From contig NZ_CP108054.1 in assembly GCF_036173125.1 (NCBI RefSeq), positions 2,232,001-2,296,000 of the forward strand: 64,000 bases of DNA, in the 5' to 3' direction. Both the position numbers and the translations under genes were made by a program. The stretch comes from Streptomyces sp. NBC_00286. GTDB lineage: Bacteria; Actinomycetota; Actinomycetes; Streptomycetales; Streptomycetaceae. How positions within the stretch are numbered: the first letter of the stretch is position 1; every line of letters begins with the position of its first letter. Shown here piece after piece: positions 1-64,000 of this stretch. The notes under the pieces were generated by a model, which searched no databases, was not told where the DNA came from, and saw only the letters and a list, made by a program, of their open reading frames with translations.

Positions 1-1776
1 ATTTCGGAGCTCATCGGGGTACGGGTCGAGGACCCTGAGGTGTTCGACGCCACGCACGCGAAGATCCTTCAGCTGCTGGACGACGGCGTGGTCGACGGGC
101 TGCGGATCGACCACCCCGACGGCCTCGCGGACCCGGACGCGTACCTCCAGCGGCTCCACGAGGCGACCGGCGGGCGCTGGACGGTGGTCGAGAAGATCCT
201 CGCGGAGGGCGAACCGCTGCCCGCCGCCTGGCCTGTCGCCGGCACCACCGGCTATGACGCGCTGCGGCACATCGACGGCCTGTTCACGGACCCGGCGGGC
301 GCGGGCGAACTCCTCGGCCAGTACCGGCGGTTCGCGGCGCCCCAGGCCGACCGTGGCGGCGTCTGGGAGGCGACGGTGCGGCGGGCCGCGTACAAGGTGG
401 TCCATCACGAGCTGGCCACCGAGATCGACCGCCTGACCCGCGAGGCCGACCGCCTGTGCCGTACGTCCCCGGACCCCGCGCTCCGCGACCACGCCCCCTG
501 GGCCCTGCGCACCGCGCTGCGCGAGCTCCTCGTACGCCTCCAGGTCTACCGGCCGTACGCCTCCGGGGACGCCGCGGCGGTCGTCACCGAGGAAGCCGCA
601 CACGAGGCGCGCGGGGCCTTCACGGTGCCCGAGGAAGCCCATGCGGTGGATGCCGTACGGGACTTGGTGCTCGGCCTCACCGGGGAGGGGCCGGCGCGCG
701 AGGGCTTCCGGGCCCGGTTCGCGCAGACCGCGTCGGCGCTGCGGGCCAAGTCCGTCGAGGACACGGCCTTCTACCGGTACGTGCCCGTCCTCTCGGCCAA
801 CGAGGTGGGCGGCGAGCCGGAGTACCCCGCTGTGCCCCCGGAGGACTTCCACGCGTACTGCGCGCGCGTGCAGCGCGACTGGCCCGCCACCGGCACGGCG
901 CTGTCCACCCACGACACCAAGCGCAGCGCCGACGTCCGGGCGGCGATCTCCGTCCTCACCCAGTGCCCCCTGCGCTGGGCCGACCTGCTGGCCGAAGTGA
1001 CCGGGCAGACGGCGGTCGACGGGGTGGGCGCACCGGATCCGCAGGTGGCATGGGCGGCGTGGCAGACGGCGGTCGGCCTCGGGCCCGCGGCCGAGGAACG
1101 GCTCCAGGGCGCCATGTTGAAGCACGTCAGGGAGGCCGGCCTGTTCACCTCGTGGACGGAACAGGATCCCGCGTACGAGGCCTCTGTCGCCGCCTTCCTC
1201 AGGGCGGGGCCCTGCGGAGCGCCCGGGCGGCGTGCGGCCGAGTTCAGGGCCTCCCTGGAGCCGCATGTACGGGCGAACGTCCTCGGGTCCGCCCTCGTCC
1301 ACCTGACGATGCCGGGCGTGCCGGACGTCTACCAGGGCACGGAGATCGAATACCGAGCCCTCGTGGACCCCGACAACCGCCGCTCGGCCCACTTCCCGCC
1401 CCAGGAACCGGACGACCTGTCCGCCGAGAAGGCCGCGCTCACCGCGACCGCGCTGCGACTGCGGAGGCAACGCCCCGCTGTCTTCGGCGAGTCGGCGACG
1501 TACACCCCGCTCGAGGCGGACGGCCCGGCCGCCGCGCACTGCGTGGCCTTCATGCGCTCCGGGGAGGCGATCACCGCCGTCACCCGCCTGTCCCTGCGTC
1601 TGGAGGAGGCGGGCGGCTGGCGCGACACACTGCTGCCACTGCCCGCCGGGCGATGGGCCGATCTGCTCACTCCAGGGCGGGAGTTCACGGGGCACGCGCG
1701 CGTGGAGGCGCTTTTCGAGCGGTTGCCCGTGGTGCTCCTGGAGAGGGTGGGTGAAGCCGAGGGCTCGCGTGGCTGA
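1..1776 (+). CDS. treY: Malto-oligosyltrehalose synthase TreY (5' end outside window)
   Basis: GH13-family enzyme that converts the reducing-end alpha-1,4 linkage of maltodextrins to an alpha,alpha-1,1 linkage, giving the maltooligosyl trehalose used by TreZ. The frame is open from base 1, so the N-terminal part (roughly 200 residues by comparison with usual TreY length) is missing; 591 residues are visible. Seen: the GH13 region GLRIDHPDGLADP with the nucleophile Asp, VVEKILA with the acid/base Glu, THDTKRSADVR with the third-carboxylate region, and PGVPDVYQGTE near the C-terminal part of the barrel. Its partner treZ lies 4.3 kb downstream on the same strand. It ends with TGA at 1774-1776. 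The family call is secure; only the missing start is uncertain. Confidence 0.95.
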   Translation: MSELIGVRVEDPEVFDATHAKILQLLDDGVVDGLRIDHPDGLADPDAYLQRLHEATGGRWTVVEKILAEGEPLPAAWPVAGTTGYDALRHIDGLFTDPAGAGELLGQYRRFAAPQADRGGVWEATVRRAAYKVVHHELATEIDRLTREADRLCRTSPDPALRDHAPWALRTALRELLVRLQVYRPYASGDAAAVVTEEAAHEARGAFTVPEEAHAVDAVRDLVLGLTGEGPAREGFRARFAQTASALRAKSVEDTAFYRYVPVLSANEVGGEPEYPAVPPEDFHAYCARVQRDWPATGTALSTHDTKRSADVRAAISVLTQCPLRWADLLAEVTGQTAVDGVGAPDPQVAWAAWQTAVGLGPAAEERLQGAMLKHVREAGLFTSWTEQDPAYEASVAAFLRAGPCGAPGRRAAEFRASLEPHVRANVLGSALVHLTMPGVPDVYQGTEIEYRALVDPDNRRSAHFPPQEPDDLSAEKAALTATALRLRRQRPAVFGESATYTPLEADGPAAAHCVAFMRSGEAITAVTRLSLRLEEAGGWRDTLLPLPAGRWADLLTPGREFTGHARVEALFERLPVVLLERVGEAEGSRG

Positions 1777-2268
1777 GGTCAGCGCCACTCATACCTCCGT
1801 ACGCCCGCGGAGGCCTCCTTGACAGTTCATCCAGTCCGTGGAGTACTGCGGATTGCGACGCCGGGACCTGGACAAGGGTCAGCAACCGCTCGCCAGAGCA
1901 CTCATGTTGGGGCGTTTTAGCTCGATGGAGTGATGATCAGATTCCAGGCTTGCGGCGCCATGGAGGGAGAGATGTAGCGTGAGTGTGCGACCTGGGACGC
2001 CGGGTGCGGCGCCAGTGTGCGGGGCCCCTGCTCCACCAGCGAGATGGTTCAGGGCCTCCCCGTCGCCTCTGGCCGCATCCACTTGGGCAGGTCGTGAGGG
2101 ACTCCGTCCTTCCAGGACCGGACCACGGACACGATCCGTGTCGCCACCTGGTTGCGAAAGCGGACGACCTGGGGGCACCTCCCACGCCCTTAAGGCAGTG
2201 GGGAAGCGCCCAAGACCGTTCGGGGCGTGCCAGTGCACGGACTCACACCCGTTCACTGCCGAGGAACG
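1777..2268. other. 492-bp non-coding stretch after treY
   Basis: No frame here has convincing coding content or recognisable homology. Near 2170-2205 there is a GGGGGCACCTCCCA-type sequence followed by an imperfect GTGGGG complement, a motif dispersed in many Streptomyces intergenic regions. A TTGACA at 1819-1824 is a possible -35 element but its -10 partner is weak. The right end carries the GAGGAAC ribosome binding site of the peptidase gene. Confidence 0.4.
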
Positions 2269-3519
2269 GTGAGTGTCCTGCCGGAACCGCGCTACCCCAA
2301 TGTGACCGAACTCGTCTCGTGCGCCCAGGCGCTGGCCTCTCATCGGCCGGGTTTGTGCTCGTTCAGACAGGTCGGCGTCTCGCGCGCCGGGCGGCCCCTG
2401 CACCTGTTGTCCATGGGGCATGCCGAGCGGGCCGTGCTGGTGGTCGCGGGGGCGCATGCCAATGAGCCCACCGGGGGTTCCACTCTGTTGGCGCTGGCCG
2501 AACGGGTGTTGCACGAGCGGCAGTTGAGGGCCGATACGTCGTGGCACTTCCTGCTCTGTGCGGATCCGGACGGGGCGAGTCTTCATGAGACTCCGGCGCC
2601 GCGGACCCTGCTCGACTATCACCTCGGGTTCTTCCGCCCGGCCGGGGCCGAGCAGCCGGAGTGGTCGCCGTCCGTGCTGTCGCCCGACCGGCTGCCGCCG
2701 GAGACGCGTGCCCTCACGAAGGTCATCGACGAGCTGCGTCCCTACCTCCAGGCGACGCTCCACGGGACGGATCTCGGCGGCAGCTGGGTGCAGTTGACGA
2801 AGGATGTGCCGGGACTCGCCGAGCCGTTCGCCAAATCCGCGGCCGAGCTGCACATCCCAGTGGAGAGGGGCGCCTCGGACGCGGCGGGCTGGCCCGCCTC
2901 CGGACCCGGGGTGCACGTGATGCCGGAGCCGGGCACGAACGCGCCGTACCCGAGCATCCCGGACGACGTCCGGCACAGCACCTGGTACCACGCCCACCGG
3001 TACGGCGGTCTCACCGCGGTCGTCGAGGTGCCGATGTGGGCCAGCGACCTGGTGGACGACCCGGCGCCGCATCCCGCGCCGGACGCGGCGATGCGGCATC
3101 TCGCGCGCCGGCTGCTGCGGGACTCGCTCCAGGTGGAGGGCGTCCTCACCGACGCGCTGCCCCGCCTGCCGGTCCCCGACGGCCCCCTGCTGCGGGCCGC
3201 GAAGTGGGCCCTGGAGCTGGTGCCGGGGCTGGCCGACGACTGGGCCGGTCGCCCTCCGGCGGACACGACGATGGCGTACGTAGGCAGCGTGGACGCCTTC
3301 GGCCGCCGCCTCCCCCTCCGGGCCGCCGCGATGCTCCTCCGCGTCCTCCAGCAGACGGACGACCGCGCGGCCCCCCACCTGCAACACCTGGTCGCCTCCT
3401 GGAGCGAAGCCTTCGCCGAACGCTTCCGCGCCCGCTGGGTACCCCTGGAACACCAGGTGGAACACCAGAGCCGTACGGTCGTGGCGGCGGCACATCATGC
3501 ACGGGAGCGGGCGGAGTAA
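2269..3519 (+). CDS. M14-family zinc carboxypeptidase-like protein (copy 1)
   Basis: A 416-residue putative metallopeptidase. Visible M14 features: the zinc ligands H63 and E66 in GAHANEPTGG, the third ligand H165 in LHGTDLGG, and the likely catalytic Glu253 in VVEVPMW. There is no signal peptide or membrane segment, so a cytoplasmic role is likely; the substrate is unknown. The GTG start at 2269 follows GAGGAAC at a normal distance and aligns with the start of the paralogue encoded convergently at 3760-5172. Neither neighbour suggests a pathway; the gene sits between treY and treZ without obvious connection to trehalose. The peptidase fold is well supported, the actual reaction is not. Confidence 0.85.
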   Translation: MSVLPEPRYPNVTELVSCAQALASHRPGLCSFRQVGVSRAGRPLHLLSMGHAERAVLVVAGAHANEPTGGSTLLALAERVLHERQLRADTSWHFLLCADPDGASLHETPAPRTLLDYHLGFFRPAGAEQPEWSPSVLSPDRLPPETRALTKVIDELRPYLQATLHGTDLGGSWVQLTKDVPGLAEPFAKSAAELHIPVERGASDAAGWPASGPGVHVMPEPGTNAPYPSIPDDVRHSTWYHAHRYGGLTAVVEVPMWASDLVDDPAPHPAPDAAMRHLARRLLRDSLQVEGVLTDALPRLPVPDGPLLRAAKWALELVPGLADDWAGRPPADTTMAYVGSVDAFGRRLPLRAAAMLLRVLQQTDDRAAPHLQHLVASWSEAFAERFRARWVPLEHQVEHQSRTVVAAAHHARERAE

Positions 3520-3568
3520 GCACCGCGCCCCAAGCCCCAGAGGCGACCGGCCGAAGTCCGGTGCCATA

Positions 3569-3609
3569 CCGCGCCCCTAAAGGAGGCCGCGGGCCTCTTA
3601 GGGGCGCGG
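3569..3609. terminator. Bidirectional terminator between convergent peptidase genes
   Basis: Inverted repeat: CCGCGCCCCTAA (3569-3580) pairs with TTAGGGGCGCGG (3598-3609), and GAGGCC pairs with GGCCTC around a GCG loop, leaving a two-base bulge. It lies between the stops of two convergent genes and would serve both. Confidence 0.7.
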
Positions 3610-3619
3610 GACTGTGACA

Positions 3620-3720
3620 TTTGCGGCTCCGCCGCGGGGCGCGCCAAGCCACAGTCAACCCGCGGCCGCCCAACCGCCGGAGGCACCCCGCGGGGAACTG
3701 CGCGACCAGCCACAGCGAAC
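3620..3720 (+). repeat. Dispersed Streptomyces intergenic repeat, copy 1
   Basis: Contains the GCGGCTCCGCCGCGGGGCGC block and then GGGGAACTGCGCGACCAGCC. The same blocks recur at 14551-14634, 14681-14765, 18020-18066 (reverse), 41607-41694 (reverse) and 46357-46425. No coding content is visible; the unit is mobile-looking but carries no transposase. Confidence 0.75.
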
Positions 3721-3759
3721 CGGCAGCTTCGAACCGGCCCATCCAGCCGAGCGCTCAGC

Positions 3760-5172
3760 TCATTCAAAGGGCACTTCGGCCTTCGCCGGCGTCGTGCCGA
3801 GCGCGCTGGCCCCAGGCCGCGACACCGGCGCCCGGCGGCCCGCGAGCTGAAAGGCGTGCAGCACCACCCGCGCCTGGTACTCAACCTGCCGCGCGACCGG
3901 AATCCACCGCGCCTGATACCCATCGTGGTAATCAGCGCACCACGCGTCGATCAGCCGCTCGAGATCCGGCAGCGCACCGGACGGATCACGGCCGGCGCGT
4001 GTCACGAGTTGGTGCAGCAGCCCGGCCGTACGCAGCGCTATCCGCCGCGCGGAGATACGCAGCGCGGTCAGCCGCGCCGTATCGAGCGGCGGCAGCGGGT
4101 GCGTACCGTCGTCGACCGCCGTGTCGGGGTCCCAGGAGTCGGCGAGGCCGGGGCAGACCAGTAAATAGTCGTCGACCGGTGCGAGCAGGGACGCCGTGTC
4201 CGCGGCCGCGCCGAGGCCGGGGCGGATCCGGGTGAGCAGCGCCTGAAGAAGCCGGGTGTCGCGGCGCAGCGTGCGGCTGACGGCCCGTAGAGCCGCATCG
4301 GGGTCGGCGGACGGCGAGGCGTCCCCCACGGCCCGTACGCCCCACATGGGGGCCTCGACGACGGCGGTCACCGTGCCGTACCGGTGCGGGTGGAACCAGG
4401 TGGACTCGACCGCCGCCTCCGTGATGGCGGCGGCCAGGTCCGCGCGCCGCGGGGGCGGGATGCGGTAGACGGCGGGCCCCAGGGTGGGCCAGTACAGCGT
4501 GTCGTACGGCCCGAGTTCGAGGGGGATGCCCAGTCGGGCCGCGGTGTGGGCGAGGCGCGGGGCGAGGCCGGGGAGTTCGCGGGTCAGCTCGACGAAGCCG
4601 CCGCCCACGTCTACGCCGTGCAGGGAGCACTGGAGGAAGGGCCGCAGTTCGTCCTGGAGGTCGAGCAGGGCGCGGGTCTCCGGCAGGGCGGCGGCGTCGG
4701 CGCCGTCGGGCAGCCACTCGGGCTGTTCGCGGAAGCCGGGTCTGAAGAAGTGCCGGAAGTAGTGGCCGAGGGTGTACGGCCCGGACAGCCAGCCTTCGTT
4801 GCGCCGGGCTCCGTCCGGGTCGAGGCACAGCAGCAGGTTCCAGGTGGCGTCGGCGCCCTGGCACAGGCGTGGGTCGGCCAGCGCGCGTTCGGCGAGGCGC
4901 AGGGCGGTGGCGCCGCCCACGGGTTCGTTGGCGTGCGGGCCGGCGACGACGAGGGCCTGACGGCTGCCGTGTCCGACGGACAGCAGCCACATCGGGTGCC
5001 CGGCGCGGGATGTGCCCACCCGGCGCAGCCGGGCGTCCTTCGGGTGACGCTGGACGAGCGCCGCCGCCTGGACGCGCAGCTCGTCCACGGACGGGTAGCG
5101 GAGGAGTTGCGGCAGGGTCTTACCTCCGCTGCGAGTAGCCGTTGCTTCACTTGCTGTGGATGGTGTACGCAC
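3760..5172 (-). CDS. M14-family zinc carboxypeptidase-like protein (copy 2)
   Basis: A 470-residue paralogue of the protein at 2269-3519, in tail-to-tail orientation. Zinc ligands H80 and E83 (GPHANEPVGG) and H185 (SLHGVDVGG) and the catalytic-type Glu273 (VVEAPMW) are all kept, so it should be active. It matches copy 1 along its length but has a longer C-terminus and an N-terminal extension of about 17 residues. The GTG start at 5172 is the furthest upstream option; a strong GGAGGT lies slightly inside and is followed only by CTG, so the true N-terminus could be a little shorter. No signal peptide is visible. The duplicated pair probably arose by an inverted duplication or by two insertions; the substrate is unknown. 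Confidence 0.85.
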   Translation of the reverse strand: MRTPSTASEATATRSGGKTLPQLLRYPSVDELRVQAAALVQRHPKDARLRRVGTSRAGHPMWLLSVGHGSRQALVVAGPHANEPVGGATALRLAERALADPRLCQGADATWNLLLCLDPDGARRNEGWLSGPYTLGHYFRHFFRPGFREQPEWLPDGADAAALPETRALLDLQDELRPFLQCSLHGVDVGGGFVELTRELPGLAPRLAHTAARLGIPLELGPYDTLYWPTLGPAVYRIPPPRRADLAAAITEAAVESTWFHPHRYGTVTAVVEAPMWGVRAVGDASPSADPDAALRAVSRTLRRDTRLLQALLTRIRPGLGAAADTASLLAPVDDYLLVCPGLADSWDPDTAVDDGTHPLPPLDTARLTALRISARRIALRTAGLLHQLVTRAGRDPSGALPDLERLIDAWCADYHDGYQARWIPVARQVEYQARVVLHAFQLAGRRAPVSRPGASALGTTPAKAEVPFE

Positions 5173-5281
5173 AGTGAGTCACGATCGCGCGGGTACGTCA
5201 ACACCGCCGCCGAGCAGGAAGTTCGCCCTTTGCGGGCCGTTTACCTGGAGGGAGCGGTTCCGCCCGTCGGGGCAGGAGTCG

Positions 5282-5836
5282 TCAGTCGACGGCGAGCCGG
5301 AACGTCATGCGCCCGAAGCTGACCTGATCGCCGGCCTGGACCACGGCGGCGCCGATCACGCGTCGCCCGTTCACGGCGGTGCCGTTCGTCGAGCCGAGGT
5401 CGCGCAGCACCCACAGGCCGCCCTGGCGGGTCAGTTCGGCGTGCACACGGGAGACCGTCTCGTGGCTGAGTCTGAGTCCGCTGGCCGGGTCGCGGCCGAT
5501 CCGCAGCGGGTACGGGTTGTCGGGGCGCGGCAGCAGCAACTTGGGGAGTTTCTCGGACTGCCAGGCCCTGCGCAGCCGTACGGTGAAGCCGGAGACCGCT
5601 TCCACCGTGCCGAACACCAGCCGCGAGAACCGGTTCTCCTTGCGCAGATCGGCGGTGAGCGCGGCGAGTTCGTCGGAGGTGCGGGCGGCGAGCGCGAGTT
5701 CCATCCGGTGGACGAACGTGTTGTGCGAGATCCGCCCCAGCGCGGCGCCCTCTCGGAGCACACTCAACGCCCTGTCACGCTCGGCGTCCGACAGCCGCGC
5801 GGCGGGATAAGTGTGGAACTCGAAAGACGACGTCAC
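5282..5836 (-). CDS. DUF1707 and FHA domain protein
   Basis: A 184-residue protein with two modules. Residues about 13-65 are a DUF1707 domain (RLSDAERDRAL, a helical module frequent at the N-terminus of actinobacterial membrane or signalling proteins). Residues about 105-180 are a forkhead-associated domain with the phosphothreonine-binding signature GRDPASG, SRVHAEL and DLGSTNGT. FHA domains bind phosphothreonine peptides, so the protein is probably a reader for a Ser/Thr kinase encoded elsewhere. The ATG start at 5836 gives a complete DUF1707 module. It is divergent from treZ, with 209 bases between the two starts. Confidence 0.9.
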   Translation of the reverse strand: MTSSFEFHTYPAARLSDAERDRALSVLREGAALGRISHNTFVHRMELALAARTSDELAALTADLRKENRFSRLVFGTVEAVSGFTVRLRRAWQSEKLPKLLLPRPDNPYPLRIGRDPASGLRLSHETVSRVHAELTRQGGLWVLRDLGSTNGTAVNGRRVIGAAVVQAGDQVSFGRMTFRLAVD

Positions 5837-5980
5837 GCTGGTGATTGTCGGTCAGCGGCGCCGAGGTGTCCAGAAAACCAGGAACTGGCCGGGAACTTGG
5901 TACACCTCTGGTTCGGCTCTGGTTCGGTATTGCGACCGACAGAGGCTCAATCCTTCGTTCGAGCGGTTTCAGCCGCGCGA

Positions 5981-6019
5981 CTGATCTCGTGTGGCGCACC
6001 ATGGGACCGGCGAGATCAG
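5981..6019. promoter_or_regulatory. Inverted repeat in the FHA/treZ divergent region
   Basis: CTGATCTCG (5981-5989) pairs with CGAGATCAG (6011-6019), 21 bases apart and 27 bases before the treZ GTG start. It could be a leader hairpin or a regulator site for treZ. A direct repeat CTCTGGTTCGG (two copies) lies just upstream near 5911-5932. Confidence 0.35.
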
Positions 6020-6045
6020 GGTGAGCAGACGAGGGAGAACCGTTC

Positions 6046-7791
6046 GTGCAGTTCGAGGTGTGGGCACCACAGGCCGGCCGTATGACGCTCCACTGCGCGG
6101 GCGGCACACAGGCGATGGAAGGCGATCCGGAGCGCGCGGGATGGTGGACGGCGGAGGCGGAGGCCGAGCACGGCACGCGCTACGGGTTCGCGGTCGACGA
6201 CGGGCCCGTACGGCCCGATCCGCGTTCGCGGCGGCAGCCGGACGGGCCCGACGGGCTGAGCGCGGTGGTCGACCACGAGCGGTACGAGTGGCGCACCGAG
6301 TGGGCCGGACGCGGGCTGCCGGGCGCGGTGCTGTACGAGCTGCATGTGGGCACGTACACGCGCGAGGGCACCCTGGACGCGGCTGCCGAGCGGCTCGGGC
6401 ATCTCGCGGAACTGGGCGTCACGCACGTCGAGTTGATGCCCCTGTGCCCGTTCCCGGGGCGGCACGGCTGGGGGTACGAGGGGGTCTCGCTGTGGGCGGT
6501 GCACGAGCCGTACGGCGGCCCCGAGGCGCTGAAACGGTTCGTCGACCGGGCGCACGCGCTCGGTCTCGGTGTCGTCCTGGACGTCGTACACAACCATTTC
6601 GGCCCGTCCGGCAACTATCTGCCCGAGTTCGGCCCGTACTTGACGGACACGCATCACACGCCCTGGGGTGCGGCCGTCAACCTGGACGCGCCCGGTTCGG
6701 ACGAGGTGCGCGCGTATCTGTTGGGCAGTGCCCTTGCCTGGCTGCGCGACTACCGGATCGACGGCCTGCGGCTGGACGCCGTGCACGCGCTGCGGGACAC
6801 GCGCGCCTACCACTTCCTGGAGGAGCTGTCGGCCGCCGTGGACGCGCTGTCCGGGGACGTGGACCGGCCGCTGTTCCTCATCGCCGAGTCCGACCTGGCC
6901 GACCCGCGGATGATCACTGCCCGCAAGGAGAACGGGCTCGGTCTGCACGCGCAGTGGAACGACGACTTCCACCACGCCCTGCACACCGCGCTGACCGGTG
7001 AGTCGCAGGGCTACTACGAGGACTTCGCCCGGGCCCCGCTCGCGGCCGTCGCGAAAACCCTGACGGGCGGCTTCTTCCACGACGGCACGTATTCCAGCTT
7101 CCGCGGCCGGCGTCATGGGCGCCCCCTGGACCGTACGCGCGTCTCCTCACACCGCCTGCTCGGCTACTCCCAGACCCATGACCAGGTCGGCAACCGCGCC
7201 CAGGGCGACCGGCTCTCGGCCGCCCTCTCCCCCGGTCTGCTGGCCTGCGCGGCGGCGCTGACGCTCACCGGGCCGTTCACGCCGATGCTGTTCATGGGCG
7301 AGGAGTGGGCGGCGGGCACTCCCTGGCAGTTCTTCACGGACCACACGGATCCCGAGCTGGCCGAGGCCGTACGCCGGGGCAGGCGCCGGGAGTTCGCCGC
7401 ACACGGCTGGGCCGAGGAGGACGTCCCCGATCCGCAGGACCCGGCGACCCGCGACCGCTCCTGCCTGGACTGGTCCGAGCCGGAAAACGAGCCCCACGCG
7501 CGCGTGCTCGCCTGGTACCGCGAACTCATCGCCCTAAGGCACGACCAGCCGGACCTCACCGACCCCGACCTCTCGGACGTCAAGGTCGCCTACGACGAGG
7601 AGGGCCGCTGGCTGGCATTCCGCCGGGGCGACGTCCGGGTGGCCGTGAACCTCGGCAAGGAGCCCGCGTCGATCCCCCTCGGAACGGCTCGCGTGCGCAT
7701 GCTGGCGGCGTGGGAGCCGGTGGAAGTGCCGGGCGCGGACGGGTTGTTGAGCCTGCCGGGCGAGTCGTGCGTGGTGCTCACGCAAGAGTGA
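6046..7791 (+). CDS. treZ: Malto-oligosyltrehalose trehalohydrolase TreZ
   Basis: GH13-family enzyme that releases trehalose from the maltooligosyl trehalose made by TreY. At 581 residues it has the normal length. Seen: the N-terminal early-set-like beta domain (FEVWAPQAG), then the barrel with ELHVGTYTREGT, DVVHNHFG (region I), GLRLDAVHAL (nucleophile Asp, region II), IAESDL (acid/base Glu, region III) and THDQVGN (region IV). The GTG start at 6046 follows GAGGGAG at a proper distance. treY is upstream on the same strand, but 4.3 kb of unrelated genes intervene, so the two are probably transcribed separately. The end converges with the APH-like gene. Confidence 0.96.
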   Translation: MQFEVWAPQAGRMTLHCAGGTQAMEGDPERAGWWTAEAEAEHGTRYGFAVDDGPVRPDPRSRRQPDGPDGLSAVVDHERYEWRTEWAGRGLPGAVLYELHVGTYTREGTLDAAAERLGHLAELGVTHVELMPLCPFPGRHGWGYEGVSLWAVHEPYGGPEALKRFVDRAHALGLGVVLDVVHNHFGPSGNYLPEFGPYLTDTHHTPWGAAVNLDAPGSDEVRAYLLGSALAWLRDYRIDGLRLDAVHALRDTRAYHFLEELSAAVDALSGDVDRPLFLIAESDLADPRMITARKENGLGLHAQWNDDFHHALHTALTGESQGYYEDFARAPLAAVAKTLTGGFFHDGTYSSFRGRRHGRPLDRTRVSSHRLLGYSQTHDQVGNRAQGDRLSAALSPGLLACAAALTLTGPFTPMLFMGEEWAAGTPWQFFTDHTDPELAEAVRRGRRREFAAHGWAEEDVPDPQDPATRDRSCLDWSEPENEPHARVLAWYRELIALRHDQPDLTDPDLSDVKVAYDEEGRWLAFRRGDVRVAVNLGKEPASIPLGTARVRMLAAWEPVEVPGADGLLSLPGESCVVLTQE

Positions 7792-7851
7792 CAAGTGGCG
7801 ATGCAGTGGCGCTGGCGCGGGAGTGAGGCAGGAAATCGGACGCCGGAGTGA

Positions 7852-8769
7852 TCAGTCCTCGTCCCGCAGCTCCGTGACGCGTTCCAGGAGGATCGCCTCC
7901 CAGGCGCGGTCCAGCTGGGTGCGCAGTGGGGGCAGCGGGTCGCTGCCGTGGCCCCGGAGGCGGTCGGCGAGGCGGATCAGGGCGTCGCAGCGGGCCAGCC
8001 ACAGGCCGCGCAGGCAGGGGCGGGCGCCGTATCCGGCGAGGGTGGCCGCGCGGACCGCGGCGGGGGCGCCGACGGCGCGGGCGAGACCGGCGATGTCCTC
8101 GGCGGGGTCGCCGACCAGGGCGTCGTCCCAGCCGAGGACGCCGCGCACGCGCCCGTCGGCGCTCACCACGAGGCGGTCCCCCGTGAGGCCGTGGTGGACG
8201 AGAACGGCCGCCCCGGGCTGCGCCGCGAGCTGGACGGCGGCGGGCGCGGTGAGCTGGTGGAGCCGCGCGGCGTCGAACTCGTCGGCGGCACCGAGCCGTT
8301 CGGCGGCCCGCGCGGCGGCGGCCCGCAGCGCCTCCAGGGACCGTGGCGCGGTACGGGGCACACCGAGCGCCTCGGCCTGCCGTACGGGCACCTCGCGCAG
8401 CCCCGTGAGCAGCCCCGCCAGATCGGCCTCCCCCACCGCGGACACGTCGTGCCGCTCGCCTGAACCGCCCGGGATCAGGGTGTCGAGCGTGTACGTCAGC
8501 CCGCTCGCCCACTCACCGTGCGCGATGCTCACCGGGACGGCGACCGGCAGGTGCGGCCGCACCACGTCGCGCAGCCGCAGCTCGCGCCGCTGGCGTACGG
8601 ACGCCTCGCGGTCCGGGGCGAGCCGCAGCACGTGGCGCGTCCCGACGTACCAGGTGGCGGCCTCCGCGCCCGTGCCGACGGGCCGGATGTCGGATCTCCC
8701 GCCGTCCGGAAGCAGGGAGCGGACAAGGCGTCGTACGGTGTCCGCCGTGGGTGTCGTTGCCTGGGTCAT
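7852..8769 (-). CDS. APH-fold phosphotransferase-like protein, probably catalytically degenerate
   Basis: A 305-residue member of the aminoglycoside phosphotransferase/choline kinase fold. The overall layout fits: an N-lobe, a substrate region, then the catalytic loop and the metal-binding loop. However, the catalytic loop reads VHHGLTGDRLVV where active members have a HGDxxxxN pattern, so the base Asp and the Asn appear to be lost. The metal loop reads VLGWDDALVGDPAED where a V/I-D-W is expected, so the metal-binding Asp is Gly. The fold assignment is good; activity as a kinase is doubtful, and it may be a binding or pseudokinase protein. The ATG at 8769 is the natural start. It converges with treZ. 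Confidence 0.8.
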   Translation of the reverse strand: MTQATTPTADTVRRLVRSLLPDGGRSDIRPVGTGAEAATWYVGTRHVLRLAPDREASVRQRRELRLRDVVRPHLPVAVPVSIAHGEWASGLTYTLDTLIPGGSGERHDVSAVGEADLAGLLTGLREVPVRQAEALGVPRTAPRSLEALRAAAARAAERLGAADEFDAARLHQLTAPAAVQLAAQPGAAVLVHHGLTGDRLVVSADGRVRGVLGWDDALVGDPAEDIAGLARAVGAPAAVRAATLAGYGARPCLRGLWLARCDALIRLADRLRGHGSDPLPPLRTQLDRAWEAILLERVTELRDED

Positions 8770-8906
8770 GGTCGCGCCGTCGCCGTTCGGTGTCCCGGTC
8801 TCCGTAGGTCAAAAGGACTACGGTCAGCATCCTGCCCGGACAGCGGGGGCGACGCGAGCCGGTGAACAGCACTTTCCGGGGTCAGACGGGGCGCCCAGGG
8901 ACGGAA

Positions 8907-9022
8907 TCAGCTCTCCGGCGCCAGCCGCGCCCCCAGGATCAGCAGTACGACTCCGGAATCCTGCTCCAGCCGGCGCCGCACCCGGCGCGCGACAGCACCA
9001 CGTTCCGGCACCACACGTACGT
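8907..9022 (-). pseudogene. Remnant of a LysE-family exporter gene (3' end only)
   Basis: Read on the minus strand, this segment gives YVW...VLSRAG and then, after a frameshift, VRRRLEQDSGVVLLILGARL followed by a stop. That matches, residue for residue in long runs, the C-terminus of the intact exporter encoded at 10516-11139 (YVWFV, VLSRAGVRRRLEQ, LLLLGARLA). Everything upstream of this tail is absent and is replaced by the oxidoreductase gene. It is a truncated, frame-disrupted duplicate. Confidence 0.8.
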
Positions 9023-9039
9023 GACCCCACGAGGCCTCC

Positions 9040-9960
9040 TCATTGACGGCCGCCCAGGAGCTCGGCGATCCGTAGGAATCCGTCACCCCCGTACCCCTGT
9101 CCGATGGCCCGGCGGGCCAGGCCTTCCGCCGCGCGCATCACGCCCGCGTCGATGCCGTGGGCCTCGGAGGTGTGGACGATATGGGCCATGGACGACGCGG
9201 CCGAGGTGAGGGGGTTGTCCTCGCCGGAGAAGGTCCGGTTGTCCACTTCCTCGGCGAGCTCTTCGAAGAGAGGCGGGAGTATGTCGCCGATGCCCTTGGC
9301 GAACGGCGCCAGCTGTCGTGCGGAGATCCCTTCCGCGCGGGCCACCGCCAAGGCATGGGCGTATCCCGCCATGGCGGTCCAGAAGATGTCGAGCAGCGCG
9401 ATGTCGTATGCCGCCGCCCGGCCGATGTCGTCGCCGAGGTGGGTGTGGGTGCCGCCCAACGCCTGCAGGGCAGGCTGATGCTCGCGGTAGAGGTCCTCCG
9501 GGCCGCCGTAGAGGAAGACGGTGGCCGGAGTCCCGATGGTCGTGACCGGCGTCATGATCGCACCGTCCAGGTAGCGCACGCCGTGCTCCGCCGCCCATGC
9601 CGCGGCGTCCCGGGCCCGGTCGGGCGTGTCCGCGGTCAGGTTGACCACCGTCCTCCCCTTGAGCGCGTCGGCGACCGCCTCACGGCGCAGAATGGCGTCC
9701 ACCGCGTCGTAGTTCACGACGCAGACCACGGTCAGCCCGCTCGCGACAACGGCTTCCTCGGCCGACCGGGCACTGACCGCGCCCCGCGCGACCAGCTCCC
9801 GGTCCCGGCCCGGCGTCCGGTTCCAGACCGTGGTGCGCAGGCCGGCATCCAGGAAGGCGCCCGCCAGGGATCGGCCCATGGGCCCCAGCCCGAGGACGGT
9901 GACGGCAGACTGGTCGATGTGTTCGGTGAGTTCGGTGTGCTCGGTTGTGTGTAAGGACAT
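9040..9960 (-). CDS. NAD(P)-binding oxidoreductase, imine reductase/6-PGDH-like family
   Basis: A 306-residue protein with an N-terminal Rossmann fold (VLGLGPMGRSLAGAF, residues about 20-34; VWNRTPGR as the NADP-type second-strand region) and a helical C-terminal domain like beta-hydroxyacid dehydrogenases and imine reductases (DIALLDIFWTAMAGYAHALA in the interdomain helix). Members reduce imines or hydroxyacids with NADPH; the natural substrate cannot be read from the sequence. The ATG start at 9960 has GGAGTTG upstream. It is divergent from an HxlR regulator, which is a common arrangement in which the regulator controls the enzyme gene. Confidence 0.88.
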   Translation of the reverse strand: MSLHTTEHTELTEHIDQSAVTVLGLGPMGRSLAGAFLDAGLRTTVWNRTPGRDRELVARGAVSARSAEEAVVASGLTVVCVVNYDAVDAILRREAVADALKGRTVVNLTADTPDRARDAAAWAAEHGVRYLDGAIMTPVTTIGTPATVFLYGGPEDLYREHQPALQALGGTHTHLGDDIGRAAAYDIALLDIFWTAMAGYAHALAVARAEGISARQLAPFAKGIGDILPPLFEELAEEVDNRTFSGEDNPLTSAASSMAHIVHTSEAHGIDAGVMRAAEGLARRAIGQGYGGDGFLRIAELLGGRQ

Positions 9961-10008
9961 GGCTCAACTCCGTGTAAATATCGACAACTTGCTATGAACG
10001 GGGTCAAG

Positions 10009-10359
10009 ATGACGCGCGGTCGTGCCCAGGATCCGACTGTCTGCGGGGTAACTGCCGCGATCGCCGTGATCGACGGAAAGTGGAAGACGGCTCTGCTCTG
10101 GCTGCTGGAATCCGGCCCGCGCCGTCCGGGTGAGCTGCGCCGGGAGTTGCCGGGCCTCAGCGAGAAGGTGCTGACTCAGGCGCTCCGCGAGATGGAGACC
10201 GACGGACTGGTGCACCGGGAGGTACACGATGTGCTTCCGCTGAAGACCGTGTACTCCTTGACCGCGTTCGGCCGAGAACTCTCCGAAGCGCTGGCTCCCC
10301 TCTCGGATTGGGGCTATCGCCGCTTGGAGAAGCTCGCCGAGAGCCAGTCAGCCTCCTGA
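10009..10359 (+). CDS. HxlR-family winged-helix transcriptional regulator
   Basis: A 116-residue regulator of the HxlR/DUF24 type: IDGKWKTALLWLL (helix 1 signature), RPGELRRELPGLSEKVLTQALREM (recognition helix region) and PLKTVYSLTAFG (wing). The VCGV cysteine near the N-terminus is at the place where redox-sensing members keep a conserved Cys. It is divergent from the imine-reductase-like gene, which is its likely target. I chose the ATG at 10009 because CGGGG precedes it at a usual distance; an ATG at 9994 would add five residues. The intergenic region between the two start codons is under 50 bases, so the promoters must overlap. Confidence 0.88.
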   Translation: MTRGRAQDPTVCGVTAAIAVIDGKWKTALLWLLESGPRRPGELRRELPGLSEKVLTQALREMETDGLVHREVHDVLPLKTVYSLTAFGRELSEALAPLSDWGYRRLEKLAESQSAS

Positions 10360-10446
10360 TTCATCACGCTTGCACCCACCTCTCACCAGGATCCCGCGGC
10401 CCATCGGCCGCCCTTCACCAGGTTCGCCCGGCTGACGCCCGCCGCC

Positions 10447-10472
10447 AAGTACCCACAAAAAGGTGGGTACTT
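10447..10472. promoter_or_regulatory. 10-bp inverted repeat between convergent HxlR and LysE genes
   Basis: AAGTACCCAC (10447-10456) and GTGGGTACTT (10463-10472) are perfect inverted copies with a six-base A-rich loop. Position between two convergent stops suggests a terminator, but the spacing and A-rich centre also look like an HxlR-type operator. Confidence 0.5.
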
Positions 10473-10515
10473 CGGGTCCTGAGGCAGGTGGTGACTCCGG
10501 CCTCCAGCGCGCGTA

Positions 10516-11139
10516 TCAGTTCTCCAGCGCCAGCCGTGCCCCCAGAAGCAGCAGTACGCCTCCGGAGACTTGCTCCAGTCGGCGCCGCACCCCGGCGCGG
10601 GACAGCACCGCCTTCATCCGGCCCACGAACCACACGTACAGGCCGTAGTAGCCGACCTCGAAGACCGCCCAGAGCGCGGCGAGCGCCACCATGGTGGGCA
10701 GATGCGGCGCCCCCTCGGGCACGAACTGCGGCAGGAAGGACATTGCGAAGATCGCCGCCTTGGGGTTGGCGAGATTGAGCAGCAGCCCGCCCCGGTAGGA
10801 GGACCAGCCGCTCTGCTCGACGGCTTCCTCTCCGCCCGCGTCCGCCGTGACCTTGGCGTGGCGCGCCTGCCACAGCGTCTGCACGCCGAAGACGACGAGT
10901 ACGACGGCGCCGACGATGCGCATCACGTCGTACGCCACTTCCGATGCCGCCAGTAGCGCCGTCAACCCGAACGCGGCGAAGATCCCCCAGATGAAGACGC
11001 CGGTTTCGTTGCCGAGCACGGTCAGGAAGCCGGAACGTCTGCTGCGGATCGACTGCTTGATGATCAGTACGGTGCTCGGGCCGGGCGAGGCGGCGATGAG
11101 CAGACAGGCGCCGAGGAAGGCGAGCAGGGTGCTGAGCAT
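10516..11139 (-). CDS. LysE/RhtB-family amino-acid exporter
   Basis: A 207-residue membrane protein with six predicted hydrophobic segments. The family signature is at the N-terminus (LLIAASPGPSTVLI). Members export basic amino acids, homoserine, threonine or related metabolites; the substrate is not predictable. The ATG start at 11139 begins directly with the first membrane segment. Its C-terminal end is duplicated as a broken fragment at 8907-9022, so the region has seen a duplication followed by loss or by insertion of the imine reductase/HxlR pair. Confidence 0.92.
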   Translation of the reverse strand: MLSTLLAFLGACLLIAASPGPSTVLIIKQSIRSRRSGFLTVLGNETGVFIWGIFAAFGLTALLAASEVAYDVMRIVGAVVLVVFGVQTLWQARHAKVTADAGGEEAVEQSGWSSYRGGLLLNLANPKAAIFAMSFLPQFVPEGAPHLPTMVALAALWAVFEVGYYGLYVWFVGRMKAVLSRAGVRRRLEQVSGGVLLLLGARLALEN

Positions 11140-11340
11140 GGGGCCATCGTCGTCGGCTGGCGGGTGCGGGGCCAGTTGTTTTCCCGGGCCTGGTTCGACG
11201 GGCGTACACCGTGGTGTCGGCGATCCGACAGCCCCGCTTCACCGTCAACCCTCGAGAAACCCCAACCCCCTTGTGGGGGCGGCGTCTACGCGCAGAGACT
11301 ACGGGAGTTCACGTGTTCCCCCTCCTCCTCCGGAGCCCCG

Positions 11341-12612
11341 ATGAACCACCCCAGACCGCAGCGTCCACCGTTCTCGCGCCGTGCCGCGCTCGCCGGTCTT
11401 GCCGGTGCCGCGTTGGCCGGTACGACGGCGTTCAGTGCGAACGCGTCCGCCGCGACCGCGAACTCGTACCGGCGGACCATCCGTTTCGCCACCTTCAACG
11501 CCTCGTTGAATCGTGGGACCGAGGGCGCACTCGTCAAGGACCTGTCCACGCCGGACAACCAGCAGGCGCGGAACGCCGCCGAGACGATTCAGCGCGTCGA
11601 CCCGGACGTACTTGTGATCAACGAGTTCGACTACGACGAGGACGGCACGGCGGCCCGGCTGTTCCTGCGTAACTACCTCGCCGTCGGGCAGAACGGCGCG
11701 AAGCCGGTCCGTTATCCGTTCCGCTTCACCGCGCCCGTGAACACGGGTGTGGCCTCCGGCGTGGACCTCGACGGCAAGAACGGTGCCGTCACCACGCCGG
11801 GCTCGGATGCGTACGGGCAGGACGCGTTCGGGTACGGCTGGTTTCCCGGGCAGTACGGGATGCTCGTGCTCTCCAAGTACCCGATCGACGTCCGGGCGGC
11901 CCGTACGTTCCAGCGCTTCCTGTGGAAGGACATGCCGGGGAACGTCATGCCGCCGGGCTACTACAGCGAGGAGGCCCGGGCGATCTTCCGGCTCTCTTCC
12001 AAGAGCCACTGGGATCTGCCCATCCGGCTCGGCCCCGGCCGGTCCTCCACCGTCCACTTCCTCGTCTCGCATCCCACTCCGCCCAGCTTCGACGGCCCGG
12101 AGGACCGTAACGGCCGTCGCAATCACGATGAGATCCGCCTCTGGGCGGACTACATCGGCGGTCGCCGCCGTAGCGCGTATCTCTACGACGACAAGGGTGT
12201 ATGGGGCGGTCTGCGGCCCGGCGCGCGGTTTGTGATCGCGGGTGATCTGAACGCCGACCCGCACGACGGCGACAGCTACGACAAGGCCATCCTTCAGCTC
12301 CTCGACCACGAGGCGGTCAACCTGCCCGCCACGCCTCCGGCCGCTCGCGGCGGCGTCGAGGCGGCCCGTCTCCAGGGCGGCGCCAACGCCACCCACACCG
12401 GCAACCCGGCTTACGACACCGCCGACTTCAACGACAACGCCCCCGGCAACCTCCGCGTCGACCACGTCATCCCGTCCCGCGGCCTCGTCCCGGCCGGGAA
12501 CGGGATCTTCTGGCCGACGCCGGACGATCCGCTGTACCGGTTGGTCGGCGGCGGGGCCGACGTCCCGACGTCGGACCACCGGCTGGTGTGGCAGGACGTA
12601 CGACTGGGCTGA
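11341..12612 (+). CDS. Tat-secreted endonuclease/exonuclease/phosphatase-family protein
   Basis: A 423-residue exported protein. The first 35 residues are a twin-arginine signal (SRRAALAGLAGAALAG) followed by an AxA-type site (ANASA). The mature part has the EEP fold: TFNASLNRG as the first strand with a metal-site Asn, NEFDYDEDG with the metal Glu, GDLNADPHDG with the Asp and Asn of the active site, and SDHRLVW with the catalytic Asp-His. Substrates in the family range from DNA to sphingolipids and phosphoesters. An extracellular nuclease or phosphodiesterase role is the best reading. The ATG at 11341 is preceded by a weak purine stretch. Confidence 0.88.
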   Translation: MNHPRPQRPPFSRRAALAGLAGAALAGTTAFSANASAATANSYRRTIRFATFNASLNRGTEGALVKDLSTPDNQQARNAAETIQRVDPDVLVINEFDYDEDGTAARLFLRNYLAVGQNGAKPVRYPFRFTAPVNTGVASGVDLDGKNGAVTTPGSDAYGQDAFGYGWFPGQYGMLVLSKYPIDVRAARTFQRFLWKDMPGNVMPPGYYSEEARAIFRLSSKSHWDLPIRLGPGRSSTVHFLVSHPTPPSFDGPEDRNGRRNHDEIRLWADYIGGRRRSAYLYDDKGVWGGLRPGARFVIAGDLNADPHDGDSYDKAILQLLDHEAVNLPATPPAARGGVEAARLQGGANATHTGNPAYDTADFNDNAPGNLRVDHVIPSRGLVPAGNGIFWPTPDDPLYRLVGGGADVPTSDHRLVWQDVRLG

Positions 12613-12715
12613 GGGGCACCCGGGCACCCTGCGGGGCACTCCTTCCACATCCCCAGGTCGTGTCAGACCCGTGCCGTACCTTGGCTGAATGGGGACGGGG
12701 AATGGGGGGAGTGCC

Positions 12716-14497
12716 GTGTCGGAGTCGGATACCGAGGCGTCCAGCGAGGCGTCCGTGTCGAGCGATGTGCCGCCGTGGCGGCTGTTGCTCGGCTATGTGC
12801 GGCCGCATCGCTGGGCGTTGTTGGGCGGGGCCGTTCTGTCGTTGATGACGGGGGCCACCGGGCTCGCCTTGCCGTTGGTGGCCCGGGGGTTGATCGAGGA
12901 TCTGCAGCACGACCGGGCCATCACCGGGGCGTTGCTGGTCATGTCCGCACTCGTGGTCGCGAATGCCGCGATCGGCGCGCTGGGTGGCTTCGTACTGCGG
13001 TACACCGCCGAGTCGGTGGTCCTCGGCGCGCGGCGCGCGCTGGTGTCGCATCTGCTGCGGCTGCGTATCGCCGCCGTCGACCGCAGCGAACCCGGCGATC
13101 TGATGGCCCGGATCACCTCCGACACCACACTCCTGCGCGAGGTCACCACGGATTCGCTGGTCGGCATAGGTACGGGCGGACTGACCCTCGTCGCCACGCT
13201 CGTGATGATGGGGGTGGTCGACCCTGTGCTGTTCGCCGTCACCCTGGGCGTGGTGGTCGGCGCGGGTGTGGTGATCGGAGTGATCGTGCCCCGTATCAAC
13301 CGGGCCAGCAGACAGGCGCAGAACGCGGTCGGGGCGATGGGTGCCGCTCTGGAGCGGACTCTGGGCGCGCTGCGTACGGTCAAGGCGTCCGGGGCCGAGC
13401 ACCGTGAGGAGCAGGCCGTGCACGCCGCCGCCCAGGAGTCGTGGCGGCAGAGCGTGAAGGCCGCCAAGTGGTCGGCGCTGGCCGGGAACACGGCCGGTCT
13501 GTCGATGCAGGTCGCGTTCATCACCGTGCTCGCGGTGGGCGGGGCGCGGGTCGCGACGGGTGCCATCGACATCGGCACGCTGGTCGCGTTCCTCCTGTTC
13601 GTCTTCTACCTGATGTCGCCGATCCAGCAGGTCGTGGGCGCCGTCGCCCAGTACCAGACGGGCTCGGCGGCCCTGGCCCGGATAGAGGAGGCCCGCCGCC
13701 TGCCCGCCGAACCGGCGAGCGCCCCCGCGCCACTGCCCCTCCCCGGCGCCGAACCCGCCGCGGTCGCCTTCGAGAACGTCCGCTTCCGGTACGCCGACGA
13801 CCTCCCGTACATCCACCACGGCGTGACCTTCACCGTCCCACCGCGCGGCATGACCGCCTTCGTCGGCCCGTCCGGCGCGGGCAAGACCACGGTCTTCTCC
13901 CTCATCGAGCGCTTCTACGACCCTTCCCAGGGCCGGATCACCCTGGACGGCCGGGACCTCGCCGACTGGGACGTGTCCGAACTCCGTTCAGCCATCGGTT
14001 ACGTGGAACAGGACGCCCCCGTCCTCTCCGGCAGCCTCCGCGACAACCTCGCACTCGGCAACCCCGACGCAGACGAGGCCGATCTCCTCCGCGCCCTGAA
14101 GACCACCCGCCTCGACACCCTCGTCGACCGCCTGCCGAACGGCCTGAACACCCTGGTCGGCCACCGAGGCACCAAGCTCTCCGGCGGCGAACGCCAGCGA
14201 GTCGCCATAGCCCGCGCCCTACTACGCCGCCCCCGCCTACTACTCCTCGATGAGGCCACCAGCCAACTCGACGCGGTCAACGAATCGGCACTACGCGACA
14301 CGGTCGCCGACGTAGCCCGCACAACCACGGTCCTGGTAGTCGCCCACCGCCTCTCCACGGTCACCATGGCCGACCGAATAGTCGTCATGGACGCAGGAAA
14401 GGTACGAGCCGTAGGCACCCACCGCGAACTGGTGACGGCGGATCCCCTCTACGCCGAACTGGCGGCCACCCAGTTCCTGGCATCGACGGACGCCTGA
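12716..14497 (+). CDS. ABC exporter, fused membrane and ATPase domains
   Basis: A 593-residue half-transporter of the MsbA/MDR type: six membrane helices over about residues 20-310, then an ATPase domain with Walker [11 protein letters not shown]-loop GYVEQD, signature LSGGERQR, Walker B LLLLDEAT and switch VVAHRLST. It would act as a homodimer unless a partner exists elsewhere. I chose the GTG at 12716 because GGGGGGA is five bases upstream; an ATG at 12689 is in frame but has no such site. Substrate unknown. Its 3' end is followed by 635 non-coding bases with dispersed repeats. Confidence 0.93.
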
Positions 14498-14550
14498 CGG
14501 TCCATCTGACGCAACGGAAGCGCCTCTTCACGGGGGCGCGGCCGTGGCAT

Positions 14551-14634
14551 GTGCGGCTCCGCCGCGGGGCGCGACCACCGCCCCGTAAGGGGCGCGGGGA
14601 ACTGCGCGACCAGCCACGACGCACCCGCAGCCGC
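14551..14634 (+). repeat. Dispersed Streptomyces intergenic repeat, copy 2
   Basis: GCGGCTCCGCCGCGGGGCGC followed by AAGGGGCGCGGGGAACTGCG and CGACCAGCCACGACG; nearly the same as copy 1 and adjacent to copy 3. Confidence 0.75.
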
Positions 14635-14680
14635 GACACGCAGTGTCACCCACCACCCCCTGGCGGGCCTGGGGCGCAGC

Positions 14681-14765
14681 CCCCCACGCGGCGGAGCCGC
14701 ACATTGATACAGCCGGGAAGGGTCGGGATCGGGGAACTGACCAGCCACGACGGGCCCGCAGCCGC
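14681..14765 (+). repeat. Dispersed Streptomyces intergenic repeat, copy 3 (diverged)
   Basis: A degenerate copy: GCGGCGGAGCCGC, then GGGGAACTGACCAGCCACGA with four bases of the core deleted, then the GCCCGCAGCCG tail. It is tandem with copy 2. Confidence 0.65.
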
Positions 14766-15042
14766 ACCGCCCCTCCCACCGAACGCGATGCGGAACGCCG
14801 GTACGGAATGACGGGACGAGCCCGGACCGAGCGGCGGAAAGCGGTGTCTTCCGGTCCTCAACTGGGCGCCCCGTAGGGGGATCTCGGGCAGGGATCGAGG
14901 GTTTTCCCCGTATCCGGAGGAGCGAGACCCCGCCTACTATTCGAACACAGCTGACCCACAGGTCACCCCCGTAAGGGTCGCTCGCATCTGGCTGGCCGCC
15001 GCGTGTTCTCGATCGCACTGTCTCTTCGATCGCACCCCCCGC

Positions 15043-15060
15043 CGCTTCGACGTCGAAGCG
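15043..15060. promoter_or_regulatory. 18-bp perfect palindrome upstream of the S8 protease
   Basis: CGCTTCGACGTCGAAGCG is a perfect palindrome 72 bases before the protease start, so it is either an operator or a 5'-leader hairpin. Two direct copies of TCGATCGCAC lie just upstream. Confidence 0.55.
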
Positions 15061-15132
15061 ATTCGAACGCTGCTCCGTGTTGCGTAGCGCTGGGCGCCTC
15101 GCCCCGGAGCCGGCCCCGAAAGGCACACACTC

Positions 15133-16935
15133 TTGCGTACTCCACGCTCCGCGAGACGGACCCTGATATCCGTCACCGCGATATCCGCGACGCTGCTGGC
15201 AGGCACCGCCACCTCGGTCGCCGCCGCCCCCGCCGAGAAGACCAAGGCTGCCGCCGCCGAGCAGGCCACGGCCGCCGCCTCCGCCGTGGCCGCCCCGGCC
15301 GAGCGGCTGATCGTCGGCTACAAGTCCGGCGCCAGCGAGGCCAGGTCGAACAAGGCCGCCGGCGAAGACGCCGAGGCCAAGGGCAAGGACGCGGGCGAGA
15401 ACCTCGACTTCCAGCGCCGCCTCGGTACCGGCGCCGCGCTCGTCGACCTGGGTAAGAAGCTGAGCAAGGCCGCGGTCGCCGACGTCGTCGCCGAGTACCA
15501 GGCCGACCCGCAGGTCGCGTACGTCGTGCCGGACCGCCTCAACAAGCCCCTCGCGGACCCGAACGACACCGAGTACAGCAAGCAGTGGGACCTGTTCGAG
15601 ACCACCGCGGGCATGCGCGTGCCGGGTGCCTGGGACACCACCACGGGCAGTGGCGTCACCGTCGCCGTGATCGACACCGGCTACGTCGCCCACTCCGACC
15701 TCGCCGCGAACATCGTCGGCGGCTACGACTTCATCGCCGACCCCGCGGTCGCGGTCGACGGCAACGGCCGTGACAGCAACCCGGCCGACCCGGGCGACTG
15801 GTACGCGGACGGCGAGTGCGGCCAGCCCGAGGGCAGCACCTCCTCCTGGCACGGCACTCACGTCGCGGGCACCGTCGCCGCCGCCACCAACAACGGCAAG
15901 GGCATCGCGGGCATCGCGTACAACGCGAAGATCTCCCCGGTCCGCGTCCTCGGCAAGTGCGGCGGTTACGACTCCGACATCATCGACGCCATCACCTGGG
16001 CGTCCGGCGGCACCGTCTCCGGCGTGCCCGCCAACACGAACGTCGCCAAGGTCATCAACATGAGCCTCGGCGGTGGCGGCGCCTGCACCAGCGCCACCCA
16101 GACCGCGATCAACAACGCCGTCAACCGCGGCACCACGGTCGTCGTCGCGGCGGGCAACAGCAACGCCAACGCCGCCAACTTCTCCCCGGCGAGCTGCAAC
16201 AACGTCATCTCCGTGGCCGCGCTCAACCGTGCCGGCTCCCGGACGTACTACTCCAACTTCGGTTCGACCGTGGACATCGCGGCCCCCGGCGGCGAGACCC
16301 GTACCACCACCGCCAACGGCATCCTGTCCACGCTGAACTCCGGCGCGCAGGGCCCGTCTTCGGAGTCGTACAACTATTACCAGGGCACCAGCATGGCCGC
16401 CCCGCACATCGCGGGCCTCGCGGCGCTGGCCAAGTCGGCGAAGTCCTCGCTCACCCCGGCCCAGATCGAGTCCGCGATCAAGACCAACTCGCGTGCTCTG
16501 CCCGGTACTTGCTCGGGCGGCTGTGGTGCGGGTCTGGCCGACGCGGCCAAGACGGTGCAGGCGGTGAGCGGGTCCGACGGCTCCACGGGTGGCACCACCT
16601 TCACCAGCACCTCGGCCGTCTCCATCCCGGACAACGCCGCGGCCGTCGAGTCCCCGATCGCCGTCACCGGCCGTACGGGCAACGCCCCCTCGGCTCTCCA
16701 GGTCGGCGTGGACATCACCCACACCTACCGCGGTGACCTGGTGATCGACCTGATCGCCCCGGACGGGACGGCGTACCGCCTGAAGTCCAGCGGCTCGGAC
16801 TCGGCCGACGACGTCAAGACCACGTACACGGTCAACGCGTCCAGCGAGACCGCCAACGGCACCTGGAAGCTCCGCGTCCAGGACGTCGCTTCCGCCGACA
16901 CCGGCCGGATCAACAGCTGGAAGCTGACCTTCTGA
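15133..16935 (+). CDS. Secreted subtilisin-family (S8) serine protease with P-domain
   Basis: A 600-residue pre-pro-protease. A signal peptide covers about residues 1-32 (SARRTLISVTAISATLLAG, then AAA), followed by an inhibitor-I9-type propeptide ending near residue 135. The catalytic triad is Asp in VAVIDTGY, His in SWHGTHVAGT and Ser in GTSMAAPHIAGLA; the oxyanion Asn is in VVAAGNSN. From about residue 480 there is a P/HomoB-type beta-sandwich (SIPDNAAAVESPIAV, THTYRGDLVIDLIAPDG, LRVQDVASADTG), as in kexin-like proteases. The TTG start at 15133 has GAAAGG about ten bases upstream; no ATG or GTG fits. A strong hairpin downstream ends the transcript. Confidence 0.95.
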   Translation: MRTPRSARRTLISVTAISATLLAGTATSVAAAPAEKTKAAAAEQATAAASAVAAPAERLIVGYKSGASEARSNKAAGEDAEAKGKDAGENLDFQRRLGTGAALVDLGKKLSKAAVADVVAEYQADPQVAYVVPDRLNKPLADPNDTEYSKQWDLFETTAGMRVPGAWDTTTGSGVTVAVIDTGYVAHSDLAANIVGGYDFIADPAVAVDGNGRDSNPADPGDWYADGECGQPEGSTSSWHGTHVAGTVAAATNNGKGIAGIAYNAKISPVRVLGKCGGYDSDIIDAITWASGGTVSGVPANTNVAKVINMSLGGGGACTSATQTAINNAVNRGTTVVVAAGNSNANAANFSPASCNNVISVAALNRAGSRTYYSNFGSTVDIAAPGGETRTTTANGILSTLNSGAQGPSSESYNYYQGTSMAAPHIAGLAALAKSAKSSLTPAQIESAIKTNSRALPGTCSGGCGAGLADAAKTVQAVSGSDGSTGGTTFTSTSAVSIPDNAAAVESPIAVTGRTGNAPSALQVGVDITHTYRGDLVIDLIAPDGTAYRLKSSGSDSADDVKTTYTVNASSETANGTWKLRVQDVASADTGRINSWKLTF

Positions 16936-16983
16936 AGGGCCTGAACGAAGGCCTGACAAAGGGCCTGATGAAGGGCCTTCAGG
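16932..16983 (+). repeat. Short degenerate tandem repeat after the protease stop
   Basis: Four imperfect copies of a unit like AAGGGCCTGA run across the protease stop codon and downstream, with unit lengths of about 13-15 bases. Probably replication slippage; function unknown. Confidence 0.45.
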
Positions 16984-17030
16984 CGAACTGCTGCTGAGCT
17001 TCTGGCAGCTTCAGACCGCCACCCCCCACA

Positions 17031-17064
17031 GGGGCGGCCGACGCGAGCGGGCGTCGGCCGCCCC
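17031..17064 (+). terminator. Terminator of the S8 protease gene
   Basis: GGGGCGGCCGACG (17031-17043) pairs perfectly with CGTCGGCCGCCCC (17052-17064) around an eight-base loop, about 95 bases after the protease stop. Confidence 0.75.
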
Positions 17065-17154
17065 GCCCTTCGTTTCGCAGACGGATACTTTCGGCGGTTG
17101 TTTTCATTCCGACGCCGGTTGGCGGAACGTGCACGTCCGGGACACGATGCCCCC

Positions 17155-17832
17155 ATGAAGGGTGATCTGTTTTCCAGCGAGTACATGGTGCAGCCCGCCA
17201 CCACCGTGGGCATGAGCGTGCAGAACGCCAAGTCGATCCGGTACATGGTCAACGGCGAGATGCTGGCGCGGCAGGGGGCGATGATCGCGTATCGGGGCAA
17301 CCTGCAGTTCGAGCGCAAGGGCCAGGGCGTCGGCGGCATGCTCAAGCGCGCCGTCACCGGGGAGGGGCTGGCGCTCATGGCGGTCCGCGGGCAGGGAGAG
17401 GCCTGGTTCGCGCAGGAGGCACAGAACTGCTTCATCGTCGACATCGACCCCGGCGACGTCTTCACCGTCAACGGCCGCAACGTCCTGTGCTTCGACGCCT
17501 CCCTGCAGTACGAGATCAAGACCGTGAAGGGCGCGGGCATGACCGGCGGCGGCCTCTTCAACAGCGTCTTCACCGGGCAGGGCAGGCTCGGCCTCGTCTG
17601 CGAGGGCAATCCGCTGGTCATCCCGGTCTCGCCGCAGTACCCCGTGTACGTCGACACGGACGCGATCGTCGGCTGGACCGCCAACTTGCAGACCTCGCTG
17701 CACCGTTCGCAGTCCATCGGTTCGATGCTGCGGGGTGGCTCGGGGGAGGCGGTGCAGTTGGTGTTGCAGGGGGAGGGGTACGTGGTGGTACGGCCTAGCG
17801 AGGCGACTCCGCAGAAGCCGCAACAGCACTGA
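17155..17832 (+). CDS. AIM24-family protein
   Basis: A 225-residue protein of the AIM24/DUF124 family (TRAP-like beta-roll). Features: repeated glycine-rich strands (MIAYRGNLQFERKGQG, GLALMAVRGQGEAWFAQEA), the FIVDIDPGDVFTVNGRNVL core, and a C-terminal GEGYVVVRPSE strand. Bacterial members have no settled biochemical role; some are near stress or tellurium-resistance genes. I chose the ATG at 17155 (MKGDLFSSEYMV), since the in-frame extension upstream has no family similarity. It is a single gene, terminated by a perfect hairpin at 17926-17965. Confidence 0.9.
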   Translation: MKGDLFSSEYMVQPATTVGMSVQNAKSIRYMVNGEMLARQGAMIAYRGNLQFERKGQGVGGMLKRAVTGEGLALMAVRGQGEAWFAQEAQNCFIVDIDPGDVFTVNGRNVLCFDASLQYEIKTVKGAGMTGGGLFNSVFTGQGRLGLVCEGNPLVIPVSPQYPVYVDTDAIVGWTANLQTSLHRSQSIGSMLRGGSGEAVQLVLQGEGYVVVRPSEATPQKPQQH

Positions 17833-17925
17833 TACGTGGCCCTTACTACCAGGGGCTCGGCCCCTCGGACCCCTGCTGGGGGCTCCGCCCCCAGACCCCC
17901 TGTATCGGCCTGACGGCCTCGTCCT

Positions 17926-17965
17926 CAAGCGCCGGACGGGCTGAGATCAGCCCGTCCGGCGCTTG
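17926..17965. terminator. Perfect 19-bp inverted-repeat terminator
   Basis: CAAGCGCCGGACGGGCTGA (17926-17944) and its exact complement TCAGCCCGTCCGGCGCTTG (17947-17965) are separated by only GA. It lies between the convergent AIM24 gene and LAxTG pseudogene and belongs to a terminator type dispersed in Streptomyces genomes. A shorter GGGGGC/GCCCCC hairpin precedes it at about 17876-17893. Confidence 0.8.
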
Positions 17966-18019
17966 GGGTATCTGCGGCGCGGCCGCTGCTAGGTGCTTCG
18001 CTGCGCGGCATCTTGCGGT

Positions 18020-18066
18020 CCGTTGTGGCTGGTCGCGCAGTCCCCCGCGCCCCTTAAGGGGCGCTC
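18020..18066 (-). repeat. Dispersed Streptomyces intergenic repeat, copy 4 (reverse)
   Basis: The complement of the GGGGAACTGCGCGACCAGCC unit: TGGCTGGTCGCGCAGTCCCC followed by GCGCCCCTTAAGGGGCGC. It lies just past the end of the LAxTG pseudogene. Confidence 0.7.
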
Positions 18067-18097
18067 CCCGAACCGTGGCGGATTTCGCCGGGCCTGC

Positions 18098-18997
18098 TTA
18101 GTCGGCGGCCGGTCCGTTGACGGTCGCCCTGTGGCGCCACAGGGCCGCAGTAGTGCCGAGGCGAGCAGGGCCCGCTGCCGAACAGTGGCGGACTACGCCG
18201 GACTCGGCCAGTCGTCGCAGCACTCGGCCAGTCGCCGCCAGGCCCCTTTGGTCGGCAGCCCCTCCGTTCGCCGTTGCCCTGCGGCGCCACAGGAGCGCGG
18301 TTGTGCCGCCTGCCAGCAGGGCGGCGGCTGTCGTGGCGGACAGGAGGACGGTCGTACCGGTGGAGGCGAGGGCGCCGTCGCCGGACGGCGCCGTCGAGCC
18401 GCCGCCGGTGGTGGTCGTCGTCGGCGTGCCCCCGTCTCCGTTGCCACCGGCACCACCGGCCGGACCGCTCCCGTCGCTGCCGTTGATCCCCTCGAACGTG
18501 GGGATGTCGATGGGGACCACGCCATCCGACGCGCTCGGGGCGGCAGTCGGGTCACCGGTCGCATCCGTGCCGCTGGGATCCGGCTCCGGCTCCGGCTCCG
18601 GCTCCGAGGGCCCATACGACGGCGACGGTGACGAAGAGCCGGACGGCGAAAGTGACTCGGACGGCGGCGTCTGCGGTCGTTTGAACGTCGTGACCGACCC
18701 ATCGGCGGGGCTGCCCACGAACACCGACTCGCCGCCCGGTGTCACCACGACCGAGGAACTGCCCAACTGCCCCGTGACACCCGGCAGTTCGACGCCCCCA
18801 CCAACGCCCTTCAGAGCCGCCGTGTGGTAGACCGCGAGCCGTCCGACGCCGTCGCCCTCCTCCGGTGGGTTGCCGAAGTCCTGCCACGCGGCGAATGCCT
18901 GGTCGGAGGCGGTGTCGATGGCGACGTCGGCTACGGAGTCTCCGGCGTCCGAGGTGAAGGAGGCGGCGATCGGAACTTCTCGGGCGGCCCACTGATC
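18098..18997 (-). pseudogene. 5'-truncated LAxTG-type cell-wall-anchored protein with duplicated tail
   Basis: On the minus strand a frame is open from a TGA at 19000-18998 to TAA at 18100-18098, about 300 codons, and no ATG, GTG or TTG occurs in its first 70 codons. It reads as the end of a surface protein: beta-rich sequence (ASDQAFAAWQDFGNP, GRLAVYHTAALKG), a Pro/Glu/Ser-rich wall-spanning segment (EPEPEPEPDP), a sortase-type LASTG followed by a hydrophobic stretch and RRR. Normally the protein would stop shortly after that; here the tail is followed by a second, diverged copy of itself (ALLWRRRATANGGAAD, then ALWRHRATVNGPAAD), with CAA in the first copy where the second has the TAA stop. 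The missing N-terminus points to a deletion, with the GAP1-like gene starting only 50 bases away. Confidence 0.65.
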
Positions 18998-19050
18998 TCA
19001 ACTTCCCCGTCCGCCTGCGCCGTTGGGTGCATACCGCCAGAATCAGGGGC

Positions 19051-21432
19051 ATGGTCATCCGCGAACTCAGCTATGTGCTCCGCCGTGATCCCAAGACCGG
19101 CGACGACGGGCTCACCCCGGTGTCCACGGCGCCCGACGGCATGCCGGACCACTTGCTGGAACGGGTCGTCATCGCCACGCACGATGCGGGACCTCTCGCG
19201 CGCCCGGCCCTCAGCTACACCCGCCTGCCCCACCGCGACGGCGGCGGGCTGCTGTGCAGCTCCCGGCCGGACGGGAAGGAGGCTGGGCTGCGTATCGACG
19301 TGCTGCACTACGCGGCGGGTGACGATGTCGCCGCCTTGCCGCAGCGACCCGTCGACGCCTGGCGGCCGGCGCTTCCGTACGAGCAGGGCGGCGTACCGTT
19401 CGCGGACGCCGGCGATCCCTGGCACGAGCCGTTGCTGGTGGAGCACGCACGCGAACATGCCCCGCGTGTGGCCCCCTTCCTCGCCGACGTACGCAGGCTC
19501 TTCGCCGACCCCGCTGGGCGGCAGATCGTCGTGGCCGAGGCCGGGCAGGAGACCGTGGCCCGCTGGATCGCCCTGGCGTGCGCCTCGTTGCCCGAGGCGC
19601 ACGCGCGGTCGTTGACCTTCACGACCGCCACCGCCGACCCGGGCCGTGCCCCGCAGCAGATTGTCGGGATCGGCCCGGACACGGACCCGGAGGTCTTCGA
19701 CCGACGCGATGCCCTGACCGTCACTCACCACTACCGGGTCCACGACGGGTTGGGTGGTCCGGGAAGCCCGTCGCTGAGCGATGCCTGGGCCGAGCTGACC
19801 GCATGGCTCTGGCGCGCAGGAGCGCCCCCGCACCCGGGCGACGAACCCTTCGCCCTGCTTCCGCTCGCCCGCCAGGCCCTGGCCATCGGCTCCGGCTCCG
19901 GCTCCGGCTCCTGGGACGAACTCGCCGCCCTCCGTGGCGACGTACTGCCGGAGATCGCGGCCGCCGCCACGGAGGCAGCCGAGCGCGACCAACTGGACGC
20001 CGACGACGAGGAGTTCGTCTCCGAGCTCTGCCGGCGGATCGGCGGAGACCAGCCGGACGCGGTGCAGCGGCTCGCCCTCGCACTGGCCCGGCGGCGTCTG
20101 AAGGCGGCCGGCCCACAGGACACCGATGAGGTGCTGAAGTCCTGCCGCGATCTGCCGCTCGACGAGGCGGCCTGGCAGACGCTGCGCGGCGAGTACGGTC
20201 CGCCGCCCGAGGAGGAGCTGCGCAAGCTGCTGCCGTACTCCTTCGACACCTGGTACAAGCCGCTGCGCGGCCTGCTCGCCTCTGGTGCCGACGCGAGTGC
20301 GGTACCGGACGCGGCCGTGACGAAGCTCGCCGACGCCCTCAGCCACCCCGACAAGAAGCAGAGCTGCGCCGACGCCGTCGATCTGCTCATCTCGCTGCAG
20401 GACCGCGGGCTGGTCCGGCGCGTCCTGGAACGGCTGGTCCAGGACCCCAGCGAGCGTCGTATCCGCGGACTGCGCGAGCTGGCCCGCACCGTGCAGGGCG
20501 CCTGGCTGCGCAGCCACCTCGACGGGGCCCCGCTGACCGTACGCCTCGCCGTGGCGGCAACGGACCTGAGCCACCCTCCGTACGGCATGACGGGCGGCGA
20601 ACTCTGGGTCGAGCTGGCCCGACAGCATCTGAACGGCAAGGTGCCGGACGGCGCCACCCTGCGGACCATGTGGGCCTTGGTCTGGCCGCCGAACGGCCAG
20701 CCGGCCCCCCGCGACCAGAGCAGGGTCACCGAGGTCTGCTCCCCCCGGCTGATCGTCGAGGCGGGGCTGGAAGTCCGCCTCACCCACTGGCTCAAGCATC
20801 CGGACCGGGTCACTCGCGAACTCATCGACTTCGCGCGCGAGACCACTGCTTCACGGAAGTTCAACTCACTGGAACGGGCCGTCGCCCGTCTCTTGGTCCT
20901 CGCCCACGACCTCGCGCAGGGGCGGGAACGCCTGGCCCGAGTCATGGAACAGCTGCCGGCCCTGGAGCAGGCCTCGAGGCCCCTGAACATCGTGCTGCGG
21001 GACGCGGTCGACCAAGGGATCGCCTACGGCATCGCCCGCGCCGACCCCCAGGAGGTGCACGAATCCAACGCGCTGGACTACGTGGCCAACGGCAGCCCGC
21101 AGCTGATCAGCCACTACAAGCGGGCCGTGACCGACGCCCACCGCCCGGGCGGAGCCCTGGACCCGGCTTCGCTGCGTGAACCGCGGCGCGTGGTCACCCT
21201 GTTCGTCGTCTGGAACGAGCGCAGGAAAGGGGCCCGGGGCGGCTGGCGCAACACCACCGACCAGCTGACCGACGACATCATCGGCTCCGCACTGACGCAG
21301 CTGGGCGAGCTCGGCGTCAACGAGGTGGTCAACCTGCTGTCCCAGCGCCCGGGCGGTCAGAAGTGGGTGCAGGCCTGGGCCGACTGGAGGCGTGACCTGA
21401 AGGGCCACGGGGGCGCGCGGGGGCACGGATGA
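19051..21432 (+). CDS. GTPase-associated protein 1 (GAP1-N2)-type protein
   Basis: A 793-residue protein. The first 230 residues match the GAP1-N2 family pattern: IRELSYVLRRDP at the N-terminus, FLADVRRLFADP, VARWIALACASLPEAHARSL, LTFTTATAD and QQIVGIGPD. The rest is alpha-helical, in the size range of the GAP1-M and GAP1-C regions. From memory of the literature, GAP1 proteins were described as partners of double GTPases, vWA proteins and kinases in NTP-dependent conflict systems of multicellular prokaryotes. Here a vWA-PP2C-kinase triad follows 139 bases downstream, but no GTPase. I chose the ATG at 19051 (AGGGG upstream); a GTG eight codons earlier is possible. A GSGSGSGS linker is encoded by a GGCTCC repeat near 19890. 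Confidence 0.8.
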   Translation: MVIRELSYVLRRDPKTGDDGLTPVSTAPDGMPDHLLERVVIATHDAGPLARPALSYTRLPHRDGGGLLCSSRPDGKEAGLRIDVLHYAAGDDVAALPQRPVDAWRPALPYEQGGVPFADAGDPWHEPLLVEHAREHAPRVAPFLADVRRLFADPAGRQIVVAEAGQETVARWIALACASLPEAHARSLTFTTATADPGRAPQQIVGIGPDTDPEVFDRRDALTVTHHYRVHDGLGGPGSPSLSDAWAELTAWLWRAGAPPHPGDEPFALLPLARQALAIGSGSGSGSWDELAALRGDVLPEIAAAATEAAERDQLDADDEEFVSELCRRIGGDQPDAVQRLALALARRRLKAAGPQDTDEVLKSCRDLPLDEAAWQTLRGEYGPPPEEELRKLLPYSFDTWYKPLRGLLASGADASAVPDAAVTKLADALSHPDKKQSCADAVDLLISLQDRGLVRRVLERLVQDPSERRIRGLRELARTVQGAWLRSHLDGAPLTVRLAVAATDLSHPPYGMTGGELWVELARQHLNGKVPDGATLRTMWALVWPPNGQPAPRDQSRVTEVCSPRLIVEAGLEVRLTHWLKHPDRVTRELIDFARETTASRKFNSLERAVARLLVLAHDLAQGRERLARVMEQLPALEQASRPLNIVLRDAVDQGIAYGIARADPQEVHESNALDYVANGSPQLISHYKRAVTDAHRPGGALDPASLREPRRVVTLFVVWNERRKGARGGWRNTTDQLTDDIIGSALTQLGELGVNEVVNLLSQRPGGQKWVQAWADWRRDLKGHGGARGHG

Positions 21433-21571
21433 TCCCAGAAGGCGCTCCGCTTCGCGGGCGAAAGTTCCTCACACCTGATCTTCTGCCTACATCTCAACTA
21501 CGCTTGCCCGCGAAGAGTTTGACGACAACTCCTGGGCGGACACGCGCCCGGTCTCGGGGGAGAGGACCAGC

Positions 21572-22270
21572 GTGAACGACACGTTCGACCTGCCCGGCGG
21601 CAGTATGGCCAGCCGTCCCGTCCATTTCATCTGGCTGCTGGACTGCTCCGGTTCGATGAGCATCAACGGAAAGATCGCCGAGCTGAACTTCGCCATCCGC
21701 GAGGCCATCCCGGAGATGCAGCAGGCCGCCCGCTCCAACCCCGGAGCCACCCTCCTGATCCGGGCCGTTTCCTTCGCCAGCGGCGCCAGTTGGCACATCA
21801 ACGACCCGACCCCGGTCGACCAGTTCACCTGGGAGGACCTGCACACCTACGGCGGCACCGACATGGGCGCCGCGTTCCGGCTCGCGGCCGGCGCGCTGCA
21901 GACGCCGCCCATGCCGCAGCGCGCCCTGCCGCCGGTGCTGGCCCTCGTCTCCGACGGCCAGCCGACCGACGACTGGCGCTCCGGGCTGCGCGCCATCGAC
22001 GACACGCCCTGGGGCAAGCGTGCGGTGCGGGTGGCCCTCGCCATCGGTGACGACGCCGACAAGAGCATGCTCAAGGAGTTCCTGGCCAACCCGGAGCTGG
22101 AACCGCTGCATGCCAAGAACCCGCGCCAGCTCGCCGCGGCGATCCGCTGGATGTCCACGGCGGTGAAGCAGGCCTCCACCCCCAGGGCCGACGGTGACGG
22201 GGCCGGTCCCATGCAGGCCCCGCCGCCCGTGGCGCTGGGCAAGGACGAGGACGAAGACCCCGTCTGGTGA
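21572..22270 (+). CDS. TerY-like vWA-domain protein
   Basis: A 232-residue von Willebrand A domain protein with a complete metal-ion-dependent adhesion site: LLDCSGSM (DxSxS), GGTDMG (Thr) and SDGQPTDD (Asp). It has no signal peptide, as in the cytoplasmic TerY family. In tellurium-resistance-related loci, TerY proteins occur with a PP2C phosphatase and a kinase carrying a C-terminal zinc finger (the TerY-P triad); the next two genes are exactly these. The GTG start at 21572 follows GGGGAGAGG. Its stop overlaps the next start as GTGA, so translation is coupled. Confidence 0.9.
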   Translation: MNDTFDLPGGSMASRPVHFIWLLDCSGSMSINGKIAELNFAIREAIPEMQQAARSNPGATLLIRAVSFASGASWHINDPTPVDQFTWEDLHTYGGTDMGAAFRLAAGALQTPPMPQRALPPVLALVSDGQPTDDWRSGLRAIDDTPWGKRAVRVALAIGDDADKSMLKEFLANPELEPLHAKNPRQLAAAIRWMSTAVKQASTPRADGDGAGPMQAPPPVALGKDEDEDPVW

Positions 22271-23253
22271 ACGGCGGTGTGACACCGCCCGGGCGCTGGG
22301 AACTGCTCGAGGGCGCAGTGAAGGGCGCCGGCAAGAAGTACAGCCAGGACCGCTGCGCCGCACTGCACATCGCCGGCGGAGAGGCCGTCGTCCTCGCCGT
22401 GGCCGACGGGCATGGTTCGGCGCCGCACTTCCGCAGTGACCTGGGTGCGCGCTGGGCGGTCGACGAATTCGTCGCGTGCGCACGGAAGTTCGCGACGACG
22501 GCGGTGGAGGTCGACGCCGAGGCCAGGAAGAACGGTGACGAGGGCCACTGGTATGCCGGGTTGGCCGAACTGCACGCCCAGGCGCGGCGGTTGCCCGAGC
22601 ATGTGGCCCACCGGTGGTACGGGCGGGCGACGCTGCACGACTGCAACTCCCCCGCCCACGGCGGCCTGCCCGTCACTCCCTCCGCGCAGAACCCGAAGGG
22701 CTCCGACTCCGGGCTGCACCCGAAGGGCCCGGAGGCCACGCAGCATCCGAAGGGCCCTGACCTCACCGCGTACGGCGCCACGCTCGTCGGCGCCGTCCTC
22801 ACCCGACGGCTGCTGGTGTGCTGGCAGTTGGGCGACGGTGATGTCGTAGTCCTCGACGCGGTCGGCACCCCGTACACCCCCCTGTACACCGGTCCCGACC
22901 TCGGCGACGAGACGGACTCCCTGTGCGCCGCCGAGTCCTGGCACCGTGCGCGCTGCCACTGGCAGCCCCTCACCAACGAGAGTCCGTCGGGCCTCCTGCT
23001 CTCCACCGACGGACTGTCCAAGAGCTTCACCGACCACCAGGGCTTCCTCGACTTCGCTGCCGGAGTGCAGGGCCGCGCGACCGAACTGGGGATGCCCGCC
23101 GTACGGACCCGGCTGCCGGACTGGCTCGGACGGGCCGCCCAGTACTCCGGGGACGACACGACACTCGTGGGCGCGTTCGAGGCCACCGACGCTTTCGCGC
23201 CCCAGCAGAACGACGCGCCAGATGTGAGCCACGAGAGGAACCGCGCATGGTGA
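22267..23253 (+). CDS. PP2C-family Ser/Thr phosphatase (TerY-P triad)
   Basis: A 328-residue PP2C. Metal and catalytic motifs are present: SQDRCAA, LAVADGHGSA (DGHG), LLLSTDGLSKS and GDDTTLVGA (GDDxT). The start GTG (22267) overlaps the vWA stop by four bases. Between the conserved core segments there is an extra loop at about residues 140-166 made of three 9-residue repeats (NPKGSDSGL, HPKGPEATQ, HPKGPD), encoded by a 27-base tandem repeat. It presumably reverses phosphorylation by the following kinase, possibly on the vWA or GAP1 protein (inference). Confidence 0.9.
   Translation: MNGGVTPPGRWELLEGAVKGAGKKYSQDRCAALHIAGGEAVVLAVADGHGSAPHFRSDLGARWAVDEFVACARKFATTAVEVDAEARKNGDEGHWYAGLAELHAQARRLPEHVAHRWYGRATLHDCNSPAHGGLPVTPSAQNPKGSDSGLHPKGPEATQHPKGPDLTAYGATLVGAVLTRRLLVCWQLGDGDVVVLDAVGTPYTPLYTGPDLGDETDSLCAAESWHRARCHWQPLTNESPSGLLLSTDGLSKSFTDHQGFLDFAAGVQGRATELGMPAVRTRLPDWLGRAAQYSGDDTTLVGAFEATDAFAPQQNDAPDVSHERNRAW
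22690..22761 (+). repeat. 27-base tandem repeat inside the PP2C gene
   Basis: Two complete units and a partial third, starting at 22690, 22717 and 22744, each with a (A/C)A(C/T)CCGAAGGG core. They encode the (N/H)PKG(S/P) loop repeats and keep the reading frame. Confidence 0.75.
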
Positions 23254-24599
23254 ACGGCATGCTCGCCGCCGGGCAGACCCTGGTGACCGAGGAGGGAGAG
23301 AAGGTCAAGGTCGCCGAGATGTTCGGCTCCGGCGGCCAGGGCGAGGTCTACCGGGTGAAGACCCGCAAGGGCGACCGCGCCGTCAAGTGGTACTACCCCC
23401 AGCTCGCCGACGGCCGCCAGCGGCAGATCCTCGAAGGGCTCATCGGGCGCGGCTGGGGCGACGACCGCTTCCTGTGGCCGCAGACCATCGTCGTCGACGC
23501 CGACGGCAAGCGGCCCGGCTTCGGGTACCTCATGGACGTACGCCCCGCCCGCTTCCACGACCTGCCCGCGCTGTTCCGCCGCGACCCCGCGCTCGCCGCC
23601 ACCACCACGCGCACCCTCGTCATGGCCGCCCTGCACACGGTCGAGGCGTACCGCGCCCTGCACGCCAAGGGCATCGCCTACCGCGACATCAACTGGGGCA
23701 ACATCTTCTTCGACCCGCACACCGGTGACGTCCTCGTGTGCGACAACGACAACGCGGTCGTCGAGGGCGAGAGTACGGGCGTCGCGGGCACGATGGACTT
23801 CATGGCGCCGGAACTCGTGCGCGGCGACCAGGGCGCCCAGCCCGGCATCCAGAGCGACCTCCACTCCCTGGCCGTCCTGCTCTTCCTGCTGCTGATGAAC
23901 CATCACCCGCTCGAGGGCGCACTGGCGTTGCAGATCCGCTGCCTGGACGAGGCGGCCCGGCGCAAGCTGTACGGGACCGATCCGGTCTTCATCTACGACC
24001 CGTCCGACGCACGCAACCGGCCGGTGCCCGAGGAGCAGCAGACCGTCGTCGCCACCTGGGGTGCCCTTCCGCCCGTACTGCGCGGACTGTTCGAGCAGAC
24101 CTTCACCGACGGGCTGAAGAAGCCCTCGCTGCGGGTGCGCGAAGGGCAGTGGCGGGACGCCCTCAGCGAGGCCCTCGACACGATCTGCCTCTGTGCGGGC
24201 TGCGGCCGACAGAACCTGACCGAACCGGACGGGCCCGCGCCCGCCTGCTGGAGCTGCGGGCGCACCGTGAGTCTGCCTCCGCGTCTGCGTCTGACCACGG
24301 GCACGGCGACCTCGCGCAGCCGGCCCCGGTCGATCCGGCTCGGCGCTCAGGCTCGTATGTACGCGCACCATCTGGACGTCGACCCGGAACGGCACGACTT
24401 CACCGCCGTGGTCGCCGAGGTGACCGAACACCCCAAGCAGCGGGGGCGGTTCGGGATCACCAACCGCACCGGGCGCCGTTGGACGGCCCGACGGGCGGAC
24501 GGGTCCGTCCATGACGTCGATCCGGGCAAGACGATCGGCTTGAGTACCGGGCTGCAGTTGGAGTTCGGTGGCGGGGCGGAAGCGGTGGTTCAGGACTGA
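23247..24599 (+). CDS. Ser/Thr protein kinase with C-terminal zinc ribbon (TerY-P triad)
   Basis: A 450-residue kinase. N-lobe: GSGGQGEVY (glycine loop) and DRAVKWY (catalytic Lys). C-lobe: AYRDINWGN (catalytic Asp and Asn, with Tyr replacing the His of HRD), CDNDNA in the place of DFG, and GTMDFMAPEL (activation end/APE). After the kinase domain there is a CxxC...CxxC zinc ribbon (CAGCGRQNL, CWSCG) and a C-terminal beta-rich domain of about 90 residues ending GLSTGLQLEFGG. The ATG at 23247 has GAGAGGA upstream and overlaps the PP2C end by seven bases. The domain layout is that of TerY-P triad kinases. Confidence 0.9.
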   Translation: MVNGMLAAGQTLVTEEGEKVKVAEMFGSGGQGEVYRVKTRKGDRAVKWYYPQLADGRQRQILEGLIGRGWGDDRFLWPQTIVVDADGKRPGFGYLMDVRPARFHDLPALFRRDPALAATTTRTLVMAALHTVEAYRALHAKGIAYRDINWGNIFFDPHTGDVLVCDNDNAVVEGESTGVAGTMDFMAPELVRGDQGAQPGIQSDLHSLAVLLFLLLMNHHPLEGALALQIRCLDEAARRKLYGTDPVFIYDPSDARNRPVPEEQQTVVATWGALPPVLRGLFEQTFTDGLKKPSLRVREGQWRDALSEALDTICLCAGCGRQNLTEPDGPAPACWSCGRTVSLPPRLRLTTGTATSRSRPRSIRLGAQARMYAHHLDVDPERHDFTAVVAEVTEHPKQRGRFGITNRTGRRWTARRADGSVHDVDPGKTIGLSTGLQLEFGGGAEAVVQD

Positions 24600-24862
24600 G
24601 GGGGCCTGGCACTGTGTGCGTGCGGTCGGGCGGGTGGTCTGGTGCCGGGCATCGCGAGGCGCCGGAAGGGTCCTCGTAGCGGAGCTACTGGGCCCTTCGG
24701 CGACGCGGCGAGGTGCGGTGCTAGGCCGCGCTGCGAGATGCGGTGCCGGGGGCGCGCGGTGAGGTGCGCTGCCAGGCCGCGTGACCCGGGCAGGCATAGT
24801 GCAAGGGCCCGTGGTCCCGCGGGCTGCAGGGCCCCTGAGGTCCCGCGGGCCGCTCAGGCCTC
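24600..24862. other. 263-bp convergent intergenic region
   Basis: It lies between the kinase stop and the end of the leftward fibronectin-like gene. It has loosely repeated GGCGAGGTGCGGTGCTAGGC-like segments (about 24706-24780) and a CCCGCGGGC block repeated twice. No clear simple terminator was seen and no gene. Confidence 0.4.
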
Positions 24863-27800
24863 TCACCTGCGCAACGGCCACCAGCGGCGCCAACGTGTCC
24901 GCCAGCCATGCGGCGAGGGAGATCGGGCCGGCCAGGCCGGAAGGAACAGACGCGGCGGCGCCGGGACCTCGGGAAGGTCCACGACCGCCGCGTCCGCCGG
25001 AACGGCGAGCGCGTCGGGGCGCGGGAGGGCCGCGACCGTGACCCGGTACGCGTCCCGTGTGACCCCGAACGACACCTGCTGGTCGGCGAGATAGCGGCTG
25101 CGGGCCACCCGGCGCTCCTCGCGACGCCCGCCACCCTCCCACGTGACGACCACCAGCACGGCGGGCTCCGGCCATTCGAACCGCACGGTGGCGCGATCAG
25201 GCGTGACGCGATGAACCGTCAAGTCCCTGACCTGTCCCGGGTGTTCAACCACCACGTCCGGTCCGGTCACCTTGCGCTCCCCCAGCATGCTCACCGACGT
25301 CATCCGCAGCCGCGCCCGCTCGGGCACGGCGACCTCGACGGACGGCTCAGCGCCCGCGGGCGCCTCCGGAACGGTGAGCCCCGCCCGCGCCGACACATCC
25401 GTACCCGGCCCCACGGGAACGCTCCGCCAGGGCAGCACCGTACTCAGCCCCCGCTCGGGCGGCCGCCAGGTCAACGCCACCCGCCCTCCGTCTCCGACAA
25501 ACCGCGCCGCCAGATCCTCCACCTGCCCCGGCCACTCCTCCGCCCGAGCCCCCACCCGCACACCGGGAGACCACACCGTCTGCCCACCGGGCCCCGGATA
25601 ACCACAGCGAACCTCGTACGTGTACTCCCCCGGATCAAGCGGCACATCCAACACCCCGTCCCGCCCACACGCCACAGACACGGCAGGTCCGCCGACGGCA
25701 CGCCGCTGCACCGACAATTCGCTACAGCTCGCATCCGGCCGCCCCCACCGCAGCCGCACCCCCTCCGGCACCAGCGTGACGGCCACCCCGCCCACATCGG
25801 GCGCGATGACAATGGGCGCCCCCACCAACGGCACACCGGCAATCACCCCTCGCCGCACGGGGACGACGGCATACCGCAGGGGCCGCCCCACGGGTGCATC
25901 GACGTCCGTACGACTCAGAACCCGGCCCTCCGCGCCGACACCACCTGCGCTGTCCGTATCAGTGCCGACAAGGCCATCCGCGCGCTCCGGCGTGACCGCA
26001 CCCGCCGTGCCGGCCGCGTCCATCACAACCGCCGCACGTACTCCGCCGGTTGGCCCCGCCGCATCCTCCGGCCCCGCACCACCCTCCGTCCCGGCTGCGT
26101 CCATCCCATCCGATCCACCAGCCGCGTTCAGCGCACCCGCCGTGCCGGCCGCGTCCATCACAACCGCCGTACATTCTCCGCCGGTTGGCCCCGCCGCATC
26201 TTCCGGCTCCACCCCGCCGGGATGGGCCGCACCCGCGCCCACATGGCCATCCACGCGCTCCGGCGTGACCGCACCCGCCGTGCCGGTGGCGTCCGCCGCA
26301 GCCGCCGCGCGCTCTCCGCCGGTTGGCCCCGCCGCATCTTCCGGCTCTGCGCCACCGGGATGGGCCGCACCCGCCGTGCCGGGTGCCACGCCCGGCGCAT
26401 CCGATGAGCCAGGCGCGTTCAGCGCGCCCGCCGGGACGGCCGCATCCACCGCAACCGCCGCACGTTCTCCGCCGGTTGGCCCCGCCGCATCTTCCGGCTC
26501 TGCGCCACCGGGATGGGCCGCACCCGCCGTGCCGGGTGCCACGCCCGGCGCATCCGATGAGCCAGGCGCGTTCAGCGCGCCCGCCGGGACGGCCGCATCC
26601 ACCGCAACCGCCGCACGTTCTCCGCCGGTTGGCCCCGCCGCATCTTCCGGCTCTGCGCCACCGGGATGGGCCGCACCCGCCGTGCCGGGTGCCACGCCCG
26701 GAGCATCCGATGAGCCAGGCGCGTTCAGCGCGCCCGCCGGGACGGCCGCATCCACCGCAACCGCCGCGCGCTCTCCGCCAGGCGCCCCCACCGCATCTTC
26801 CGGCCCCGCACCGCCAGGCCGGGCCGCGTCCGCCGACGCGGTCGCCCCGCCCGCCTGCCCCGACCCCGTCGAACCGTTCGCGCTCAACTCCGTCGCATCA
26901 CCCGGTGCCCCATCCGGAAAGCGCAACACCCGGTATGTCACCCCACCCGCCCGCGACCGGGCCGCTGGCCAAGTCAGAGTCACCGTCCGGGCGTCGAGCG
27001 TCACTTCCAGGTGGGCGCTCGTGGCCGTCGGGCCCGCGGCCGCTGCGGCGGACAGGAGTTCCGCCTCGATGGCCGGGTCGTCGGCGGCGCGGCGGGCGGC
27101 GCGGAGCCAGGCGGGGGCTGCGGCTCGGGCGGAGCCGGTCGCCGACAGGCGGGTTGCCTCGGCCGTTAGGTGGGCCACCTCGGTGGCGCGGGCGTGCAGG
27201 GACTGCAGGAGTTGGGTGAGGGCGGGGTCTCGGCCGGTGTCGTGCACCTGCGTGACCAGCCGCTCGGTTTCGCGTAGGCGGCCGCCCGGCCAGATGTCGC
27301 CCAGCCGCTCGGCGGCCGCACGGGCGGTTCCGGCGGCGGGGAAAGCGGCGGCGACGGCCGACGCGAGGGGTCGCGCCTCGTCGCGGTGGACGCCGAGTGC
27401 GACGGCCGCCTCCTCGGTGGGCCCGTCGGCGCCGTCCCGCAGCAGACAGCCCAGTTGCCACAGCAGCAGCCGGCGCAGCCCCATCGGCTCGTGCCGGACG
27501 TACGCCACCAGCGTGTCCACGATGCCCGCCGCCCCGGCGGCCCGCGTATCGCCGGAGGCCAGCCAGTCGGTACGTACCTTCTGGACGTAGTCCAAGTCCA
27601 CCCGCTGCCACAGATTGCCCCGGCCGGTGAACCACAAGCCGTCCAGGACGCGGAAGCCGCGGTCCGTCTCGGCCTGCGGCAGCGAGCCGAACGACGCGTG
27701 CCGGGCCGCCGTCGGCGGCCGCAGCACGTCCGCCACATGCAGGAAGCCCAACGCGTCGAGGCCCTCGCGCAGCCGGCCGTAGCCGCGCATCGCGGGCAGG

Positions 27801-27937
27801 CACGGCAGATCCGGCAGAGGCGGACGTGGCGCCCCGTCGTCCGATGACACCCGCTCGCCGGGACGCCACTGCCGCTGTGCCACTCCGTACGGTCCTTTCC
27901 CTCGTCGTGCTCCGGCCGCCGCGGGACCGGAGGTCAC
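24863..27937 (-). CDS. Fibronectin-like multidomain protein with internal repeat array
   Basis: A 1024-residue protein without recognisable enzyme motifs. Residues 1-300 are mostly helical and contain LWQRVDLDYVQKVRTDW and RHEPMGLRRLLLWQLG. From about 305 a fibronectin-III-like domain begins (LEVTLDARTVTLTWPA, YRVLRFPDG) and is interrupted at about residue 347 by some 330 residues of Ala/Gly/Pro-rich repeats. It then resumes with DAPVGRPLRYAVVPVRRG. Several more beta-sandwich modules follow (VRLRWGRPDA, RVALTWRPPE, VRFEWPEPAV). The start GTG (27937) overlaps the preceding stop as GTGA. It is last in a three-gene coupled operon. Probably a large binding or scaffold protein of the neighbouring GAP1/TerY-P system (inference). 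Confidence 0.75.
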   Translation of the reverse strand: MTSGPAAAGARRGKGPYGVAQRQWRPGERVSSDDGAPRPPLPDLPCLPAMRGYGRLREGLDALGFLHVADVLRPPTAARHASFGSLPQAETDRGFRVLDGLWFTGRGNLWQRVDLDYVQKVRTDWLASGDTRAAGAAGIVDTLVAYVRHEPMGLRRLLLWQLGCLLRDGADGPTEEAAVALGVHRDEARPLASAVAAAFPAAGTARAAAERLGDIWPGGRLRETERLVTQVHDTGRDPALTQLLQSLHARATEVAHLTAEATRLSATGSARAAAPAWLRAARRAADDPAIEAELLSAAAAAGPTATSAHLEVTLDARTVTLTWPAARSRAGGVTYRVLRFPDGAPGDATELSANGSTGSGQAGGATASADAARPGGAGPEDAVGAPGGERAAVAVDAAVPAGALNAPGSSDAPGVAPGTAGAAHPGGAEPEDAAGPTGGERAAVAVDAAVPAGALNAPGSSDAPGVAPGTAGAAHPGGAEPEDAAGPTGGERAAVAVDAAVPAGALNAPGSSDAPGVAPGTAGAAHPGGAEPEDAAGPTGGERAAAAADATGTAGAVTPERVDGHVGAGAAHPGGVEPEDAAGPTGGECTAVVMDAAGTAGALNAAGGSDGMDAAGTEGGAGPEDAAGPTGGVRAAVVMDAAGTAGAVTPERADGLVGTDTDSAGGVGAEGRVLSRTDVDAPVGRPLRYAVVPVRRGVIAGVPLVGAPIVIAPDVGGVAVTLVPEGVRLRWGRPDASCSELSVQRRAVGGPAVSVACGRDGVLDVPLDPGEYTYEVRCGYPGPGGQTVWSPGVRVGARAEEWPGQVEDLAARFVGDGGRVALTWRPPERGLSTVLPWRSVPVGPGTDVSARAGLTVPEAPAGAEPSVEVAVPERARLRMTSVSMLGERKVTGPDVVVEHPGQVRDLTVHRVTPDRATVRFEWPEPAVLVVVTWEGGGRREERRVARSRYLADQQVSFGVTRDAYRVTVAALPRPDALAVPADAAVVDLPEVPAPPRLFLPAWPARSPSPHGWRTRWRRWWPLRR
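25915..26860 (-). repeat. Coding minisatellite: six units, three nearly identical 153-bp copies
   Basis: The central part (about 26314-26773) is three almost perfect copies of a 153-base unit, visible from the recurrence of GGTTGGCCCCGCCGC at 26321, 26474 and 26627. Each unit encodes 51 residues ending EPEDAAGPTGG. Three shorter, diverged copies lie at lower coordinates (toward the protein C-terminus) and a partial one at the other side. Every unit length keeps the frame. Confidence 0.85.
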
Positions 27938-28431
27938 TCGCCCGGCCGGGTGAAGAAGTACACGCGAACCACCGCGCTCTGCGGTGCCTCACTCAGATCG
28001 TGGAAGTCGTCCGTCGCCGTCCGGCCGCCGAACATCTCCGGCCGGGCCTTGGCGAGCAGCCCGTTCACCCGGTGCGCGTACGCCGTACCACCCTGGCTGC
28101 CGCCGAACGTCAGCACCATGGCCGCGGTACGCCCGCGCCATTTCTCCGTGCCCGACCGGATCTGCCGCAGCAGCGCGTCGGTGTCATCGCCCTTCACCCG
28201 GAACTGCTCCGGTTCCCGCGACACCCCCTGCGGCCCAGTCGGCGAGGGGCTCGGGGACGGACTGGGGGAGCCGGAAGGGCTGCGGGTGGGTTTGGGCTTG
28301 TCGTTGGCCTTCGGGTCCGGTCGGTCGGCCATCGACACCAGCGCCAGTACGAGCAGCAGGTCGGCGAAGAGCCACCCCGCCAGCACGACGACGCTGAGCC
28401 CGCGCGTACGACGCCGGGGGCGAGCGCTCAC
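27934..28431 (-). CDS. Single-TM protein with MotB/ZorB-like helix
   Basis: A 165-residue protein: basic N-terminus (RPRRRTR), one membrane helix (LSVVVLAGWLFADLLLVLAL) that carries an Asp at about residue 24, a Pro/Ser-rich linker (about 38-70) and a C-terminal alpha/beta domain (AMVLTFGGSQGG, AYAHRVNGLLAKA, VVRVYFFTRPG). The W..AD pattern in the helix is what MotB, TolR and ZorB stator subunits show at their proton-path Asp. The C-terminal domain could be a distant OmpA-like module. This is pattern similarity, not a firm family match. Start GTG at 28431 overlaps the previous stop by four bases. Confidence 0.65.
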   Translation of the reverse strand: MSARPRRRTRGLSVVVLAGWLFADLLLVLALVSMADRPDPKANDKPKPTRSPSGSPSPSPSPSPTGPQGVSREPEQFRVKGDDTDALLRQIRSGTEKWRGRTAAMVLTFGGSQGGTAYAHRVNGLLAKARPEMFGGRTATDDFHDLSEAPQSAVVRVYFFTRPGE

Positions 28432-29681
28432 GTCTCACCGCCGTCCGCACCGTTCGAGGGCGCCGGTACGCGAGCGCCGTTGACCTGCCCCGGCGGGAGC
28501 TGTCCGCCGGACAGGACACGGATGCCGTGGTCGAGTCGCGCCGCGGCGTCCTGCCAGTGGGCGGCCGCCGCGTCCCAGCGTTCGGTCGCCTCGCGCATGC
28601 CGTCGACGGCGTCGTTGGTGCGGCCCGCGCCCGCCGCGACGGCCTGCGCGGCCCGCTCGGCGGACTGCGCCACCGCGTCGGACTTCGCCGCGAGCGCCTG
28701 CTGGGCGGTGATCAGCGAGGTGACCGCCGTCTGCATGGCGTCCCCGGCGGCCTGCACCCGGTCCGCGACCGTACGCGCCGCGTCCTTGCTGTCCTGCCGC
28801 ACCTGGTCCGAGGCGGACATGCTCGCCTTGACCGCCGCCTCCACCCGGTCGGCCGCCTTGGCGATGCCGGGTACCTCGGACGACAGCGCTCCGGCCGCCT
28901 TCTGCAGAGCGTCGGTGGCGTCGCCGACCGCCGTGGCGCTGGCCACCAGCTTCTGATGGCTGCCGTCCGCCTGCTTGAGCAGGTTCTGCAACTGCCGTGC
29001 CGTACGGGTGAGTTCCTTCGTGAACTGATCCGGAGACGCGGCCCGATGCGGCGTCAGGCACATCTGCACCCGGGTCAGCAGGGCGGCAAGCGCCCCCAGG
29101 AGCCGCTCGTCCCCGGCCTCCCGGTCCTGCTCCTTCCGCTCCGTCTGTGCCCTGACATAGGCGTGCGCCACCGACAGCAGGACCAGCCCTGTGATCAGTA
29201 CGACGGCCATGAGCGCCACGTTCTCGAAGCGGCCCATCGCCGACAGATGCCCGCCGAAGCCGGTCTGCCACAGCTGGAGAAAGGGACGGGTCGCCTGATC
29301 GCGGTCCTCCGCGGCCAACTCCCCGTAGGCACGCACCGCTTCCCGCAGCCCGAACCAGGTGACCAGCAACGGGATGAACACCAGCACGCCGAGCGCGGCC
29401 TCCAGCAGGCCATGCCCCGGTATCCAACGCCGCCAAGGCTGGGCGGGGGCCGCGGGCGGCGGGGCCGTAACGCTTTCGGGGCGTACGTAGGAATGGACGA
29501 GGTCGATCTCGGCCCATCGGTCGAGCCGGTTGCCGTGGGTCAAGTCATCGGCGAGAGCGGCCAGTTCGGCCTTGCGTACGGCAAGCTGGGAGGAGTGCTC
29601 GTTGAGGAGCTCCTCCAACTCCTTGCCCAGGACCTTGCGGTCCAGGAACGACGATCCGGGGGACGGGGATGCGGTGGGCAA
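28428..29681 (-). CDS. Two-TM membrane protein with long coiled coil
   Basis: A 417-residue protein. Membrane helices at about 91-110 (GLLEAALGVLVFIPLLVTWF) and 153-174 (ENVALMAVVLITGLVLLSVA) are followed by a long cytoplasmic-looking Ala/Gln-rich coiled coil (about 200-385), resembling methyl-accepting chemotaxis or ZorA-type tails. It has no signalling-tip hairpin motif of true chemoreceptors. The TTG start at 29681 is supported by CAGGAGA eight bases upstream. It is first in the leftward operon and coupled to the single-TM gene. Together the two could form a stator-like membrane complex (inference). Confidence 0.65.
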   Translation of the reverse strand: MPTASPSPGSSFLDRKVLGKELEELLNEHSSQLAVRKAELAALADDLTHGNRLDRWAEIDLVHSYVRPESVTAPPPAAPAQPWRRWIPGHGLLEAALGVLVFIPLLVTWFGLREAVRAYGELAAEDRDQATRPFLQLWQTGFGGHLSAMGRFENVALMAVVLITGLVLLSVAHAYVRAQTERKEQDREAGDERLLGALAALLTRVQMCLTPHRAASPDQFTKELTRTARQLQNLLKQADGSHQKLVASATAVGDATDALQKAAGALSSEVPGIAKAADRVEAAVKASMSASDQVRQDSKDAARTVADRVQAAGDAMQTAVTSLITAQQALAAKSDAVAQSAERAAQAVAAGAGRTNDAVDGMREATERWDAAAAHWQDAAARLDHGIRVLSGGQLPPGQVNGARVPAPSNGADGGET

Positions 29682-29989
29682 GCGCGATTCTCCTGACTCA
29701 GCACCGGTCGGCCCGGTGCTCCTGCGATCTGCCGGTCACTCCTCAGCGGGGGACGCCACCGCTGACCCGCCGGTTCCTGCCATGGCGGGCCATTTGCTCC
29801 AACACGTCCTGGACGGCGGTGTGTTCGGGATCACAGGATATGCGGGATCACAGGATATGCGCCGACGCGGCACCGTGACGGCTTGATCGCGCAGCTGGTC
29901 CGGCAGCCTCTGGTCCGTAAGCCGGGGTCAGGGTCCGGGGACGGATGGTTCAGGTCCAGGACGGATGGTTCAGGTCCAGGACGAATGGT
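29682..29989. other. 308-bp intergenic region with two small tandem duplications
   Basis: It is the promoter region of the leftward operon (start 29681) and the end of the HATPase gene. It contains a perfect 17-base tandem duplication (29827-29860) and the first units of a 20-base array that runs into the HATPase stop. No gene was seen. Confidence 0.5.
29827..29860 (+). repeat. Perfect 17-base direct tandem duplication
   Basis: GGGATCACAGGATATGC occurs twice in a row (29827-29843 and 29844-29860), upstream of the leftward operon. Confidence 0.8.
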
Positions 29990-30003
29990 TCAGGTCCAGG
30001 ACG
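29938..30003 (+). repeat. 20-base tandem repeat, three units
   Basis: ACGGATGGTTCAGGTCCAGG at 29941, 29961 and 29981 (one substitution in the last), with partial units at both ends. The last unit contains the stop codon of the HATPase gene, so the array shapes its C-terminus. Confidence 0.85.
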
Positions 30004-30565
30004 GATCGGCCGCATGGGCGTCGGCCGATCCGTCCCGGGGCTCCGGTACCGCCGATGACATGGCCGCCTCAGCCGCGCACGTCGCCTCCGTCATGTCCGC
30101 GGCGTCCGCCGCCTCCGTCGCGTCCGTCGGAAGCTCGGCCCATACGATCCTGCCGGCCCCCTGCGGCGCGTCCCGTACCCCCCAGTCGCTGCTCAGCATG
30201 CCCACGAGCAGAAGCCCGCGACCACCTTGATCGTCGGGCTTCGGCTGTCTGCGGGCGGGGAGCGTTCGGCTGCGATTCTGGTCCTCGACCTCGAGATGGA
30301 GCAGGTCGGCGGCGGTGCGGAGTCTGCACACGATCAGGTCGCTCTCCGTGTGCGTGAGCGCGTTGGTGACGAGCTCGGAGGTCACCAGTTCGGCGTTGTC
30401 GCAGGTCTCGCGGCTGATGCCCCATTCGCTCAGCAGCTCCCGCACGCTTCTGCGGGCCGCGGCCACCGAAACGGGGACGGCAGGCAGGCCGAACACGCCT
30501 GCTTTGTGGAGGAGTTCGTCACCGGAAAGTCGGCCCAAGGACTGAGGGAAGGAGGGCGAGACCAT
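29990..30565 (-). CDS. HATPase-domain regulator, RsbW/AbaA-cluster type (module 1)
   Basis: A 191-residue GHKL ATPase of the anti-sigma-factor type: N-box ELVTSELVTNALTH, VEDQN (G1-like) and GGRGLLLVGML (G2). In Streptomyces such genes are often next to an XRE-DUF5753 gene and a DUF397 gene; both follow here divergently. These trios (abaA/whiJ-like) affect development or antibiotic production in some species. I chose the ATG at 30565 (GAAAGG upstream); an ATG 33 bases earlier is possible. The acidic, Ala/Thr-rich tail beyond residue 150 is unusual and its last residues come from the 20-base repeat. Confidence 0.88.
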   Translation of the reverse strand: MVSPSFPQSLGRLSGDELLHKAGVFGLPAVPVSVAAARRSVRELLSEWGISRETCDNAELVTSELVTNALTHTESDLIVCRLRTAADLLHLEVEDQNRSRTLPARRQPKPDDQGGRGLLLVGMLSSDWGVRDAPQGAGRIVWAELPTDATEAADAADMTEATCAAEAAMSSAVPEPRDGSADAHAADPSWT

Positions 30566-30804
30566 CGCCGTACGCCTTTCGTCTGCAGAGCACAACACTC
30601 CGAGTCGCGGCCTTGATCCCCCAACTGGGCCGCATAGCCCCTTCGTTCACCGTCCGGGCCGTACCACCACTCTGACACCTGCCGACTACGTCTCGCAACC
30701 AGCAAGTTGAAAATTGCATTTTGTAGGGCACAGACCGCCCCGGTCGCCGATGATCGTGACAGACTGCGATGCATTGGCCCGGACTGCGGGTGAGGAGGTA
30801 GGGC

Positions 30805-31680
30805 GTGACCTCGGAAACCGACTGGGGCGGCGCGCCTTCCGTCCTGCGCATGATCCTGGGCAAGCAGCTCGAGGAACTGCGCAACCGGGCCGGTCTTACG
30901 TACGAGCAGGCGGCCATGGCGATCGGGGTGAGCCACTCCACCATCCGCCGGATGGAGTCCGCCAAGGTGGCGCGGCTCAGGCTCGCGGACGCCGAGAAGC
31001 TGCTCCAGATCTACGGCGTCAAGGACCAGCAGGAGATCGACACCTTCCTGAAGTCGGTCCGCGAGGCCAACAAGCGCGGCTGGTGGCATACCTACCGTGA
31101 CGTACTGCCCGACTGGTTCGCCGCGTATCTGAGCCTGGAACAGGCGGCGTTGCAGATCCGGGCGTACGAGGCGCAGTTCGTGCACGGACTACTGCAGACC
31201 GAGGCGTACGCGCGTGCCCTGCTCGGCGCGGGCAATCCGCACGCTTCGGAGGAGGCTACCGAGCGCCGGGTGGCACTCCGTATGCAGCGCCAGGAACTGC
31301 TGTCCCGTCCGAACCCTCCCCGCGTGTGGATCGTGATGGACGAGACGGTGCTGAGGTGGCCGGTCGGCGGACCCGAGGTGATGCGCGCCCAGGTCGACCA
31401 CCTGATCACGCTGAATGCGCTGCCCCATGTGACCGTACAGATCATGCCGTTCAGCAGCGGCCCGCATCCGGCGATGCGGGCCGGCGCCTTCCATCTCTTC
31501 CGGTTCAGGGCCAGGGAGTTGCCCGACATCGTGTATCTCAGCGGCCTGGTGGGCGCTGTGTATCTCGACAAGGCCGACGACGTCCTGGTCTATCGCGAGG
31601 CCCTGGACCGGCTGGGCGCCCAGTCGACGCCCGCCAGCAGGACCGAGGCTCTCCTCGGTGCGATACGCAAGGAGCTCTGA
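30805..31680 (+). CDS. XRE-family regulator with DUF5753 (module 1)
   Basis: A 291-residue WhiJ/Scr1-like regulator. The N-terminal helix-turn-helix is at about residues 18-70 (LGKQLEELRNRAGLTYEQAA, GVSHSTIRRMES). The DUF5753 sensor-like domain follows (YLSLEQAALQIRAYE, FVHGLLQTEAYARALL, PHVTVQIMPFSSG, VYLSGLVGAVYLD). The GTG start at 30805 follows GGAGG. It is divergent from the HATPase gene and one base upstream of the DUF397 gene, so the three form one module. Confidence 0.92.
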   Translation: MTSETDWGGAPSVLRMILGKQLEELRNRAGLTYEQAAMAIGVSHSTIRRMESAKVARLRLADAEKLLQIYGVKDQQEIDTFLKSVREANKRGWWHTYRDVLPDWFAAYLSLEQAALQIRAYEAQFVHGLLQTEAYARALLGAGNPHASEEATERRVALRMQRQELLSRPNPPRVWIVMDETVLRWPVGGPEVMRAQVDHLITLNALPHVTVQIMPFSSGPHPAMRAGAFHLFRFRARELPDIVYLSGLVGAVYLDKADDVLVYREALDRLGAQSTPASRTEALLGAIRKEL

Positions 31681-31681
31681 C

Positions 31682-31921
31682 GTGCACCACCACCACATAC
31701 GCAACGGCATGCCGGCCCGTGATCTCGGCGCGCAGGACTGGCACAAGCCGTGGAGCGACGACGCGGGCGGCGCCTGCGTCGAGGTGAAGAAGCTGGGCGA
31801 CGGGAGGGTGGCAGTACGTCAGTCCACCGACCCGGCCGGTCCGGCGCTGGTCTTCACCGATCGCGAGATCACCAGCTTCCTGACGGGCGTGAAGGCGGGC
31901 GACGCGGACTTTCTGCTCTGA
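31682..31921 (+). CDS. DUF397 protein (module 1)
   Basis: A 79-residue DUF397 protein: DWHKPWSDDAGGACVEV, then GRVAVRQS and PALVFTDREITSFL. DUF397 proteins are small partners of XRE-DUF5753 regulators, proposed to act with them in toxin-antitoxin-like or developmental control. It starts with GTG directly after the XRE stop and opens with an unusual run of four His (HHHH). Sequence is divergent from the DUF397 proteins of the other two modules in this window. Confidence 0.88.
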   Translation: MHHHHIRNGMPARDLGAQDWHKPWSDDAGGACVEVKKLGDGRVAVRQSTDPAGPALVFTDREITSFLTGVKAGDADFLL

Positions 31922-32000
31922 TCAACCGCTGCCTGCTCTGATCGACCACTGTCTGATCTCATCGACCGCTGTCTGGTCTGATCGACCCGCTGTCTGAAAC
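31921..32000 (+). repeat. 20-base degenerate tandem repeat, four units
   Basis: Units at 31921, 31941, 31961 and 31981 follow the pattern ATCGACCGCTGTCTGNTCTG. The array fills most of the gap between the DUF397 gene and the methyltransferase gene. Confidence 0.8.
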
Positions 32001-32054
32001 ACCCTTGTTGACCGAACTACCCTTGTTCTCCGACGACTTGATGGGAGGGCCGCG

Positions 32055-32870
32055 TTGTCCGACAACGGATGGCCTGCCGACCGAATCGACACCGAGAGCG
32101 CGCACTCCGCGCGCATCTACGACTACATCCTCGGCGGAAAGGACTACTACCCCGCCGACAAGGAAGCCGGCGACGCCATGTCGCATGAGTGGCCCGCCCT
32201 GCCGATCCATATGCGGGCCAACCGCGACTTCATGAACCGCGCGGTGCGCTGGCTGGCCGAGGAAGCGGGGATGCGCCAGTTCCTCGACATCGGCACGGGC
32301 ATCCCCACCTCCCCGAACCTCCACGAGATCGCCCAGTCGGTGGCCCCCGAGTCCCGCGTCGTGTACGTGGACAACGACCCCATCGTCCTCACCCTCTCCC
32401 AGGGCCTGCTGGCCAGCGCGCCCGAGGGCAGGACGTCGTACATCGAGGCCGACTTCCAGCACCCGGAGGCCATCCTCGACTCCGCCGAGTTCCGCGACAC
32501 CCTCGACCTGTCCAAGCCGGTAGCCCTGACGGTCATCGCGATCGTCCACTTCGTCCTGGACGAGGACGACGCGGTAGGCATCGTCCGCCGCCTCCTCGAA
32601 CCGCTCCCCTCCGGCAGCTACCTCGCGATGTCCATCGGCACCGCGGAGTTCGCCCCCGAGGAAGTGGGCCGAGTCGCCCGCGAGTACGCGGCACGCAGCA
32701 TGCCCATGCGCCTGCGTACGTTCCCGGAGGCCGAGGAGTTCTTCGAGGGCCTCGAACTCGTCGAGCCCGGGATCACGCAGGTCCACAAGTGGCGCCCGGA
32801 CGGCACCGATTCGGATCCGATCCGGGATGAGGACATCGCCATGTACGGGGCGGTTGCCCGTAAGCCGTAG
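32055..32870 (+). CDS. SAM-dependent methyltransferase, DUF574 family
   Basis: A 271-residue S-adenosyl-methionine-dependent methyltransferase of the actinobacterial DUF574 (Methyltransf_19) family. Signatures: ARIYDYILGGKDYYPADKEA at the N-terminus, FLDIGTGIPTSPNLHE (SAM-binding motif I), VVYVDNDPIVL (motif II) and VHFVLDEDD. Genomes of Streptomyces contain many paralogues with unknown substrates, often beside XRE/DUF397 genes as here. The TTG start at 32055 is chosen because GGGAGGG lies six bases upstream. A 17-bp stem terminator follows the stop. Confidence 0.92.
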   Translation: MSDNGWPADRIDTESAHSARIYDYILGGKDYYPADKEAGDAMSHEWPALPIHMRANRDFMNRAVRWLAEEAGMRQFLDIGTGIPTSPNLHEIAQSVAPESRVVYVDNDPIVLTLSQGLLASAPEGRTSYIEADFQHPEAILDSAEFRDTLDLSKPVALTVIAIVHFVLDEDDAVGIVRRLLEPLPSGSYLAMSIGTAEFAPEEVGRVAREYAARSMPMRLRTFPEAEEFFEGLELVEPGITQVHKWRPDGTDSDPIRDEDIAMYGAVARKP

Positions 32871-32888
32871 TGGGACGGTGTGTTCGCT

Positions 32889-32928
32889 TCGGCCCTTCCA
32901 CCGGACAGTGGTCCGGTGGAAGGGCCGA
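32889..32928. terminator. 17-bp stem terminator after the methyltransferase gene
   Basis: TCGGCCCTTCCACCGGA (32889-32905) pairs perfectly with TCCGGTGGAAGGGCCGA (32912-32928) around a six-base loop. The next gene is convergent, so it may stop transcription from both sides. Confidence 0.85.
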
Positions 32929-33006
32929 GGTGTTGCTGTGGGGTCAGCGGCCCCCTCGCAGACGGCTCCCCACCTCGCCATCTCGCAGGATGCACACTCA
33001 GGATGC

Positions 33007-33441
33007 TCAGTCGAGACAGAACTCGTTGCCCTCGATGTCCTGCATCACGATGCACGACTCGTTGTCCTCATCGGCAAGCATCGTTCGCACGTGTACCGCA
33101 CCGAGCGCGACCAGTCGGGCGCATTCGGCCTCCAGTGTGGCGAGGCGCTCTTCACCCACGAGCCCGGTACCGGCCCGCACGTCGAGATGCACCCGATTCT
33201 TGACGATCTTCCCTTCGGGAACGCGCTGGAACAGCAGGCGCGGACCCACACCCGAGGGATCACTGCACGCGAAATAGTTGACCTGATCCTCAGGCGGCAG
33301 CGAGCGATGGTAGTCCTCCCAAGTGGCAAAGCCCTCCGGGACCGGCGGTAGGACGTACCCCAACACCTCACACCAAAAGCTGGCGAGGCGCGCAGGTTCT
33401 GCGCAGTCGAAGGTGACTTGGAACTGCTTGATCGACGACAT
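33007..33441 (-). CDS. VOC/glyoxalase-family protein
   Basis: A 144-residue vicinal-oxygen-chelate protein of the glyoxalase-like (Glyoxalase_6) type: FQVTFDCAEPARLASFWCEV as the first beta-alpha-beta unit and NRVHLDVRAG with VMQDIEGNEFCLD as the second. Such proteins range from dioxygenases to antibiotic-binding resistance proteins; the reaction cannot be predicted. The ATG start at 33441 begins straight with the fold. Convergent with the methyltransferase gene. Confidence 0.88.
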   Translation of the reverse strand: MSSIKQFQVTFDCAEPARLASFWCEVLGYVLPPVPEGFATWEDYHRSLPPEDQVNYFACSDPSGVGPRLLFQRVPEGKIVKNRVHLDVRAGTGLVGEERLATLEAECARLVALGAVHVRTMLADEDNESCIVMQDIEGNEFCLD

Positions 33442-33587
33442 CGGCGCACCATAACAGGGCGACCGTGTCGCTCATTTCCCGGTGTTGATCAGCACATTGC
33501 CGCGATCACCGAACGCGGGACGTGCCCTCCCGGTGCGCCTCGGTGGGCGCGCAGCAGCTGGCTTCGCATTGCCCGGGACCATTAGCA

Positions 33588-33626
33588 ACTAGGGTTGACT
33601 AAACGAGTTAGTCAACTATGGTTGCT
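33588..33626. promoter_or_regulatory. Operator-like inverted repeat over the HTH gene promoter
   Basis: GTTGACTAA (33594-33602) and TTAGTCAAC (33608-33616) are perfect inverted copies five bases apart. The arms extend imperfectly to AGCAAC outside. It overlaps a TTGACT (33595-33600), 16-base spacer, TATGGT (33617-33622) promoter. The HTH protein encoded just downstream is the obvious candidate repressor. Confidence 0.75.
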
Positions 33627-33629
33627 TAC

Positions 33630-33845
33630 ATGGCGAGCAAAGATCCAGCGGAGTCACTGGCGGCCGTTGCCGCACTGCGCCGCCTGGCTGATCACATCGA
33701 GGACGCCGCCGTCGAGCAGGCGATGCGGGCGGGCTGGAGCTGGCCCCAGGTCGCCGAGGCGCTCGGCGTCACGCGTCAGGCGGTCCACAAGAAGCATGCC
33801 AAGCGGCTCATCGCCGCCGGAGTCACGTTGAGGAGGCGGGGATGA
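33630..33845 (+). CDS. Small helix-turn-helix regulator of the Clp_N/ABC operon
   Basis: A 71-residue DNA-binding protein: AAVAALRRLADHIED, then a clear HTH (GWSWPQVAEALGVTRQAVHK). I chose the ATG at 33630 because the promoter elements place the transcription start there (leaderless mRNA) and no ribosome binding site precedes it; an ATG four codons upstream would lie inside the -10 element. It is the first gene of a four-gene operon linked by ATGA overlaps and probably represses that operon through the palindrome at its own promoter. Confidence 0.88.
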   Translation: MASKDPAESLAAVAALRRLADHIEDAAVEQAMRAGWSWPQVAEALGVTRQAVHKKHAKRLIAAGVTLRRRG

Positions 33846-34306
33846 CGACGTTCGACAAGTACCTCCAAGCAGTCCTGGACCGGGCCGAGCTCGAGGCCAG
33901 GGAGGACGGCTCGGCGACAGTCGAGGCGCAGCACGTCCTGCTGGCGGTAGCCGTCCAGGACGGCACCGACGCGCAGCGCGCCCTGGACTCGGCGGGGCTC
34001 GACCATGCGGCGCTGAAGGACGCGCTGTACCGGGAGTTCGAGCACAGCCTGAGCGCGGCCGGGGTGTCGCTGCGCGAGTTCGATCTGCCGCGGGCGACCC
34101 AGGACCCGGCGCGCCGCCCGCAGTTGGGCGCCTCGTTCAAGCTCGCCCTGGAGCGGATGGCGGCCGTGCACCGCAAGAAGGACCTGCGCTCGGGCCACCT
34201 GCTGCTCGGCATCCTCCAGGCCGAGGTCGGCACGGTCCCGCGCGCTCTGGCCATGGCGGGCGTGGACCGGACCGACCTGATCGAGCGCGTGCGGGGTGAG
34301 CTATGA
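33842..34306 (+). CDS. Clp N-terminal-domain protein without ATPase
   Basis: A 154-residue protein made only of the Clp repeat (N) domain normally found at the start of ClpA/ClpC chaperones: two repeats around TVEAQHVLLAVAVQDGT and LRSGHLLLGILQAEVGT. No AAA+ module is present. Stand-alone Clp_N proteins occur in actinobacteria next to small HTH genes; a ligand- or substrate-sensing role is suspected. Start and stop overlap the neighbours by four bases each, so the protein is made in ratio with the HTH protein and the transporter. Confidence 0.88.
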   Translation: MTTFDKYLQAVLDRAELEAREDGSATVEAQHVLLAVAVQDGTDAQRALDSAGLDHAALKDALYREFEHSLSAAGVSLREFDLPRATQDPARRPQLGASFKLALERMAAVHRKKDLRSGHLLLGILQAEVGTVPRALAMAGVDRTDLIERVRGEL

Positions 34307-35238
34307 CGCCCGTCGCCCTCAGCGTCGACGGCCTGCGCATGCGCTACGGCACGACCGACGTCCTGCACGAGGTGACGTTCCAGGCGCGCCGCGGAGACGT
34401 ACTGGCCCTGCTCGGACCGAACGGCGCGGGCAAGACGACCACGATCGAGATACTCGAAGGCTTCCGGATGCGATCGGCCGGCCGGGTCGAGGTGCTCGGC
34501 AACGATCCGGCGCACGGTGACGAACGGTGGCGGGCGCGAGTGGGAGTGGTGCTGCAGTCCTGGCGGGACCACGGCAAATGGAGGGTGCGCGAGCTGCTGG
34601 CCCATCTCGGCTCGTACTACGCCGACTACTCCACCGACCAGATCAGGCGGCCCTGGAACCCGGACGAGCTGATGGCGGCGGTCGGCCTGACCGAGCACGC
34701 CGGCAAGAAGATCAAGATGCTCTCCGGTGGACAGCGACGCCGACTGGACGTGGCGATCGGCATCGTGGGCCGCCCCGAACTGCTTTTCCTCGACGAGCCC
34801 ACCGCCGGGCTCGATCCGCAGGCACGGCGCGAGTTCCACGATCTCGTCCTCCACCTCGCCGATGAGCACGGGACGACGATTCTGCTCACCACCCACGACC
34901 TGCATGAGGCGGAGAAGCTCGCCGACCGCATCCTGATCCTCGGCGGCGGCCGGATCGTCGCCGACGGCACGGCGGAGGAACTCGCGCAGCAGATCGCGGG
35001 CGAGGACGAGGTGCGCTGGACCTGCCGCGGACAGCAGTTCACGCGGCAGACCAGCGAATCCACGGCGTTCGTCTTCGACTTATTTCAGCGGTACGGCAAG
35101 GCCATCGCCGACCTCGAAGTCCGCCGGTCCTCGCTGGAGGACACCTATCTCTCCCTGGTGCACCAGGCCGAGTCCGGCCGGAACCGAGCAGCCGAGGCGG
35201 GCAGCCACAAAGACCTCCGGAAGGAGGCAGCCCGATGA
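34303..35238 (+). CDS. ABC transporter ATP-binding protein with a TTA codon
   Basis: A 311-residue ABC ATPase of the DrrA/CcmA type: Walker A GPNGAGKTTT, signature LSGGQRRRLDVA, Walker B LLFLDEPT, D-loop AGLD and switch LTTHD. The C-terminal part (about 230-311) is the extra domain of drug-export ATPases. Codon 260 is TTA (35080-35082). In Streptomyces TTA is rare and is read only by the bldA tRNA, so full translation, and coupled translation of the permease, may depend on bldA, as for many development-linked genes. Start overlaps the Clp_N stop by four bases. Confidence 0.94.
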   Translation: MTPVALSVDGLRMRYGTTDVLHEVTFQARRGDVLALLGPNGAGKTTTIEILEGFRMRSAGRVEVLGNDPAHGDERWRARVGVVLQSWRDHGKWRVRELLAHLGSYYADYSTDQIRRPWNPDELMAAVGLTEHAGKKIKMLSGGQRRRLDVAIGIVGRPELLFLDEPTAGLDPQARREFHDLVLHLADEHGTTILLTTHDLHEAEKLADRILILGGGRIVADGTAEELAQQIAGEDEVRWTCRGQQFTRQTSESTAFVFDLFQRYGKAIADLEVRRSSLEDTYLSLVHQAESGRNRAAEAGSHKDLRKEAAR

Positions 35239-36080
35239 GCCCTACCGCCACACCGCTACGAGCAGGCTTCAGCCGTGGCCTCATCGAACTGAGGCAGTCC
35301 TTCTCCGGCTCCGACCTGATCGGCCAACTGCTCTGGCCCGTGGCGACCCTGGTGGCCATCTTCTTCCTCCGGGACAACGGTTACGGAGCCAGCGGGTTCA
35401 CGCTGGGCACCCTCGCCCTGCCGGGCGCCCTGGGGATGTTCATCGCGTTCGGCGCGCTCCTGGTGATCCAGTACCTCACCGCAGAGCGCGAAGACGGCAC
35501 CCTGCTGCGTGCCAAGGCCACGCCGAACGGCATCAGCGGCTACTTCATCGGCAAGCTCGTCACGGCGTCGGGAAGCACCCTGGCGTACGTGACGATCCTT
35601 CTGATCCCCGGGCTGTTCATCGTCGACGGCCTGGAGGTCGGCAGTGTGGCGTCCTGGCTCACCCTGGCCTGGGTGCTACCCCTGGGCCTGGTGGCAACCC
35701 AGTCCATCGGCGCCATGCTCGGCGCGCTGATCGCCACACCCCGCGGCGCGGGCTACATGTCGATCCCCGTCATGGGCCTGGTCGCGATCTCCGGGATCTT
35801 CTACCCCATCACCGCCCTGCCGGAGTGGCTGCAGTGGATCGCCCAGGCGTTCCCGTTCTACTGGCTCAGCCTCGGCATGCGTTCAGCCCTGCTCCCCGAC
35901 AGCGCGGCCGGCATCGAACTCGGCGAATCCTGGCGGCATCTGGAGACCGTCGGCGCCCTCGGGGCCTGGGCCGCGCTCGGCCTGATCGCGGCACCGATCG
36001 TGCTCCGCCGGATGGCCCGCCGAGAGTCCGGGTCCGCCGTCGCCGAGCGCCGCGAGAAAGCGCTGCAGCGGATCGGGTAA
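35235..36080 (+). CDS. ABC-2-type transporter permease
   Basis: A 281-residue membrane protein with six hydrophobic segments and the ABC-2 pattern (LAVA-like first helix GQLLWPVATLVAIFFL, FGALLVIQYLTAEREDGTLL coupling region, GIFYPITALPEWLQ before the last helices). It forms an exporter with the preceding ATPase. The substrate is unknown; drug or lipid export is typical of the type. The start overlaps the ATPase stop (ATGA). Confidence 0.93.
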   Translation: MSPTATPLRAGFSRGLIELRQSFSGSDLIGQLLWPVATLVAIFFLRDNGYGASGFTLGTLALPGALGMFIAFGALLVIQYLTAEREDGTLLRAKATPNGISGYFIGKLVTASGSTLAYVTILLIPGLFIVDGLEVGSVASWLTLAWVLPLGLVATQSIGAMLGALIATPRGAGYMSIPVMGLVAISGIFYPITALPEWLQWIAQAFPFYWLSLGMRSALLPDSAAGIELGESWRHLETVGALGAWAALGLIAAPIVLRRMARRESGSAVAERREKALQRIG

Positions 36081-36120
36081 AGCGTTACGTGGCGCTGCCA
36101 CTCCTGCTCGTGATCTTCGT

Positions 36121-36240
36121 TCAGGTGGTGCGGTCGTGTTCGAGGTGGAGGAGGACCAGGGCGGCGCGGGCGATCCCGGTGATGGCGGCGGGACCGAGGC
36201 TGAGGAGAGAAACCGCCGACCGCCGACCGGGTCTGATTCG
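36121..36240 (-). pseudogene. Possible gene remnant (C-terminal fragment)
   Basis: On the minus strand a short frame between two stops reads SAVSLLSLGPAAITGIARA and then ALVLLHLEHDRTT before a TGA. It looks like the hydrophobic C-terminus of a longer protein but has no start codon or ribosome binding site. The parent family was not recognised. Confidence 0.35.
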
Positions 36241-36377
36241 CCCGGGCTGTCACTTCCTCACACGTGGTGCCGGAGTGCCGCCACCGGGAATTGATCCACC
36301 GATTGGAAGGTTTGGGACACAGGGCCACCGCCCGCTCGCCGCTCACCTGGAGCTCCTCCCCCGGGCGGGGCGTCTCC

Positions 36378-36878
36378 TCACTCCCACCCGGATTCGGCGG
36401 GTACGCGGCATCGCACCTGCTTCCCGATTGCCGAGCGCCGTACGTGCCATCCCGGTGCGAGGAGGTCGACCAACGCGAGTCCCCGCCCGGTCTCTGCCTC
36501 CGGGCTGTCGAGCGGCGTCGCCCGACGCCTCGGCAGGGCGCTGGGATCCGGGTCGTGGACGTTCACCGCGACGCCGTACGACGTCACGTACACCTCGACC
36601 ACGAGCGGTACGTGATCGCCGTAGGCCCGTACCGAGTTGCCTACGAGTTCGGAGAGGACGAGCTGAGCGGAGTCTACGGTGTCGACCTTCACGCCCTGTG
36701 CCAGCAGTTCTGTACTAGTCAATTGCCGTACCTCGCAAAGGTTTTGAGGCGAGGCGCAGATGTGTGCGGCGAAGCCGTGGGGGCGGGAGCGAACGTAGAA
36801 GCCGGGGATGGTTCGTACATGGGGTGTGGCGGCTGTGGCGGCGTCGAGGAGGGTGGCGAGGGATGGAGTGGGTTGCAT
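36378..36878 (-). CDS. HATPase-domain regulator (module 2)
   Basis: A 166-residue GHKL ATPase of the anti-sigma type: QLVLSELVGNSVRAYG (N-box), VNVHDPDPS and GRGLALVDLLA (G2). I chose the ATG at 36878 since AGGAGG lies eight bases upstream; longer versions have no such site. It is divergent from an XRE-DUF5753 gene with a shared regulatory region that contains a 10-bp inverted repeat. Same module type as at 29990-31921 and 56006-57981. Confidence 0.88.
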   Translation of the reverse strand: MQPTPSLATLLDAATAATPHVRTIPGFYVRSRPHGFAAHICASPQNLCEVRQLTSTELLAQGVKVDTVDSAQLVLSELVGNSVRAYGDHVPLVVEVYVTSYGVAVNVHDPDPSALPRRRATPLDSPEAETGRGLALVDLLAPGWHVRRSAIGKQVRCRVPAESGWE

Positions 36879-36931
36879 GGCGTGGGCCTCCTGGGCGGGC
36901 GGTTGGAACTGCCCCAGCTTCGGCCACACAC

Positions 36932-36960
36932 GAACTTTTCTCCCTGAGGTAGAAAAGTTC
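36932..36960. promoter_or_regulatory. Inverted repeat in the module 2 divergent promoter
   Basis: GAACTTTTCT (36932-36941) and AGAAAAGTTC (36951-36960) are perfect inverted copies, nine bases apart, between the HATPase and XRE starts. It is AT-rich against a GC-rich background, as operators often are; the XRE protein is the likely binder. Confidence 0.65.
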
Positions 36961-37027
36961 CGACCCGAATGAGTGATGTTCTCGCGACGGTGTGCGATCT
37001 CCTCGCGAGCGTTGTCAGACTCCGCAC

Positions 37028-37894
37028 ATGCCCAACTCACCACTCGTACCGACCGTTCGGCGCCGTCGACTGGGCGCGAGCCTGCGGCGCCTGCGTAATG
37101 AAACGGGGATGACGCTCGACGCCGCTGCCGGGGCCATGGGCTGGAGGGCACCGAAGCTCTCGAAGATCGAGGGTGCCACGCAGTCGATCAGGCCCGCGGA
37201 TGTGGACTCCCTGCTGACGGTCTATGGCGTCGAGGACACCCGGGTGAGGGGCGCTCTGGGCGCCCTGGCGCGCGACGCCGGGAAGAAAGGCTGGTGGCAG
37301 ACGTACAGCTCGATCGTCTCGCCCACCTACGCCGACTACATCTCCCTCGAAGCGGACGCCGAGATGATCTGCGCGTGGTCCCCGCTGGTCGTGCCCGGGC
37401 TGCTGCAGACAGCCGCCTACGCGCGCGAGACGATCGCCGGTGTGACGACGTCACGCACGCCGGAGGAAGTGACCGCTCTGGCGGAGGTACGGATGGCCCG
37501 GCAGTCCGTACTCTCCCGTCCAGGTACAGCTCCGGAATTGTGGGCCATCGTCCACGAGGCAGCGCTGCACCAGCGCTTCGCGGTGCGTCCCCCGACCATG
37601 CGGGAGCAACTCCGGCGGCTCCTCGACGTGTCGGACATGCCGAACGTCACCGTTCAGTTGATGCCGCTGGACTCCACCGCGCATCCTGGCGTGGTGGGCG
37701 GCTTCACCCTGACCGGATTTCCCCAACCCATGCCATCTGTAGTGCTCTTGGAAAACCTCAGCGGCGCGACGTACGTTGAGGGCGACGACGCGACGCCCTT
37801 CGCAAAGGCCTTCGAACGCATCCGTGCGACGGCGCTTCCCGTGGAGGACTCACTCGCGAGGATCGCCGAGTTGGAAGAGGGCCACCGGAAGTGA
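37028..37894 (+). CDS. XRE-family regulator with DUF5753 (module 2)
   Basis: A 288-residue WhiJ/Scr1-like regulator: HTH at about residues 10-65 (LGASLRRLRNETGMTLDAAA, WRAPKLSKIEG), then DUF5753 (YISLEADAEMICAWSPLVVP, GLLQTAAYARETI, MPNVTVQLMPLDS, VVLLENLSGATYVEGDD). The ATG at 37028 is used; it has no good ribosome binding site and might be leaderless, while an ATG 12 codons earlier is possible. The stop overlaps the DUF397 start (GTGA). Confidence 0.92.
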   Translation: MPNSPLVPTVRRRRLGASLRRLRNETGMTLDAAAGAMGWRAPKLSKIEGATQSIRPADVDSLLTVYGVEDTRVRGALGALARDAGKKGWWQTYSSIVSPTYADYISLEADAEMICAWSPLVVPGLLQTAAYARETIAGVTTSRTPEEVTALAEVRMARQSVLSRPGTAPELWAIVHEAALHQRFAVRPPTMREQLRRLLDVSDMPNVTVQLMPLDSTAHPGVVGGFTLTGFPQPMPSVVLLENLSGATYVEGDDATPFAKAFERIRATALPVEDSLARIAELEEGHRK

Positions 37895-38100
37895 CCGACC
37901 CCAAGGCCGTGTTGTACGCATCCGACCTCGCCGGCGCGATATGGCGCAAGGCATCCGCCAGCGGCGCGGAGCACGACTGCGTCGAAGTCGCTGACAACAT
38001 CCCCGCACTCGTCCCCGTCCGCGACAGCAAGCACCCCACCGGCCCAGTGATCACCTTCACCGCCCACGCCTGGCGCACCTTCATCGCACACCTGGACTGA
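37891..38100 (+). CDS. DUF397 protein (module 2)
   Basis: A 69-residue DUF397 protein with the full signature: LAGAIWRKASASGAEHDCVE, VADNIPALVPVRDSK, GPVITFTAHAWRTFIAHL. It is coupled to the XRE gene by GTGA. Its C-terminal half is almost identical to the DUF397 protein at 56006-56290, so modules 2 and 3 are close relatives. Confidence 0.92.
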   Translation: MTDPKAVLYASDLAGAIWRKASASGAEHDCVEVADNIPALVPVRDSKHPTGPVITFTAHAWRTFIAHLD

Positions 38101-38151
38101 AACCGACGATATTCGTTTCGTGCTGTGCGGGAAGCGTCTTACCGTGGCGCG

Positions 38152-38685
38152 GTGACGACTCAGGTGATCATTCTCAACGGTGGTTCCAACTCGGGGAAGT
38201 CCGGGATCGTGCGGTGTCTGCAGGCCGTACTGCCGGATCCGTGTCTGGCGTTCGGGTGCGACTCGTTTGTCGATGCGATGCCCGCGAAGATGCAGTCGTC
38301 GGACGAAGGGATCGTGTTCGCGGCGGACGGCGGCGTGAGCGTCGGGGCGGATTTCCGAGCGTTGGAGGCGGCCTGGACGGAGGGCGTCGTGGCGATGGCC
38401 CGTGCGGGGGCCAGGGTCATCATCGATGACGTCTTCCTCGGCGGAGCGGCGTCCCAGGAGCGGTGGCAGAAGGCTCTGGGTGAGATGGCCGTGTTGTGGG
38501 TCGGGGTCAGGTGTGAGAGCGCGGTCGCCGCAGGGCGTGAGGTCGCACGAGGGGATCGCATCCAGGGGATGGCTGCGTCGCAGGCTGATGTGGTTCACGA
38601 GGGCGTGGTCTATGACCTGGAGGTGGACACGACGCATACCGAGTCTCTGGTGTGTGCGCGAACCATCGCCGCCCACGTCAGTTGA
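38152..38685 (+). CDS. Chloramphenicol phosphotransferase-like kinase
   Basis: A 177-residue P-loop kinase of the CPT family: Walker [10 protein letters not shown], the catalytic-type Asp in [18 protein letters not shown], and a C-terminal lid region with [18 protein letters not shown]. In Streptomyces venezuelae the family phosphorylates chloramphenicol at the 3-hydroxyl; most relatives have unknown small-molecule substrates. I chose the GTG at 38152, nine codons inside the longest frame, so that the first strand directly leads to the P-loop. No antibiotic cluster is near. Confidence 0.87.
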
Positions 38686-38794
38686 TAGCCGGATCAGCTC
38701 CCGCTGCCCTGCATCGAGGCGAGATGCCGTTGGCGAATCCCGGCGGCAGTGCGAGCGCATCGCCCGACGCTCCCGGGCCCCCGGTAGGCAGTCG

Positions 38795-38834
38795 CGGGAA
38801 TGTGACAGTCGGCCGCCCGTCTGTCACATTCCCG
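38795..38834. promoter_or_regulatory. 14-bp inverted repeat upstream of the second VOC gene
   Basis: CGGGAATGTGACAG (38795-38808) pairs perfectly with CTGTCACATTCCCG (38821-38834), 12 bases apart. It could be the terminator of the kinase gene or an operator for the VOC gene 62 bases downstream. AT content in the arms is higher than the surrounding DNA. Confidence 0.6.
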
Positions 38835-38896
38835 GGACAGACCACCTGGCCCGCGAGGATTCGCCGACAACAACTCGAGGCGACGAGGAGCACAGG

Positions 38897-39619
38897 TTGA
38901 CGACCCGTCTGGGTTCACTGAACGAGTTCTGCTGGATGGACCTCAAGACCCGCGACTTGGCCGGCACCGCCACCTTCTTCTCGAGGACGCTGGGCTGGCG
39001 GTTCGCGGTGGATGAGGAGGACTGGCGCAGGGCCACCAAGATTGCCGTCGGTGGCCATCTGATCGGCGGGGTGAGTGATTTGGCGAATCCGGTCTATCCA
39101 CCGGATACGCCTGCCCACATCGCCTACTACTTGGCAGTCGACAACGTCGATCGCCGCGTCGAAGCGGCGGAGGCGAACGGCGCTCGCCTTGTCGTGCCAC
39201 CATTCGACGCGGGCGATCAGGGCCGCATGGCGACATTGATCGATCCGGTGGGTGCCGCCTTCTCGCTGTGGCAGCCGCACCATTTCGCTGGATGGACGTT
39301 CCCGCCCCGCTTGGCCGGTGCACCGCATCGTATGGTCCTGGCCTGCGATCGGCCTGACAAGGCCCGGGGCTTCTACGAGGAGACGACTGGCGCCCCTCTG
39401 ACCTGCGCCGATTTCATCGCCACAGGAGGATCCAGGGCATCCGCCCCGCAGTGGGAACTTGCGGTCGGGGTCGGGGATTTGGACTGCGTCGTCGCCCGCG
39501 CACACGGCCATCGCCACGGCCAGGACTCGGTTGCCTGGTCCGACGAGGCCGGGCGTCGTGTTGTGCGGTTGAGCAGCCCGGAGGGGCTGACCTTCCAGGT
39601 TCGTCGCCTGGAGCCGTGA
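38897..39619 (+). CDS. VOC-family protein with two glyoxalase-like repeats
   Basis: A 240-residue protein with two VOC units. First: FCWMDLKTRDLAGTATFFSR, AYYLAVDNVDRRV and LIDPVGAAFSLWQP. Second: HRMVLACDRPDKARGFYEE and VVRLSSPEGLTFQVRRLEP. Relatives are annotated as glyoxalase/bleomycin-resistance or hydroxylase-type proteins; function is unproven. The TTG start at 38897 is favoured because GAGGAG lies six bases upstream and the protein starts right at the fold. Confidence 0.85.
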   Translation: MTTRLGSLNEFCWMDLKTRDLAGTATFFSRTLGWRFAVDEEDWRRATKIAVGGHLIGGVSDLANPVYPPDTPAHIAYYLAVDNVDRRVEAAEANGARLVVPPFDAGDQGRMATLIDPVGAAFSLWQPHHFAGWTFPPRLAGAPHRMVLACDRPDKARGFYEETTGAPLTCADFIATGGSRASAPQWELAVGVGDLDCVVARAHGHRHGQDSVAWSDEAGRRVVRLSSPEGLTFQVRRLEP

Positions 39620-39643
39620 CTCGGTCATCGACCATCGACCGAG
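39620..39643. terminator. Short stem after the VOC gene
   Basis: CTCGGTC (39620-39626) pairs with GACCGAG (39637-39643) with a ten-base loop, in the 53-base gap between convergent genes. Weak candidate. Confidence 0.4.
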
Positions 39644-39672
39644 CGGCGTGCGTCGGGAATGAGTCGCCGCCC

Positions 39673-40452
39673 TCAGCTAGCCGTACGCCGGATGCGTCCC
39701 GCGTAGTGCTTTTCCAGTTTCAGGTTGCTTTCGAAGCCGCCGGGGACGTTGGCCGAGACGTAGACCGGGGGGCGGTGGCCGGTGGTGAGGAGGAGGGAGG
39801 TTGCCTCGGCTACCGCCATTTGGATCAGTAGGACGCCGGTGAGGGTGGACAGGGCGCATACGGCGCCGCCGTCGGGGAGTTCGAGGAGGGCGTCGCCTCG
39901 GGGGGCCGCGTTGTCGAGGACTACGTCGGCGAGGTCGGCGAGCTTAGCGCCGCTGGGGTGGACGGCGGGGACCGCGCGGGTGTGGGCTACCGAGGTGATG
40001 GCCAGGAGGCGGTGGCCTTGTTCCTTGGCGTGTAGGGCCATCTCCACGATCACGTTGTTCACGCCGGAGTTGGAGATGATGACGAAGAGGTCCTGGGGGC
40101 GCGGGGCGGCTAGGTCGTAGATCCGGCGGGCGACACCGAACTTGCGCTCCAGGAGCGGGTCGTCGAGGACGGCGGGGGCTTCGCCGCCGTACAGGACGAG
40201 GTCGGCGATGCTCAGCCGGTTGGTGGGGACCAGGCCGCCGGCTCGGCCCGCGAGCTCCAGGACGATGGCCTGGGAGTGGCCGGCGCCGAAGGCCTGGATG
40301 ACGCCGTCCGCGCGTACGCAGTCGGCGATCAGCTCGGCGGCGCGCCGTACCTCGGTGCGCGCGGACTCGGTGATGCGGTCCAGGACCGCCAGGCTCTCGC
40401 GCGCGAACCCGTCGGCACTCACGGAGTCAGCGTTCACGGAGTCGACTGACAC
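39673..40452 (-). CDS. SIS-domain phosphosugar-binding protein
   Basis: A 259-residue sugar isomerase (SIS) domain protein with the phosphosugar-site motifs FGAGHSQAIVLELAGRAGG and IISNSGVNNVIVEMA, and a helical N-terminal part. Members isomerise or hydrolyse sugar phosphates (AgaS, GmhA, MurQ relatives). The GTG start at 40452 has GGGGAG seven bases upstream. It is divergent from the RpiR-type regulator, and a TTGAACCA motif lies just upstream of its start, so it should belong to the same sugar regulon as the mannosidase and ABC genes. Confidence 0.88.
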   Translation of the reverse strand: MSVDSVNADSVSADGFARESLAVLDRITESARTEVRRAAELIADCVRADGVIQAFGAGHSQAIVLELAGRAGGLVPTNRLSIADLVLYGGEAPAVLDDPLLERKFGVARRIYDLAAPRPQDLFVIISNSGVNNVIVEMALHAKEQGHRLLAITSVAHTRAVPAVHPSGAKLADLADVVLDNAAPRGDALLELPDGGAVCALSTLTGVLLIQMAVAEATSLLLTTGHRPPVYVSANVPGGFESNLKLEKHYAGRIRRTAS

Positions 40453-40466
40453 GGGGTACTCCCCAC

Positions 40467-40483
40467 CGGTGGATTGAACCACC
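40467..40483. promoter_or_regulatory. TTGAACCA motif, SIS gene promoter
   Basis: CGGTGGATTGAACCACC; the 15-base part CGGTG-GATTG-AACCA has the same layout as sites at 41809 and 47107. It lies 15 bases before the GTG start of the SIS gene. Candidate operator of the RpiR-type protein. Confidence 0.6.
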
Positions 40484-40692
40484 ATCGCGTACAACTATGC
40501 GTGAATGAATAAAACACACGGGGCGGTGGGCGGGCAACATCCACCCCTGCGCCCACCCGCCCGCCCATCCCACGCTCACAGCAGCCCGTACCCGCCGAGT
40601 TCCCTCCGGTCCTGAATTTCAACTACGGAGTTATACGGTGGCTGTCACATTCTCAGCAGCGAGTCAGTAGCGACCAGCACCAAGGAGATCGG

Positions 40693-41583
40693 ATGCCCCC
40701 GACGGACGTCACCTCTCTCATCCGCACCGAGCTGCCGCGACTGGCCGGCTCCCTGCGGAAGGTGGGCGAGCTGGTCCTGGAGGATCCGGCGGGCGTCACG
40801 CACTGTTCGGCCGCCGAGCTGGGCCGCAGGACCGGGACCTCGCAGGCTACGGTGACCCGTTTCTGCAGGGCCATCGGGCTCGACTCGTACCAGCATCTGC
40901 TGATCGAACTCGCCCAGGAACGTGGGCGCGGCGAGGTCTCCGACTGGGGCAGCGCCGAGATCGGCCCGGACATCTCTCCGGACGACGACCTCGAACGCGT
41001 CGTCCAGGTCGTGGGCAGCGCCGACCTGCGCGCGGTGCAGCAGACCATCGACCGGATCGATCTCGACGCGATGGAGCGCGCGGCCCAGGCCGTCGCCCGC
41101 GCCCGGCGCATCGACATCTACGGCGTCGGCGGCAGCGGCGCGGTGGCACAGGAGACCGAGACCCGGCTGTTCCGCATCGGCTGCTCGGTGCGCGGCTGGA
41201 CCGAAGTGCACGCCGCGGCCACCTCCGCGGCCCTGCTCACCCCGGCGGATGTCGCCATCGGCATCTCGCACTCGGGCGCCACCCGCGAGACCATCGAGCC
41301 GTTCGAGCTCGCCAAGGAGCGCGGTGCCACGACGGTGGCGATCACTTCCGATCCGCGCTCGCCGCTCGCCAAGGCCGCCGACATCCGCCTCGTCTCCACC
41401 TCCACGGAGACCATCTTCCCCGGGCGTACCGGCAGCATCGGCGGCCGGCACTCGGTGCTGGTGCTCATCGACTGCCTGTACGTGCGGGTCGCCCAGCTCT
41501 CCTACCAGCGGGCGAGCGCCTCGCTGGCGCTGACCGATCACATCACGCCGCAGCATGCGGTGAAGTCTCGCCGCAGCCGGTAG
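40693..41583 (+). CDS. RpiR/MurR-family transcriptional regulator
   Basis: A 296-residue regulator: N-terminal HTH_6 domain (CSAAELGRRTGTSQATVTRF, CRAIGLDSYQHLLIELA) and C-terminal SIS domain (IDIYGVGGSGAVAQETETRL, ISHSGATRETIEPFELAKE) that senses phosphosugars. The ATG at 40693 is preceded by AAGGAGA. It is divergent from the SIS-domain gene and immediately before the mannosidase transcription unit. It is the most likely regulator of the TTGAACCA sites in this locus. Confidence 0.93.
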   Translation: MPPTDVTSLIRTELPRLAGSLRKVGELVLEDPAGVTHCSAAELGRRTGTSQATVTRFCRAIGLDSYQHLLIELAQERGRGEVSDWGSAEIGPDISPDDDLERVVQVVGSADLRAVQQTIDRIDLDAMERAAQAVARARRIDIYGVGGSGAVAQETETRLFRIGCSVRGWTEVHAAATSAALLTPADVAIGISHSGATRETIEPFELAKERGATTVAITSDPRSPLAKAADIRLVSTSTETIFPGRTGSIGGRHSVLVLIDCLYVRVAQLSYQRASASLALTDHITPQHAVKSRRSR

Positions 41584-41606
41584 CTCCGCTGGAAGCGCAG
41601 TTATTT

Positions 41607-41694
41607 GGCTGCGGGTCGGTGGGGGCTGGTCGCTCCCCCACTCTCGGCTGCGCTCGAGCGGGGGACCCCATCGCGGCGGAGCCGCAAAAGTCAC
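41607..41694 (-). repeat. Dispersed Streptomyces intergenic repeat, copy 5 (reverse, diverged)
   Basis: GGCTGCGGGTCGG, GGGGGCTGGTCGC and CGCGGCGGAGCCGCAAAAGT are the reverse complements of blocks in the other copies. It lies between the RpiR gene and the mannosidase promoter. Confidence 0.6.
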
Positions 41695-41781
41695 GGCCCC
41701 GCCCCTCTATCGGGGCCTGCGGCCCCTCAAGCGGGCGCTTACCGCACCGGAAATCGCCAAGGCCGCGTAGGCGCCCTGCAT

Positions 41782-41825
41782 GGATGAACCACCAACAACA
41801 CCCATGCATGGTTGTTTGAACCAAC
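41782..41825. promoter_or_regulatory. Two TTGAACCA-type motifs before the mannosidase gene
   Basis: GGATGAACCACCAAC (41782-41796) and TGGTTGTTTGAACCA (41809-41823), the second an inverted repeat TGGTT-N5-AACCA. They lie 50-90 bases before the GH38 start. Confidence 0.65.
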
Positions 41826-41873
41826 CCCCCGGTGTCAGGATATGGCTCCCCCGAGCCCCCTCGTAGGAGCCCC

Positions 41874-44800
41874 ATGCGCGTCACCTCTGTCGAGTCGACC
41901 GAGCTCTTCGTCGGAACCGCCGAGCAGCCGCGCCAGGTGGTTGCCGTCGAGCTGAGCCACCTCCCCGGCCGAACCGTCCGCCTCACCGTCGAGGGCCCCG
42001 GCGTGACCGGCGAGACCGAGGCCACCACCGCCGAGGACGGCACCGTACGCGCCGAGATCCCCGTCGCCACCGATCTCCCTGTCGGCGACCGTCGCGAGAT
42101 CACCATCACAGCCAACGACGGAGACCAGGGAGACCAACTCGCCCACCACACCGCCGAGTTCACCGTCGCCGAACCCGGCTGGACCATGTTCATGGTCAGC
42201 CACTTCCACTACGACCCCGTCTGGTGGAACACCCAGGCCGCGTACACCGAGACCTGGGACGTCGCCGACGACCCCGCCTCCACCGGCCTACCGGCGCGCA
42301 CCTTCGACTCGCGCGGCCAGTCCGGCATGAGTCTCGTCCGCGCACACTGCGATCTGGCGCGGCGCGATCCGGCGTACACCTTCGTGCTCGCGGAGGTCGA
42401 CTACCTCAAGCCGTACTGGGACGCCTTCCCGGAGGAGCGCGCCTTTCTCCGCGAACTGATCCGCACCGGCCGCGTCGAGATCATGGGCGGTACGTACAAC
42501 GAGCCCAACACCAACCTCACCGGCGCCGAAGCAACCGTACGCAACGCCGTGTACGGCGACGGCTTCCAGCGAGCCGTCATGGGCGCGTCCCCCGAAACCG
42601 CCTGGCAGTTGGACGCCTTCGGGCACGATCCCCAGTTCCCGGGACTGATGGCGGACGCGGGGCTGAGCTCCAGCTCATGGGCGCGCGGGCCCTTCCACCA
42701 GTGGGGGCCGACGCTGTCCGTGTTCGGGGAGGAGCCGAGGGATCCGAACCGGATGCAGTTCCCGGCGGAGTTCTCCTGGATCGCTCCTTCGGGGCGCGGC
42801 CTGCTGACCGCGTACATGGTCAACCACTACGGGGCGGGCTGGGCGATCGACAACGCGCCCACGCTCCCGAAGGCCGAGCAGGCCGCGTACAAGCTGTTCA
42901 AAGGGCTCAAGCAAGTCGCGCTCACGCGCAATGCGCTGCTGCCGGTCGGCGGAGACTACGCGCCGCCCTGCCGCTGGGTGATGGACATCCACCGGGACTG
43001 GAACGCCCGTTACGTCTGGCCCCGCTTCATCAGCGCGATCCCGAGGGAATTCTTCGCCGCCGTACGGACGCAGCTCGACGAGGAAGGCCGCAAGGCCTCC
43101 CCGCAGACGCGGGACATGAACCCCGTCTACACAGGCAAGGACGTCTCGTACATCGACACCAAGCAGGCGCAGCGGTACGGGGAGGCCCTGCTCGCCGACG
43201 CGGAGGCGTGGGCGACGCTCGCCTCGATGGTCACCGGGCATCCGTATCCGGACGCGGCGCTCGACAAGGCGTGGCGGCAACTGATCTACGGCGCGCATCA
43301 CGACGCCATCACCGGTTCCGAGTCCGACCAGGTTTATGTCGATCTGCTGACGGGCTGGCGGGAGTTGTACGACCTGGCCGGCACGGTGCACGCCGACGCG
43401 ACCGACGCCCTGGCCCGACGAGTCGCCCAACTCCCCGGCGGCACCCCGGACTTGGTCGTCTTCAACGCCGCCACCCGCGAGCGGCGGGACGTTCTCACCG
43501 TGGCCGACCCGGGTCTCGTACCGCTCGACGACACCGGTCTGCCGCTACCCGCCGTACGCGACGACGACGGCCAACTCCGCGTGGTCGTACCGCAGGTGCC
43601 GGGCATGGGCCTGCGCGCCCTGCCGCTCGCCGAGGGCTCCGTGGCGGGGTGGACGCCGGGCGAAGGGACAACCATCGGCAACGAGTTCTACGAGGTGACC
43701 GTCGACCCGTCGCGCGGCGGGGGCGTCAGCCGGTTGCGCGCCATGGCGGAGGGCGGCCGCGACCTGCTGCGCGCCGGGGACATCGGCAACGAGCTGGTCG
43801 TACAGGAGGAGTACCCGAGGCATCCACGTTTCGGCGAGGGCCCCTGGCATCTCACGCCGACCGGCACGACCGTCGCCCGCAGCGGCGAGGTGACCGCGGA
43901 CGTACAGGTCGAGCACTCCCCTGCCGGATCGCGTGTCACCGTCACCGCTGACCTCGGCCTCTTCCGCTACACCCAGCGGCTGTGCTTGTGGAAGGGGATC
44001 GCGCGGCTGGACGTGTCCACCACCATCGACGGTTACGACGGCGCCGACCGGCTCATCCGGGTGCGGTGGCCGTCGGACGTACGGGGCGGGCTGCCGGTAC
44101 ATGAGGTGGCGGATGCGGTGATCGGGCGCGGGTTCGGATTCGTGGACGTCGACAGCGAGCAGTTCCCCTGGACCTTGGACAACCCGGCCAACACGTGGTT
44201 CGGGCTTGGCTCCACCGCGCGGACCGAACTCCGGGACGACGCGGGCGCGTTGCTCGGGCACCGGTCGATCGGGGTCGCCGAGTTGATCTACGGTTCCTGG
44301 GACGAGGCCGGCGAGCTCGGGGCTCCGCTCGCGGCGGCCCTCGTCCGCGCGGGCGTCACGGCGACCTCGACGATCGCGGACGGTCCTCGGTACGGCGACC
44401 TGGAGGTGGACTCCAACCTCCCCGACATCCGTATCGCCGTCGGCGCCCCCGACCGCAACGCTGTGGTCGCCGAGGCGCTGGGCTGGGACCCCGCCGCCGG
44501 GCGCGAACTGCGGCGCCAACTGGCCGAGCGAGGTGTGGCGGTCGTGTGGGTCGCACCGCGCGCGGGGCTGCGCGAGGAGTGGGTGCCGGGGGCGGACCTC
44601 CGTGACCTGGAGCGGCTGCCGCTGCTCGTGGTGGCGGGCGCCCGCCCGGAGGACGACGCGAAGGCGGTCGCCGAGCTGGTGGCGGACCTGGAGGACGCGA
44701 CGGTACGGGCCACCGCGGTCGGCGGTGGAGAGGCCCTGCCACCGGGTGACGCCTGGGACGGCCGCAGCTTCGCCATCTTCAACCGGGGCACGCCGGGCTG

Positions 44801-46214
44801 CGTGGTCACTTCCTCCGGCGACCTCTACATGTCCCTGATGCGCTCCTGCACCGGCTGGCCCTCGGGCATCTGGATCGACCCTCCGCGCCGTACCGCCCCC
44901 GACGGCTCGTCCTTCCAGCTCCAGCGCTGGTCCCACACCTTCGAGTACGCGGTGATGGGCGGCGAGGGCGACTGGCGCGAACTCCAACTCCCGCAGGCGG
45001 GGCATGAGTTCAACCATCCGCTGACGGCACGGTTGCGCACGGCCCCAGACCAGGCAGCGGACGACCCCGTACTGCCGAGGCGGACGGCTCTGCTGGCGCT
45101 CGAGCCGGAGGGCCGGGTACTCCTCGACGCCCTTAAGCCACTCGGCTCGCCTCTGGCTCGCGGCAGTGTGGCACCGGCCGACCCGGCGCGGGGCATCGCG
45201 GTGCGCATGCACGAGGTGTCGGGCCGGCCGGTGCGGGCGCGGGTGCGCGGGCCGGTGCCTTGGACGGGGGGCTCGCGGGCCGATGTCCTGGAGACGCCGG
45301 GGGAGCCGCTGGTCCCGGAGGACGGTGCGCTCGGCGTGGGGCTGACCGGGTTCGAGGTCGCGACGGTGCTGGCGACGCCCGAAGCCTCGGCGACCGGGCC
45401 CGGCCCGTCGGCAACAGCGGACCCCGCCTCAGCCAGCTCGGGCTCCCCCGGTACGACGCAGGGGCCCGGGATCGCCGCGTACGAACCCGCCCAGCCCGTC
45501 CCCACCCGGTACTGGCTGCACAACTCCGGCCCCGCGCCGCGCGGGAACATGCCCGTGACCGTGTACGTCTCGCCGAGCGCACTCACCGTCGACGGGCGGC
45601 GGCCCGTCACCGCGACCGTGCGGATCGCCTCGGAACTCACCGACGCACCGGTGTCGGGCGAGGTGACCCTGCACGTACCGCCCGGCTGGCTCGCCGAGCC
45701 CGCCCGACTGCCGTACGCACTGGGCCCCGGCGGCTTCACCCTCGCCGAGTGCACGGTGACGCCCGCCCCCGGTGCCGTACCCGGGCGGCACTGGCTCGCG
45801 GCGCGGCTGTCGTACGGCGGGCAGGTGTACGAGGATGTCGTGGCCCTCGATGTGCCGGGCGAGGTCCGGGAGGGCGAGCAGGATGGGCGTACCGGCCCAA
45901 CTCTCGTGTCACGGTTGGGAGTTGAGCGAGTCCGGGTGCGCAGGGGTGAGCGGGCGCGGGTTCCGGTGAGCGTGCGCAACACGACCCGTGGTCCGATCAC
46001 TGGCACCCTGTGGGCCGTTTCCTCGTGGGGCACCTGGCCCGGGGTGGGACCTGGTTGCCAGGGGTTGACGGTCGCGCCCGGGGAGCAGGCGGAGTGCGCC
46101 ATCGAGGTGGACGGCGGGGCGGTGCCACCGGGCTCGTACTGGCTGCTGGCGAAGGTGGCTTGGCACGGGCAGGTCGCTTACACCGAGGCGGTTCCGCTGG
46201 AGGTGACGCTGTGA
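41874..46214 (+). CDS. GH38 alpha-mannosidase, very long form
   Basis: A 1446-residue glycoside hydrolase family 38 enzyme, which removes alpha-linked mannose. Catalytic-domain motifs: MVSHFHYDPVWWNTQAAYTE (zinc ligands His and Asp), IMGGTYNEPNTNL and QLDAFGHDPQFPGLMADAGL (nucleophile-region Asp). A small beta domain precedes the catalytic domain (residues 1-100), and two sandwich modules follow at the end, one like the NEW3/NPCBM-associated domain (VTVYVSPSALTVDGRRPVTA, VPPGWLAEP). There is no signal peptide, so the enzyme acts on imported oligosaccharides. The ATG at 41874 has TAGGAG four bases upstream. The stop overlaps the next start as GTGA. Confidence 0.93.
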   Translation: MRVTSVESTELFVGTAEQPRQVVAVELSHLPGRTVRLTVEGPGVTGETEATTAEDGTVRAEIPVATDLPVGDRREITITANDGDQGDQLAHHTAEFTVAEPGWTMFMVSHFHYDPVWWNTQAAYTETWDVADDPASTGLPARTFDSRGQSGMSLVRAHCDLARRDPAYTFVLAEVDYLKPYWDAFPEERAFLRELIRTGRVEIMGGTYNEPNTNLTGAEATVRNAVYGDGFQRAVMGASPETAWQLDAFGHDPQFPGLMADAGLSSSSWARGPFHQWGPTLSVFGEEPRDPNRMQFPAEFSWIAPSGRGLLTAYMVNHYGAGWAIDNAPTLPKAEQAAYKLFKGLKQVALTRNALLPVGGDYAPPCRWVMDIHRDWNARYVWPRFISAIPREFFAAVRTQLDEEGRKASPQTRDMNPVYTGKDVSYIDTKQAQRYGEALLADAEAWATLASMVTGHPYPDAALDKAWRQLIYGAHHDAITGSESDQVYVDLLTGWRELYDLAGTVHADATDALARRVAQLPGGTPDLVVFNAATRERRDVLTVADPGLVPLDDTGLPLPAVRDDDGQLRVVVPQVPGMGLRALPLAEGSVAGWTPGEGTTIGNEFYEVTVDPSRGGGVSRLRAMAEGGRDLLRAGDIGNELVVQEEYPRHPRFGEGPWHLTPTGTTVARSGEVTADVQVEHSPAGSRVTVTADLGLFRYTQRLCLWKGIARLDVSTTIDGYDGADRLIRVRWPSDVRGGLPVHEVADAVIGRGFGFVDVDSEQFPWTLDNPANTWFGLGSTARTELRDDAGALLGHRSIGVAELIYGSWDEAGELGAPLAAALVRAGVTATSTIADGPRYGDLEVDSNLPDIRIAVGAPDRNAVVAEALGWDPAAGRELRRQLAERGVAVVWVAPRAGLREEWVPGADLRDLERLPLLVVAGARPEDDAKAVAELVADLEDATVRATAVGGGEALPPGDAWDGRSFAIFNRGTPGCVVTSSGDLYMSLMRSCTGWPSGIWIDPPRRTAPDGSSFQLQRWSHTFEYAVMGGEGDWRELQLPQAGHEFNHPLTARLRTAPDQAADDPVLPRRTALLALEPEGRVLLDALKPLGSPLARGSVAPADPARGIAVRMHEVSGRPVRARVRGPVPWTGGSRADVLETPGEPLVPEDGALGVGLTGFEVATVLATPEASATGPGPSATADPASASSGSPGTTQGPGIAAYEPAQPVPTRYWLHNSGPAPRGNMPVTVYVSPSALTVDGRRPVTATVRIASELTDAPVSGEVTLHVPPGWLAEPARLPYALGPGGFTLAECTVTPAPGAVPGRHWLAARLSYGGQVYEDVVALDVPGEVREGEQDGRTGPTLVSRLGVERVRVRRGERARVPVSVRNTTRGPITGTLWAVSSWGTWPGVGPGCQGLTVAPGEQAECAIEVDGGAVPPGSYWLLAKVAWHGQVAYTEAVPLEVTL

Positions 46215-46945
46215 CGCATGGGCACTTGCCGGAGGGGGTCGCGGCGTTGGTGGGGGGCGAGGCGATCGCTACGGCGCGGGTGGACGCGCTGCTGAGAGCA
46301 ATACCTCCGCGCGACGAGGTGCCCGGTCCGGATGCAGCGAACGGCGCAGACAAAGTCCGGTGCGACACAGAGCCCCATCAGGGGCGCGGGGAACCGCGCG
46401 ACCAGCCACAGGCGGCCCGCAGGTCTCAAACCGCCCTCGCCGAGCGGCAGCGCCGCCGCTGGGCCACCCAAGTCGTCGTAGCCGACGAACTAGCCCACCG
46501 CGCCTGCGCCGAGCGCGGACTCACTCCCCCCGCCCGGGCGGAGCCCCACACGCTCGCCGTAGACGAAGCCGACGTCGCCGACCTCGGCAGCATCGTCGCA
46601 GTCGTACTCGCCTACTCCCCCGCCGCCCGCACCCTCCTGGCCCACCTCACAGACGAGCAGAACCTCCCCGAAGCAGCCGTACGTGACTACTACGACCGCA
46701 ACCGGGACCGCTTCCTCACCCAGGACGCCCTACGGCGAGGAGTCGACCCCTTCAGCGGCGCGGCCCCGGCCGACTTCCTCCCGTACACGGACGTACGGGA
46801 CGGCATCGCCCACGGGTTGCGCCAGGCGGCCGGCCGCCGCGCCTTCTTCGCCTGGCTGGACCGGGCCCGCGCCGATGTCGTCTACGCCGTCGGCCACGAA
46901 CACCCCGGCGACCCATCACACCCGGACCACGAGCACCGCCACTGA
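46211..46945 (+). CDS. SurA/parvulin-N-like protein with an in-frame dispersed repeat
   Basis: A 244-residue protein of uncertain function. GGEAIATARVDALLRAIP is a start typical of actinobacterial peptidyl-prolyl-isomerase-like proteins, and EAAVRDYYDRNRDRFLTQD is the SurA/PpiC N-domain pattern; no isomerase domain follows. Residues about 48-65 (DTEPHQGRGEPRDQPQAAR) are not family sequence but a translated copy of the intergenic repeat, inserted in frame. The protein ends with a His-rich tail (HPDHEHRH). Start GTG at 46211 overlaps the mannosidase stop, so it is made with the mannosidase. Confidence 0.7.
   Translation: MTHGHLPEGVAALVGGEAIATARVDALLRAIPPRDEVPGPDAANGADKVRCDTEPHQGRGEPRDQPQAARRSQTALAERQRRRWATQVVVADELAHRACAERGLTPPARAEPHTLAVDEADVADLGSIVAVVLAYSPAARTLLAHLTDEQNLPEAAVRDYYDRNRDRFLTQDALRRGVDPFSGAAPADFLPYTDVRDGIAHGLRQAAGRRAFFAWLDRARADVVYAVGHEHPGDPSHPDHEHRH
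46357..46425 (+). repeat. Dispersed Streptomyces repeat, copy 6, inside a coding region
   Basis: AGGGGCGCGGGGAACCGCGC followed by GACCAGCCAC, the same core as copies 1 and 2, but here in the reading frame of the gene at 46211-46945. The frame stays open across it. Confidence 0.75.
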
Positions 46946-47106
46946 GAGGCACTGACGGGCACCGCCCGGCACTTGCCACCAACCTACGCCCGACACCCGC
47001 CCGCCACCCACCCCTCCCCGACCCGACCCGGAACCCAAAAGCAACACAGCAGCCCATTGACCTCCGATGAATTCTGGTCCACATTTTCATCAATCGGAGT
47101 CCAAGT

Positions 47107-47123
47107 TGGTGAATTGAACCAGC
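47107..47123. promoter_or_regulatory. TTGAACCA motif before the ABC importer operon
   Basis: TGGTGAATTGAACCAGC; TGGTG-AATTG-AACCA matches the inverted half-site layout of the mannosidase site. It lies 46 bases before the binding-protein start. Confidence 0.65.
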
Positions 47124-47168
47124 AAACCCCGGCACATCCCCAGATACCTGTTCGCAGGAGGGCATCCC

Positions 47169-48536
47169 ATGCGTGCGAGAAGACTGACCGGATCCGTGGC
47201 GGCAATCGTCGTACTGTCCCTGACGGCCGCCGGCTGCGGCCTCGGCGGCTCGGACGGCGGCGAGGCCACCGCCGGCGGCTGCAAGGTCGACGAGGGCAAT
47301 GTCGGTTCGGGGGAGCTCACCGGCGACGTCAAGGGCGACATCACCTTCCAGACGACCAACGTGAAGAAGGACTTCGGGGACTACTTCAACGGCGTCATCA
47401 AGGCCTTCGAGAAGGCCAACCCGGACACGAAGATCAAGTGGATCGACGATCCGGGCGACGCCGAGTTCACCCAGCGCCTGGTCGCGGACGCCCAGGCCTG
47501 CACCCTGCCGGACGTGGTGAACATCAACGTCAACACGGCGATCGCGCTGACGAAGAACGGCTACCTGCTCAACCTGGACGAGAAGGCGCCGGACGCGGGC
47601 AAGCCGTTCACGGACGCGATGTGGAAGTCCGCCACGTACGCCGACGCCGAGGGCAGCAAGGTGCACAGCGTGCTGCCCTGGTACTCCGGCGGCATTCTGC
47701 AGACCTTCAACACCGAGCTGATGGAGAAGGCGGGCCTGGACCCGGCCAAGCCCGCGACCACGGTCCTCGGCCTGTTCGCCGACGCCGAGAAGGTCGCCAA
47801 GGCCTCCGACGGCGACTACTACGCCTTCCTCGCCAACCCGCAGCTGCGCATCCCCGCCGACTGGCAGCAGATGGGCATCGAGGTGAAGTCGGCCGACGGC
47901 AAGAAGTTCACCTTCGCCGACGACCCGAAGACCGTGCAGTGGGTCGAGGCCATGACCAGCCTCTACAAAGCCGGCGGAATGCCCAGGGACTCTCTGTCCT
48001 CCACCCAGGACCCGGCCAACGTCTACGGCCAGGGCAAGCTGGTCTACGGCCCCACCAACCCCAACTTCCTGCGCTTCATCCAGCAGAACAACCCGACCGT
48101 CTACGAGAAGACCGGCGTCGCCCCCTTCATGCTGGACGCACTCGGCCATACCGTCGGCGCCCCGCAGTACGTCGGTGTCGCCTCCACCAGCAAGAACGCC
48201 TCGACCGCGCTGGCCTTCGCACAGTTCCTGACGAACGCCGAGAACCAGCTGAAGTGGGCGAAGGACCCGAACGTCGTCATCTTCCCCTCCACCACCGAGT
48301 CGCTGAAGGACCCCTTCTTCCAGAAGGTCGAGGGCACCGACCCCTTCGCCGAGGCCCGGAAGATCGTCGCCAATGACCGCGAGACCGCCACGGCCGACGA
48401 AATCGCCCTCACACCGGGTGAGTTGAACGCCATCTCGGCCCAGATACAACTGGCGATGCAGGGCAAGAAGAGCGCCCAGGACGCCCTCGACGAGGCCCAG
48501 TCCAAGTCCAACGAGCTGATCGAGCAGGGCAGCTGA
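47169..48536 (+). CDS. ABC sugar transporter, lipoprotein binding component
   Basis: A 455-residue extracellular solute-binding protein of family 1. The signal peptide ends with the lipobox LTAAGC, so Cys24 or so is lipidated and the protein is tethered outside the membrane. The body shows the usual two-lobe pattern (DITFQTTNVKKDFGDYFNGV, IIKAFEKANP-like helix, LPDVVNINVNTAIAL, LPWYSGGILQTFNTELMEK). The ATG at 47169 follows AGGAGGG. It is the first gene of the importer operon; the ATPase is not encoded here and is probably a shared MsiK-type protein. Expected cargo: mannose-containing or other oligosaccharides (inference). Confidence 0.94.
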   Translation: MRARRLTGSVAAIVVLSLTAAGCGLGGSDGGEATAGGCKVDEGNVGSGELTGDVKGDITFQTTNVKKDFGDYFNGVIKAFEKANPDTKIKWIDDPGDAEFTQRLVADAQACTLPDVVNINVNTAIALTKNGYLLNLDEKAPDAGKPFTDAMWKSATYADAEGSKVHSVLPWYSGGILQTFNTELMEKAGLDPAKPATTVLGLFADAEKVAKASDGDYYAFLANPQLRIPADWQQMGIEVKSADGKKFTFADDPKTVQWVEAMTSLYKAGGMPRDSLSSTQDPANVYGQGKLVYGPTNPNFLRFIQQNNPTVYEKTGVAPFMLDALGHTVGAPQYVGVASTSKNASTALAFAQFLTNAENQLKWAKDPNVVIFPSTTESLKDPFFQKVEGTDPFAEARKIVANDRETATADEIALTPGELNAISAQIQLAMQGKKSAQDALDEAQSKSNELIEQGS

Positions 48537-48539
48537 CCC

Positions 48540-49586
48540 ATGGCCGTACGCCCCCTGCGCACTCTCGACAAGGCGCCCGCCCCCACCTCCCCGGGGGCGG
48601 GCGCCCCGCGCCCCGGCGCTTCCCCCGCGCCACCTCCGCCGGGGCCGTTGCGCCGTGTCCTCCGCTCCGTGACGCCCGGCCCGGCGCCGGACGCGGGGGG
48701 CGCGGCGCTCTACCGCAAGTGGTGGCTGCCCTGGCTGTGGATGGCCCCGGCCGTCGTCGGCGTCACGGTCTTCGGCGTGTGGCCGTTCCTCAACACGCTC
48801 ATCCTGTCCTTCACCGACGCCAAACCCCTCGGCGGCGCCGCGGGCTTCGTGGGCCTGGAGAACTACACCCGGATGTTCGGCGACTCGGACTTCTGGCTCG
48901 CCACCCGCAACAGCGTGCTGTACGCGGTGATCGTCGTCCCCCTGATGGTGCTGCTGCCGCTGATGCTGGCCGTACTGGTCGAGAAGAACCTGCCCGGCAT
49001 CGGCTTCTTCCGCTCGGCCTTCTACACCCCCGTGCTCGCCTCCAGCGTGGTCGTCGGCCTGAGCTGGCAGTGGCTGCTGAGCGACCAGGGCCTGGTCAAC
49101 ACCTGGCTGCAGAAAGGCCACTTGATCAAAGAGGCCATCCCCTTCCTGTCCGACTCATGGCTGATCCTGCTCTCGGCGATGGGCCTGACGCTGTGGAAGG
49201 GCCTCGGCTGGTACATGATCTTCTACCTGGCCGCCCTCGGAAACGTCCCGAAGGAACTGCACGAAGCCGCCGCCGTGGACGGCGCGGGCGCCGTCCGCCG
49301 CTTCTGGCACGTCACCATGCCCGGCGTCCGTACGTCGATGATGCTGGTCGGCACGCTCACCGGCATCGGCTCGCTGCGGGTCTTCACCGAGATCTACATG
49401 CTCGGCGGCTCCACCGGCGGCCCCGGCGGCGCCGACCGCACGCTCCCCTTCTACATCCGCGACGTAGGCCTCGACCCCCTCACCGGCAACGCCGGCTACG
49501 GCGCCGCCGTCTCCGTAGCCCTGTTCGCACTCACCCTTGGCCTCACGCTGCTCGCCCAGCGCCTGACAAAGGAGGACGAGGCATGA
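48540..49586 (+). CDS. ABC sugar transporter permease, MalF type
   Basis: A 348-residue inner-membrane permease with six helices after a long Pro/Ala-rich cytoplasmic N-terminus (about 55 residues). The permease signature near the C-terminal third, EAAAVDGAGAVRRFWHVTMP, is the EAA loop that contacts the ATPase. It starts three bases after the binding-protein stop and overlaps the next gene by four bases. Confidence 0.94.
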   Translation: MAVRPLRTLDKAPAPTSPGAGAPRPGASPAPPPPGPLRRVLRSVTPGPAPDAGGAALYRKWWLPWLWMAPAVVGVTVFGVWPFLNTLILSFTDAKPLGGAAGFVGLENYTRMFGDSDFWLATRNSVLYAVIVVPLMVLLPLMLAVLVEKNLPGIGFFRSAFYTPVLASSVVVGLSWQWLLSDQGLVNTWLQKGHLIKEAIPFLSDSWLILLSAMGLTLWKGLGWYMIFYLAALGNVPKELHEAAAVDGAGAVRRFWHVTMPGVRTSMMLVGTLTGIGSLRVFTEIYMLGGSTGGPGGADRTLPFYIRDVGLDPLTGNAGYGAAVSVALFALTLGLTLLAQRLTKEDEA

Positions 49587-50467
49587 CGACTACGACTGCC
49601 GTCGTGAAACGCCGCCGCCTGATGCCCCGCTGGCGAGACTACGGCCGCCCCCGCGAACTCATCGTCCGCTACCTGCTGTTGCTGTTCGTCCTGGGCATCA
49701 CCGTCGGCCCGCTGCTGTGGCAACTGCTGTCATCCCTCAAGGGCGCGGGCGAGGACGTCTTCGGCGCGGGCGCCTCCCTCTTCCCCCAGGACCCGTCCCT
49801 ACGGGCCTACCGCCAGGTCTTCGACCAGGTCCCGGTGTGGACGTACATCAGGAACAGCTTCTTCGTCGCCGTCATCTCCATCACCAGCCAGCTCGTCTTC
49901 TCCACGATGGCCGGCTACATGCTCTCCAAGCCCGCCTGGAAGGGGCGCAAGCTGGTGTGGGTGCTGCTGATGGCGTCCATGATGTTCCCCTTCGAGTCGA
50001 TCATGGTCTCGCTGTTCCTCAGCATCCGCGACCTGGGCCTGGTGGACAACCTCGTCGGCGTCTGGCTCCCCGGCTTCGTAGCCGCCATCAACGTCCTCAT
50101 CATGCGCGCGGCGTTCCTGGCCGTCCCGCGCGAGATCGAGGACGCGGCGATGCTGGACGGGGCTGGCGAGTGGAAGCGATTCCGCTATCTGTACCTGCCG
50201 TCGGCATACGGCGCGATCCTCGTCGTCACCATCAACACCTTCATCAGCGCCTGGGACGACTTCCTCTGGCCCCTGATCGTCCTCCGCTCGGAGGACCACT
50301 TCACGCTGACGCTGGGTCTGGCGCGGCTGTCCTCCTCGTCGTTCGGGTACGACCAGCGGATGGTGATGGCGGGGTCGGTGATCTCGGTGATTCCGGTGCT
50401 GATTCTGTTTGTGATCACGCAGCGGTGGTTCTATCGGGGGGTTTCTTCGGGGGCCGTGAAGCTCTGA
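49583..50467 (+). CDS. ABC sugar transporter permease, MalG type
   Basis: A 294-residue permease with six helices; the EAA loop reads EIEDAAMLDGAGEWKRFRYL. The ATG at 49583 overlaps the stop of the MalF-type gene and follows GGAGGACGAGG. Its TGA (50465-50467) abuts the stop of the convergent GH3 gene, with both stops in TGATCA and no terminator in between. Confidence 0.94.
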   Translation: MTTTTAVVKRRRLMPRWRDYGRPRELIVRYLLLLFVLGITVGPLLWQLLSSLKGAGEDVFGAGASLFPQDPSLRAYRQVFDQVPVWTYIRNSFFVAVISITSQLVFSTMAGYMLSKPAWKGRKLVWVLLMASMMFPFESIMVSLFLSIRDLGLVDNLVGVWLPGFVAAINVLIMRAAFLAVPREIEDAAMLDGAGEWKRFRYLYLPSAYGAILVVTINTFISAWDDFLWPLIVLRSEDHFTLTLGLARLSSSSFGYDQRMVMAGSVISVIPVLILFVITQRWFYRGVSSGAVKL

Positions 50468-52741
50468 TCAGCCCTCCATACGCAGGAGGGCTGGTACGGC
50501 GGTCAGGGCGGCCCGTGACGACTGGGCGACCCGGATCTCCAGCGTGCCGGGCGCGACGGTCGTCTCCAAGCCAGCGTCGACCAGGGTGAGTTGGTCGGCT
50601 TCGAGTGGGATGTCGACGGTACGGGACTCGCCCGGCGCGAGGCCGACGGAGCGGAAGGCACGGAGTTCGAGGGCGCGCGGCCAGACGGGGGTCAGTAGCC
50701 GCCGGACGTAGACCTGGACGACCGTACGCCCGTGCCGCTCCCCCGTGTTGGTGACGTCGGCCTCGACGGTGTGCCCCTCCCGTCCCGATAGGCGCGGCGG
50801 GCCGTACGCGAAGGTCGTGTACGACAGGCCGTGCCCGAAGGAGTACAGCGGCTCGGCGCTTTCGTCCACGTAGGAGCCGTACTCGGTGTCCTTGTGGTTG
50901 TAGTAGACGGGGAGTTGGGCCGCCGAGCGGGGGACGGAGACGGGGAGGCGGCCGGTCGGTTCTGCGTGGCCGAGCAGGACCTCGGCGATCGCGTCTCCTC
51001 CCCATGGGCCCGGGTACCAGGCGGTGAGCAGGGCCGCCGCGAGGTCCGCCGCCTCCGGGACGGCGTGTGGGCGCCCCTGCACCAGGACGACCACGGCGGG
51101 GGTGCCGGTCGCCGAGACGGCGCGCAACAGCTCGTACTGCGACTCGCCGAGCCGCAGCCCGGCGAGGTCGACGCCCTCGCCGCAGGTCATCTGCGAACTG
51201 GCCTGCTGGGCGGCCCCGTTGGTCGCGAAGTCGGTCTCGGGGGTACGGGCGCTGCTGCCGCCGAGTACCAGTACGGCCAGGTCCGCGGCGTCGGCGACGG
51301 AGACGGCTTCGGGTATGCCGGAGGTGTCGGCGCCGGTGAGGGCGCAGCCGCGGGCGTGGGTGATCTGCACCCCGGGCGCGGCGAGCAGCCGCAGCCCGTC
51401 GAGCACGCTCGTGCCGGTGCCGGGGCGTTGCGGGGCTGTGTAGTCGCCGAGTTGGTGCGCGGTGGTGGCGGCGTGCGGGCCCAGGACGGCGATACGGGTC
51501 GCGGTCGGGGGGATTGGGAGGACGTCGGCGTTGTTGTGGAGGAGGGTAACCGCGGCTCGGGCCAGGGCGGTGCTCAGGTCTCGGCCGAGGGCTGTGGGAG
51601 GGGAGGCCAACTGGTCTGTCGTATAGGGGCGTTCGAAGAGGCCGAGGCGGAATTTCAGGTGGAGGACGCGGGTGACGGCCGCGTCCAGGGTTTCCTCCCG
51701 TACGAGACCCCGCTCGACCGCCTCTTCCAGGTGCGTAAAGCCCTCGTCCCAAAGGCTCAGGTCGACACCGGAGTTGAGGGCGAGAGCACCGGCGGAGACC
51801 TTGTCGCCGGTGATCCGGGCCAGCCGGTCCACCGCCAACCCGTCCGCCATGACCAGGCCCTCGAATCCCCAGCGTTCCCTGAGGAGATCGGTGAGCACGG
51901 CGCGATTGCCGGAGCAGGGCATGCCGTCGACCTCGTTGTACGCGGCCATGACGGCGGCGGCTCCGGCCCGGACACCGGCGCGGGCGGCGGGGAGGTGGAT
52001 CTCGTGGAGTTCGCGGGGGCTGAGCTCGGACTCGGCGGAGTTGCGGCCGCCGATGGTGGCGCCCTGGCCGGCGAAGTGCTTGAGCACGACGGGGGCCTTG
52101 TCGGGGGCGAAGATTTCGCCGGGGTTCCTGCCCTGCATGCCGCGTACGAGCGCCTCGGTGAAACGGGACGCGAGGTACGGGTCCTCGCCGAAGCACTCCT
52201 CGGTGCGGCCCCAGCGGGGATCGCGGGCGATGTCCAGTGCGGAGACCAGCGCCAAGTGCCCGCCGCGCGCCCGGAGTTCAGCTGCGGCGTGGGCCGCGGC
52301 CTGCTCGTACAGCTCGGGATCCCAGGTGGCGCCGACGGCCAGGTTCACCGGGAACACGGTGCCGTCCAGGGCCATGTGGCCGTGGGGGACCTCCTCGACG
52401 AGCAGGGCGGGTATGCCGAGCCTGCTTTCGTTGACGACGTGGCGCTGCACCAAGTCGGCGAGCGCCGCGCTGTCCGCGGCGTCGGCTCCGGTGACGTGGT
52501 CCACGCCCGACCAGGCGTCGGCGCGCAGCAGTCCGTAGAGGGCGCCGAGTCCGGCGAAGCGTTCGGTTTCGGCGTGGAGGGCTTCGGTGAGTTCGAAGCC
52601 GGAAGGGGTGCGGCGGTAGGCGTTCCAGCCGTACATGCGCTGGTTGAGCTGCCCCACTTTCTCACGCAGCGTCATTCGGCTGAGCAGGTCACGGACGCGG
52701 GCTTCGATGGGGGCGGCGGGGTTGCGATAGAGGGCGGTCAC
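50468..52741 (-). CDS. GH3 beta-glycosidase
   Basis: A 757-residue glycoside hydrolase family 3 enzyme of the beta-glucosidase/beta-xylosidase type. Barrel motifs: ALDIARDPRWGRTEECFGED, VVLKHFAGQG and FEGLVMADGLAVDRL with the nucleophile Asp. The second domain has LAVLVLGGSS and the C-terminal fibronectin-like domain ends the protein (VQVYVRRLLTPVWPRAL). No signal peptide, so it works on imported sugars. The GTG start at 52741 overlaps the stop of the GH5-like gene (GTGA), so both are cotranscribed. Substrate specificity is not readable from sequence. Confidence 0.93.
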   Translation of the reverse strand: MTALYRNPAAPIEARVRDLLSRMTLREKVGQLNQRMYGWNAYRRTPSGFELTEALHAETERFAGLGALYGLLRADAWSGVDHVTGADAADSAALADLVQRHVVNESRLGIPALLVEEVPHGHMALDGTVFPVNLAVGATWDPELYEQAAAHAAAELRARGGHLALVSALDIARDPRWGRTEECFGEDPYLASRFTEALVRGMQGRNPGEIFAPDKAPVVLKHFAGQGATIGGRNSAESELSPRELHEIHLPAARAGVRAGAAAVMAAYNEVDGMPCSGNRAVLTDLLRERWGFEGLVMADGLAVDRLARITGDKVSAGALALNSGVDLSLWDEGFTHLEEAVERGLVREETLDAAVTRVLHLKFRLGLFERPYTTDQLASPPTALGRDLSTALARAAVTLLHNNADVLPIPPTATRIAVLGPHAATTAHQLGDYTAPQRPGTGTSVLDGLRLLAAPGVQITHARGCALTGADTSGIPEAVSVADAADLAVLVLGGSSARTPETDFATNGAAQQASSQMTCGEGVDLAGLRLGESQYELLRAVSATGTPAVVVLVQGRPHAVPEAADLAAALLTAWYPGPWGGDAIAEVLLGHAEPTGRLPVSVPRSAAQLPVYYNHKDTEYGSYVDESAEPLYSFGHGLSYTTFAYGPPRLSGREGHTVEADVTNTGERHGRTVVQVYVRRLLTPVWPRALELRAFRSVGLAPGESRTVDIPLEADQLTLVDAGLETTVAPGTLEIRVAQSSRAALTAVPALLRMEG

Positions 52742-53973
52742 GGCATCTGAATGAGTTCGCTGATACCCCGTGCCGCCAAATACTCCGCGTCATCCGCCCG
52801 TGCGGCCGGCACTACCGCCGGGCGCACGCCCTGCGTCCGTAGTCGCATCCACTCGTCGAAGTACGCCCCACCCGGGCCGGACACGGACCGGGTGGCCGGC
52901 GTGCAGTCCAGGACCAGCGCGGTGTCGCGCGGCTGCGCCGGGTGCGCCCCAGTGCGCAGCTTCGCCACCGCGTCCGCGAGAGCCGTGGCGATGGGCTTCG
53001 CCCGGCCCGTGGAGTCGAAGAGGCCCAGGGTGTACTCCAGGTCCGGGAAGTCGGCCAGGGAGCGGTCCACGTCGTGCGAGCACCACCAGGTCACGCCCCA
53101 CAGGTCCGTGCAGTCGCCCGCGTTCAGGACGGTCGCGCGGGCGAAATCGGGTGCGTCGGCTGCCGGGATGTGAGGCTCGGGTGCTCCGGTCTCCTGGACC
53201 CAGACCGGGCGGGCCGGTTCGGTGGCGTACGCCTTGGCGAGTTCCACTCCGTACTCGGCGAGGTGCTGGACCTGCGGGGAGCGGGGACCGTAGCGGCGTG
53301 CGCAGTTGGCGGAGAACACCCAGGGGTGGACGGTGGTCAGGTCGCCCTTGCGGGCGGAGGCCTCGGGGGTGAAGGGGTGGTCGTCGCCGTACCAGGCGGC
53401 GTCGTAGGCGGAGTGGGTGACCAGGCCTTTTGCGCCCAGTCCGGAGCGGGCGGCGGTCAGCAGGGTGTCGAGGTAGTGGTCGACCTGGTCGGGTGTCACG
53501 GGGTTGTGTTCGACGAGGTTGTTGAGTTCGTTGCCGAGCTGGAGGCCGAGGAGGTTGGGGCGGTCGGCGAGGGCGCGGCCCAGGACTCGTAGGAGTTCGG
53601 CTTGGGCCTCGATGGCCTCGGGGTCGGTGAACACATTGCGGTGGTGCCAGCTGCGGGTCCACTCCGGGTAGAAGTCGAAGCTGGACAGGTGGCCCTGGAT
53701 GCCGTCCACGAGAACGTCGAGGCCGGCCTCGCCAGCCAGGTCGACCAGGCGCACCAACTGGTCGACGGCGGCGGTGCGGATGAGCGTGCGGTTGGGCTGG
53801 AGGAGCGGCCAGAGGTGGAAGATCCGTACGTGGTCGAGGCCCAGACCGGCTATCTGCGCCAGGTCCTCGCGTGCGTGCGCCGGGTCGAAGTCGTGCCAGG
53901 AATGGAACCAGCCGCGACGGGGGGTGTAGTTGACGCCGAAGCGCAGGTTCGCGGGCGCGGTGGGAGTGTTGAT
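52738..53973 (-). CDS. GH5-like (beta-mannosidase/endoglycosidase-type) glycosidase, non-standard start
   Basis: A 411-residue clan A glycosidase: LRFGVNYTPRRGWFHSW at the N-terminus, LGLQLGNELNNL with the acid/base Glu, and PVWVQETGAPE with the nucleophile Glu. The family point is that homologue-like sequence starts at FGVNYTP, so translation must begin slightly upstream. A very strong AGGAGGAGGT (53978-53987) precedes, at four bases, an ATC codon (53973-53971), and no ATG, GTG or TTG is in frame nearby. I therefore place the start at ATC, with low certainty. A mutated start or a later TTG (53757) are alternatives. Confidence 0.75.
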   Translation of the reverse strand: MNTPTAPANLRFGVNYTPRRGWFHSWHDFDPAHAREDLAQIAGLGLDHVRIFHLWPLLQPNRTLIRTAAVDQLVRLVDLAGEAGLDVLVDGIQGHLSSFDFYPEWTRSWHHRNVFTDPEAIEAQAELLRVLGRALADRPNLLGLQLGNELNNLVEHNPVTPDQVDHYLDTLLTAARSGLGAKGLVTHSAYDAAWYGDDHPFTPEASARKGDLTTVHPWVFSANCARRYGPRSPQVQHLAEYGVELAKAYATEPARPVWVQETGAPEPHIPAADAPDFARATVLNAGDCTDLWGVTWWCSHDVDRSLADFPDLEYTLGLFDSTGRAKPIATALADAVAKLRTGAHPAQPRDTALVLDCTPATRSVSGPGGAYFDEWMRLRTQGVRPAVVPAARADDAEYLAARGISELIQMP

Positions 53974-54072
53974 GGGGACCTCCTCCTGTTCGGGCCCGGC
54001 CGGAACGCGTAAGGCCTCGTCTGGAACTCGTCGGGCCCTATCGCCCCTCGTCGGACCTTGCCTCCGGCGAAT

Positions 54073-54116
54073 GTATCAACCACCATGGTCGCCAATGAAC
54101 AATGATTTGAACCAGG
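54073..54116. promoter_or_regulatory. Two TTGAACCA-type motifs in the GH5/kinase divergent region
   Basis: GTATCAACCACC (54073-54084) and ATTTGAACCAGG (54105-54116). The second would lie inside the kinase gene if translation starts at 54095, but upstream of the ribosome binding site if it starts at 54122. Confidence 0.5.
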
Positions 54117-55117
54117 ATTTCGTGGTCGGCCTGGACGCGGGCGGAACACGTACGCGCGCCGTCCTGGCGTCCGCGCGCGACGGCCGCCCGCGGGGTGAGG
54201 GCGCCGCGGGGCCGGGCAACGCCCTGACCGTCCCGGTTCCTCAACTCACCGACCACCTTGCCGAGGCGATCGCGGAGGCCGTGCCGGACGGGCTGCGCGG
54301 CCGGGTGGTGGCGGTGGCGGGCGGGTTCGCGGGAGCGTCACGTACCGCCGCGGACGAGCCCGGCCGCCTCAACGCCCACTCCGCCCTCACCTCGGCGCTG
54401 CGACAGCTCGGCATCACCGCCGCATCCGTCGAGATCTACAGCGACATCGAGGCCGCCTTCGCCGCCGCACCCGGCACCCCCGCGAACGGCCTCGCCCTGG
54501 TTGCCGGCACCGGCGCGGTCGCGGCCCGCATCACCGACCACCGCTGCACCGCTACCGCGGGCGGCGACGGCTGGCTCCTCGGCGACGACGGCAGTGGCTT
54601 CTGGATCGGACGCGAGGCGGTGCGTACGGCGCTGCGTATGGCGGATGGACGGGGTGGCCCTACGGTCCTGGCGGCGCTGGTCGCCCGGGCGTACGGGCTT
54701 CCGGACGAGGTGGTGCCGGACGGCGGCGCGAAGGGGCCCGCCTTCGCGTCACGGGAACAGCGCGAGGCGTACCGCATGCGACTGCTACCCGCCGTCATGG
54801 CCGAGCCCCCGACCCGCCTCGCCGCTCTCGCGCCACTGGTGAGCGAGGCGGCCCGGGACGAGGACACCGTCGCCACAGCCATTCTCCGCGAGGCGGCCGA
54901 TCAACTGGCCGAGACCGTCCGGGCGTTGGGCTGCCGACCTGGCGAGCACTTGGTTGCCACCGGCGGACTACTCGGCGCGGACGGTCCTCTCACGGAGGCC
55001 GTGCACCGCCGCCTGCGGGAACTCGGGCTGGAGGTCGACCGGGTGACGGACGGCTGCGGCGGTGCGGTGGCGCTGGCCCGCCTGGAGCGCGAACTCGCTC
55101 CGCGGGTTGTGCGCTAG
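54095..55117 (+). CDS. BadF/NAGK-type sugar kinase
   Basis: A 340-residue ASKHA-fold kinase of the N-acetylglucosamine kinase type: VVGLDAGGTRTRAVLAS (phosphate 1), GLALVAGTGAVAAR (phosphate 2) with GGDGWLLGDDGSGFWIGR, and LVATGGLLGADGPL (adenosine site). It phosphorylates an amino sugar, probably GlcNAc or glucosamine. The ATG at 54095 has no ribosome binding site; a GTG at 54122 has AGGA four bases upstream and would put the regulator motif outside the gene. It is divergent from the GH5-like gene and closes the sugar locus. Confidence 0.9.
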   Translation: MNNDLNQDFVVGLDAGGTRTRAVLASARDGRPRGEGAAGPGNALTVPVPQLTDHLAEAIAEAVPDGLRGRVVAVAGGFAGASRTAADEPGRLNAHSALTSALRQLGITAASVEIYSDIEAAFAAAPGTPANGLALVAGTGAVAARITDHRCTATAGGDGWLLGDDGSGFWIGREAVRTALRMADGRGGPTVLAALVARAYGLPDEVVPDGGAKGPAFASREQREAYRMRLLPAVMAEPPTRLAALAPLVSEAARDEDTVATAILREAADQLAETVRALGCRPGEHLVATGGLLGADGPLTEAVHRRLRELGLEVDRVTDGCGGAVALARLERELAPRVVR

Positions 55118-55220
55118 GGCGGCCACGGGTTCGTCATGCGTCACGGCCAGGCGCGTTCGATTCGATCTGCTCGGACGGCATAGGCGGCGGGACCGCCCCG
55201 GGCCAGCGCCTTGTGGATTC

Positions 55221-55877
55221 TCAGGCGGCAAGACGCACCACGGCTCGGCAAAGCTCCTCCACCTCTTCGGCGGTCATGTCGTATTCGTAGACGATGTCCT
55301 CGATCGACTCGCCCGCGTCCCACAGATCTGCCACGGCTTTCACCGGTACGCGGTTGGCCTCGACCACCGGGAGCCCGTGGCCAAACCGCGGGTCGATGAC
55401 GACCGGCACCGATTCCGGGTACTGGCGGAGCCGAAGGCTGGAGGGAAACTCATCACCGGCGTCCCATGACAGATAGCGGAGATAGTCCGCCACGGCCTCT
55501 TGGATGGTGGCCTGGCCGTCGCGGGCACGGCGCAGATCACCCAAACTGTGGTCGATGAAGATGTCGACGCCGTCAGTCGCGATGCGTTTCGACACCAGGC
55601 CGTAAGGCGTGTCGAAGGCCCTGCGCAAGGCTGCGGCGGCTTCCCGGATCTCCGTCATCCTCAGGCCCAGATCGCGCAAGGAGCGCAGGACGTAGGCCTC
55701 GGCCACAGCCACGAAAGGAACGGACGGCTGACCTCGCCGCACGGAAACGATGTGATGGACCAGAGGAGCGCCGGCGGCCTGCCTGCGCAGCCACGTGTCC
55801 AGGGTGAACCGAGGAATCTGCAAGTACTGGGAGGTCTCCGTCGATGTCAGTAGACCCTCATCAAATCTGTCGATCAT
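55221..55877 (-). CDS. DUF433-type antitoxin-like protein
   Basis: A 218-residue protein. The first 70 residues are a MerR-like winged helix (STETSQYLQIPRFTLDTWLR), and residues about 150-215 are the DUF433 domain (VIDPRFGHGLPVVEANRVPV, ADLWDAGESIEDIVYEYDMT, EEVEELCRAV). DUF433 proteins are usually the antitoxin in pairs with a PIN-like (DUF5615) toxin. No toxin gene is found on either side here, so it is either an orphan antitoxin or a regulator. The ATG at 55877 has GGGAGGTGAGG upstream. Confidence 0.88.
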   Translation of the reverse strand: MIDRFDEGLLTSTETSQYLQIPRFTLDTWLRRQAAGAPLVHHIVSVRRGQPSVPFVAVAEAYVLRSLRDLGLRMTEIREAAAALRRAFDTPYGLVSKRIATDGVDIFIDHSLGDLRRARDGQATIQEAVADYLRYLSWDAGDEFPSSLRLRQYPESVPVVIDPRFGHGLPVVEANRVPVKAVADLWDAGESIEDIVYEYDMTAEEVEELCRAVVRLAA

Positions 55878-56005
55878 GATCCTCACCTCCCTTCGATACG
55901 GCGTGCGCTGCCGCATGCTTGCACATTCAGGATGCCATCGGTCCAGGTCGGTCGAACGTTCACCCGATGGCGTGTGGCTCGGGCGCCCGTACCGAGAGTG
56001 GGCGT

Positions 56006-56290
56006 TCAGCCCAGGTGCGCGATGAAGGTGCGCCAGGCGTGAGGGGTAAACGTGATCACGGGGCCGGTGGGGAGCTTGCTGTCGCGGACGGGGATGACGG
56101 AGGGGATGTTGTCGGCGACTTCGACACACTCGCCTTGCCCGCCGCTGTAGGTGCTGATGCGCCATGCCGCTCCAGCGAGGGTGGGGATGTTGTCGGCGAC
56201 TTCGACGCAGTTGCCCTGCCCGCCGCTGTAGCTGCTGGCACGCCATACCGCTCCGGCGAGTGCGGACTCCATGTGGTGGTCCTGGCTCAT
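56006..56290 (-). CDS. DUF397 protein with internally duplicated N-half (module 3)
   Basis: A 94-residue DUF397 protein, longer than its 69-residue relative in module 2, because the first half occurs twice: LAGAVWRASSYSGGQGNCVE and LAGAAWRISTYSGGQGECVE, each followed by VADNIP. The C-terminal half (RDSKLPTGPVITFTPHAWRT) is single. The ATG start overlaps the XRE stop (ATGA). It probably acts with the XRE protein; the duplication could change its stoichiometry or ligand binding. Confidence 0.92.
   Translation of the reverse strand: MSQDHHMESALAGAVWRASSYSGGQGNCVEVADNIPTLAGAAWRISTYSGGQGECVEVADNIPSVIPVRDSKLPTGPVITFTPHAWRTFIAHLG
56102..56263 (-). repeat. 81-bp tandem duplication inside the DUF397 gene
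   Basis: Units 56102-56182 and 56183-56263 both begin GGGGATGTTGTCGGCGACTT and are identical over most of their length. The size, 27 codons, keeps the frame. Confidence 0.9.
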
Positions 56291-57159
56291 GATCGGTACT
56301 CCTTGGCGATGCGACGGATCAACCTGAGCGATTCCGTCGGCGGCAGCGCTGTGGTGCGGGCGTCGTCGAAGAGGGTGCGGTAGTACGCGACCTCGGGTTC
56401 GCGCTCCATCCAGATGTTGCCGGTTGGGGTTTCCGTCAACACGAGGTCGAAAGAGGTCACTTGGGGGAAGCTCAGCAGCAGGTACGGGCCGAACATACCT
56501 GAATGCGCACCGCGCGAGAACGGCAATACCTGGACAGTGATGTTGGGACGCTCCGCCATTGCGGCCAGGTGCTCCAGTTGCGCCTGCATCACCGCAGGAC
56601 CGCCTACGTGCTGGCGGAGGACTCCTTCCGCCAGCACCGCCCAGAGCGACATGGGGTCGTCGTCGGTGAGCCGTTGTTGTCGGGCGAGACGCACCTGGAC
56701 GAACTGATCGATCTCCTCAGGTGTCTTCCAGGCGCGGGACGCGACCGTCACTGCGCGACCGTACTCCGCGGTCTGGAGAAGCCCTGGGATCAGCTGCACC
56801 TCGTACGTACGGACGCTGTCGCAGATGGTCTCCAGCTCGATCTGGTCGCGGTACGAATCTCCCAGAACGGAGCCGTACTGATGCCACCAGCCGTCCCGGC
56901 GGCGTCGGTTGGCTCGCTGCGCCATGGCGCCCAGGCGGCTGCGCGTCTCCGGGTCCTCGACCTGGTACGCGTGCATGAGCGCGGTCAGATCTGGGATGCG
57001 GACGGGTACGTGCCCGTTCTCCATGCGGCTGATCTTTCCCTTGGTGCAGTCGAGCACCTCGGCCGCTTCGGCCATGGACACACCTGCCACCTCACGGAGC
57101 TTGCGGAGTTCATCACCGAGTTGGCGTCCGAGCACGGTGGACGGTTTGACAGTAGGCAT
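56287..57159 (-). CDS. XRE-family regulator with DUF5753 (module 3)
   Basis: A 290-residue WhiJ/Scr1-like regulator: HTH at about residues 10-65 (LGDELRKLREVAGVSMAEAA, LDCTKGKISRMENG), then DUF5753 (IELETICDSVRTYEVQLIPG, LLQTAEYGRAVT, NITVQVLPFSRG, DLVLTETPTGNIWME). The ATG at 57159 starts MPTVKPSTVLG. It is divergent from the HATPase gene; the intergenic region contains a perfect GCAATATTGC palindrome at 57238-57247. Confidence 0.92.
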   Translation of the reverse strand: MPTVKPSTVLGRQLGDELRKLREVAGVSMAEAAEVLDCTKGKISRMENGHVPVRIPDLTALMHAYQVEDPETRSRLGAMAQRANRRRRDGWWHQYGSVLGDSYRDQIELETICDSVRTYEVQLIPGLLQTAEYGRAVTVASRAWKTPEEIDQFVQVRLARQQRLTDDDPMSLWAVLAEGVLRQHVGGPAVMQAQLEHLAAMAERPNITVQVLPFSRGAHSGMFGPYLLLSFPQVTSFDLVLTETPTGNIWMEREPEVAYYRTLFDDARTTALPPTESLRLIRRIAKEYRS

Positions 57160-57345
57160 GCGTGACTCCTACCAGAGGCCGGACCAGAAGGACGTGGGAC
57201 TTACCCGAAAGAGTGAAACAGGGCTCGCAGGCTCCATGCAATATTGCGCCGATTCATATGCTGCGGAACGCTGTACGTGGCGCGTCACCAACCAGCGCTC
57301 CCGTACGGGGACTTGAGCACCGTCTATCGACCCTCAGGGGGCGTC

Positions 57346-57981
57346 ATGGCAGAGAGCTTCGGCTCGAACGAAGTCACCTTTCGGCTGTCCCGTAGCCGTC
57401 GAAGCGTGCCGAGGTCCCGAGCGGCGCTGCACGCCGTACTCGGCGAATGGGAAGTCGCCCAAGACGTCCTGGAAACCGCCGAGTTGGTGCTCTCGGAGTT
57501 GGTGACCAACGCGCTGCGCGTACCGGTGCCGAGTGATCGGCAGGTGAGCGTACGGATCGCGCGATCGCCGGAGGATGGCCTGCTGCGGCTGGAGGTCAGC
57601 GACGCCGGCTCGGGCAGACCCGAAGTTCGGAAGCCCAGTGACGACGAGACCGGTGGGCGCGGGCTGTTGCTCGTGGAGGCGCTGGCTCACCGATGGGGAG
57701 TTGAGCGGCGCGCGGGCGGGATCGGGAAGACCGTATGGGCGGAGCTCAAAGCGTCGGACATCGTGGCGGAGCCTGTTGAGTGGCAGGTGGCCGCCGTCAT
57801 GGTCCGGCCCGGACAGCGCGTGCGGGTGCGGGGAGAGTGGCGCGCTGTCCGGACCGTACGAAGTGAGCGGTACGCGACCGGTGGACTCGCCGTCGTGCTG
57901 GGGCTGGACGAAGGGCCGGCGTTGCGCGTGCCCGCGGTCGAGCCGCTGGCCGTGCGGGGTGAGGGCGACGGGACAGCGTGA
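57346..57981 (+). CDS. HATPase-domain regulator with C-terminal extension (module 3)
   Basis: A 211-residue GHKL ATPase of the anti-sigma type: AELVLSELVTNALRVPVPS (N-box), LEVSDAGSGRP (G1) and GGRGLLLVEALA (G2). After the ATPase domain (about residue 145) there is a beta-rich extension of about 65 residues (VRPGQRVRVRGEWRAVRTVR, GGLAVVLGLDEGPALRVPAV) that the other two modules lack. The ATG at 57346 follows AGGGGG. The stop lies in a 47-base tandem duplication that also includes the stop of the convergent histidine kinase gene. Confidence 0.88.
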   Translation: MAESFGSNEVTFRLSRSRRSVPRSRAALHAVLGEWEVAQDVLETAELVLSELVTNALRVPVPSDRQVSVRIARSPEDGLLRLEVSDAGSGRPEVRKPSDDETGGRGLLLVEALAHRWGVERRAGGIGKTVWAELKASDIVAEPVEWQVAAVMVRPGQRVRVRGEWRAVRTVRSERYATGGLAVVLGLDEGPALRVPAVEPLAVRGEGDGTA

Positions 57982-58059
57982 AGCTCTGGTCCTTCAGTCC
58001 GCGCTCAGCGGACGACGGGACAGCGTGAAGACCTGGTCCCCTCAGTCCGCGCTCAAGGG
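57966..58059 (+). repeat. 47-base tandem duplication over two convergent gene ends
   Basis: CGACGGGACAGCGTGAAG begins both copies (57966 and 58013), followed in each by CAGTCCGCGCTCA. The first copy holds the HATPase stop, the second the histidine kinase stop. Confidence 0.85.
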
Positions 58060-59157
58060 GATCCGCAACCGCACCCGGTAGCCGCCCTCCGGGGTCGGGC
58101 CCGAGTCCAGGGTGCCATGGAGGATGTCGGCTCGTTCTCGTAGGCCGACCAGGCCGTGTTGGGAGCCGGGGAGGGACAGGGAGGGGCGGGTGGGTGGGGT
58201 GTTGGTGATGGTTACTCCTACGTCGTCGCCGTCCTGCCAGAGTTCGACGTGGGCCGTGGCGCCGGGGGCGTGTTTGCGGGCGTTGGTCAGGGCCTCCTGG
58301 ACCGTGCGGTAGAGGGCGCGTTGGGCGGGTGTGCCCACCGTGGGCGGGAGTTCGCCCTTCAGCTCGGTGTGCGTGCCGCTGGACTCCAGGAGCTTGTGCA
58401 GGTCGGCCAGGGTGGGTTGAGGGGTCAGTTCCGTGGCGTTGCCGCCGGAGGCGCGCAGCAGCGTGACCATGGTGCGGAGTTCGTCGAGCGTGGTGACGCT
58501 CAGCGAACGGATCGTGCGGGCGGCCTCTTTGGCGTCCGCGTCCCCGGCTGCGACCTGCAGGGCTCCGGCCTGTACGGCGATCAGGCTGACCTGGTGGGCG
58601 ACCACGTCGTGCATCTCGCGGGCCAGTTGGGCGCGTTCGCGGGCGAGCACGGCCTGGGCGTGCAGGGACCGCTCGTACTCCCTGGCCTCCTCGATCTCGA
58701 CCAGCCGCCTCGCCAAGTCCCGGTGTGCCTGGAGGAGTTGGCCGAAGAGGACCGGGGCGACAGCGGTCGCCAGGCTGTACACGAAGTCGATCAGCGTCAT
58801 GGTCCGGCCGACCTCGGTGAAAGCCGCGGGCCACGGAACGCTGCTCGCCACGGCGGCCAGGGCGACGCACCCCGCGAGGAGACGGCGGTTGCGGCAGCGT
58901 TCGGCCAGAGTGAACAACGCCACGAGCGGAGCGACAGCGACCGGCTGCGTGACCGCGACGGGCAGGGTGAGCAGGAAGACACCGAGCGGGAACCTGCGCC
59001 GGAAGGCCAGCGCGGCGCAGCCGAGCACGGCCAGCGCGACGTCGGTACGCGTGGCGTCCCACAGACTCAGCCATACGTCCACGGCTGCCACCGCCACCAC
59101 GATGATGTCGACGACCGGCGCGGGCACACGCTGCCACAGGACACGTGCGCGATTCAT
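58042..59157 (-). CDS. NarL-type sensor histidine kinase
   Basis: A 371-residue sensor kinase: about five to six membrane helices over residues 15-150, a short coiled segment (LVEIEEAREYERSL), the dimerisation/phosphoacceptor helix with the His in MHDVVAHQVSLIA (HisKA_3), and the ATPase domain (TVQEALTNARKHA as N-box, HGLVGLRERADILHG as G2). The signal is unknown; the sensor part is all membrane. The stop is duplicated in the 47-base repeat. The start overlaps the stop of the response regulator gene by four bases. Confidence 0.93.
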   Translation of the reverse strand: MNRARVLWQRVPAPVVDIIVVAVAAVDVWLSLWDATRTDVALAVLGCAALAFRRRFPLGVFLLTLPVAVTQPVAVAPLVALFTLAERCRNRRLLAGCVALAAVASSVPWPAAFTEVGRTMTLIDFVYSLATAVAPVLFGQLLQAHRDLARRLVEIEEAREYERSLHAQAVLARERAQLAREMHDVVAHQVSLIAVQAGALQVAAGDADAKEAARTIRSLSVTTLDELRTMVTLLRASGGNATELTPQPTLADLHKLLESSGTHTELKGELPPTVGTPAQRALYRTVQEALTNARKHAPGATAHVELWQDGDDVGVTITNTPPTRPSLSLPGSQHGLVGLRERADILHGTLDSGPTPEGGYRVRLRIPLSAD

Positions 59158-59825
59158 CGGGTGGCCTCCGGCTGCGGGCGCTCATCGAGCAGTCCGGCCC
59201 GCTGCGCCAGCAGCGCGGCCTGCACCCGGCTCGTCACCCGCAGCTTTGTGAGGATCGCGCTGACGTGGTCCTTCACCGTGCCGGCACCCAGGTGGATACG
59301 TGCCCCGATGTCGGCGTTCGACAGCCCCTCGGCCACCAGGACGAGAACGTCGCGCTCGCGGGCGGTGAGCTGCCGGACGCGGGCCGCCTCCTCGTCGACG
59401 GCCGCCTCGGTGCCGGGGTGGCCGCGCAGCAGCGTGCGCGACGCCTTGGGGGAAAGGACCACGCCGCCCGCGGCCAAAGTGCGTACCAGCTGGGCGAGTT
59501 GCTCCGGTTCGGTGTCCTTGAGCAGGAAACCGGCGGCGCCGCAGTGCAGCGCGGTCAGGATGTACTCGTCGGCGTCGAACGTCGTCAGCATCGCCACCAC
59601 CGGCGCCTCCGGCATCGTACGCAGCTCGCGCAGGACGGTGAGCCCGTCGACGTCCGGCATCCGGATGTCCAGCAGCACCACGTCGGGCCGCTCCCGGCGG
59701 ACGGTCTCGACGGCGTCGCCCCCGCCAGCCGTCGCTACGACCTCGATGTCCTCGGCCGCGCCCAGAATGAGACCGAACCCCGACCGGACCAGTGCCTCGT
59801 CGTCCACCACCACTACCCGGATCAC
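59154..59825 (-). CDS. NarL/LuxR-type response regulator
   Basis: A 223-residue response regulator. Receiver: VVVDDEALVR (acidic pocket), VVLLDIRMPDVDG (phosphoacceptor Asp), MLTTFDADEY and KDTEPEQL (Lys). LuxR HTH: LTARERDVLVLVAEGLSNAD and GAGTVKDHVSAILTKL. It is cotranscribed with the histidine kinase gene, which it precedes, and its upstream region is shared with the divergent acyltransferase-like gene, a possible target. Confidence 0.95.
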   Translation of the reverse strand: MIRVVVVDDEALVRSGFGLILGAAEDIEVVATAGGGDAVETVRRERPDVVLLDIRMPDVDGLTVLRELRTMPEAPVVAMLTTFDADEYILTALHCGAAGFLLKDTEPEQLAQLVRTLAAGGVVLSPKASRTLLRGHPGTEAAVDEEAARVRQLTARERDVLVLVAEGLSNADIGARIHLGAGTVKDHVSAILTKLRVTSRVQAALLAQRAGLLDERPQPEATR

Positions 59826-60040
59826 GCGGGATCCGCCTCACCTTCGGTCATGCCATCCGGCGTTCATGCCGTCCGGACCATACCGACACGACCCTCTCGA
59901 CCCTAAAGCCACGCGGAGTCCCTGCGGCACGGCGAACGGCAGCTCCAGCCACACGGCGGGGTATCACCCGCCGGTCGGCAGGGACACCGCAGCCTTCTGC
60001 CGGATACTCCGTGAACGGCGCGGTCTCGAGGCTGAGTTGC

Positions 60041-61348
60041 ATGACACCGCATTCAGAATCCCCGTTACTCCCGGCCGACGCACCGTCCTCTAAACAACGC
60101 GAGCTCAGTGAGTCCCCGCTCCCTGAACACACGCGCAGTGAGCCCTCGGCCAGCCCGCCGACCAACGCACCACCCAGCGGGCCGACCAGTGCACCCGCCG
60201 TGGGCCGACTGATCGGGCTGGACCTGGCCCGCGGCCTGGCCGTCTTCGGCATGTACGCGGTTCATGTGGGCCCCGCCCCGGGCCAGGACGGTGTCATCGG
60301 CTTCCTGATGGAACTGGCGCAGGGCCGCTCCTCCGCCCTCTTCGCCGTCCTGGCCGGCTTCGCGGTCGCCCTCATCACCGGGCGCCGCACGCCGAAGACC
60401 GGGCTGGCCGGACGCCAGGCCGTCGCCAAGGTCGTCATCCGGGCCGTGATCCTGATAGCCCTGGGCACCGCCCTGACCATGACCGGCACTCCGGTCGTGC
60501 CGATCCTTGCCTTCTACGGGCTGTTCTTCCTGCTCGTGCTGCCGCTGTACCGGCTGGGCGCCAAGCCGCTGGCGTTGATCGCCGTGGGCTGGGCGCTGGT
60601 GGGTCCGCAGTTGCTGTACCTGCTGAAGCCGCTGGTCGGCGGTCGCTCGTTCACCACCGTCGGCCAGGCCGACGGCCTCGTCTCGCTGTTCTTCACCGGC
60701 GGCTATCCGGCCCTGACCTGGGTCCCGTTCGTCCTCGCCGGTATGGCCGTCGCCCGCCTCGACCTGGCCTCAACCGCCGTACGCATACGCCTCGCCCTCT
60801 CCGGCGCAGCCCTCGCCGTCACCGGCTACGGCGGCTCCTGGCTGGCGCTGCGCCTCGTACCCGGCGCCGCCGAAGCCATCCGAAAGGCCGAGGAGGGAGC
60901 GGGCATGTCGTCCATGCCGTCGATGTCATCCATGCCGTCCATGTCGTCCGCATCGCTCGGCAGCGTCGAAATCTTCGGGGACACCCCCGCCGCGATGCTG
61001 GTCTCCTCCCCGCACAGCGAGGCGACCCTGTCCATCGTGGGCAACACCGGTGTGGCGATCCTGGTGATCACCGCATGCCTGGCAGCCATGGACGCCTTCC
61101 CCCGGCTGCGCCGCCTGGCCAAGCCCGTCATCGCGGTCGGCTCGATGTCGCTGACGGCGTACGTCTACCACATCGTCGTCATCTGGCTCCTGGACACCGA
61201 CGAACCGCCCGTCCAGCCCCTGCACGTCCTACTCGGCTTCATCGCCTCCGTCACCGTCCTCGCCACCCTCTGGTCCCGCTTCTTCCAACGAGGGCCGCTC
61301 GAATGGCTGATGGGCAGGGCGACCGGGCTCGCCCGACGCATCCAATGA
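60041..61348 (+). CDS. Acyltransferase-like membrane protein (HGSNAT/DUF418 type)
   Basis: A 435-residue protein with about ten membrane helices. After a 55-residue Ser/Pro-rich N-terminus comes RLIGLDLARGLAVFGMYAVH, the start of the heparan-alpha-glucosaminide acetyltransferase-like domain, with a His in the second half of that helix. DUF418-like helices end the protein (PVIAVGSMSLTAYVYHIVVI). The family moves acetyl or acyl groups across membranes onto sugars or other acceptors. Between two helices there is a 15-residue repeat MSSMPSMSSMPSMSS, encoded by a 9-base repeat. The ATG at 60041 lacks a clear ribosome binding site. Confidence 0.85.
   Translation: MTPHSESPLLPADAPSSKQRELSESPLPEHTRSEPSASPPTNAPPSGPTSAPAVGRLIGLDLARGLAVFGMYAVHVGPAPGQDGVIGFLMELAQGRSSALFAVLAGFAVALITGRRTPKTGLAGRQAVAKVVIRAVILIALGTALTMTGTPVVPILAFYGLFFLLVLPLYRLGAKPLALIAVGWALVGPQLLYLLKPLVGGRSFTTVGQADGLVSLFFTGGYPALTWVPFVLAGMAVARLDLASTAVRIRLALSGAALAVTGYGGSWLALRLVPGAAEAIRKAEEGAGMSSMPSMSSMPSMSSASLGSVEIFGDTPAAMLVSSPHSEATLSIVGNTGVAILVITACLAAMDAFPRLRRLAKPVIAVGSMSLTAYVYHIVVIWLLDTDEPPVQPLHVLLGFIASVTVLATLWSRFFQRGPLEWLMGRATGLARRIQ
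60905..60949 (+). repeat. 9-base repeat coding for Met-Ser tract
   Basis: Five units of ATG(T/C)C(G/A)TC(C/G) give (M-S/P-S)5 in a loop of the membrane protein. Confidence 0.85.
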
Positions 61349-61395
61349 GTCACGCGACAGGGAACGACCCAACCGCGCGGTCGCCGCTGACGCGC

Positions 61396-62889
61396 TCAAG
61401 CAGCACACACCAACACCTCCGCCAGCGCCCGCAAGTTCACCCGCCCCCGCCCGTACGAGCACACATCACCGCCGTCCGGCAGACCCGTCGACACCCGGAT
61501 CGCATCCGCCCGCCCGGCCAGCAGCGCATCCCGGAGTTCGCCCTGCCAGGGATGCAGGCCCGCGTCGCACGTGGCCACCACCAGCGGTGCGCCCTCGGCC
61601 CGGCGCAGGATCTCGGCTGCGAGGTCGGCGAGGTCCGCCACATCCGCCGGAGCCCGAGTGACCGCCGTCCCCGTGGTCGTGGGGTCGAGGGCGCGTACCT
61701 CCGTCAGCAGGTCCTCGCCGCCCCAGTTGAGCGCAGGGTGCGGCGGCGGGAAAAGGTCGACGACATGGGCGCCCCGTACATGCGGCACAGTCCCCCGTAC
61801 CGCCCGTCGCGCCGCCTCCAACCCGGCCCCGACATCCCACCTGGCGACCGCACCCGCAGCCACCGGCGCCGCATACCGATCGGCCAGCCGACGGACCCGG
61901 TCCGCGGCCTCCCGTACCCGTTCCGCCGGCAACGCACCGCTGCTCACCGCGTCCAGCACCGCGTCCCGGCAGCCGAGCGTGACCCCCAAGTCCGGTACGG
62001 CGACGATGACTTGGTCGGCGCCGGCCGCGAGGGCGAGCCGAGCGCCCGCCGACTCCCCGTACCTGTCCGCGATCGCCTTCATCTCCAGGGCGTCGCTGAC
62101 CAGTACGCCGTCGAAGCCCAGCTCGTCACGCAGCAGGCCGCTCAGGATGCGGGGGCTCAGTGTGGCCGGGCGGTCGGGGTCCAGTGCGGGGAACACGACA
62201 TGCGCGCTCATCAGCATCGGTACGCCTACGGCGATCGCGGCCCGGAAGGGGGCGAGATCGAGTTCGTCGTACGGACGCGGATCGACCGCCACATCGTGGT
62301 GGCTGTCGGTGACGGTGCCCCCGTGGCCCGGGAAGTGCTTGGCGCAGGAGGCGACGCCCCGTGCCTGGGTGGCGGTGATCCAGGCGCGCAGATGCCGGGA
62401 GACCAGTTGGGGGTCGGCGCCGAAGGAGCGGGTGCGCACGATCGGGTTCAGCGGGTGGTGCTGAAGGTCGGCGACAGGGGCGTACGAGGCTGTGATGCCG
62501 AGGGAGGCCAGGTGTCCGGCCAGTGCGTCGGCGCAGCGGGCGGTGAGTCGGGTGTCGTCCACGACGCCCAGGGCGTAGGAGCCGGGGACTTCTGGTGCGC
62601 CCGCGCTCACCAGGTGGCCGATGCCGCCACCCTCGTTGTCGATGGCCACGAGCAGATCGGGGCGGAAGTCCCGCAGGGTGTCCGTCAGTTCACGGAGCTG
62701 TGCCGCGTCGCGCACATTGCGGGTGAACAGGATGACGCCGCCGAGGCCACGGTCGATGAGCCGCTTCAGGGTGTCGGGGACGGTCGTGGTGCCGTCGAAT
62801 CCGGCGACGAGACAGCGGTGGACGGCCTCGTCCAGGTCGGGAGGGAGGGGGGCCGGACCGCCGGCGTACGGGTGCTCGGTGTGGGTCAC
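61396..62889 (-). CDS. GH3 beta-N-acetylhexosaminidase (NagZ-like)
   Basis: A 497-residue glycoside hydrolase family 3 enzyme of the NagZ type. The diagnostic KHFPGHGGTVTDSHHD loop provides the acid/base His-Asp pair of this subfamily, and VLVSDALEM provides the nucleophile Asp. NagZ removes GlcNAc from muropeptides or chitin fragments. There is no signal peptide, so it is probably cytoplasmic. I chose the GTG at 62889 with AGAGGA eight bases upstream; a TTG 12 codons earlier is possible. A long C-terminal domain (residues 340-497) follows the barrel, as in other actinobacterial members. Confidence 0.92.
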   Translation of the reverse strand: MTHTEHPYAGGPAPLPPDLDEAVHRCLVAGFDGTTTVPDTLKRLIDRGLGGVILFTRNVRDAAQLRELTDTLRDFRPDLLVAIDNEGGGIGHLVSAGAPEVPGSYALGVVDDTRLTARCADALAGHLASLGITASYAPVADLQHHPLNPIVRTRSFGADPQLVSRHLRAWITATQARGVASCAKHFPGHGGTVTDSHHDVAVDPRPYDELDLAPFRAAIAVGVPMLMSAHVVFPALDPDRPATLSPRILSGLLRDELGFDGVLVSDALEMKAIADRYGESAGARLALAAGADQVIVAVPDLGVTLGCRDAVLDAVSSGALPAERVREAADRVRRLADRYAAPVAAGAVARWDVGAGLEAARRAVRGTVPHVRGAHVVDLFPPPHPALNWGGEDLLTEVRALDPTTTGTAVTRAPADVADLADLAAEILRRAEGAPLVVATCDAGLHPWQGELRDALLAGRADAIRVSTGLPDGGDVCSYGRGRVNLRALAEVLVCAA

Positions 62890-63074
62890 CCCGGGAATCC
62901 TCTGGTTCACTGAGCCGGAAGTCAATAAGGTGGATGGATGGTCGATTCAGCTATAGGTGCGCCCTTAGAGGCACCCAGCGCGCAAATGGAAACTTCCACC
63001 GCTAGCCACATTCATCACAGAATTCCCACAAAGCTCAAGAATGAATGTTCAATCAGCGCGTGTAGCGTGATTTC

Positions 63075-64000
63075 ATGAACGACCGGAAAGCGAACCTCCG
63101 CTTCGGATCCCGGCCCGTACGCCTCGCTGACCTGGCAAGTCTCGTACGCGCCCCGGCCGCGCTGAGCGTGCCCGGCGACATCCTCGCGGGGGCCGCTGCC
63201 GCAGGACGCCCACTGGGACCGCGGACGGTCGGCACGATGGCCTCCTCCGTCTGCCTCTACTGGGCCGGGATGGCCCTCAACGACTACGCCGACGCCACCA
63301 TCGATGCCGTCGAACGCCCCCAACGTCCCGTCCCTTCCGGTCGCGTCCCCCGTCGTACGGCCCTCTCCCTGGCCGGCGGACTGACCGCCGCCGGGCTCGG
63401 ACTCGCGGCCCTCTCCGGCGGTCGCCGCGGCCTCGGCGTCGCACTGCCGCTTACGGGGCTGATCTGGGCGTACGACCTGAAGCTGAAGTCGACGAAGGCC
63501 GGGCCCGCCGCGATGGCCGGGGCACGGGCGCTGGACGTGCTCGCGGGCGCGGTCGCAGCCGGCGGAACGAAGTCCGGGCGGCGTGGGCTCGTGCCCGCGG
63601 CCCTGGTCGGGCTGCATACCTACACGCTCACCGCCCTCAGCCGGCACGAGATCTCCGGCGCCCCGGCGCGGCTGCCCGCGACCACGCTCGGAGTGTCGGC
63701 CGCGACAGCGCTGGCGGCGGCGGGCACTGCACCCTCCGGGCCGGGGCGGCACCCTGACGCACGTACCGCCGCGGTCGCCGCCGCCGGAGCGCTCGGCTAC
63801 CTCGGTACGTACGGACTGGCGCAGGTCAAGGCCGTACGGGAGCCGTCCGGGGAGAACGTACGGCGGGCCGTGGGAGCCGGGATTCTGGGGCTTGTGCCCT
63901 TGCAAACGGCGTTGACCGCTCGGGGCGGATCGCCGGTGGTGGCGGCGGCGCTGGGGGCCGTGCATCCGCTGGCGCGGCGGCTGGCCCGGCGCGTGTCACC
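63075..64000 (+). CDS. UbiA/EboC-like prenyltransferase (3' end outside window)
   Basis: 308 residues are visible and the frame is open at the window edge. It starts with an ATG at 63075. The first Asp-rich motif is complete (NDYADATIDAVERPQRP) and the second region is YDLKLKSTKAGP. About eight membrane helices are predicted. The family transfers prenyl groups to aromatic or quinone-like acceptors; the N-terminal sequence (VRAPAALSVPGDILAG, LYWAGMALNDYAD) resembles the EboC branch, in which the gene is followed by other ebo genes. Those would lie beyond the window. Confidence 0.85.
   Translation, partial: MNDRKANLRFGSRPVRLADLASLVRAPAALSVPGDILAGAAAAGRPLGPRTVGTMASSVCLYWAGMALNDYADATIDAVERPQRPVPSGRVPRRTALSLAGGLTAAGLGLAALSGGRRGLGVALPLTGLIWAYDLKLKSTKAGPAAMAGARALDVLAGAVAAGGTKSGRRGLVPAALVGLHTYTLTALSRHEISGAPARLPATTLGVSAATALAAAGTAPSGPGRHPDARTAAVAAAGALGYLGTYGLAQVKAVREPSGENVRRAVGAGILGLVPLQTALTARGGSPVVAAALGAVHPLARRLARRVS

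Follow-up and report, generated by a model that had tools for sequence, protein, structure and literature searches.

A GTPase-free GAP1 and kinase-triad locus of Streptomyces linked to an undescribed membrane pair

The window analysed here is a 64,000-nucleotide stretch of the soil bacterium Streptomyces sp. NBC_00286 (contig NZ_CP108054.1). All seven genes that an earlier note on this DNA had described were found where it had placed them, in two convergent operons, confirming that observation. The positions below are those of the window.

19051..21432, + strand: GAP1 gene; M and C domains plainly matched in Pfam, N2 domain diverged
21572..22270, + strand: vWA gene; stand-alone vWA domain with MIDAS motif
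22267..23253, + strand: PP2C phosphatase gene; Pfam PP2C_2, metal-binding motifs
23247..24599, + strand: Ser/Thr kinase gene; Pfam Pkinase, C-terminal zinc-ribbon motif
24863..27937, - strand: FN gene, encoding an FNIII-type protein; recognised by family profile and relatives
25964..26804 (about), no strand assigned: tandem repeat within the FN gene; 153-bp unit, in-frame
27934..28431, - strand: TM1 gene, encoding a one-TM protein with an invariant GWLFAD anchor
28428..29681, - strand: TM2 gene, encoding a two-TM, coiled-coil protein of no known family

Six of the seven genes stood out by codon composition. The FN gene did not, because its composition is odd, and its reading frame was confirmed by relatives. 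For GAP1, a GTG at 19027 is a possible upstream start; several relatives begin at the position of the ATG at 19051. Neighbouring genes overlap by 4 bases (vWA/PP2C, TM2/TM1 and TM1/FN) or by 7 bases (PP2C/kinase). The TM2/TM1 overlap was kept in 51 of 56 loci, and the translation of TM2, TM1 and FN is coupled.

GAP1 stands for GTPase-associated protein 1, a name taken from its GTPase. The earlier note had called the block's protein GAP1-N2-type. We observed clear Pfam matches to GAP1-C (E 3.6e-59) and GAP1-M (E 4.1e-20), but no match to the GAP1-N2 domain at E 0.1. GAP1s of the block type form a single clade (support 100/100), in which GAP1-M was found in 14 of 14 members, GAP1-C in 13 of 14 and GAP1-N2 in 2 of 14 (E 0.01 cut-off; best 9.2e-4). 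All nine other GAP1s, five from GTPase-bearing loci and four others, matched GAP1-N2. The N domain of the block's clade has diverged almost past Pfam recognition.

The three genes downstream of GAP1 form the set that the earlier note had named a TerY-P triad. The vWA protein has a weak Pfam VWA match, below the curated cut-off, and an intact MIDAS motif (DCSGS, GGTD, SDGQPTD). The phosphatase matched PP2C_2 (E 5.8e-27) and carries the metal-binding motifs DGHG, TDG and DDT, and the kinase matched Pkinase (E 1.6e-15), with RDxxxxN and DND motifs and the C-terminal CxxC...CxxC motif of the zinc-ribbon kinase that had been proposed. These motifs were conserved in 22 of 22 kinases (one of them from G081), in 19 of 20 phosphatases and in 19 of 20 vWA proteins. 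A MIDAS-bearing vWA protein, a PP2C and a kinase thus lie side by side, so that the composition given for the triad holds, although the PADLOC TerY model matched the block only weakly (E 0.048 over 48 residues). A closer description of the set is the third theme of the GAP1-N2 systems of Kaur et al. 2020, in which a zinc-ribbon kinase, a PP2C and a stand-alone vWA are adjacent; the kinase and the PP2C of the block are predicted to be active from their motifs. Kinases of the block type and kinases of GTPase-bearing loci fall into a single clade.

The FN protein has an N-terminal helical-looking domain followed by divergent fibronectin-III-like domains, and we saw no TM helix or signal in it. 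On its own it gave no Pfam match, and Pfam fn3 was found in just 1 of 18 family members, at E 0.05. The best matches of the family profile were fibronectin-III structures (E 0.0076), in agreement with its earlier description as fibronectin-like. It also matched the FN genes of canonical GTPase-bearing loci and belongs to one family with their FNIII protein; it corresponds to the rapidly evolving FNIII-repeat component of GAP1-N2 systems. The protein had also been described as a hypervariable-looking giant. It is giant in this strain because of a 51-residue (153-bp) tandem repeat in about five copies, up to 95% alike; complete relatives have 682-830 residues, leaving aside a 420-residue row (L067) that looks like a frame break and two loci cut at contig ends (L068 and L072).

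TM1 consists of one TM helix, the invariant GWLFAD anchor holding Asp24, and an outer beta-alpha-beta-alpha-beta-beta domain that is possibly OmpA-like. TM2 has an N-terminal helical domain, two TM helices with a conserved RPFLQLWQxGFxGHL motif between them, and a long coiled-coil tail. Both had been described in these terms, as a two-TM coiled-coil protein and a single-TM protein with a membrane Asp, and Asp24 was present in 44 of 44 TM1 sequences. Domain profile searches assigned neither protein to a known family, and we regard the two as an undescribed membrane pair. PADLOC and NCBIfam matches of TM2 to ZorA were confined to the coiled-coil tail.

To the extent that the pair had been called stator-like, the likeness was found in TM1 and not in TM2. 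The TM1 profile aligned with ExbD/TolR at 59% over 24 columns; the median TM1 score against ExbD/TolR exceeded all 65 single-TM controls, with the lowest TM1 rows below the best controls, and against MotB no similarity exceeded controls. In its N-terminal single TM helix and conserved Asp, TM1 resembles an ion-motor B subunit. TM2 had no Pfam MotA_ExbB match, and its hhalign probability stayed below 1%, at no more than 0.5%, for MotA and for ExbB/TolQ.

Of the 65 loci fetched with TM2, 20 showed the seven-gene order again, which places the arrangement above chance; they belong to Streptomyces, Wenjunlia, Actinacidiphila, Actinomadura and Catenulispora. In a GAP1-led search of 345 genomes, eight genomes exceeded 500 bits (the next scored 311); these highest-scoring, full-length relatives all had the convergent FN-TM1-TM2 operon and no GTPase. 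None of 12 other GAP1 loci examined had TM1/TM2, and four of these were GTPase-bearing kinase loci. Among FN-bearing loci of the TM2 scan, 20 of 23 had both operons, and two of the remaining three end at contig edges. The earlier note had proposed that the convergent operons form one system and had set their co-occurrence as its test. They do co-occur, which supports one system, with four exceptions: L089 and L194 carry TM2-TM1-FN by itself, and in G081 and G571 a block-type GAP1 is present and the membrane pair was not found. That the locus is a decaying canonical GAP1-N2 system, its GTPases lost and its N2 domain diverged, next to an unrelated membrane operon that can stand alone (L089, L194), is very improbable because the same unit was seen at 20 of the 65 loci and with eight of eight full-length GAP1 relatives, and because the motifs of kinase, PP2C and vWA are retained.

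TM2/TM1 also occurs in a sister arrangement, found in 38 of the 65 loci, where it stands first in a five-gene operon that contains a separate vWA-PP2C-kinase set (all five genes were seen in 35). This set was tied to TM2/TM1 in 9 of 23 TM1-positive genomes, and its kinases are shorter, with the zinc-ribbon motif in 0 of 36. Eleven of the 20 related loci had an HSP70 gene upstream of TM2; another, HSP70-TPR gene was called in eight and GrpE in seven. In the window, the ORFs around the locus fall in none of these clusters. Flanking genes in the window are mostly unlike those at other loci. Within the block, GAP1 and FN evolve fast, vWA and kinase slowly, and the conservation of TM2 and TM1 is on a par with that of FN and PP2C.

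We found no GTPase next to the block. A profile built from three canonical loci recovered six of six held-out canonical loci and gave no hit in the 65 scan loci or in 11 further loci of the block type, the window included. DO-GTPase2 was absent from the block's own genome and from 13 of 19 genomes with a block-type GAP1; all five canonical genomes had at least two. Among 12 GAP1-plus-triad loci collected from the GAP1 side, eight had the pair and no GTPase and four had GTPases and no pair, so that GTPases and membrane pair were mutually exclusive in the loci examined. A neighbouring GTPase was likewise missing at all 16 of the remaining non-canonical GAP1 loci, which have neither pair nor triad; taken alone, a GTPase-less GAP1 neighbourhood is not unique to the block. 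The absence of a GTPase had not been mentioned in the earlier note, whose interpretation is partly supported overall: operon linkage and triad composition stand, and the stator likeness stands by half.

Judged from sequence, the block most likely encodes a membrane complex that is gated by phosphorylation and belongs to a conflict or envelope-stress system of the GAP1 type. Our leading, still tentative, reading is that it encodes one GAP1-N2-derived complex in which TM2 and TM1 stand in place of the canonical double GTPases under phosphorylation control. By analogy with other ion-driven pairs, several TM2 molecules would surround a TM1 dimer; TM1 would be anchored outside to the cell wall and bear the ion-coupling Asp, and the cytoplasmic tail of TM2 would contact FN and GAP1. 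The phosphorylation state that keeps the complex off or allows opening may be set by kinase and PP2C, the vWA protein may assemble the parts, and FN/GAP1 may detect an invader or damage to the envelope. Opening or energising the pair could then shift the membrane potential or exert a pull on the envelope. The pair is the likeliest output, since domain profile searches of the seven proteins recognised neither a nuclease or protease nor any other toxin domain.

The same lack of a toxin domain would suit a machine with no part in defence that serves envelope-stress or developmental signalling in spore-forming actinomycetes: what TM1 senses at the cell wall would be turned by the triad into a phospho-signal, and FN/GAP1 with HSP70 would remodel a protein complex. 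The HSP70 and GrpE genes at related loci, the possibly OmpA-like domain of TM1 and the lack of any TM2 match in 72,556 plasmid and 50,697 phage records are consistent with such a role. We consider it possible but unlikely, as block-type GAP1 is patchy (8 of 345 genomes); patchiness, differing flanks and fast-evolving GAP1 and FN beside slow vWA and kinase are easier to reconcile with an arms race than with a housekeeping role. A true ZorAB-like ion-driven motor, with a TM2 pentamer around a TM1 dimer and proton flow turning the TM2 tail against FN/GAP1, is doubtful. The plan agrees (a one-TM partner with invariant Asp and outer domain, a long-tailed A-type partner, coupled genes), the TM1 anchor is ExbD/TolR-like, and the ion channel of flagellar stators consists of two A-subunit helices and the B helix, as described in PMC12505986; TM2 itself, however, resembles neither MotA nor ExbB/TolQ, and its ZorA likeness is limited to the tail. 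We are similarly doubtful that TM2/TM1 is a pore-forming effector of the GAP1 system, in the role that two-TM SLATT proteins have elsewhere. SLATT effectors, in many cases fused to GAP1, are among those reported for GAP1-N2 systems (PMC7159879), and no alternative effector candidate was recognised in the block, but TM2 had no Pfam SLATT match, the pair occurs in GAP1-free settings (the 38 sister loci), and swappable effectors would not be conserved like FN and PP2C.

For the preferred GTPase-replacement reading, a clade in which GAP1, the FNIII protein and the kinase triad are retained, with a membrane pair at the GTPases' place, suggests that the switch of suspected immune systems is exchangeable, and makes the pair a testable candidate substitute. 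A protein family of more than 600 members, with no informative annotation among 120 listed, gains partners. More speculatively, and improbably as a whole, TM2/TM1 could be a new minimal family of ion-conducting actinomycete membrane pairs (three TM helices), a shared engine or gate for at least three controllers: the vWA-PP2C-kinase triad, the GAP1/FNIII system that has no GTPase and may or may not include HSP70/GrpE, and an SrfB-like protein together with a dynamin-like GTPase. In the GAP1 system, the switch would then be phosphorylation-controlled proton flux in place of GTP hydrolysis. Both the seven-gene block and its five-gene sister operon are compact enough for cloning into laboratory Streptomyces.

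The combination of GAP1, FNIII protein, zinc-ribbon kinase, PP2C and vWA is already published, as the third theme of actinobacterial GAP1-N2 DO-GTPase systems (Kaur et al. 2020 eLife, PMC7159879). The block shares all of these components, with GAP1-M and GAP1-C; it differs in its absent DO-GTPase, its diverged GAP1 N domain and the convergent operon in which FN is joined to an undescribed, translationally coupled membrane pair. Like the TerY-P triad of vWA, PP2C and kinase (PMC11090510, citing Anantharaman 2012 and Gao 2020), it has the same three adjacent protein kinds, its kinase with a C-terminal zinc ribbon, but embedded in a GAP1 block and weakly matched by the TerY model. With ZorAB, MotAB, ExbBD and TolQR it shares a two-gene membrane pair, an invariant Asp near the helix start of the one-TM partner and a long-tailed second partner; it differs in that TM2 spans the membrane with two helices and shows no detectable MotA/ExbB/TolQ relation, and no ZorC, ZorD or ZorE was recognised among the seven proteins. 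In contrast to the second theme of Kaur et al. (HSP70/GrpE), the locus in the window has no HSP70, GrpE or GTPase. The themes are described as non-overlapping in PMC7159879; the 11 of 20 relatives that add second-theme HSP70 to the kinase set break this separation within single loci.

Two convergent operons occupy positions 19051-29681 of the window, in a source genome of 9.85 Mb on one contig, of which the window covers 2232001-2296000. Domain searches identified the four genes of the first operon:

Forward strand: GAP1, with matches to GAP1-M and GAP1-C
Forward strand: vWA, with a weak vWA match
Forward strand: PP2C, with a match to PP2C_2
Forward strand: kinase, with a protein kinase match

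Facing these on the reverse strand are TM2 (a two-TM coiled-coil protein), TM1 (a one-TM protein with an invariant Asp24) and FN (an FNIII-type protein), for which domain searches gave no convincing match. We found that fibronectin-III structures were the top match of the FN family profile (E 0.0076), and Pfam fn3 was recognised in 1 of 18 family members, at E 0.05. The length of FN in the window is explained by a 153-bp in-frame tandem repeat; the near-identical copies lie inside the gene at 25964-26804, possibly a length-variable (VNTR) region in this strain. By mean pairwise identity across 11 loci per protein (10 for FN), vWA (0.80) and the kinase (0.75) are slow-evolving and FN (0.54) and GAP1 (0.42) fast; the values for PP2C, TM1 and TM2 were 0.65, 0.64 and 0.55.

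The sections of Kaur et al. 2020 (PMC7159879) used here define GAP1 by its partnership with double GTPases (DO-GTPases), class DO-GTPase systems by the GAP1 N domain, assign an FNIII protein to N2-type systems and describe a third, actinobacterial theme of zinc-ribbon kinase, PP2C and stand-alone vWA. Because GAP1, the FNIII protein and the third-theme parts are published there, five of the seven block genes belong to a described set. Five canonical, GTPase-bearing loci from the same genus (L053, L054, L056, L061 and L062) run in the order FN, GTPase, GAP1, GTPase with TM helices, vWA, PP2C, kinase, and for L053 Pfam confirmed both GTPase genes as DO-GTPase2.

Membership in the GAP1-N2 DO-GTPase family was rejected because a GTPase was sought at the seven-gene locus of the window and none was found. 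A profile made from the GTPases of three canonical loci recovered all six held-out canonical loci; it matched none of the 65 loci from a TM2 profile scan of the species-genome collection (best E 0.054) and none of 11 further loci of the seven-gene kind, which include the window and some TM2-scan loci fetched again. The window's own genome, which has a single GAP1-C match, gave no match in a DO-GTPase2 search. Of the 19 genomes that carry a GAP1 of this kind, DO-GTPase2 had no match in 13, a sub-threshold match in 1 and one or two matches above the cut-off, elsewhere in the genome, in 5; all five canonical genomes had at least two. Nor did the profile find a neighbouring GTPase at any of 16 further GAP1 loci that have no membrane pair (TM2 and TM1) and do not belong to the canonical kinase theme; orphan GAP1 is therefore common. 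The block is distinctive in having a GAP1 that retains the FNIII protein and the triad (vWA, PP2C and kinase) but not the GTPases. The seven-gene block is a derived variant of the GAP1-N2 DO-GTPase system, and it probably works in a like manner.

GAP1 genes with no double GTPase, no FNIII protein and no clear triad beside them were seen at L051, L052, L055, L057-L060, L174, L176-L181 and L183; L052, L055 and L057-L059 have flanking gene clusters in common and therefore look like an orphan GAP1 whose position on the chromosome is fixed.

The 14 GAP1 proteins of this group form a single clade (support 100/100). GAP1-M was recognised in all 14, GAP1-C in 13 and GAP1-N2 in 2 (best E 9.2e-4), and other GAP1 proteins carried GAP1-N2 in 9 of 9 cases (5 encoded at GTPase-bearing loci, 4 at other loci). 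N-domain divergence alongside GTPase loss fits the coupling of GTPase type and N-domain type reported in the same sections of PMC7159879. Against this coupling, the orphan GAP1s of L051, L052 and L060 retain GAP1-N2 without a neighbouring GTPase. A GADYSGR-type N-domain motif was present in 5/5 canonical GAP1s, 0/14 of this group and 0/8 GAP1s of other loci; its absence from these last makes it a marker of the canonical theme only.

We observed the parts, order, linkage and conserved motifs of the block across genomes. In the TM2 scan, 20 of the 65 loci were seven-gene convergent (with GAP1 in 18 and a contig edge ending the remaining two) and 38 were TM2-TM1-vWA-PP2C-kinase (all five genes present in 35; contig edges cut L104 and L123 short, and L125 is without TM1 and vWA). 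Three were TM2-TM1-FN only, two of them at contig ends, and four were TM2 only by the queries used: L064, which is cut, and L126-L128, where a large protein accompanies a divergent TM1. A GAP1-led search of 345 genomes of the family gave a match in 63, 8 above 500 bits and the next at 311. All eight, which include the window's own genome and four whose loci match TM2-scan loci by contig, had the convergent FN-TM1-TM2 operon. Twelve of the other 55 were examined and had TM1/TM2 in none, canonical GTPase-bearing kinase loci in four and GAP1 only in eight. The 12 GAP1-plus-triad loci from this search thus comprised 8 with the membrane pair, 4 with GTPases, none with both and none with neither. 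A TM1-led search of 200 genomes of the family gave a match in 23: six seven-gene, nine five-gene, two TM2-TM1-FN, two with SrfB/dynamin-like genes and four weak or unassigned. Taken together, these searches indicate that this GAP1 clade is nearly always found with the membrane operon, and that the membrane operon can occur without GAP1. Two loci where TM2-TM1-FN had neither triad nor GAP1 in the fetched flanks (G338/L089, 9923-15048; G350/L194, 4452-8759) suggest that the membrane operon has a reduced or different use there. Genome G571 had a GAP1 frame matching the N and M parts only, the rest of the block not being found in 19.9 kb; G081 had the GAP1-triad half, TM1 and TM2 not being found in an assembly of ~700 contigs, broken on both sides.

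Genes flanking the block in the window fall into clusters of one to five members. Neighbouring features were the following, of which the first three listed are not conserved with the block:

29990-30598, reverse strand: anti-sigma-type HATPase gene by the TM2 end
30805-31680, forward strand: DUF5753/HTH_31 regulator by the TM2 end
15133-17832, forward strand: subtilase with P-domain and AIM24-family gene, on the upstream side of GAP1
41832-53757: genes of glycoside hydrolase families 38 and 3 alongside sugar ABC transporter components, resembling an ordinary cluster for carbohydrate use

TM2 and TM1 show translational coupling, with a 4-base stop/start overlap in 51 of 56 loci; three of the five exceptions (L067, L116 and L121) reflect ORF calling. 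TM1 has one N-terminal helix and a GWLFAD motif invariant in 44/44. Over 24 columns, the Asp among them, its profile aligned with the ExbD/TolR anchor at 59% probability. Single TM1 sequences scored a median of 24.1 against ExbD/TolR, compared with a maximum of 22.95 for 65 single-TM controls from the same loci; the lowest TM1 rows fall below that maximum, and the rows, being interrelated, count as one observation, not 42. MotB gave no comparable signal. The outer domain of TM1 is predicted as E-H-E-H-E-E (pLDDT about 97), and its best structural matches (OmpA-like domains, the SiiA peptidoglycan domain, CagT and chorismate mutases) all lie within the noise range. TM2 is predicted to combine a helical domain at the N terminus with two membrane helices and a long tail; a strong family motif lies between the membrane helices, and the protein had no detectable relation to MotA, ExbB or TolQ. 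TM1 has 629 relatives among 5.8 billion proteins, and the 120 listed had no Pfam domain and no informative name.

The membrane pair is also used outside the block. The five-gene operon TM2-TM1-vWA-PP2C-kinase without GAP1 (L044, L045, L046 and the 38 TM2-scan loci, for example L087:9971-14867) is apparently a minimal membrane-pair-plus-TerY-P system, its kinases having GDxxxxNI and DCD motifs in 35/36 and the zinc-ribbon motif in 0/36. In the kinase tree, a 100/100 branch parts 22 GTPase-free and 5 canonical kinases from the 36 of five-gene operons, and the canonical kinases are nested among the GTPase-free ones; the triad of the block is thus shared with the GTPase systems, whereas its membrane pair is that of the five-gene operon. 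A third setting (L126, L127, L128, L195 and L196) has TM2, a divergent TM1, a dynamin-like GTPase and a large protein of ~1170-1450 aa that in L126 matches SrfB below threshold. The dynamin-like gene was present in two of L126-L128 and not seen in L126; that of L128 matched Dynamin_N (E 2.2e-7) and LeoA (PADLOC, E 7.7e-7).

The favoured reading is that TM2 and TM1 assemble as an ion-coupled membrane complex. The kinase and PP2C would gate it, vWA may act as assembler, and FN and GAP1 may be sensors. Because no toxin domain was recognised in any of the seven proteins, the membrane pair could itself be sensor, output or both. We hold this reading of the whole block tentatively, at slightly short of an even chance; the main rival for its role is envelope stress instead of defence.

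The block is a real, conserved variant of a known predicted conflict system, apparently undescribed within the literature searched, with a membrane pair that is itself undescribed. Some seven-gene loci carry more genes than the window, where HSP70/GrpE genes were not found: HSP70 lies upstream of TM2 in 11/20 (for example L076:25-9919), a second HSP70-TPR gene was called in 8 and GrpE in 7. A large repeat-looking protein of up to about 1680 aa occurs in 11/20, with no Pfam match in the one scanned. HSP70/GrpE is a feature of the second theme, and whereas the sections of PMC7159879 used here call the second and third themes non-overlapping, these loci combine the two.
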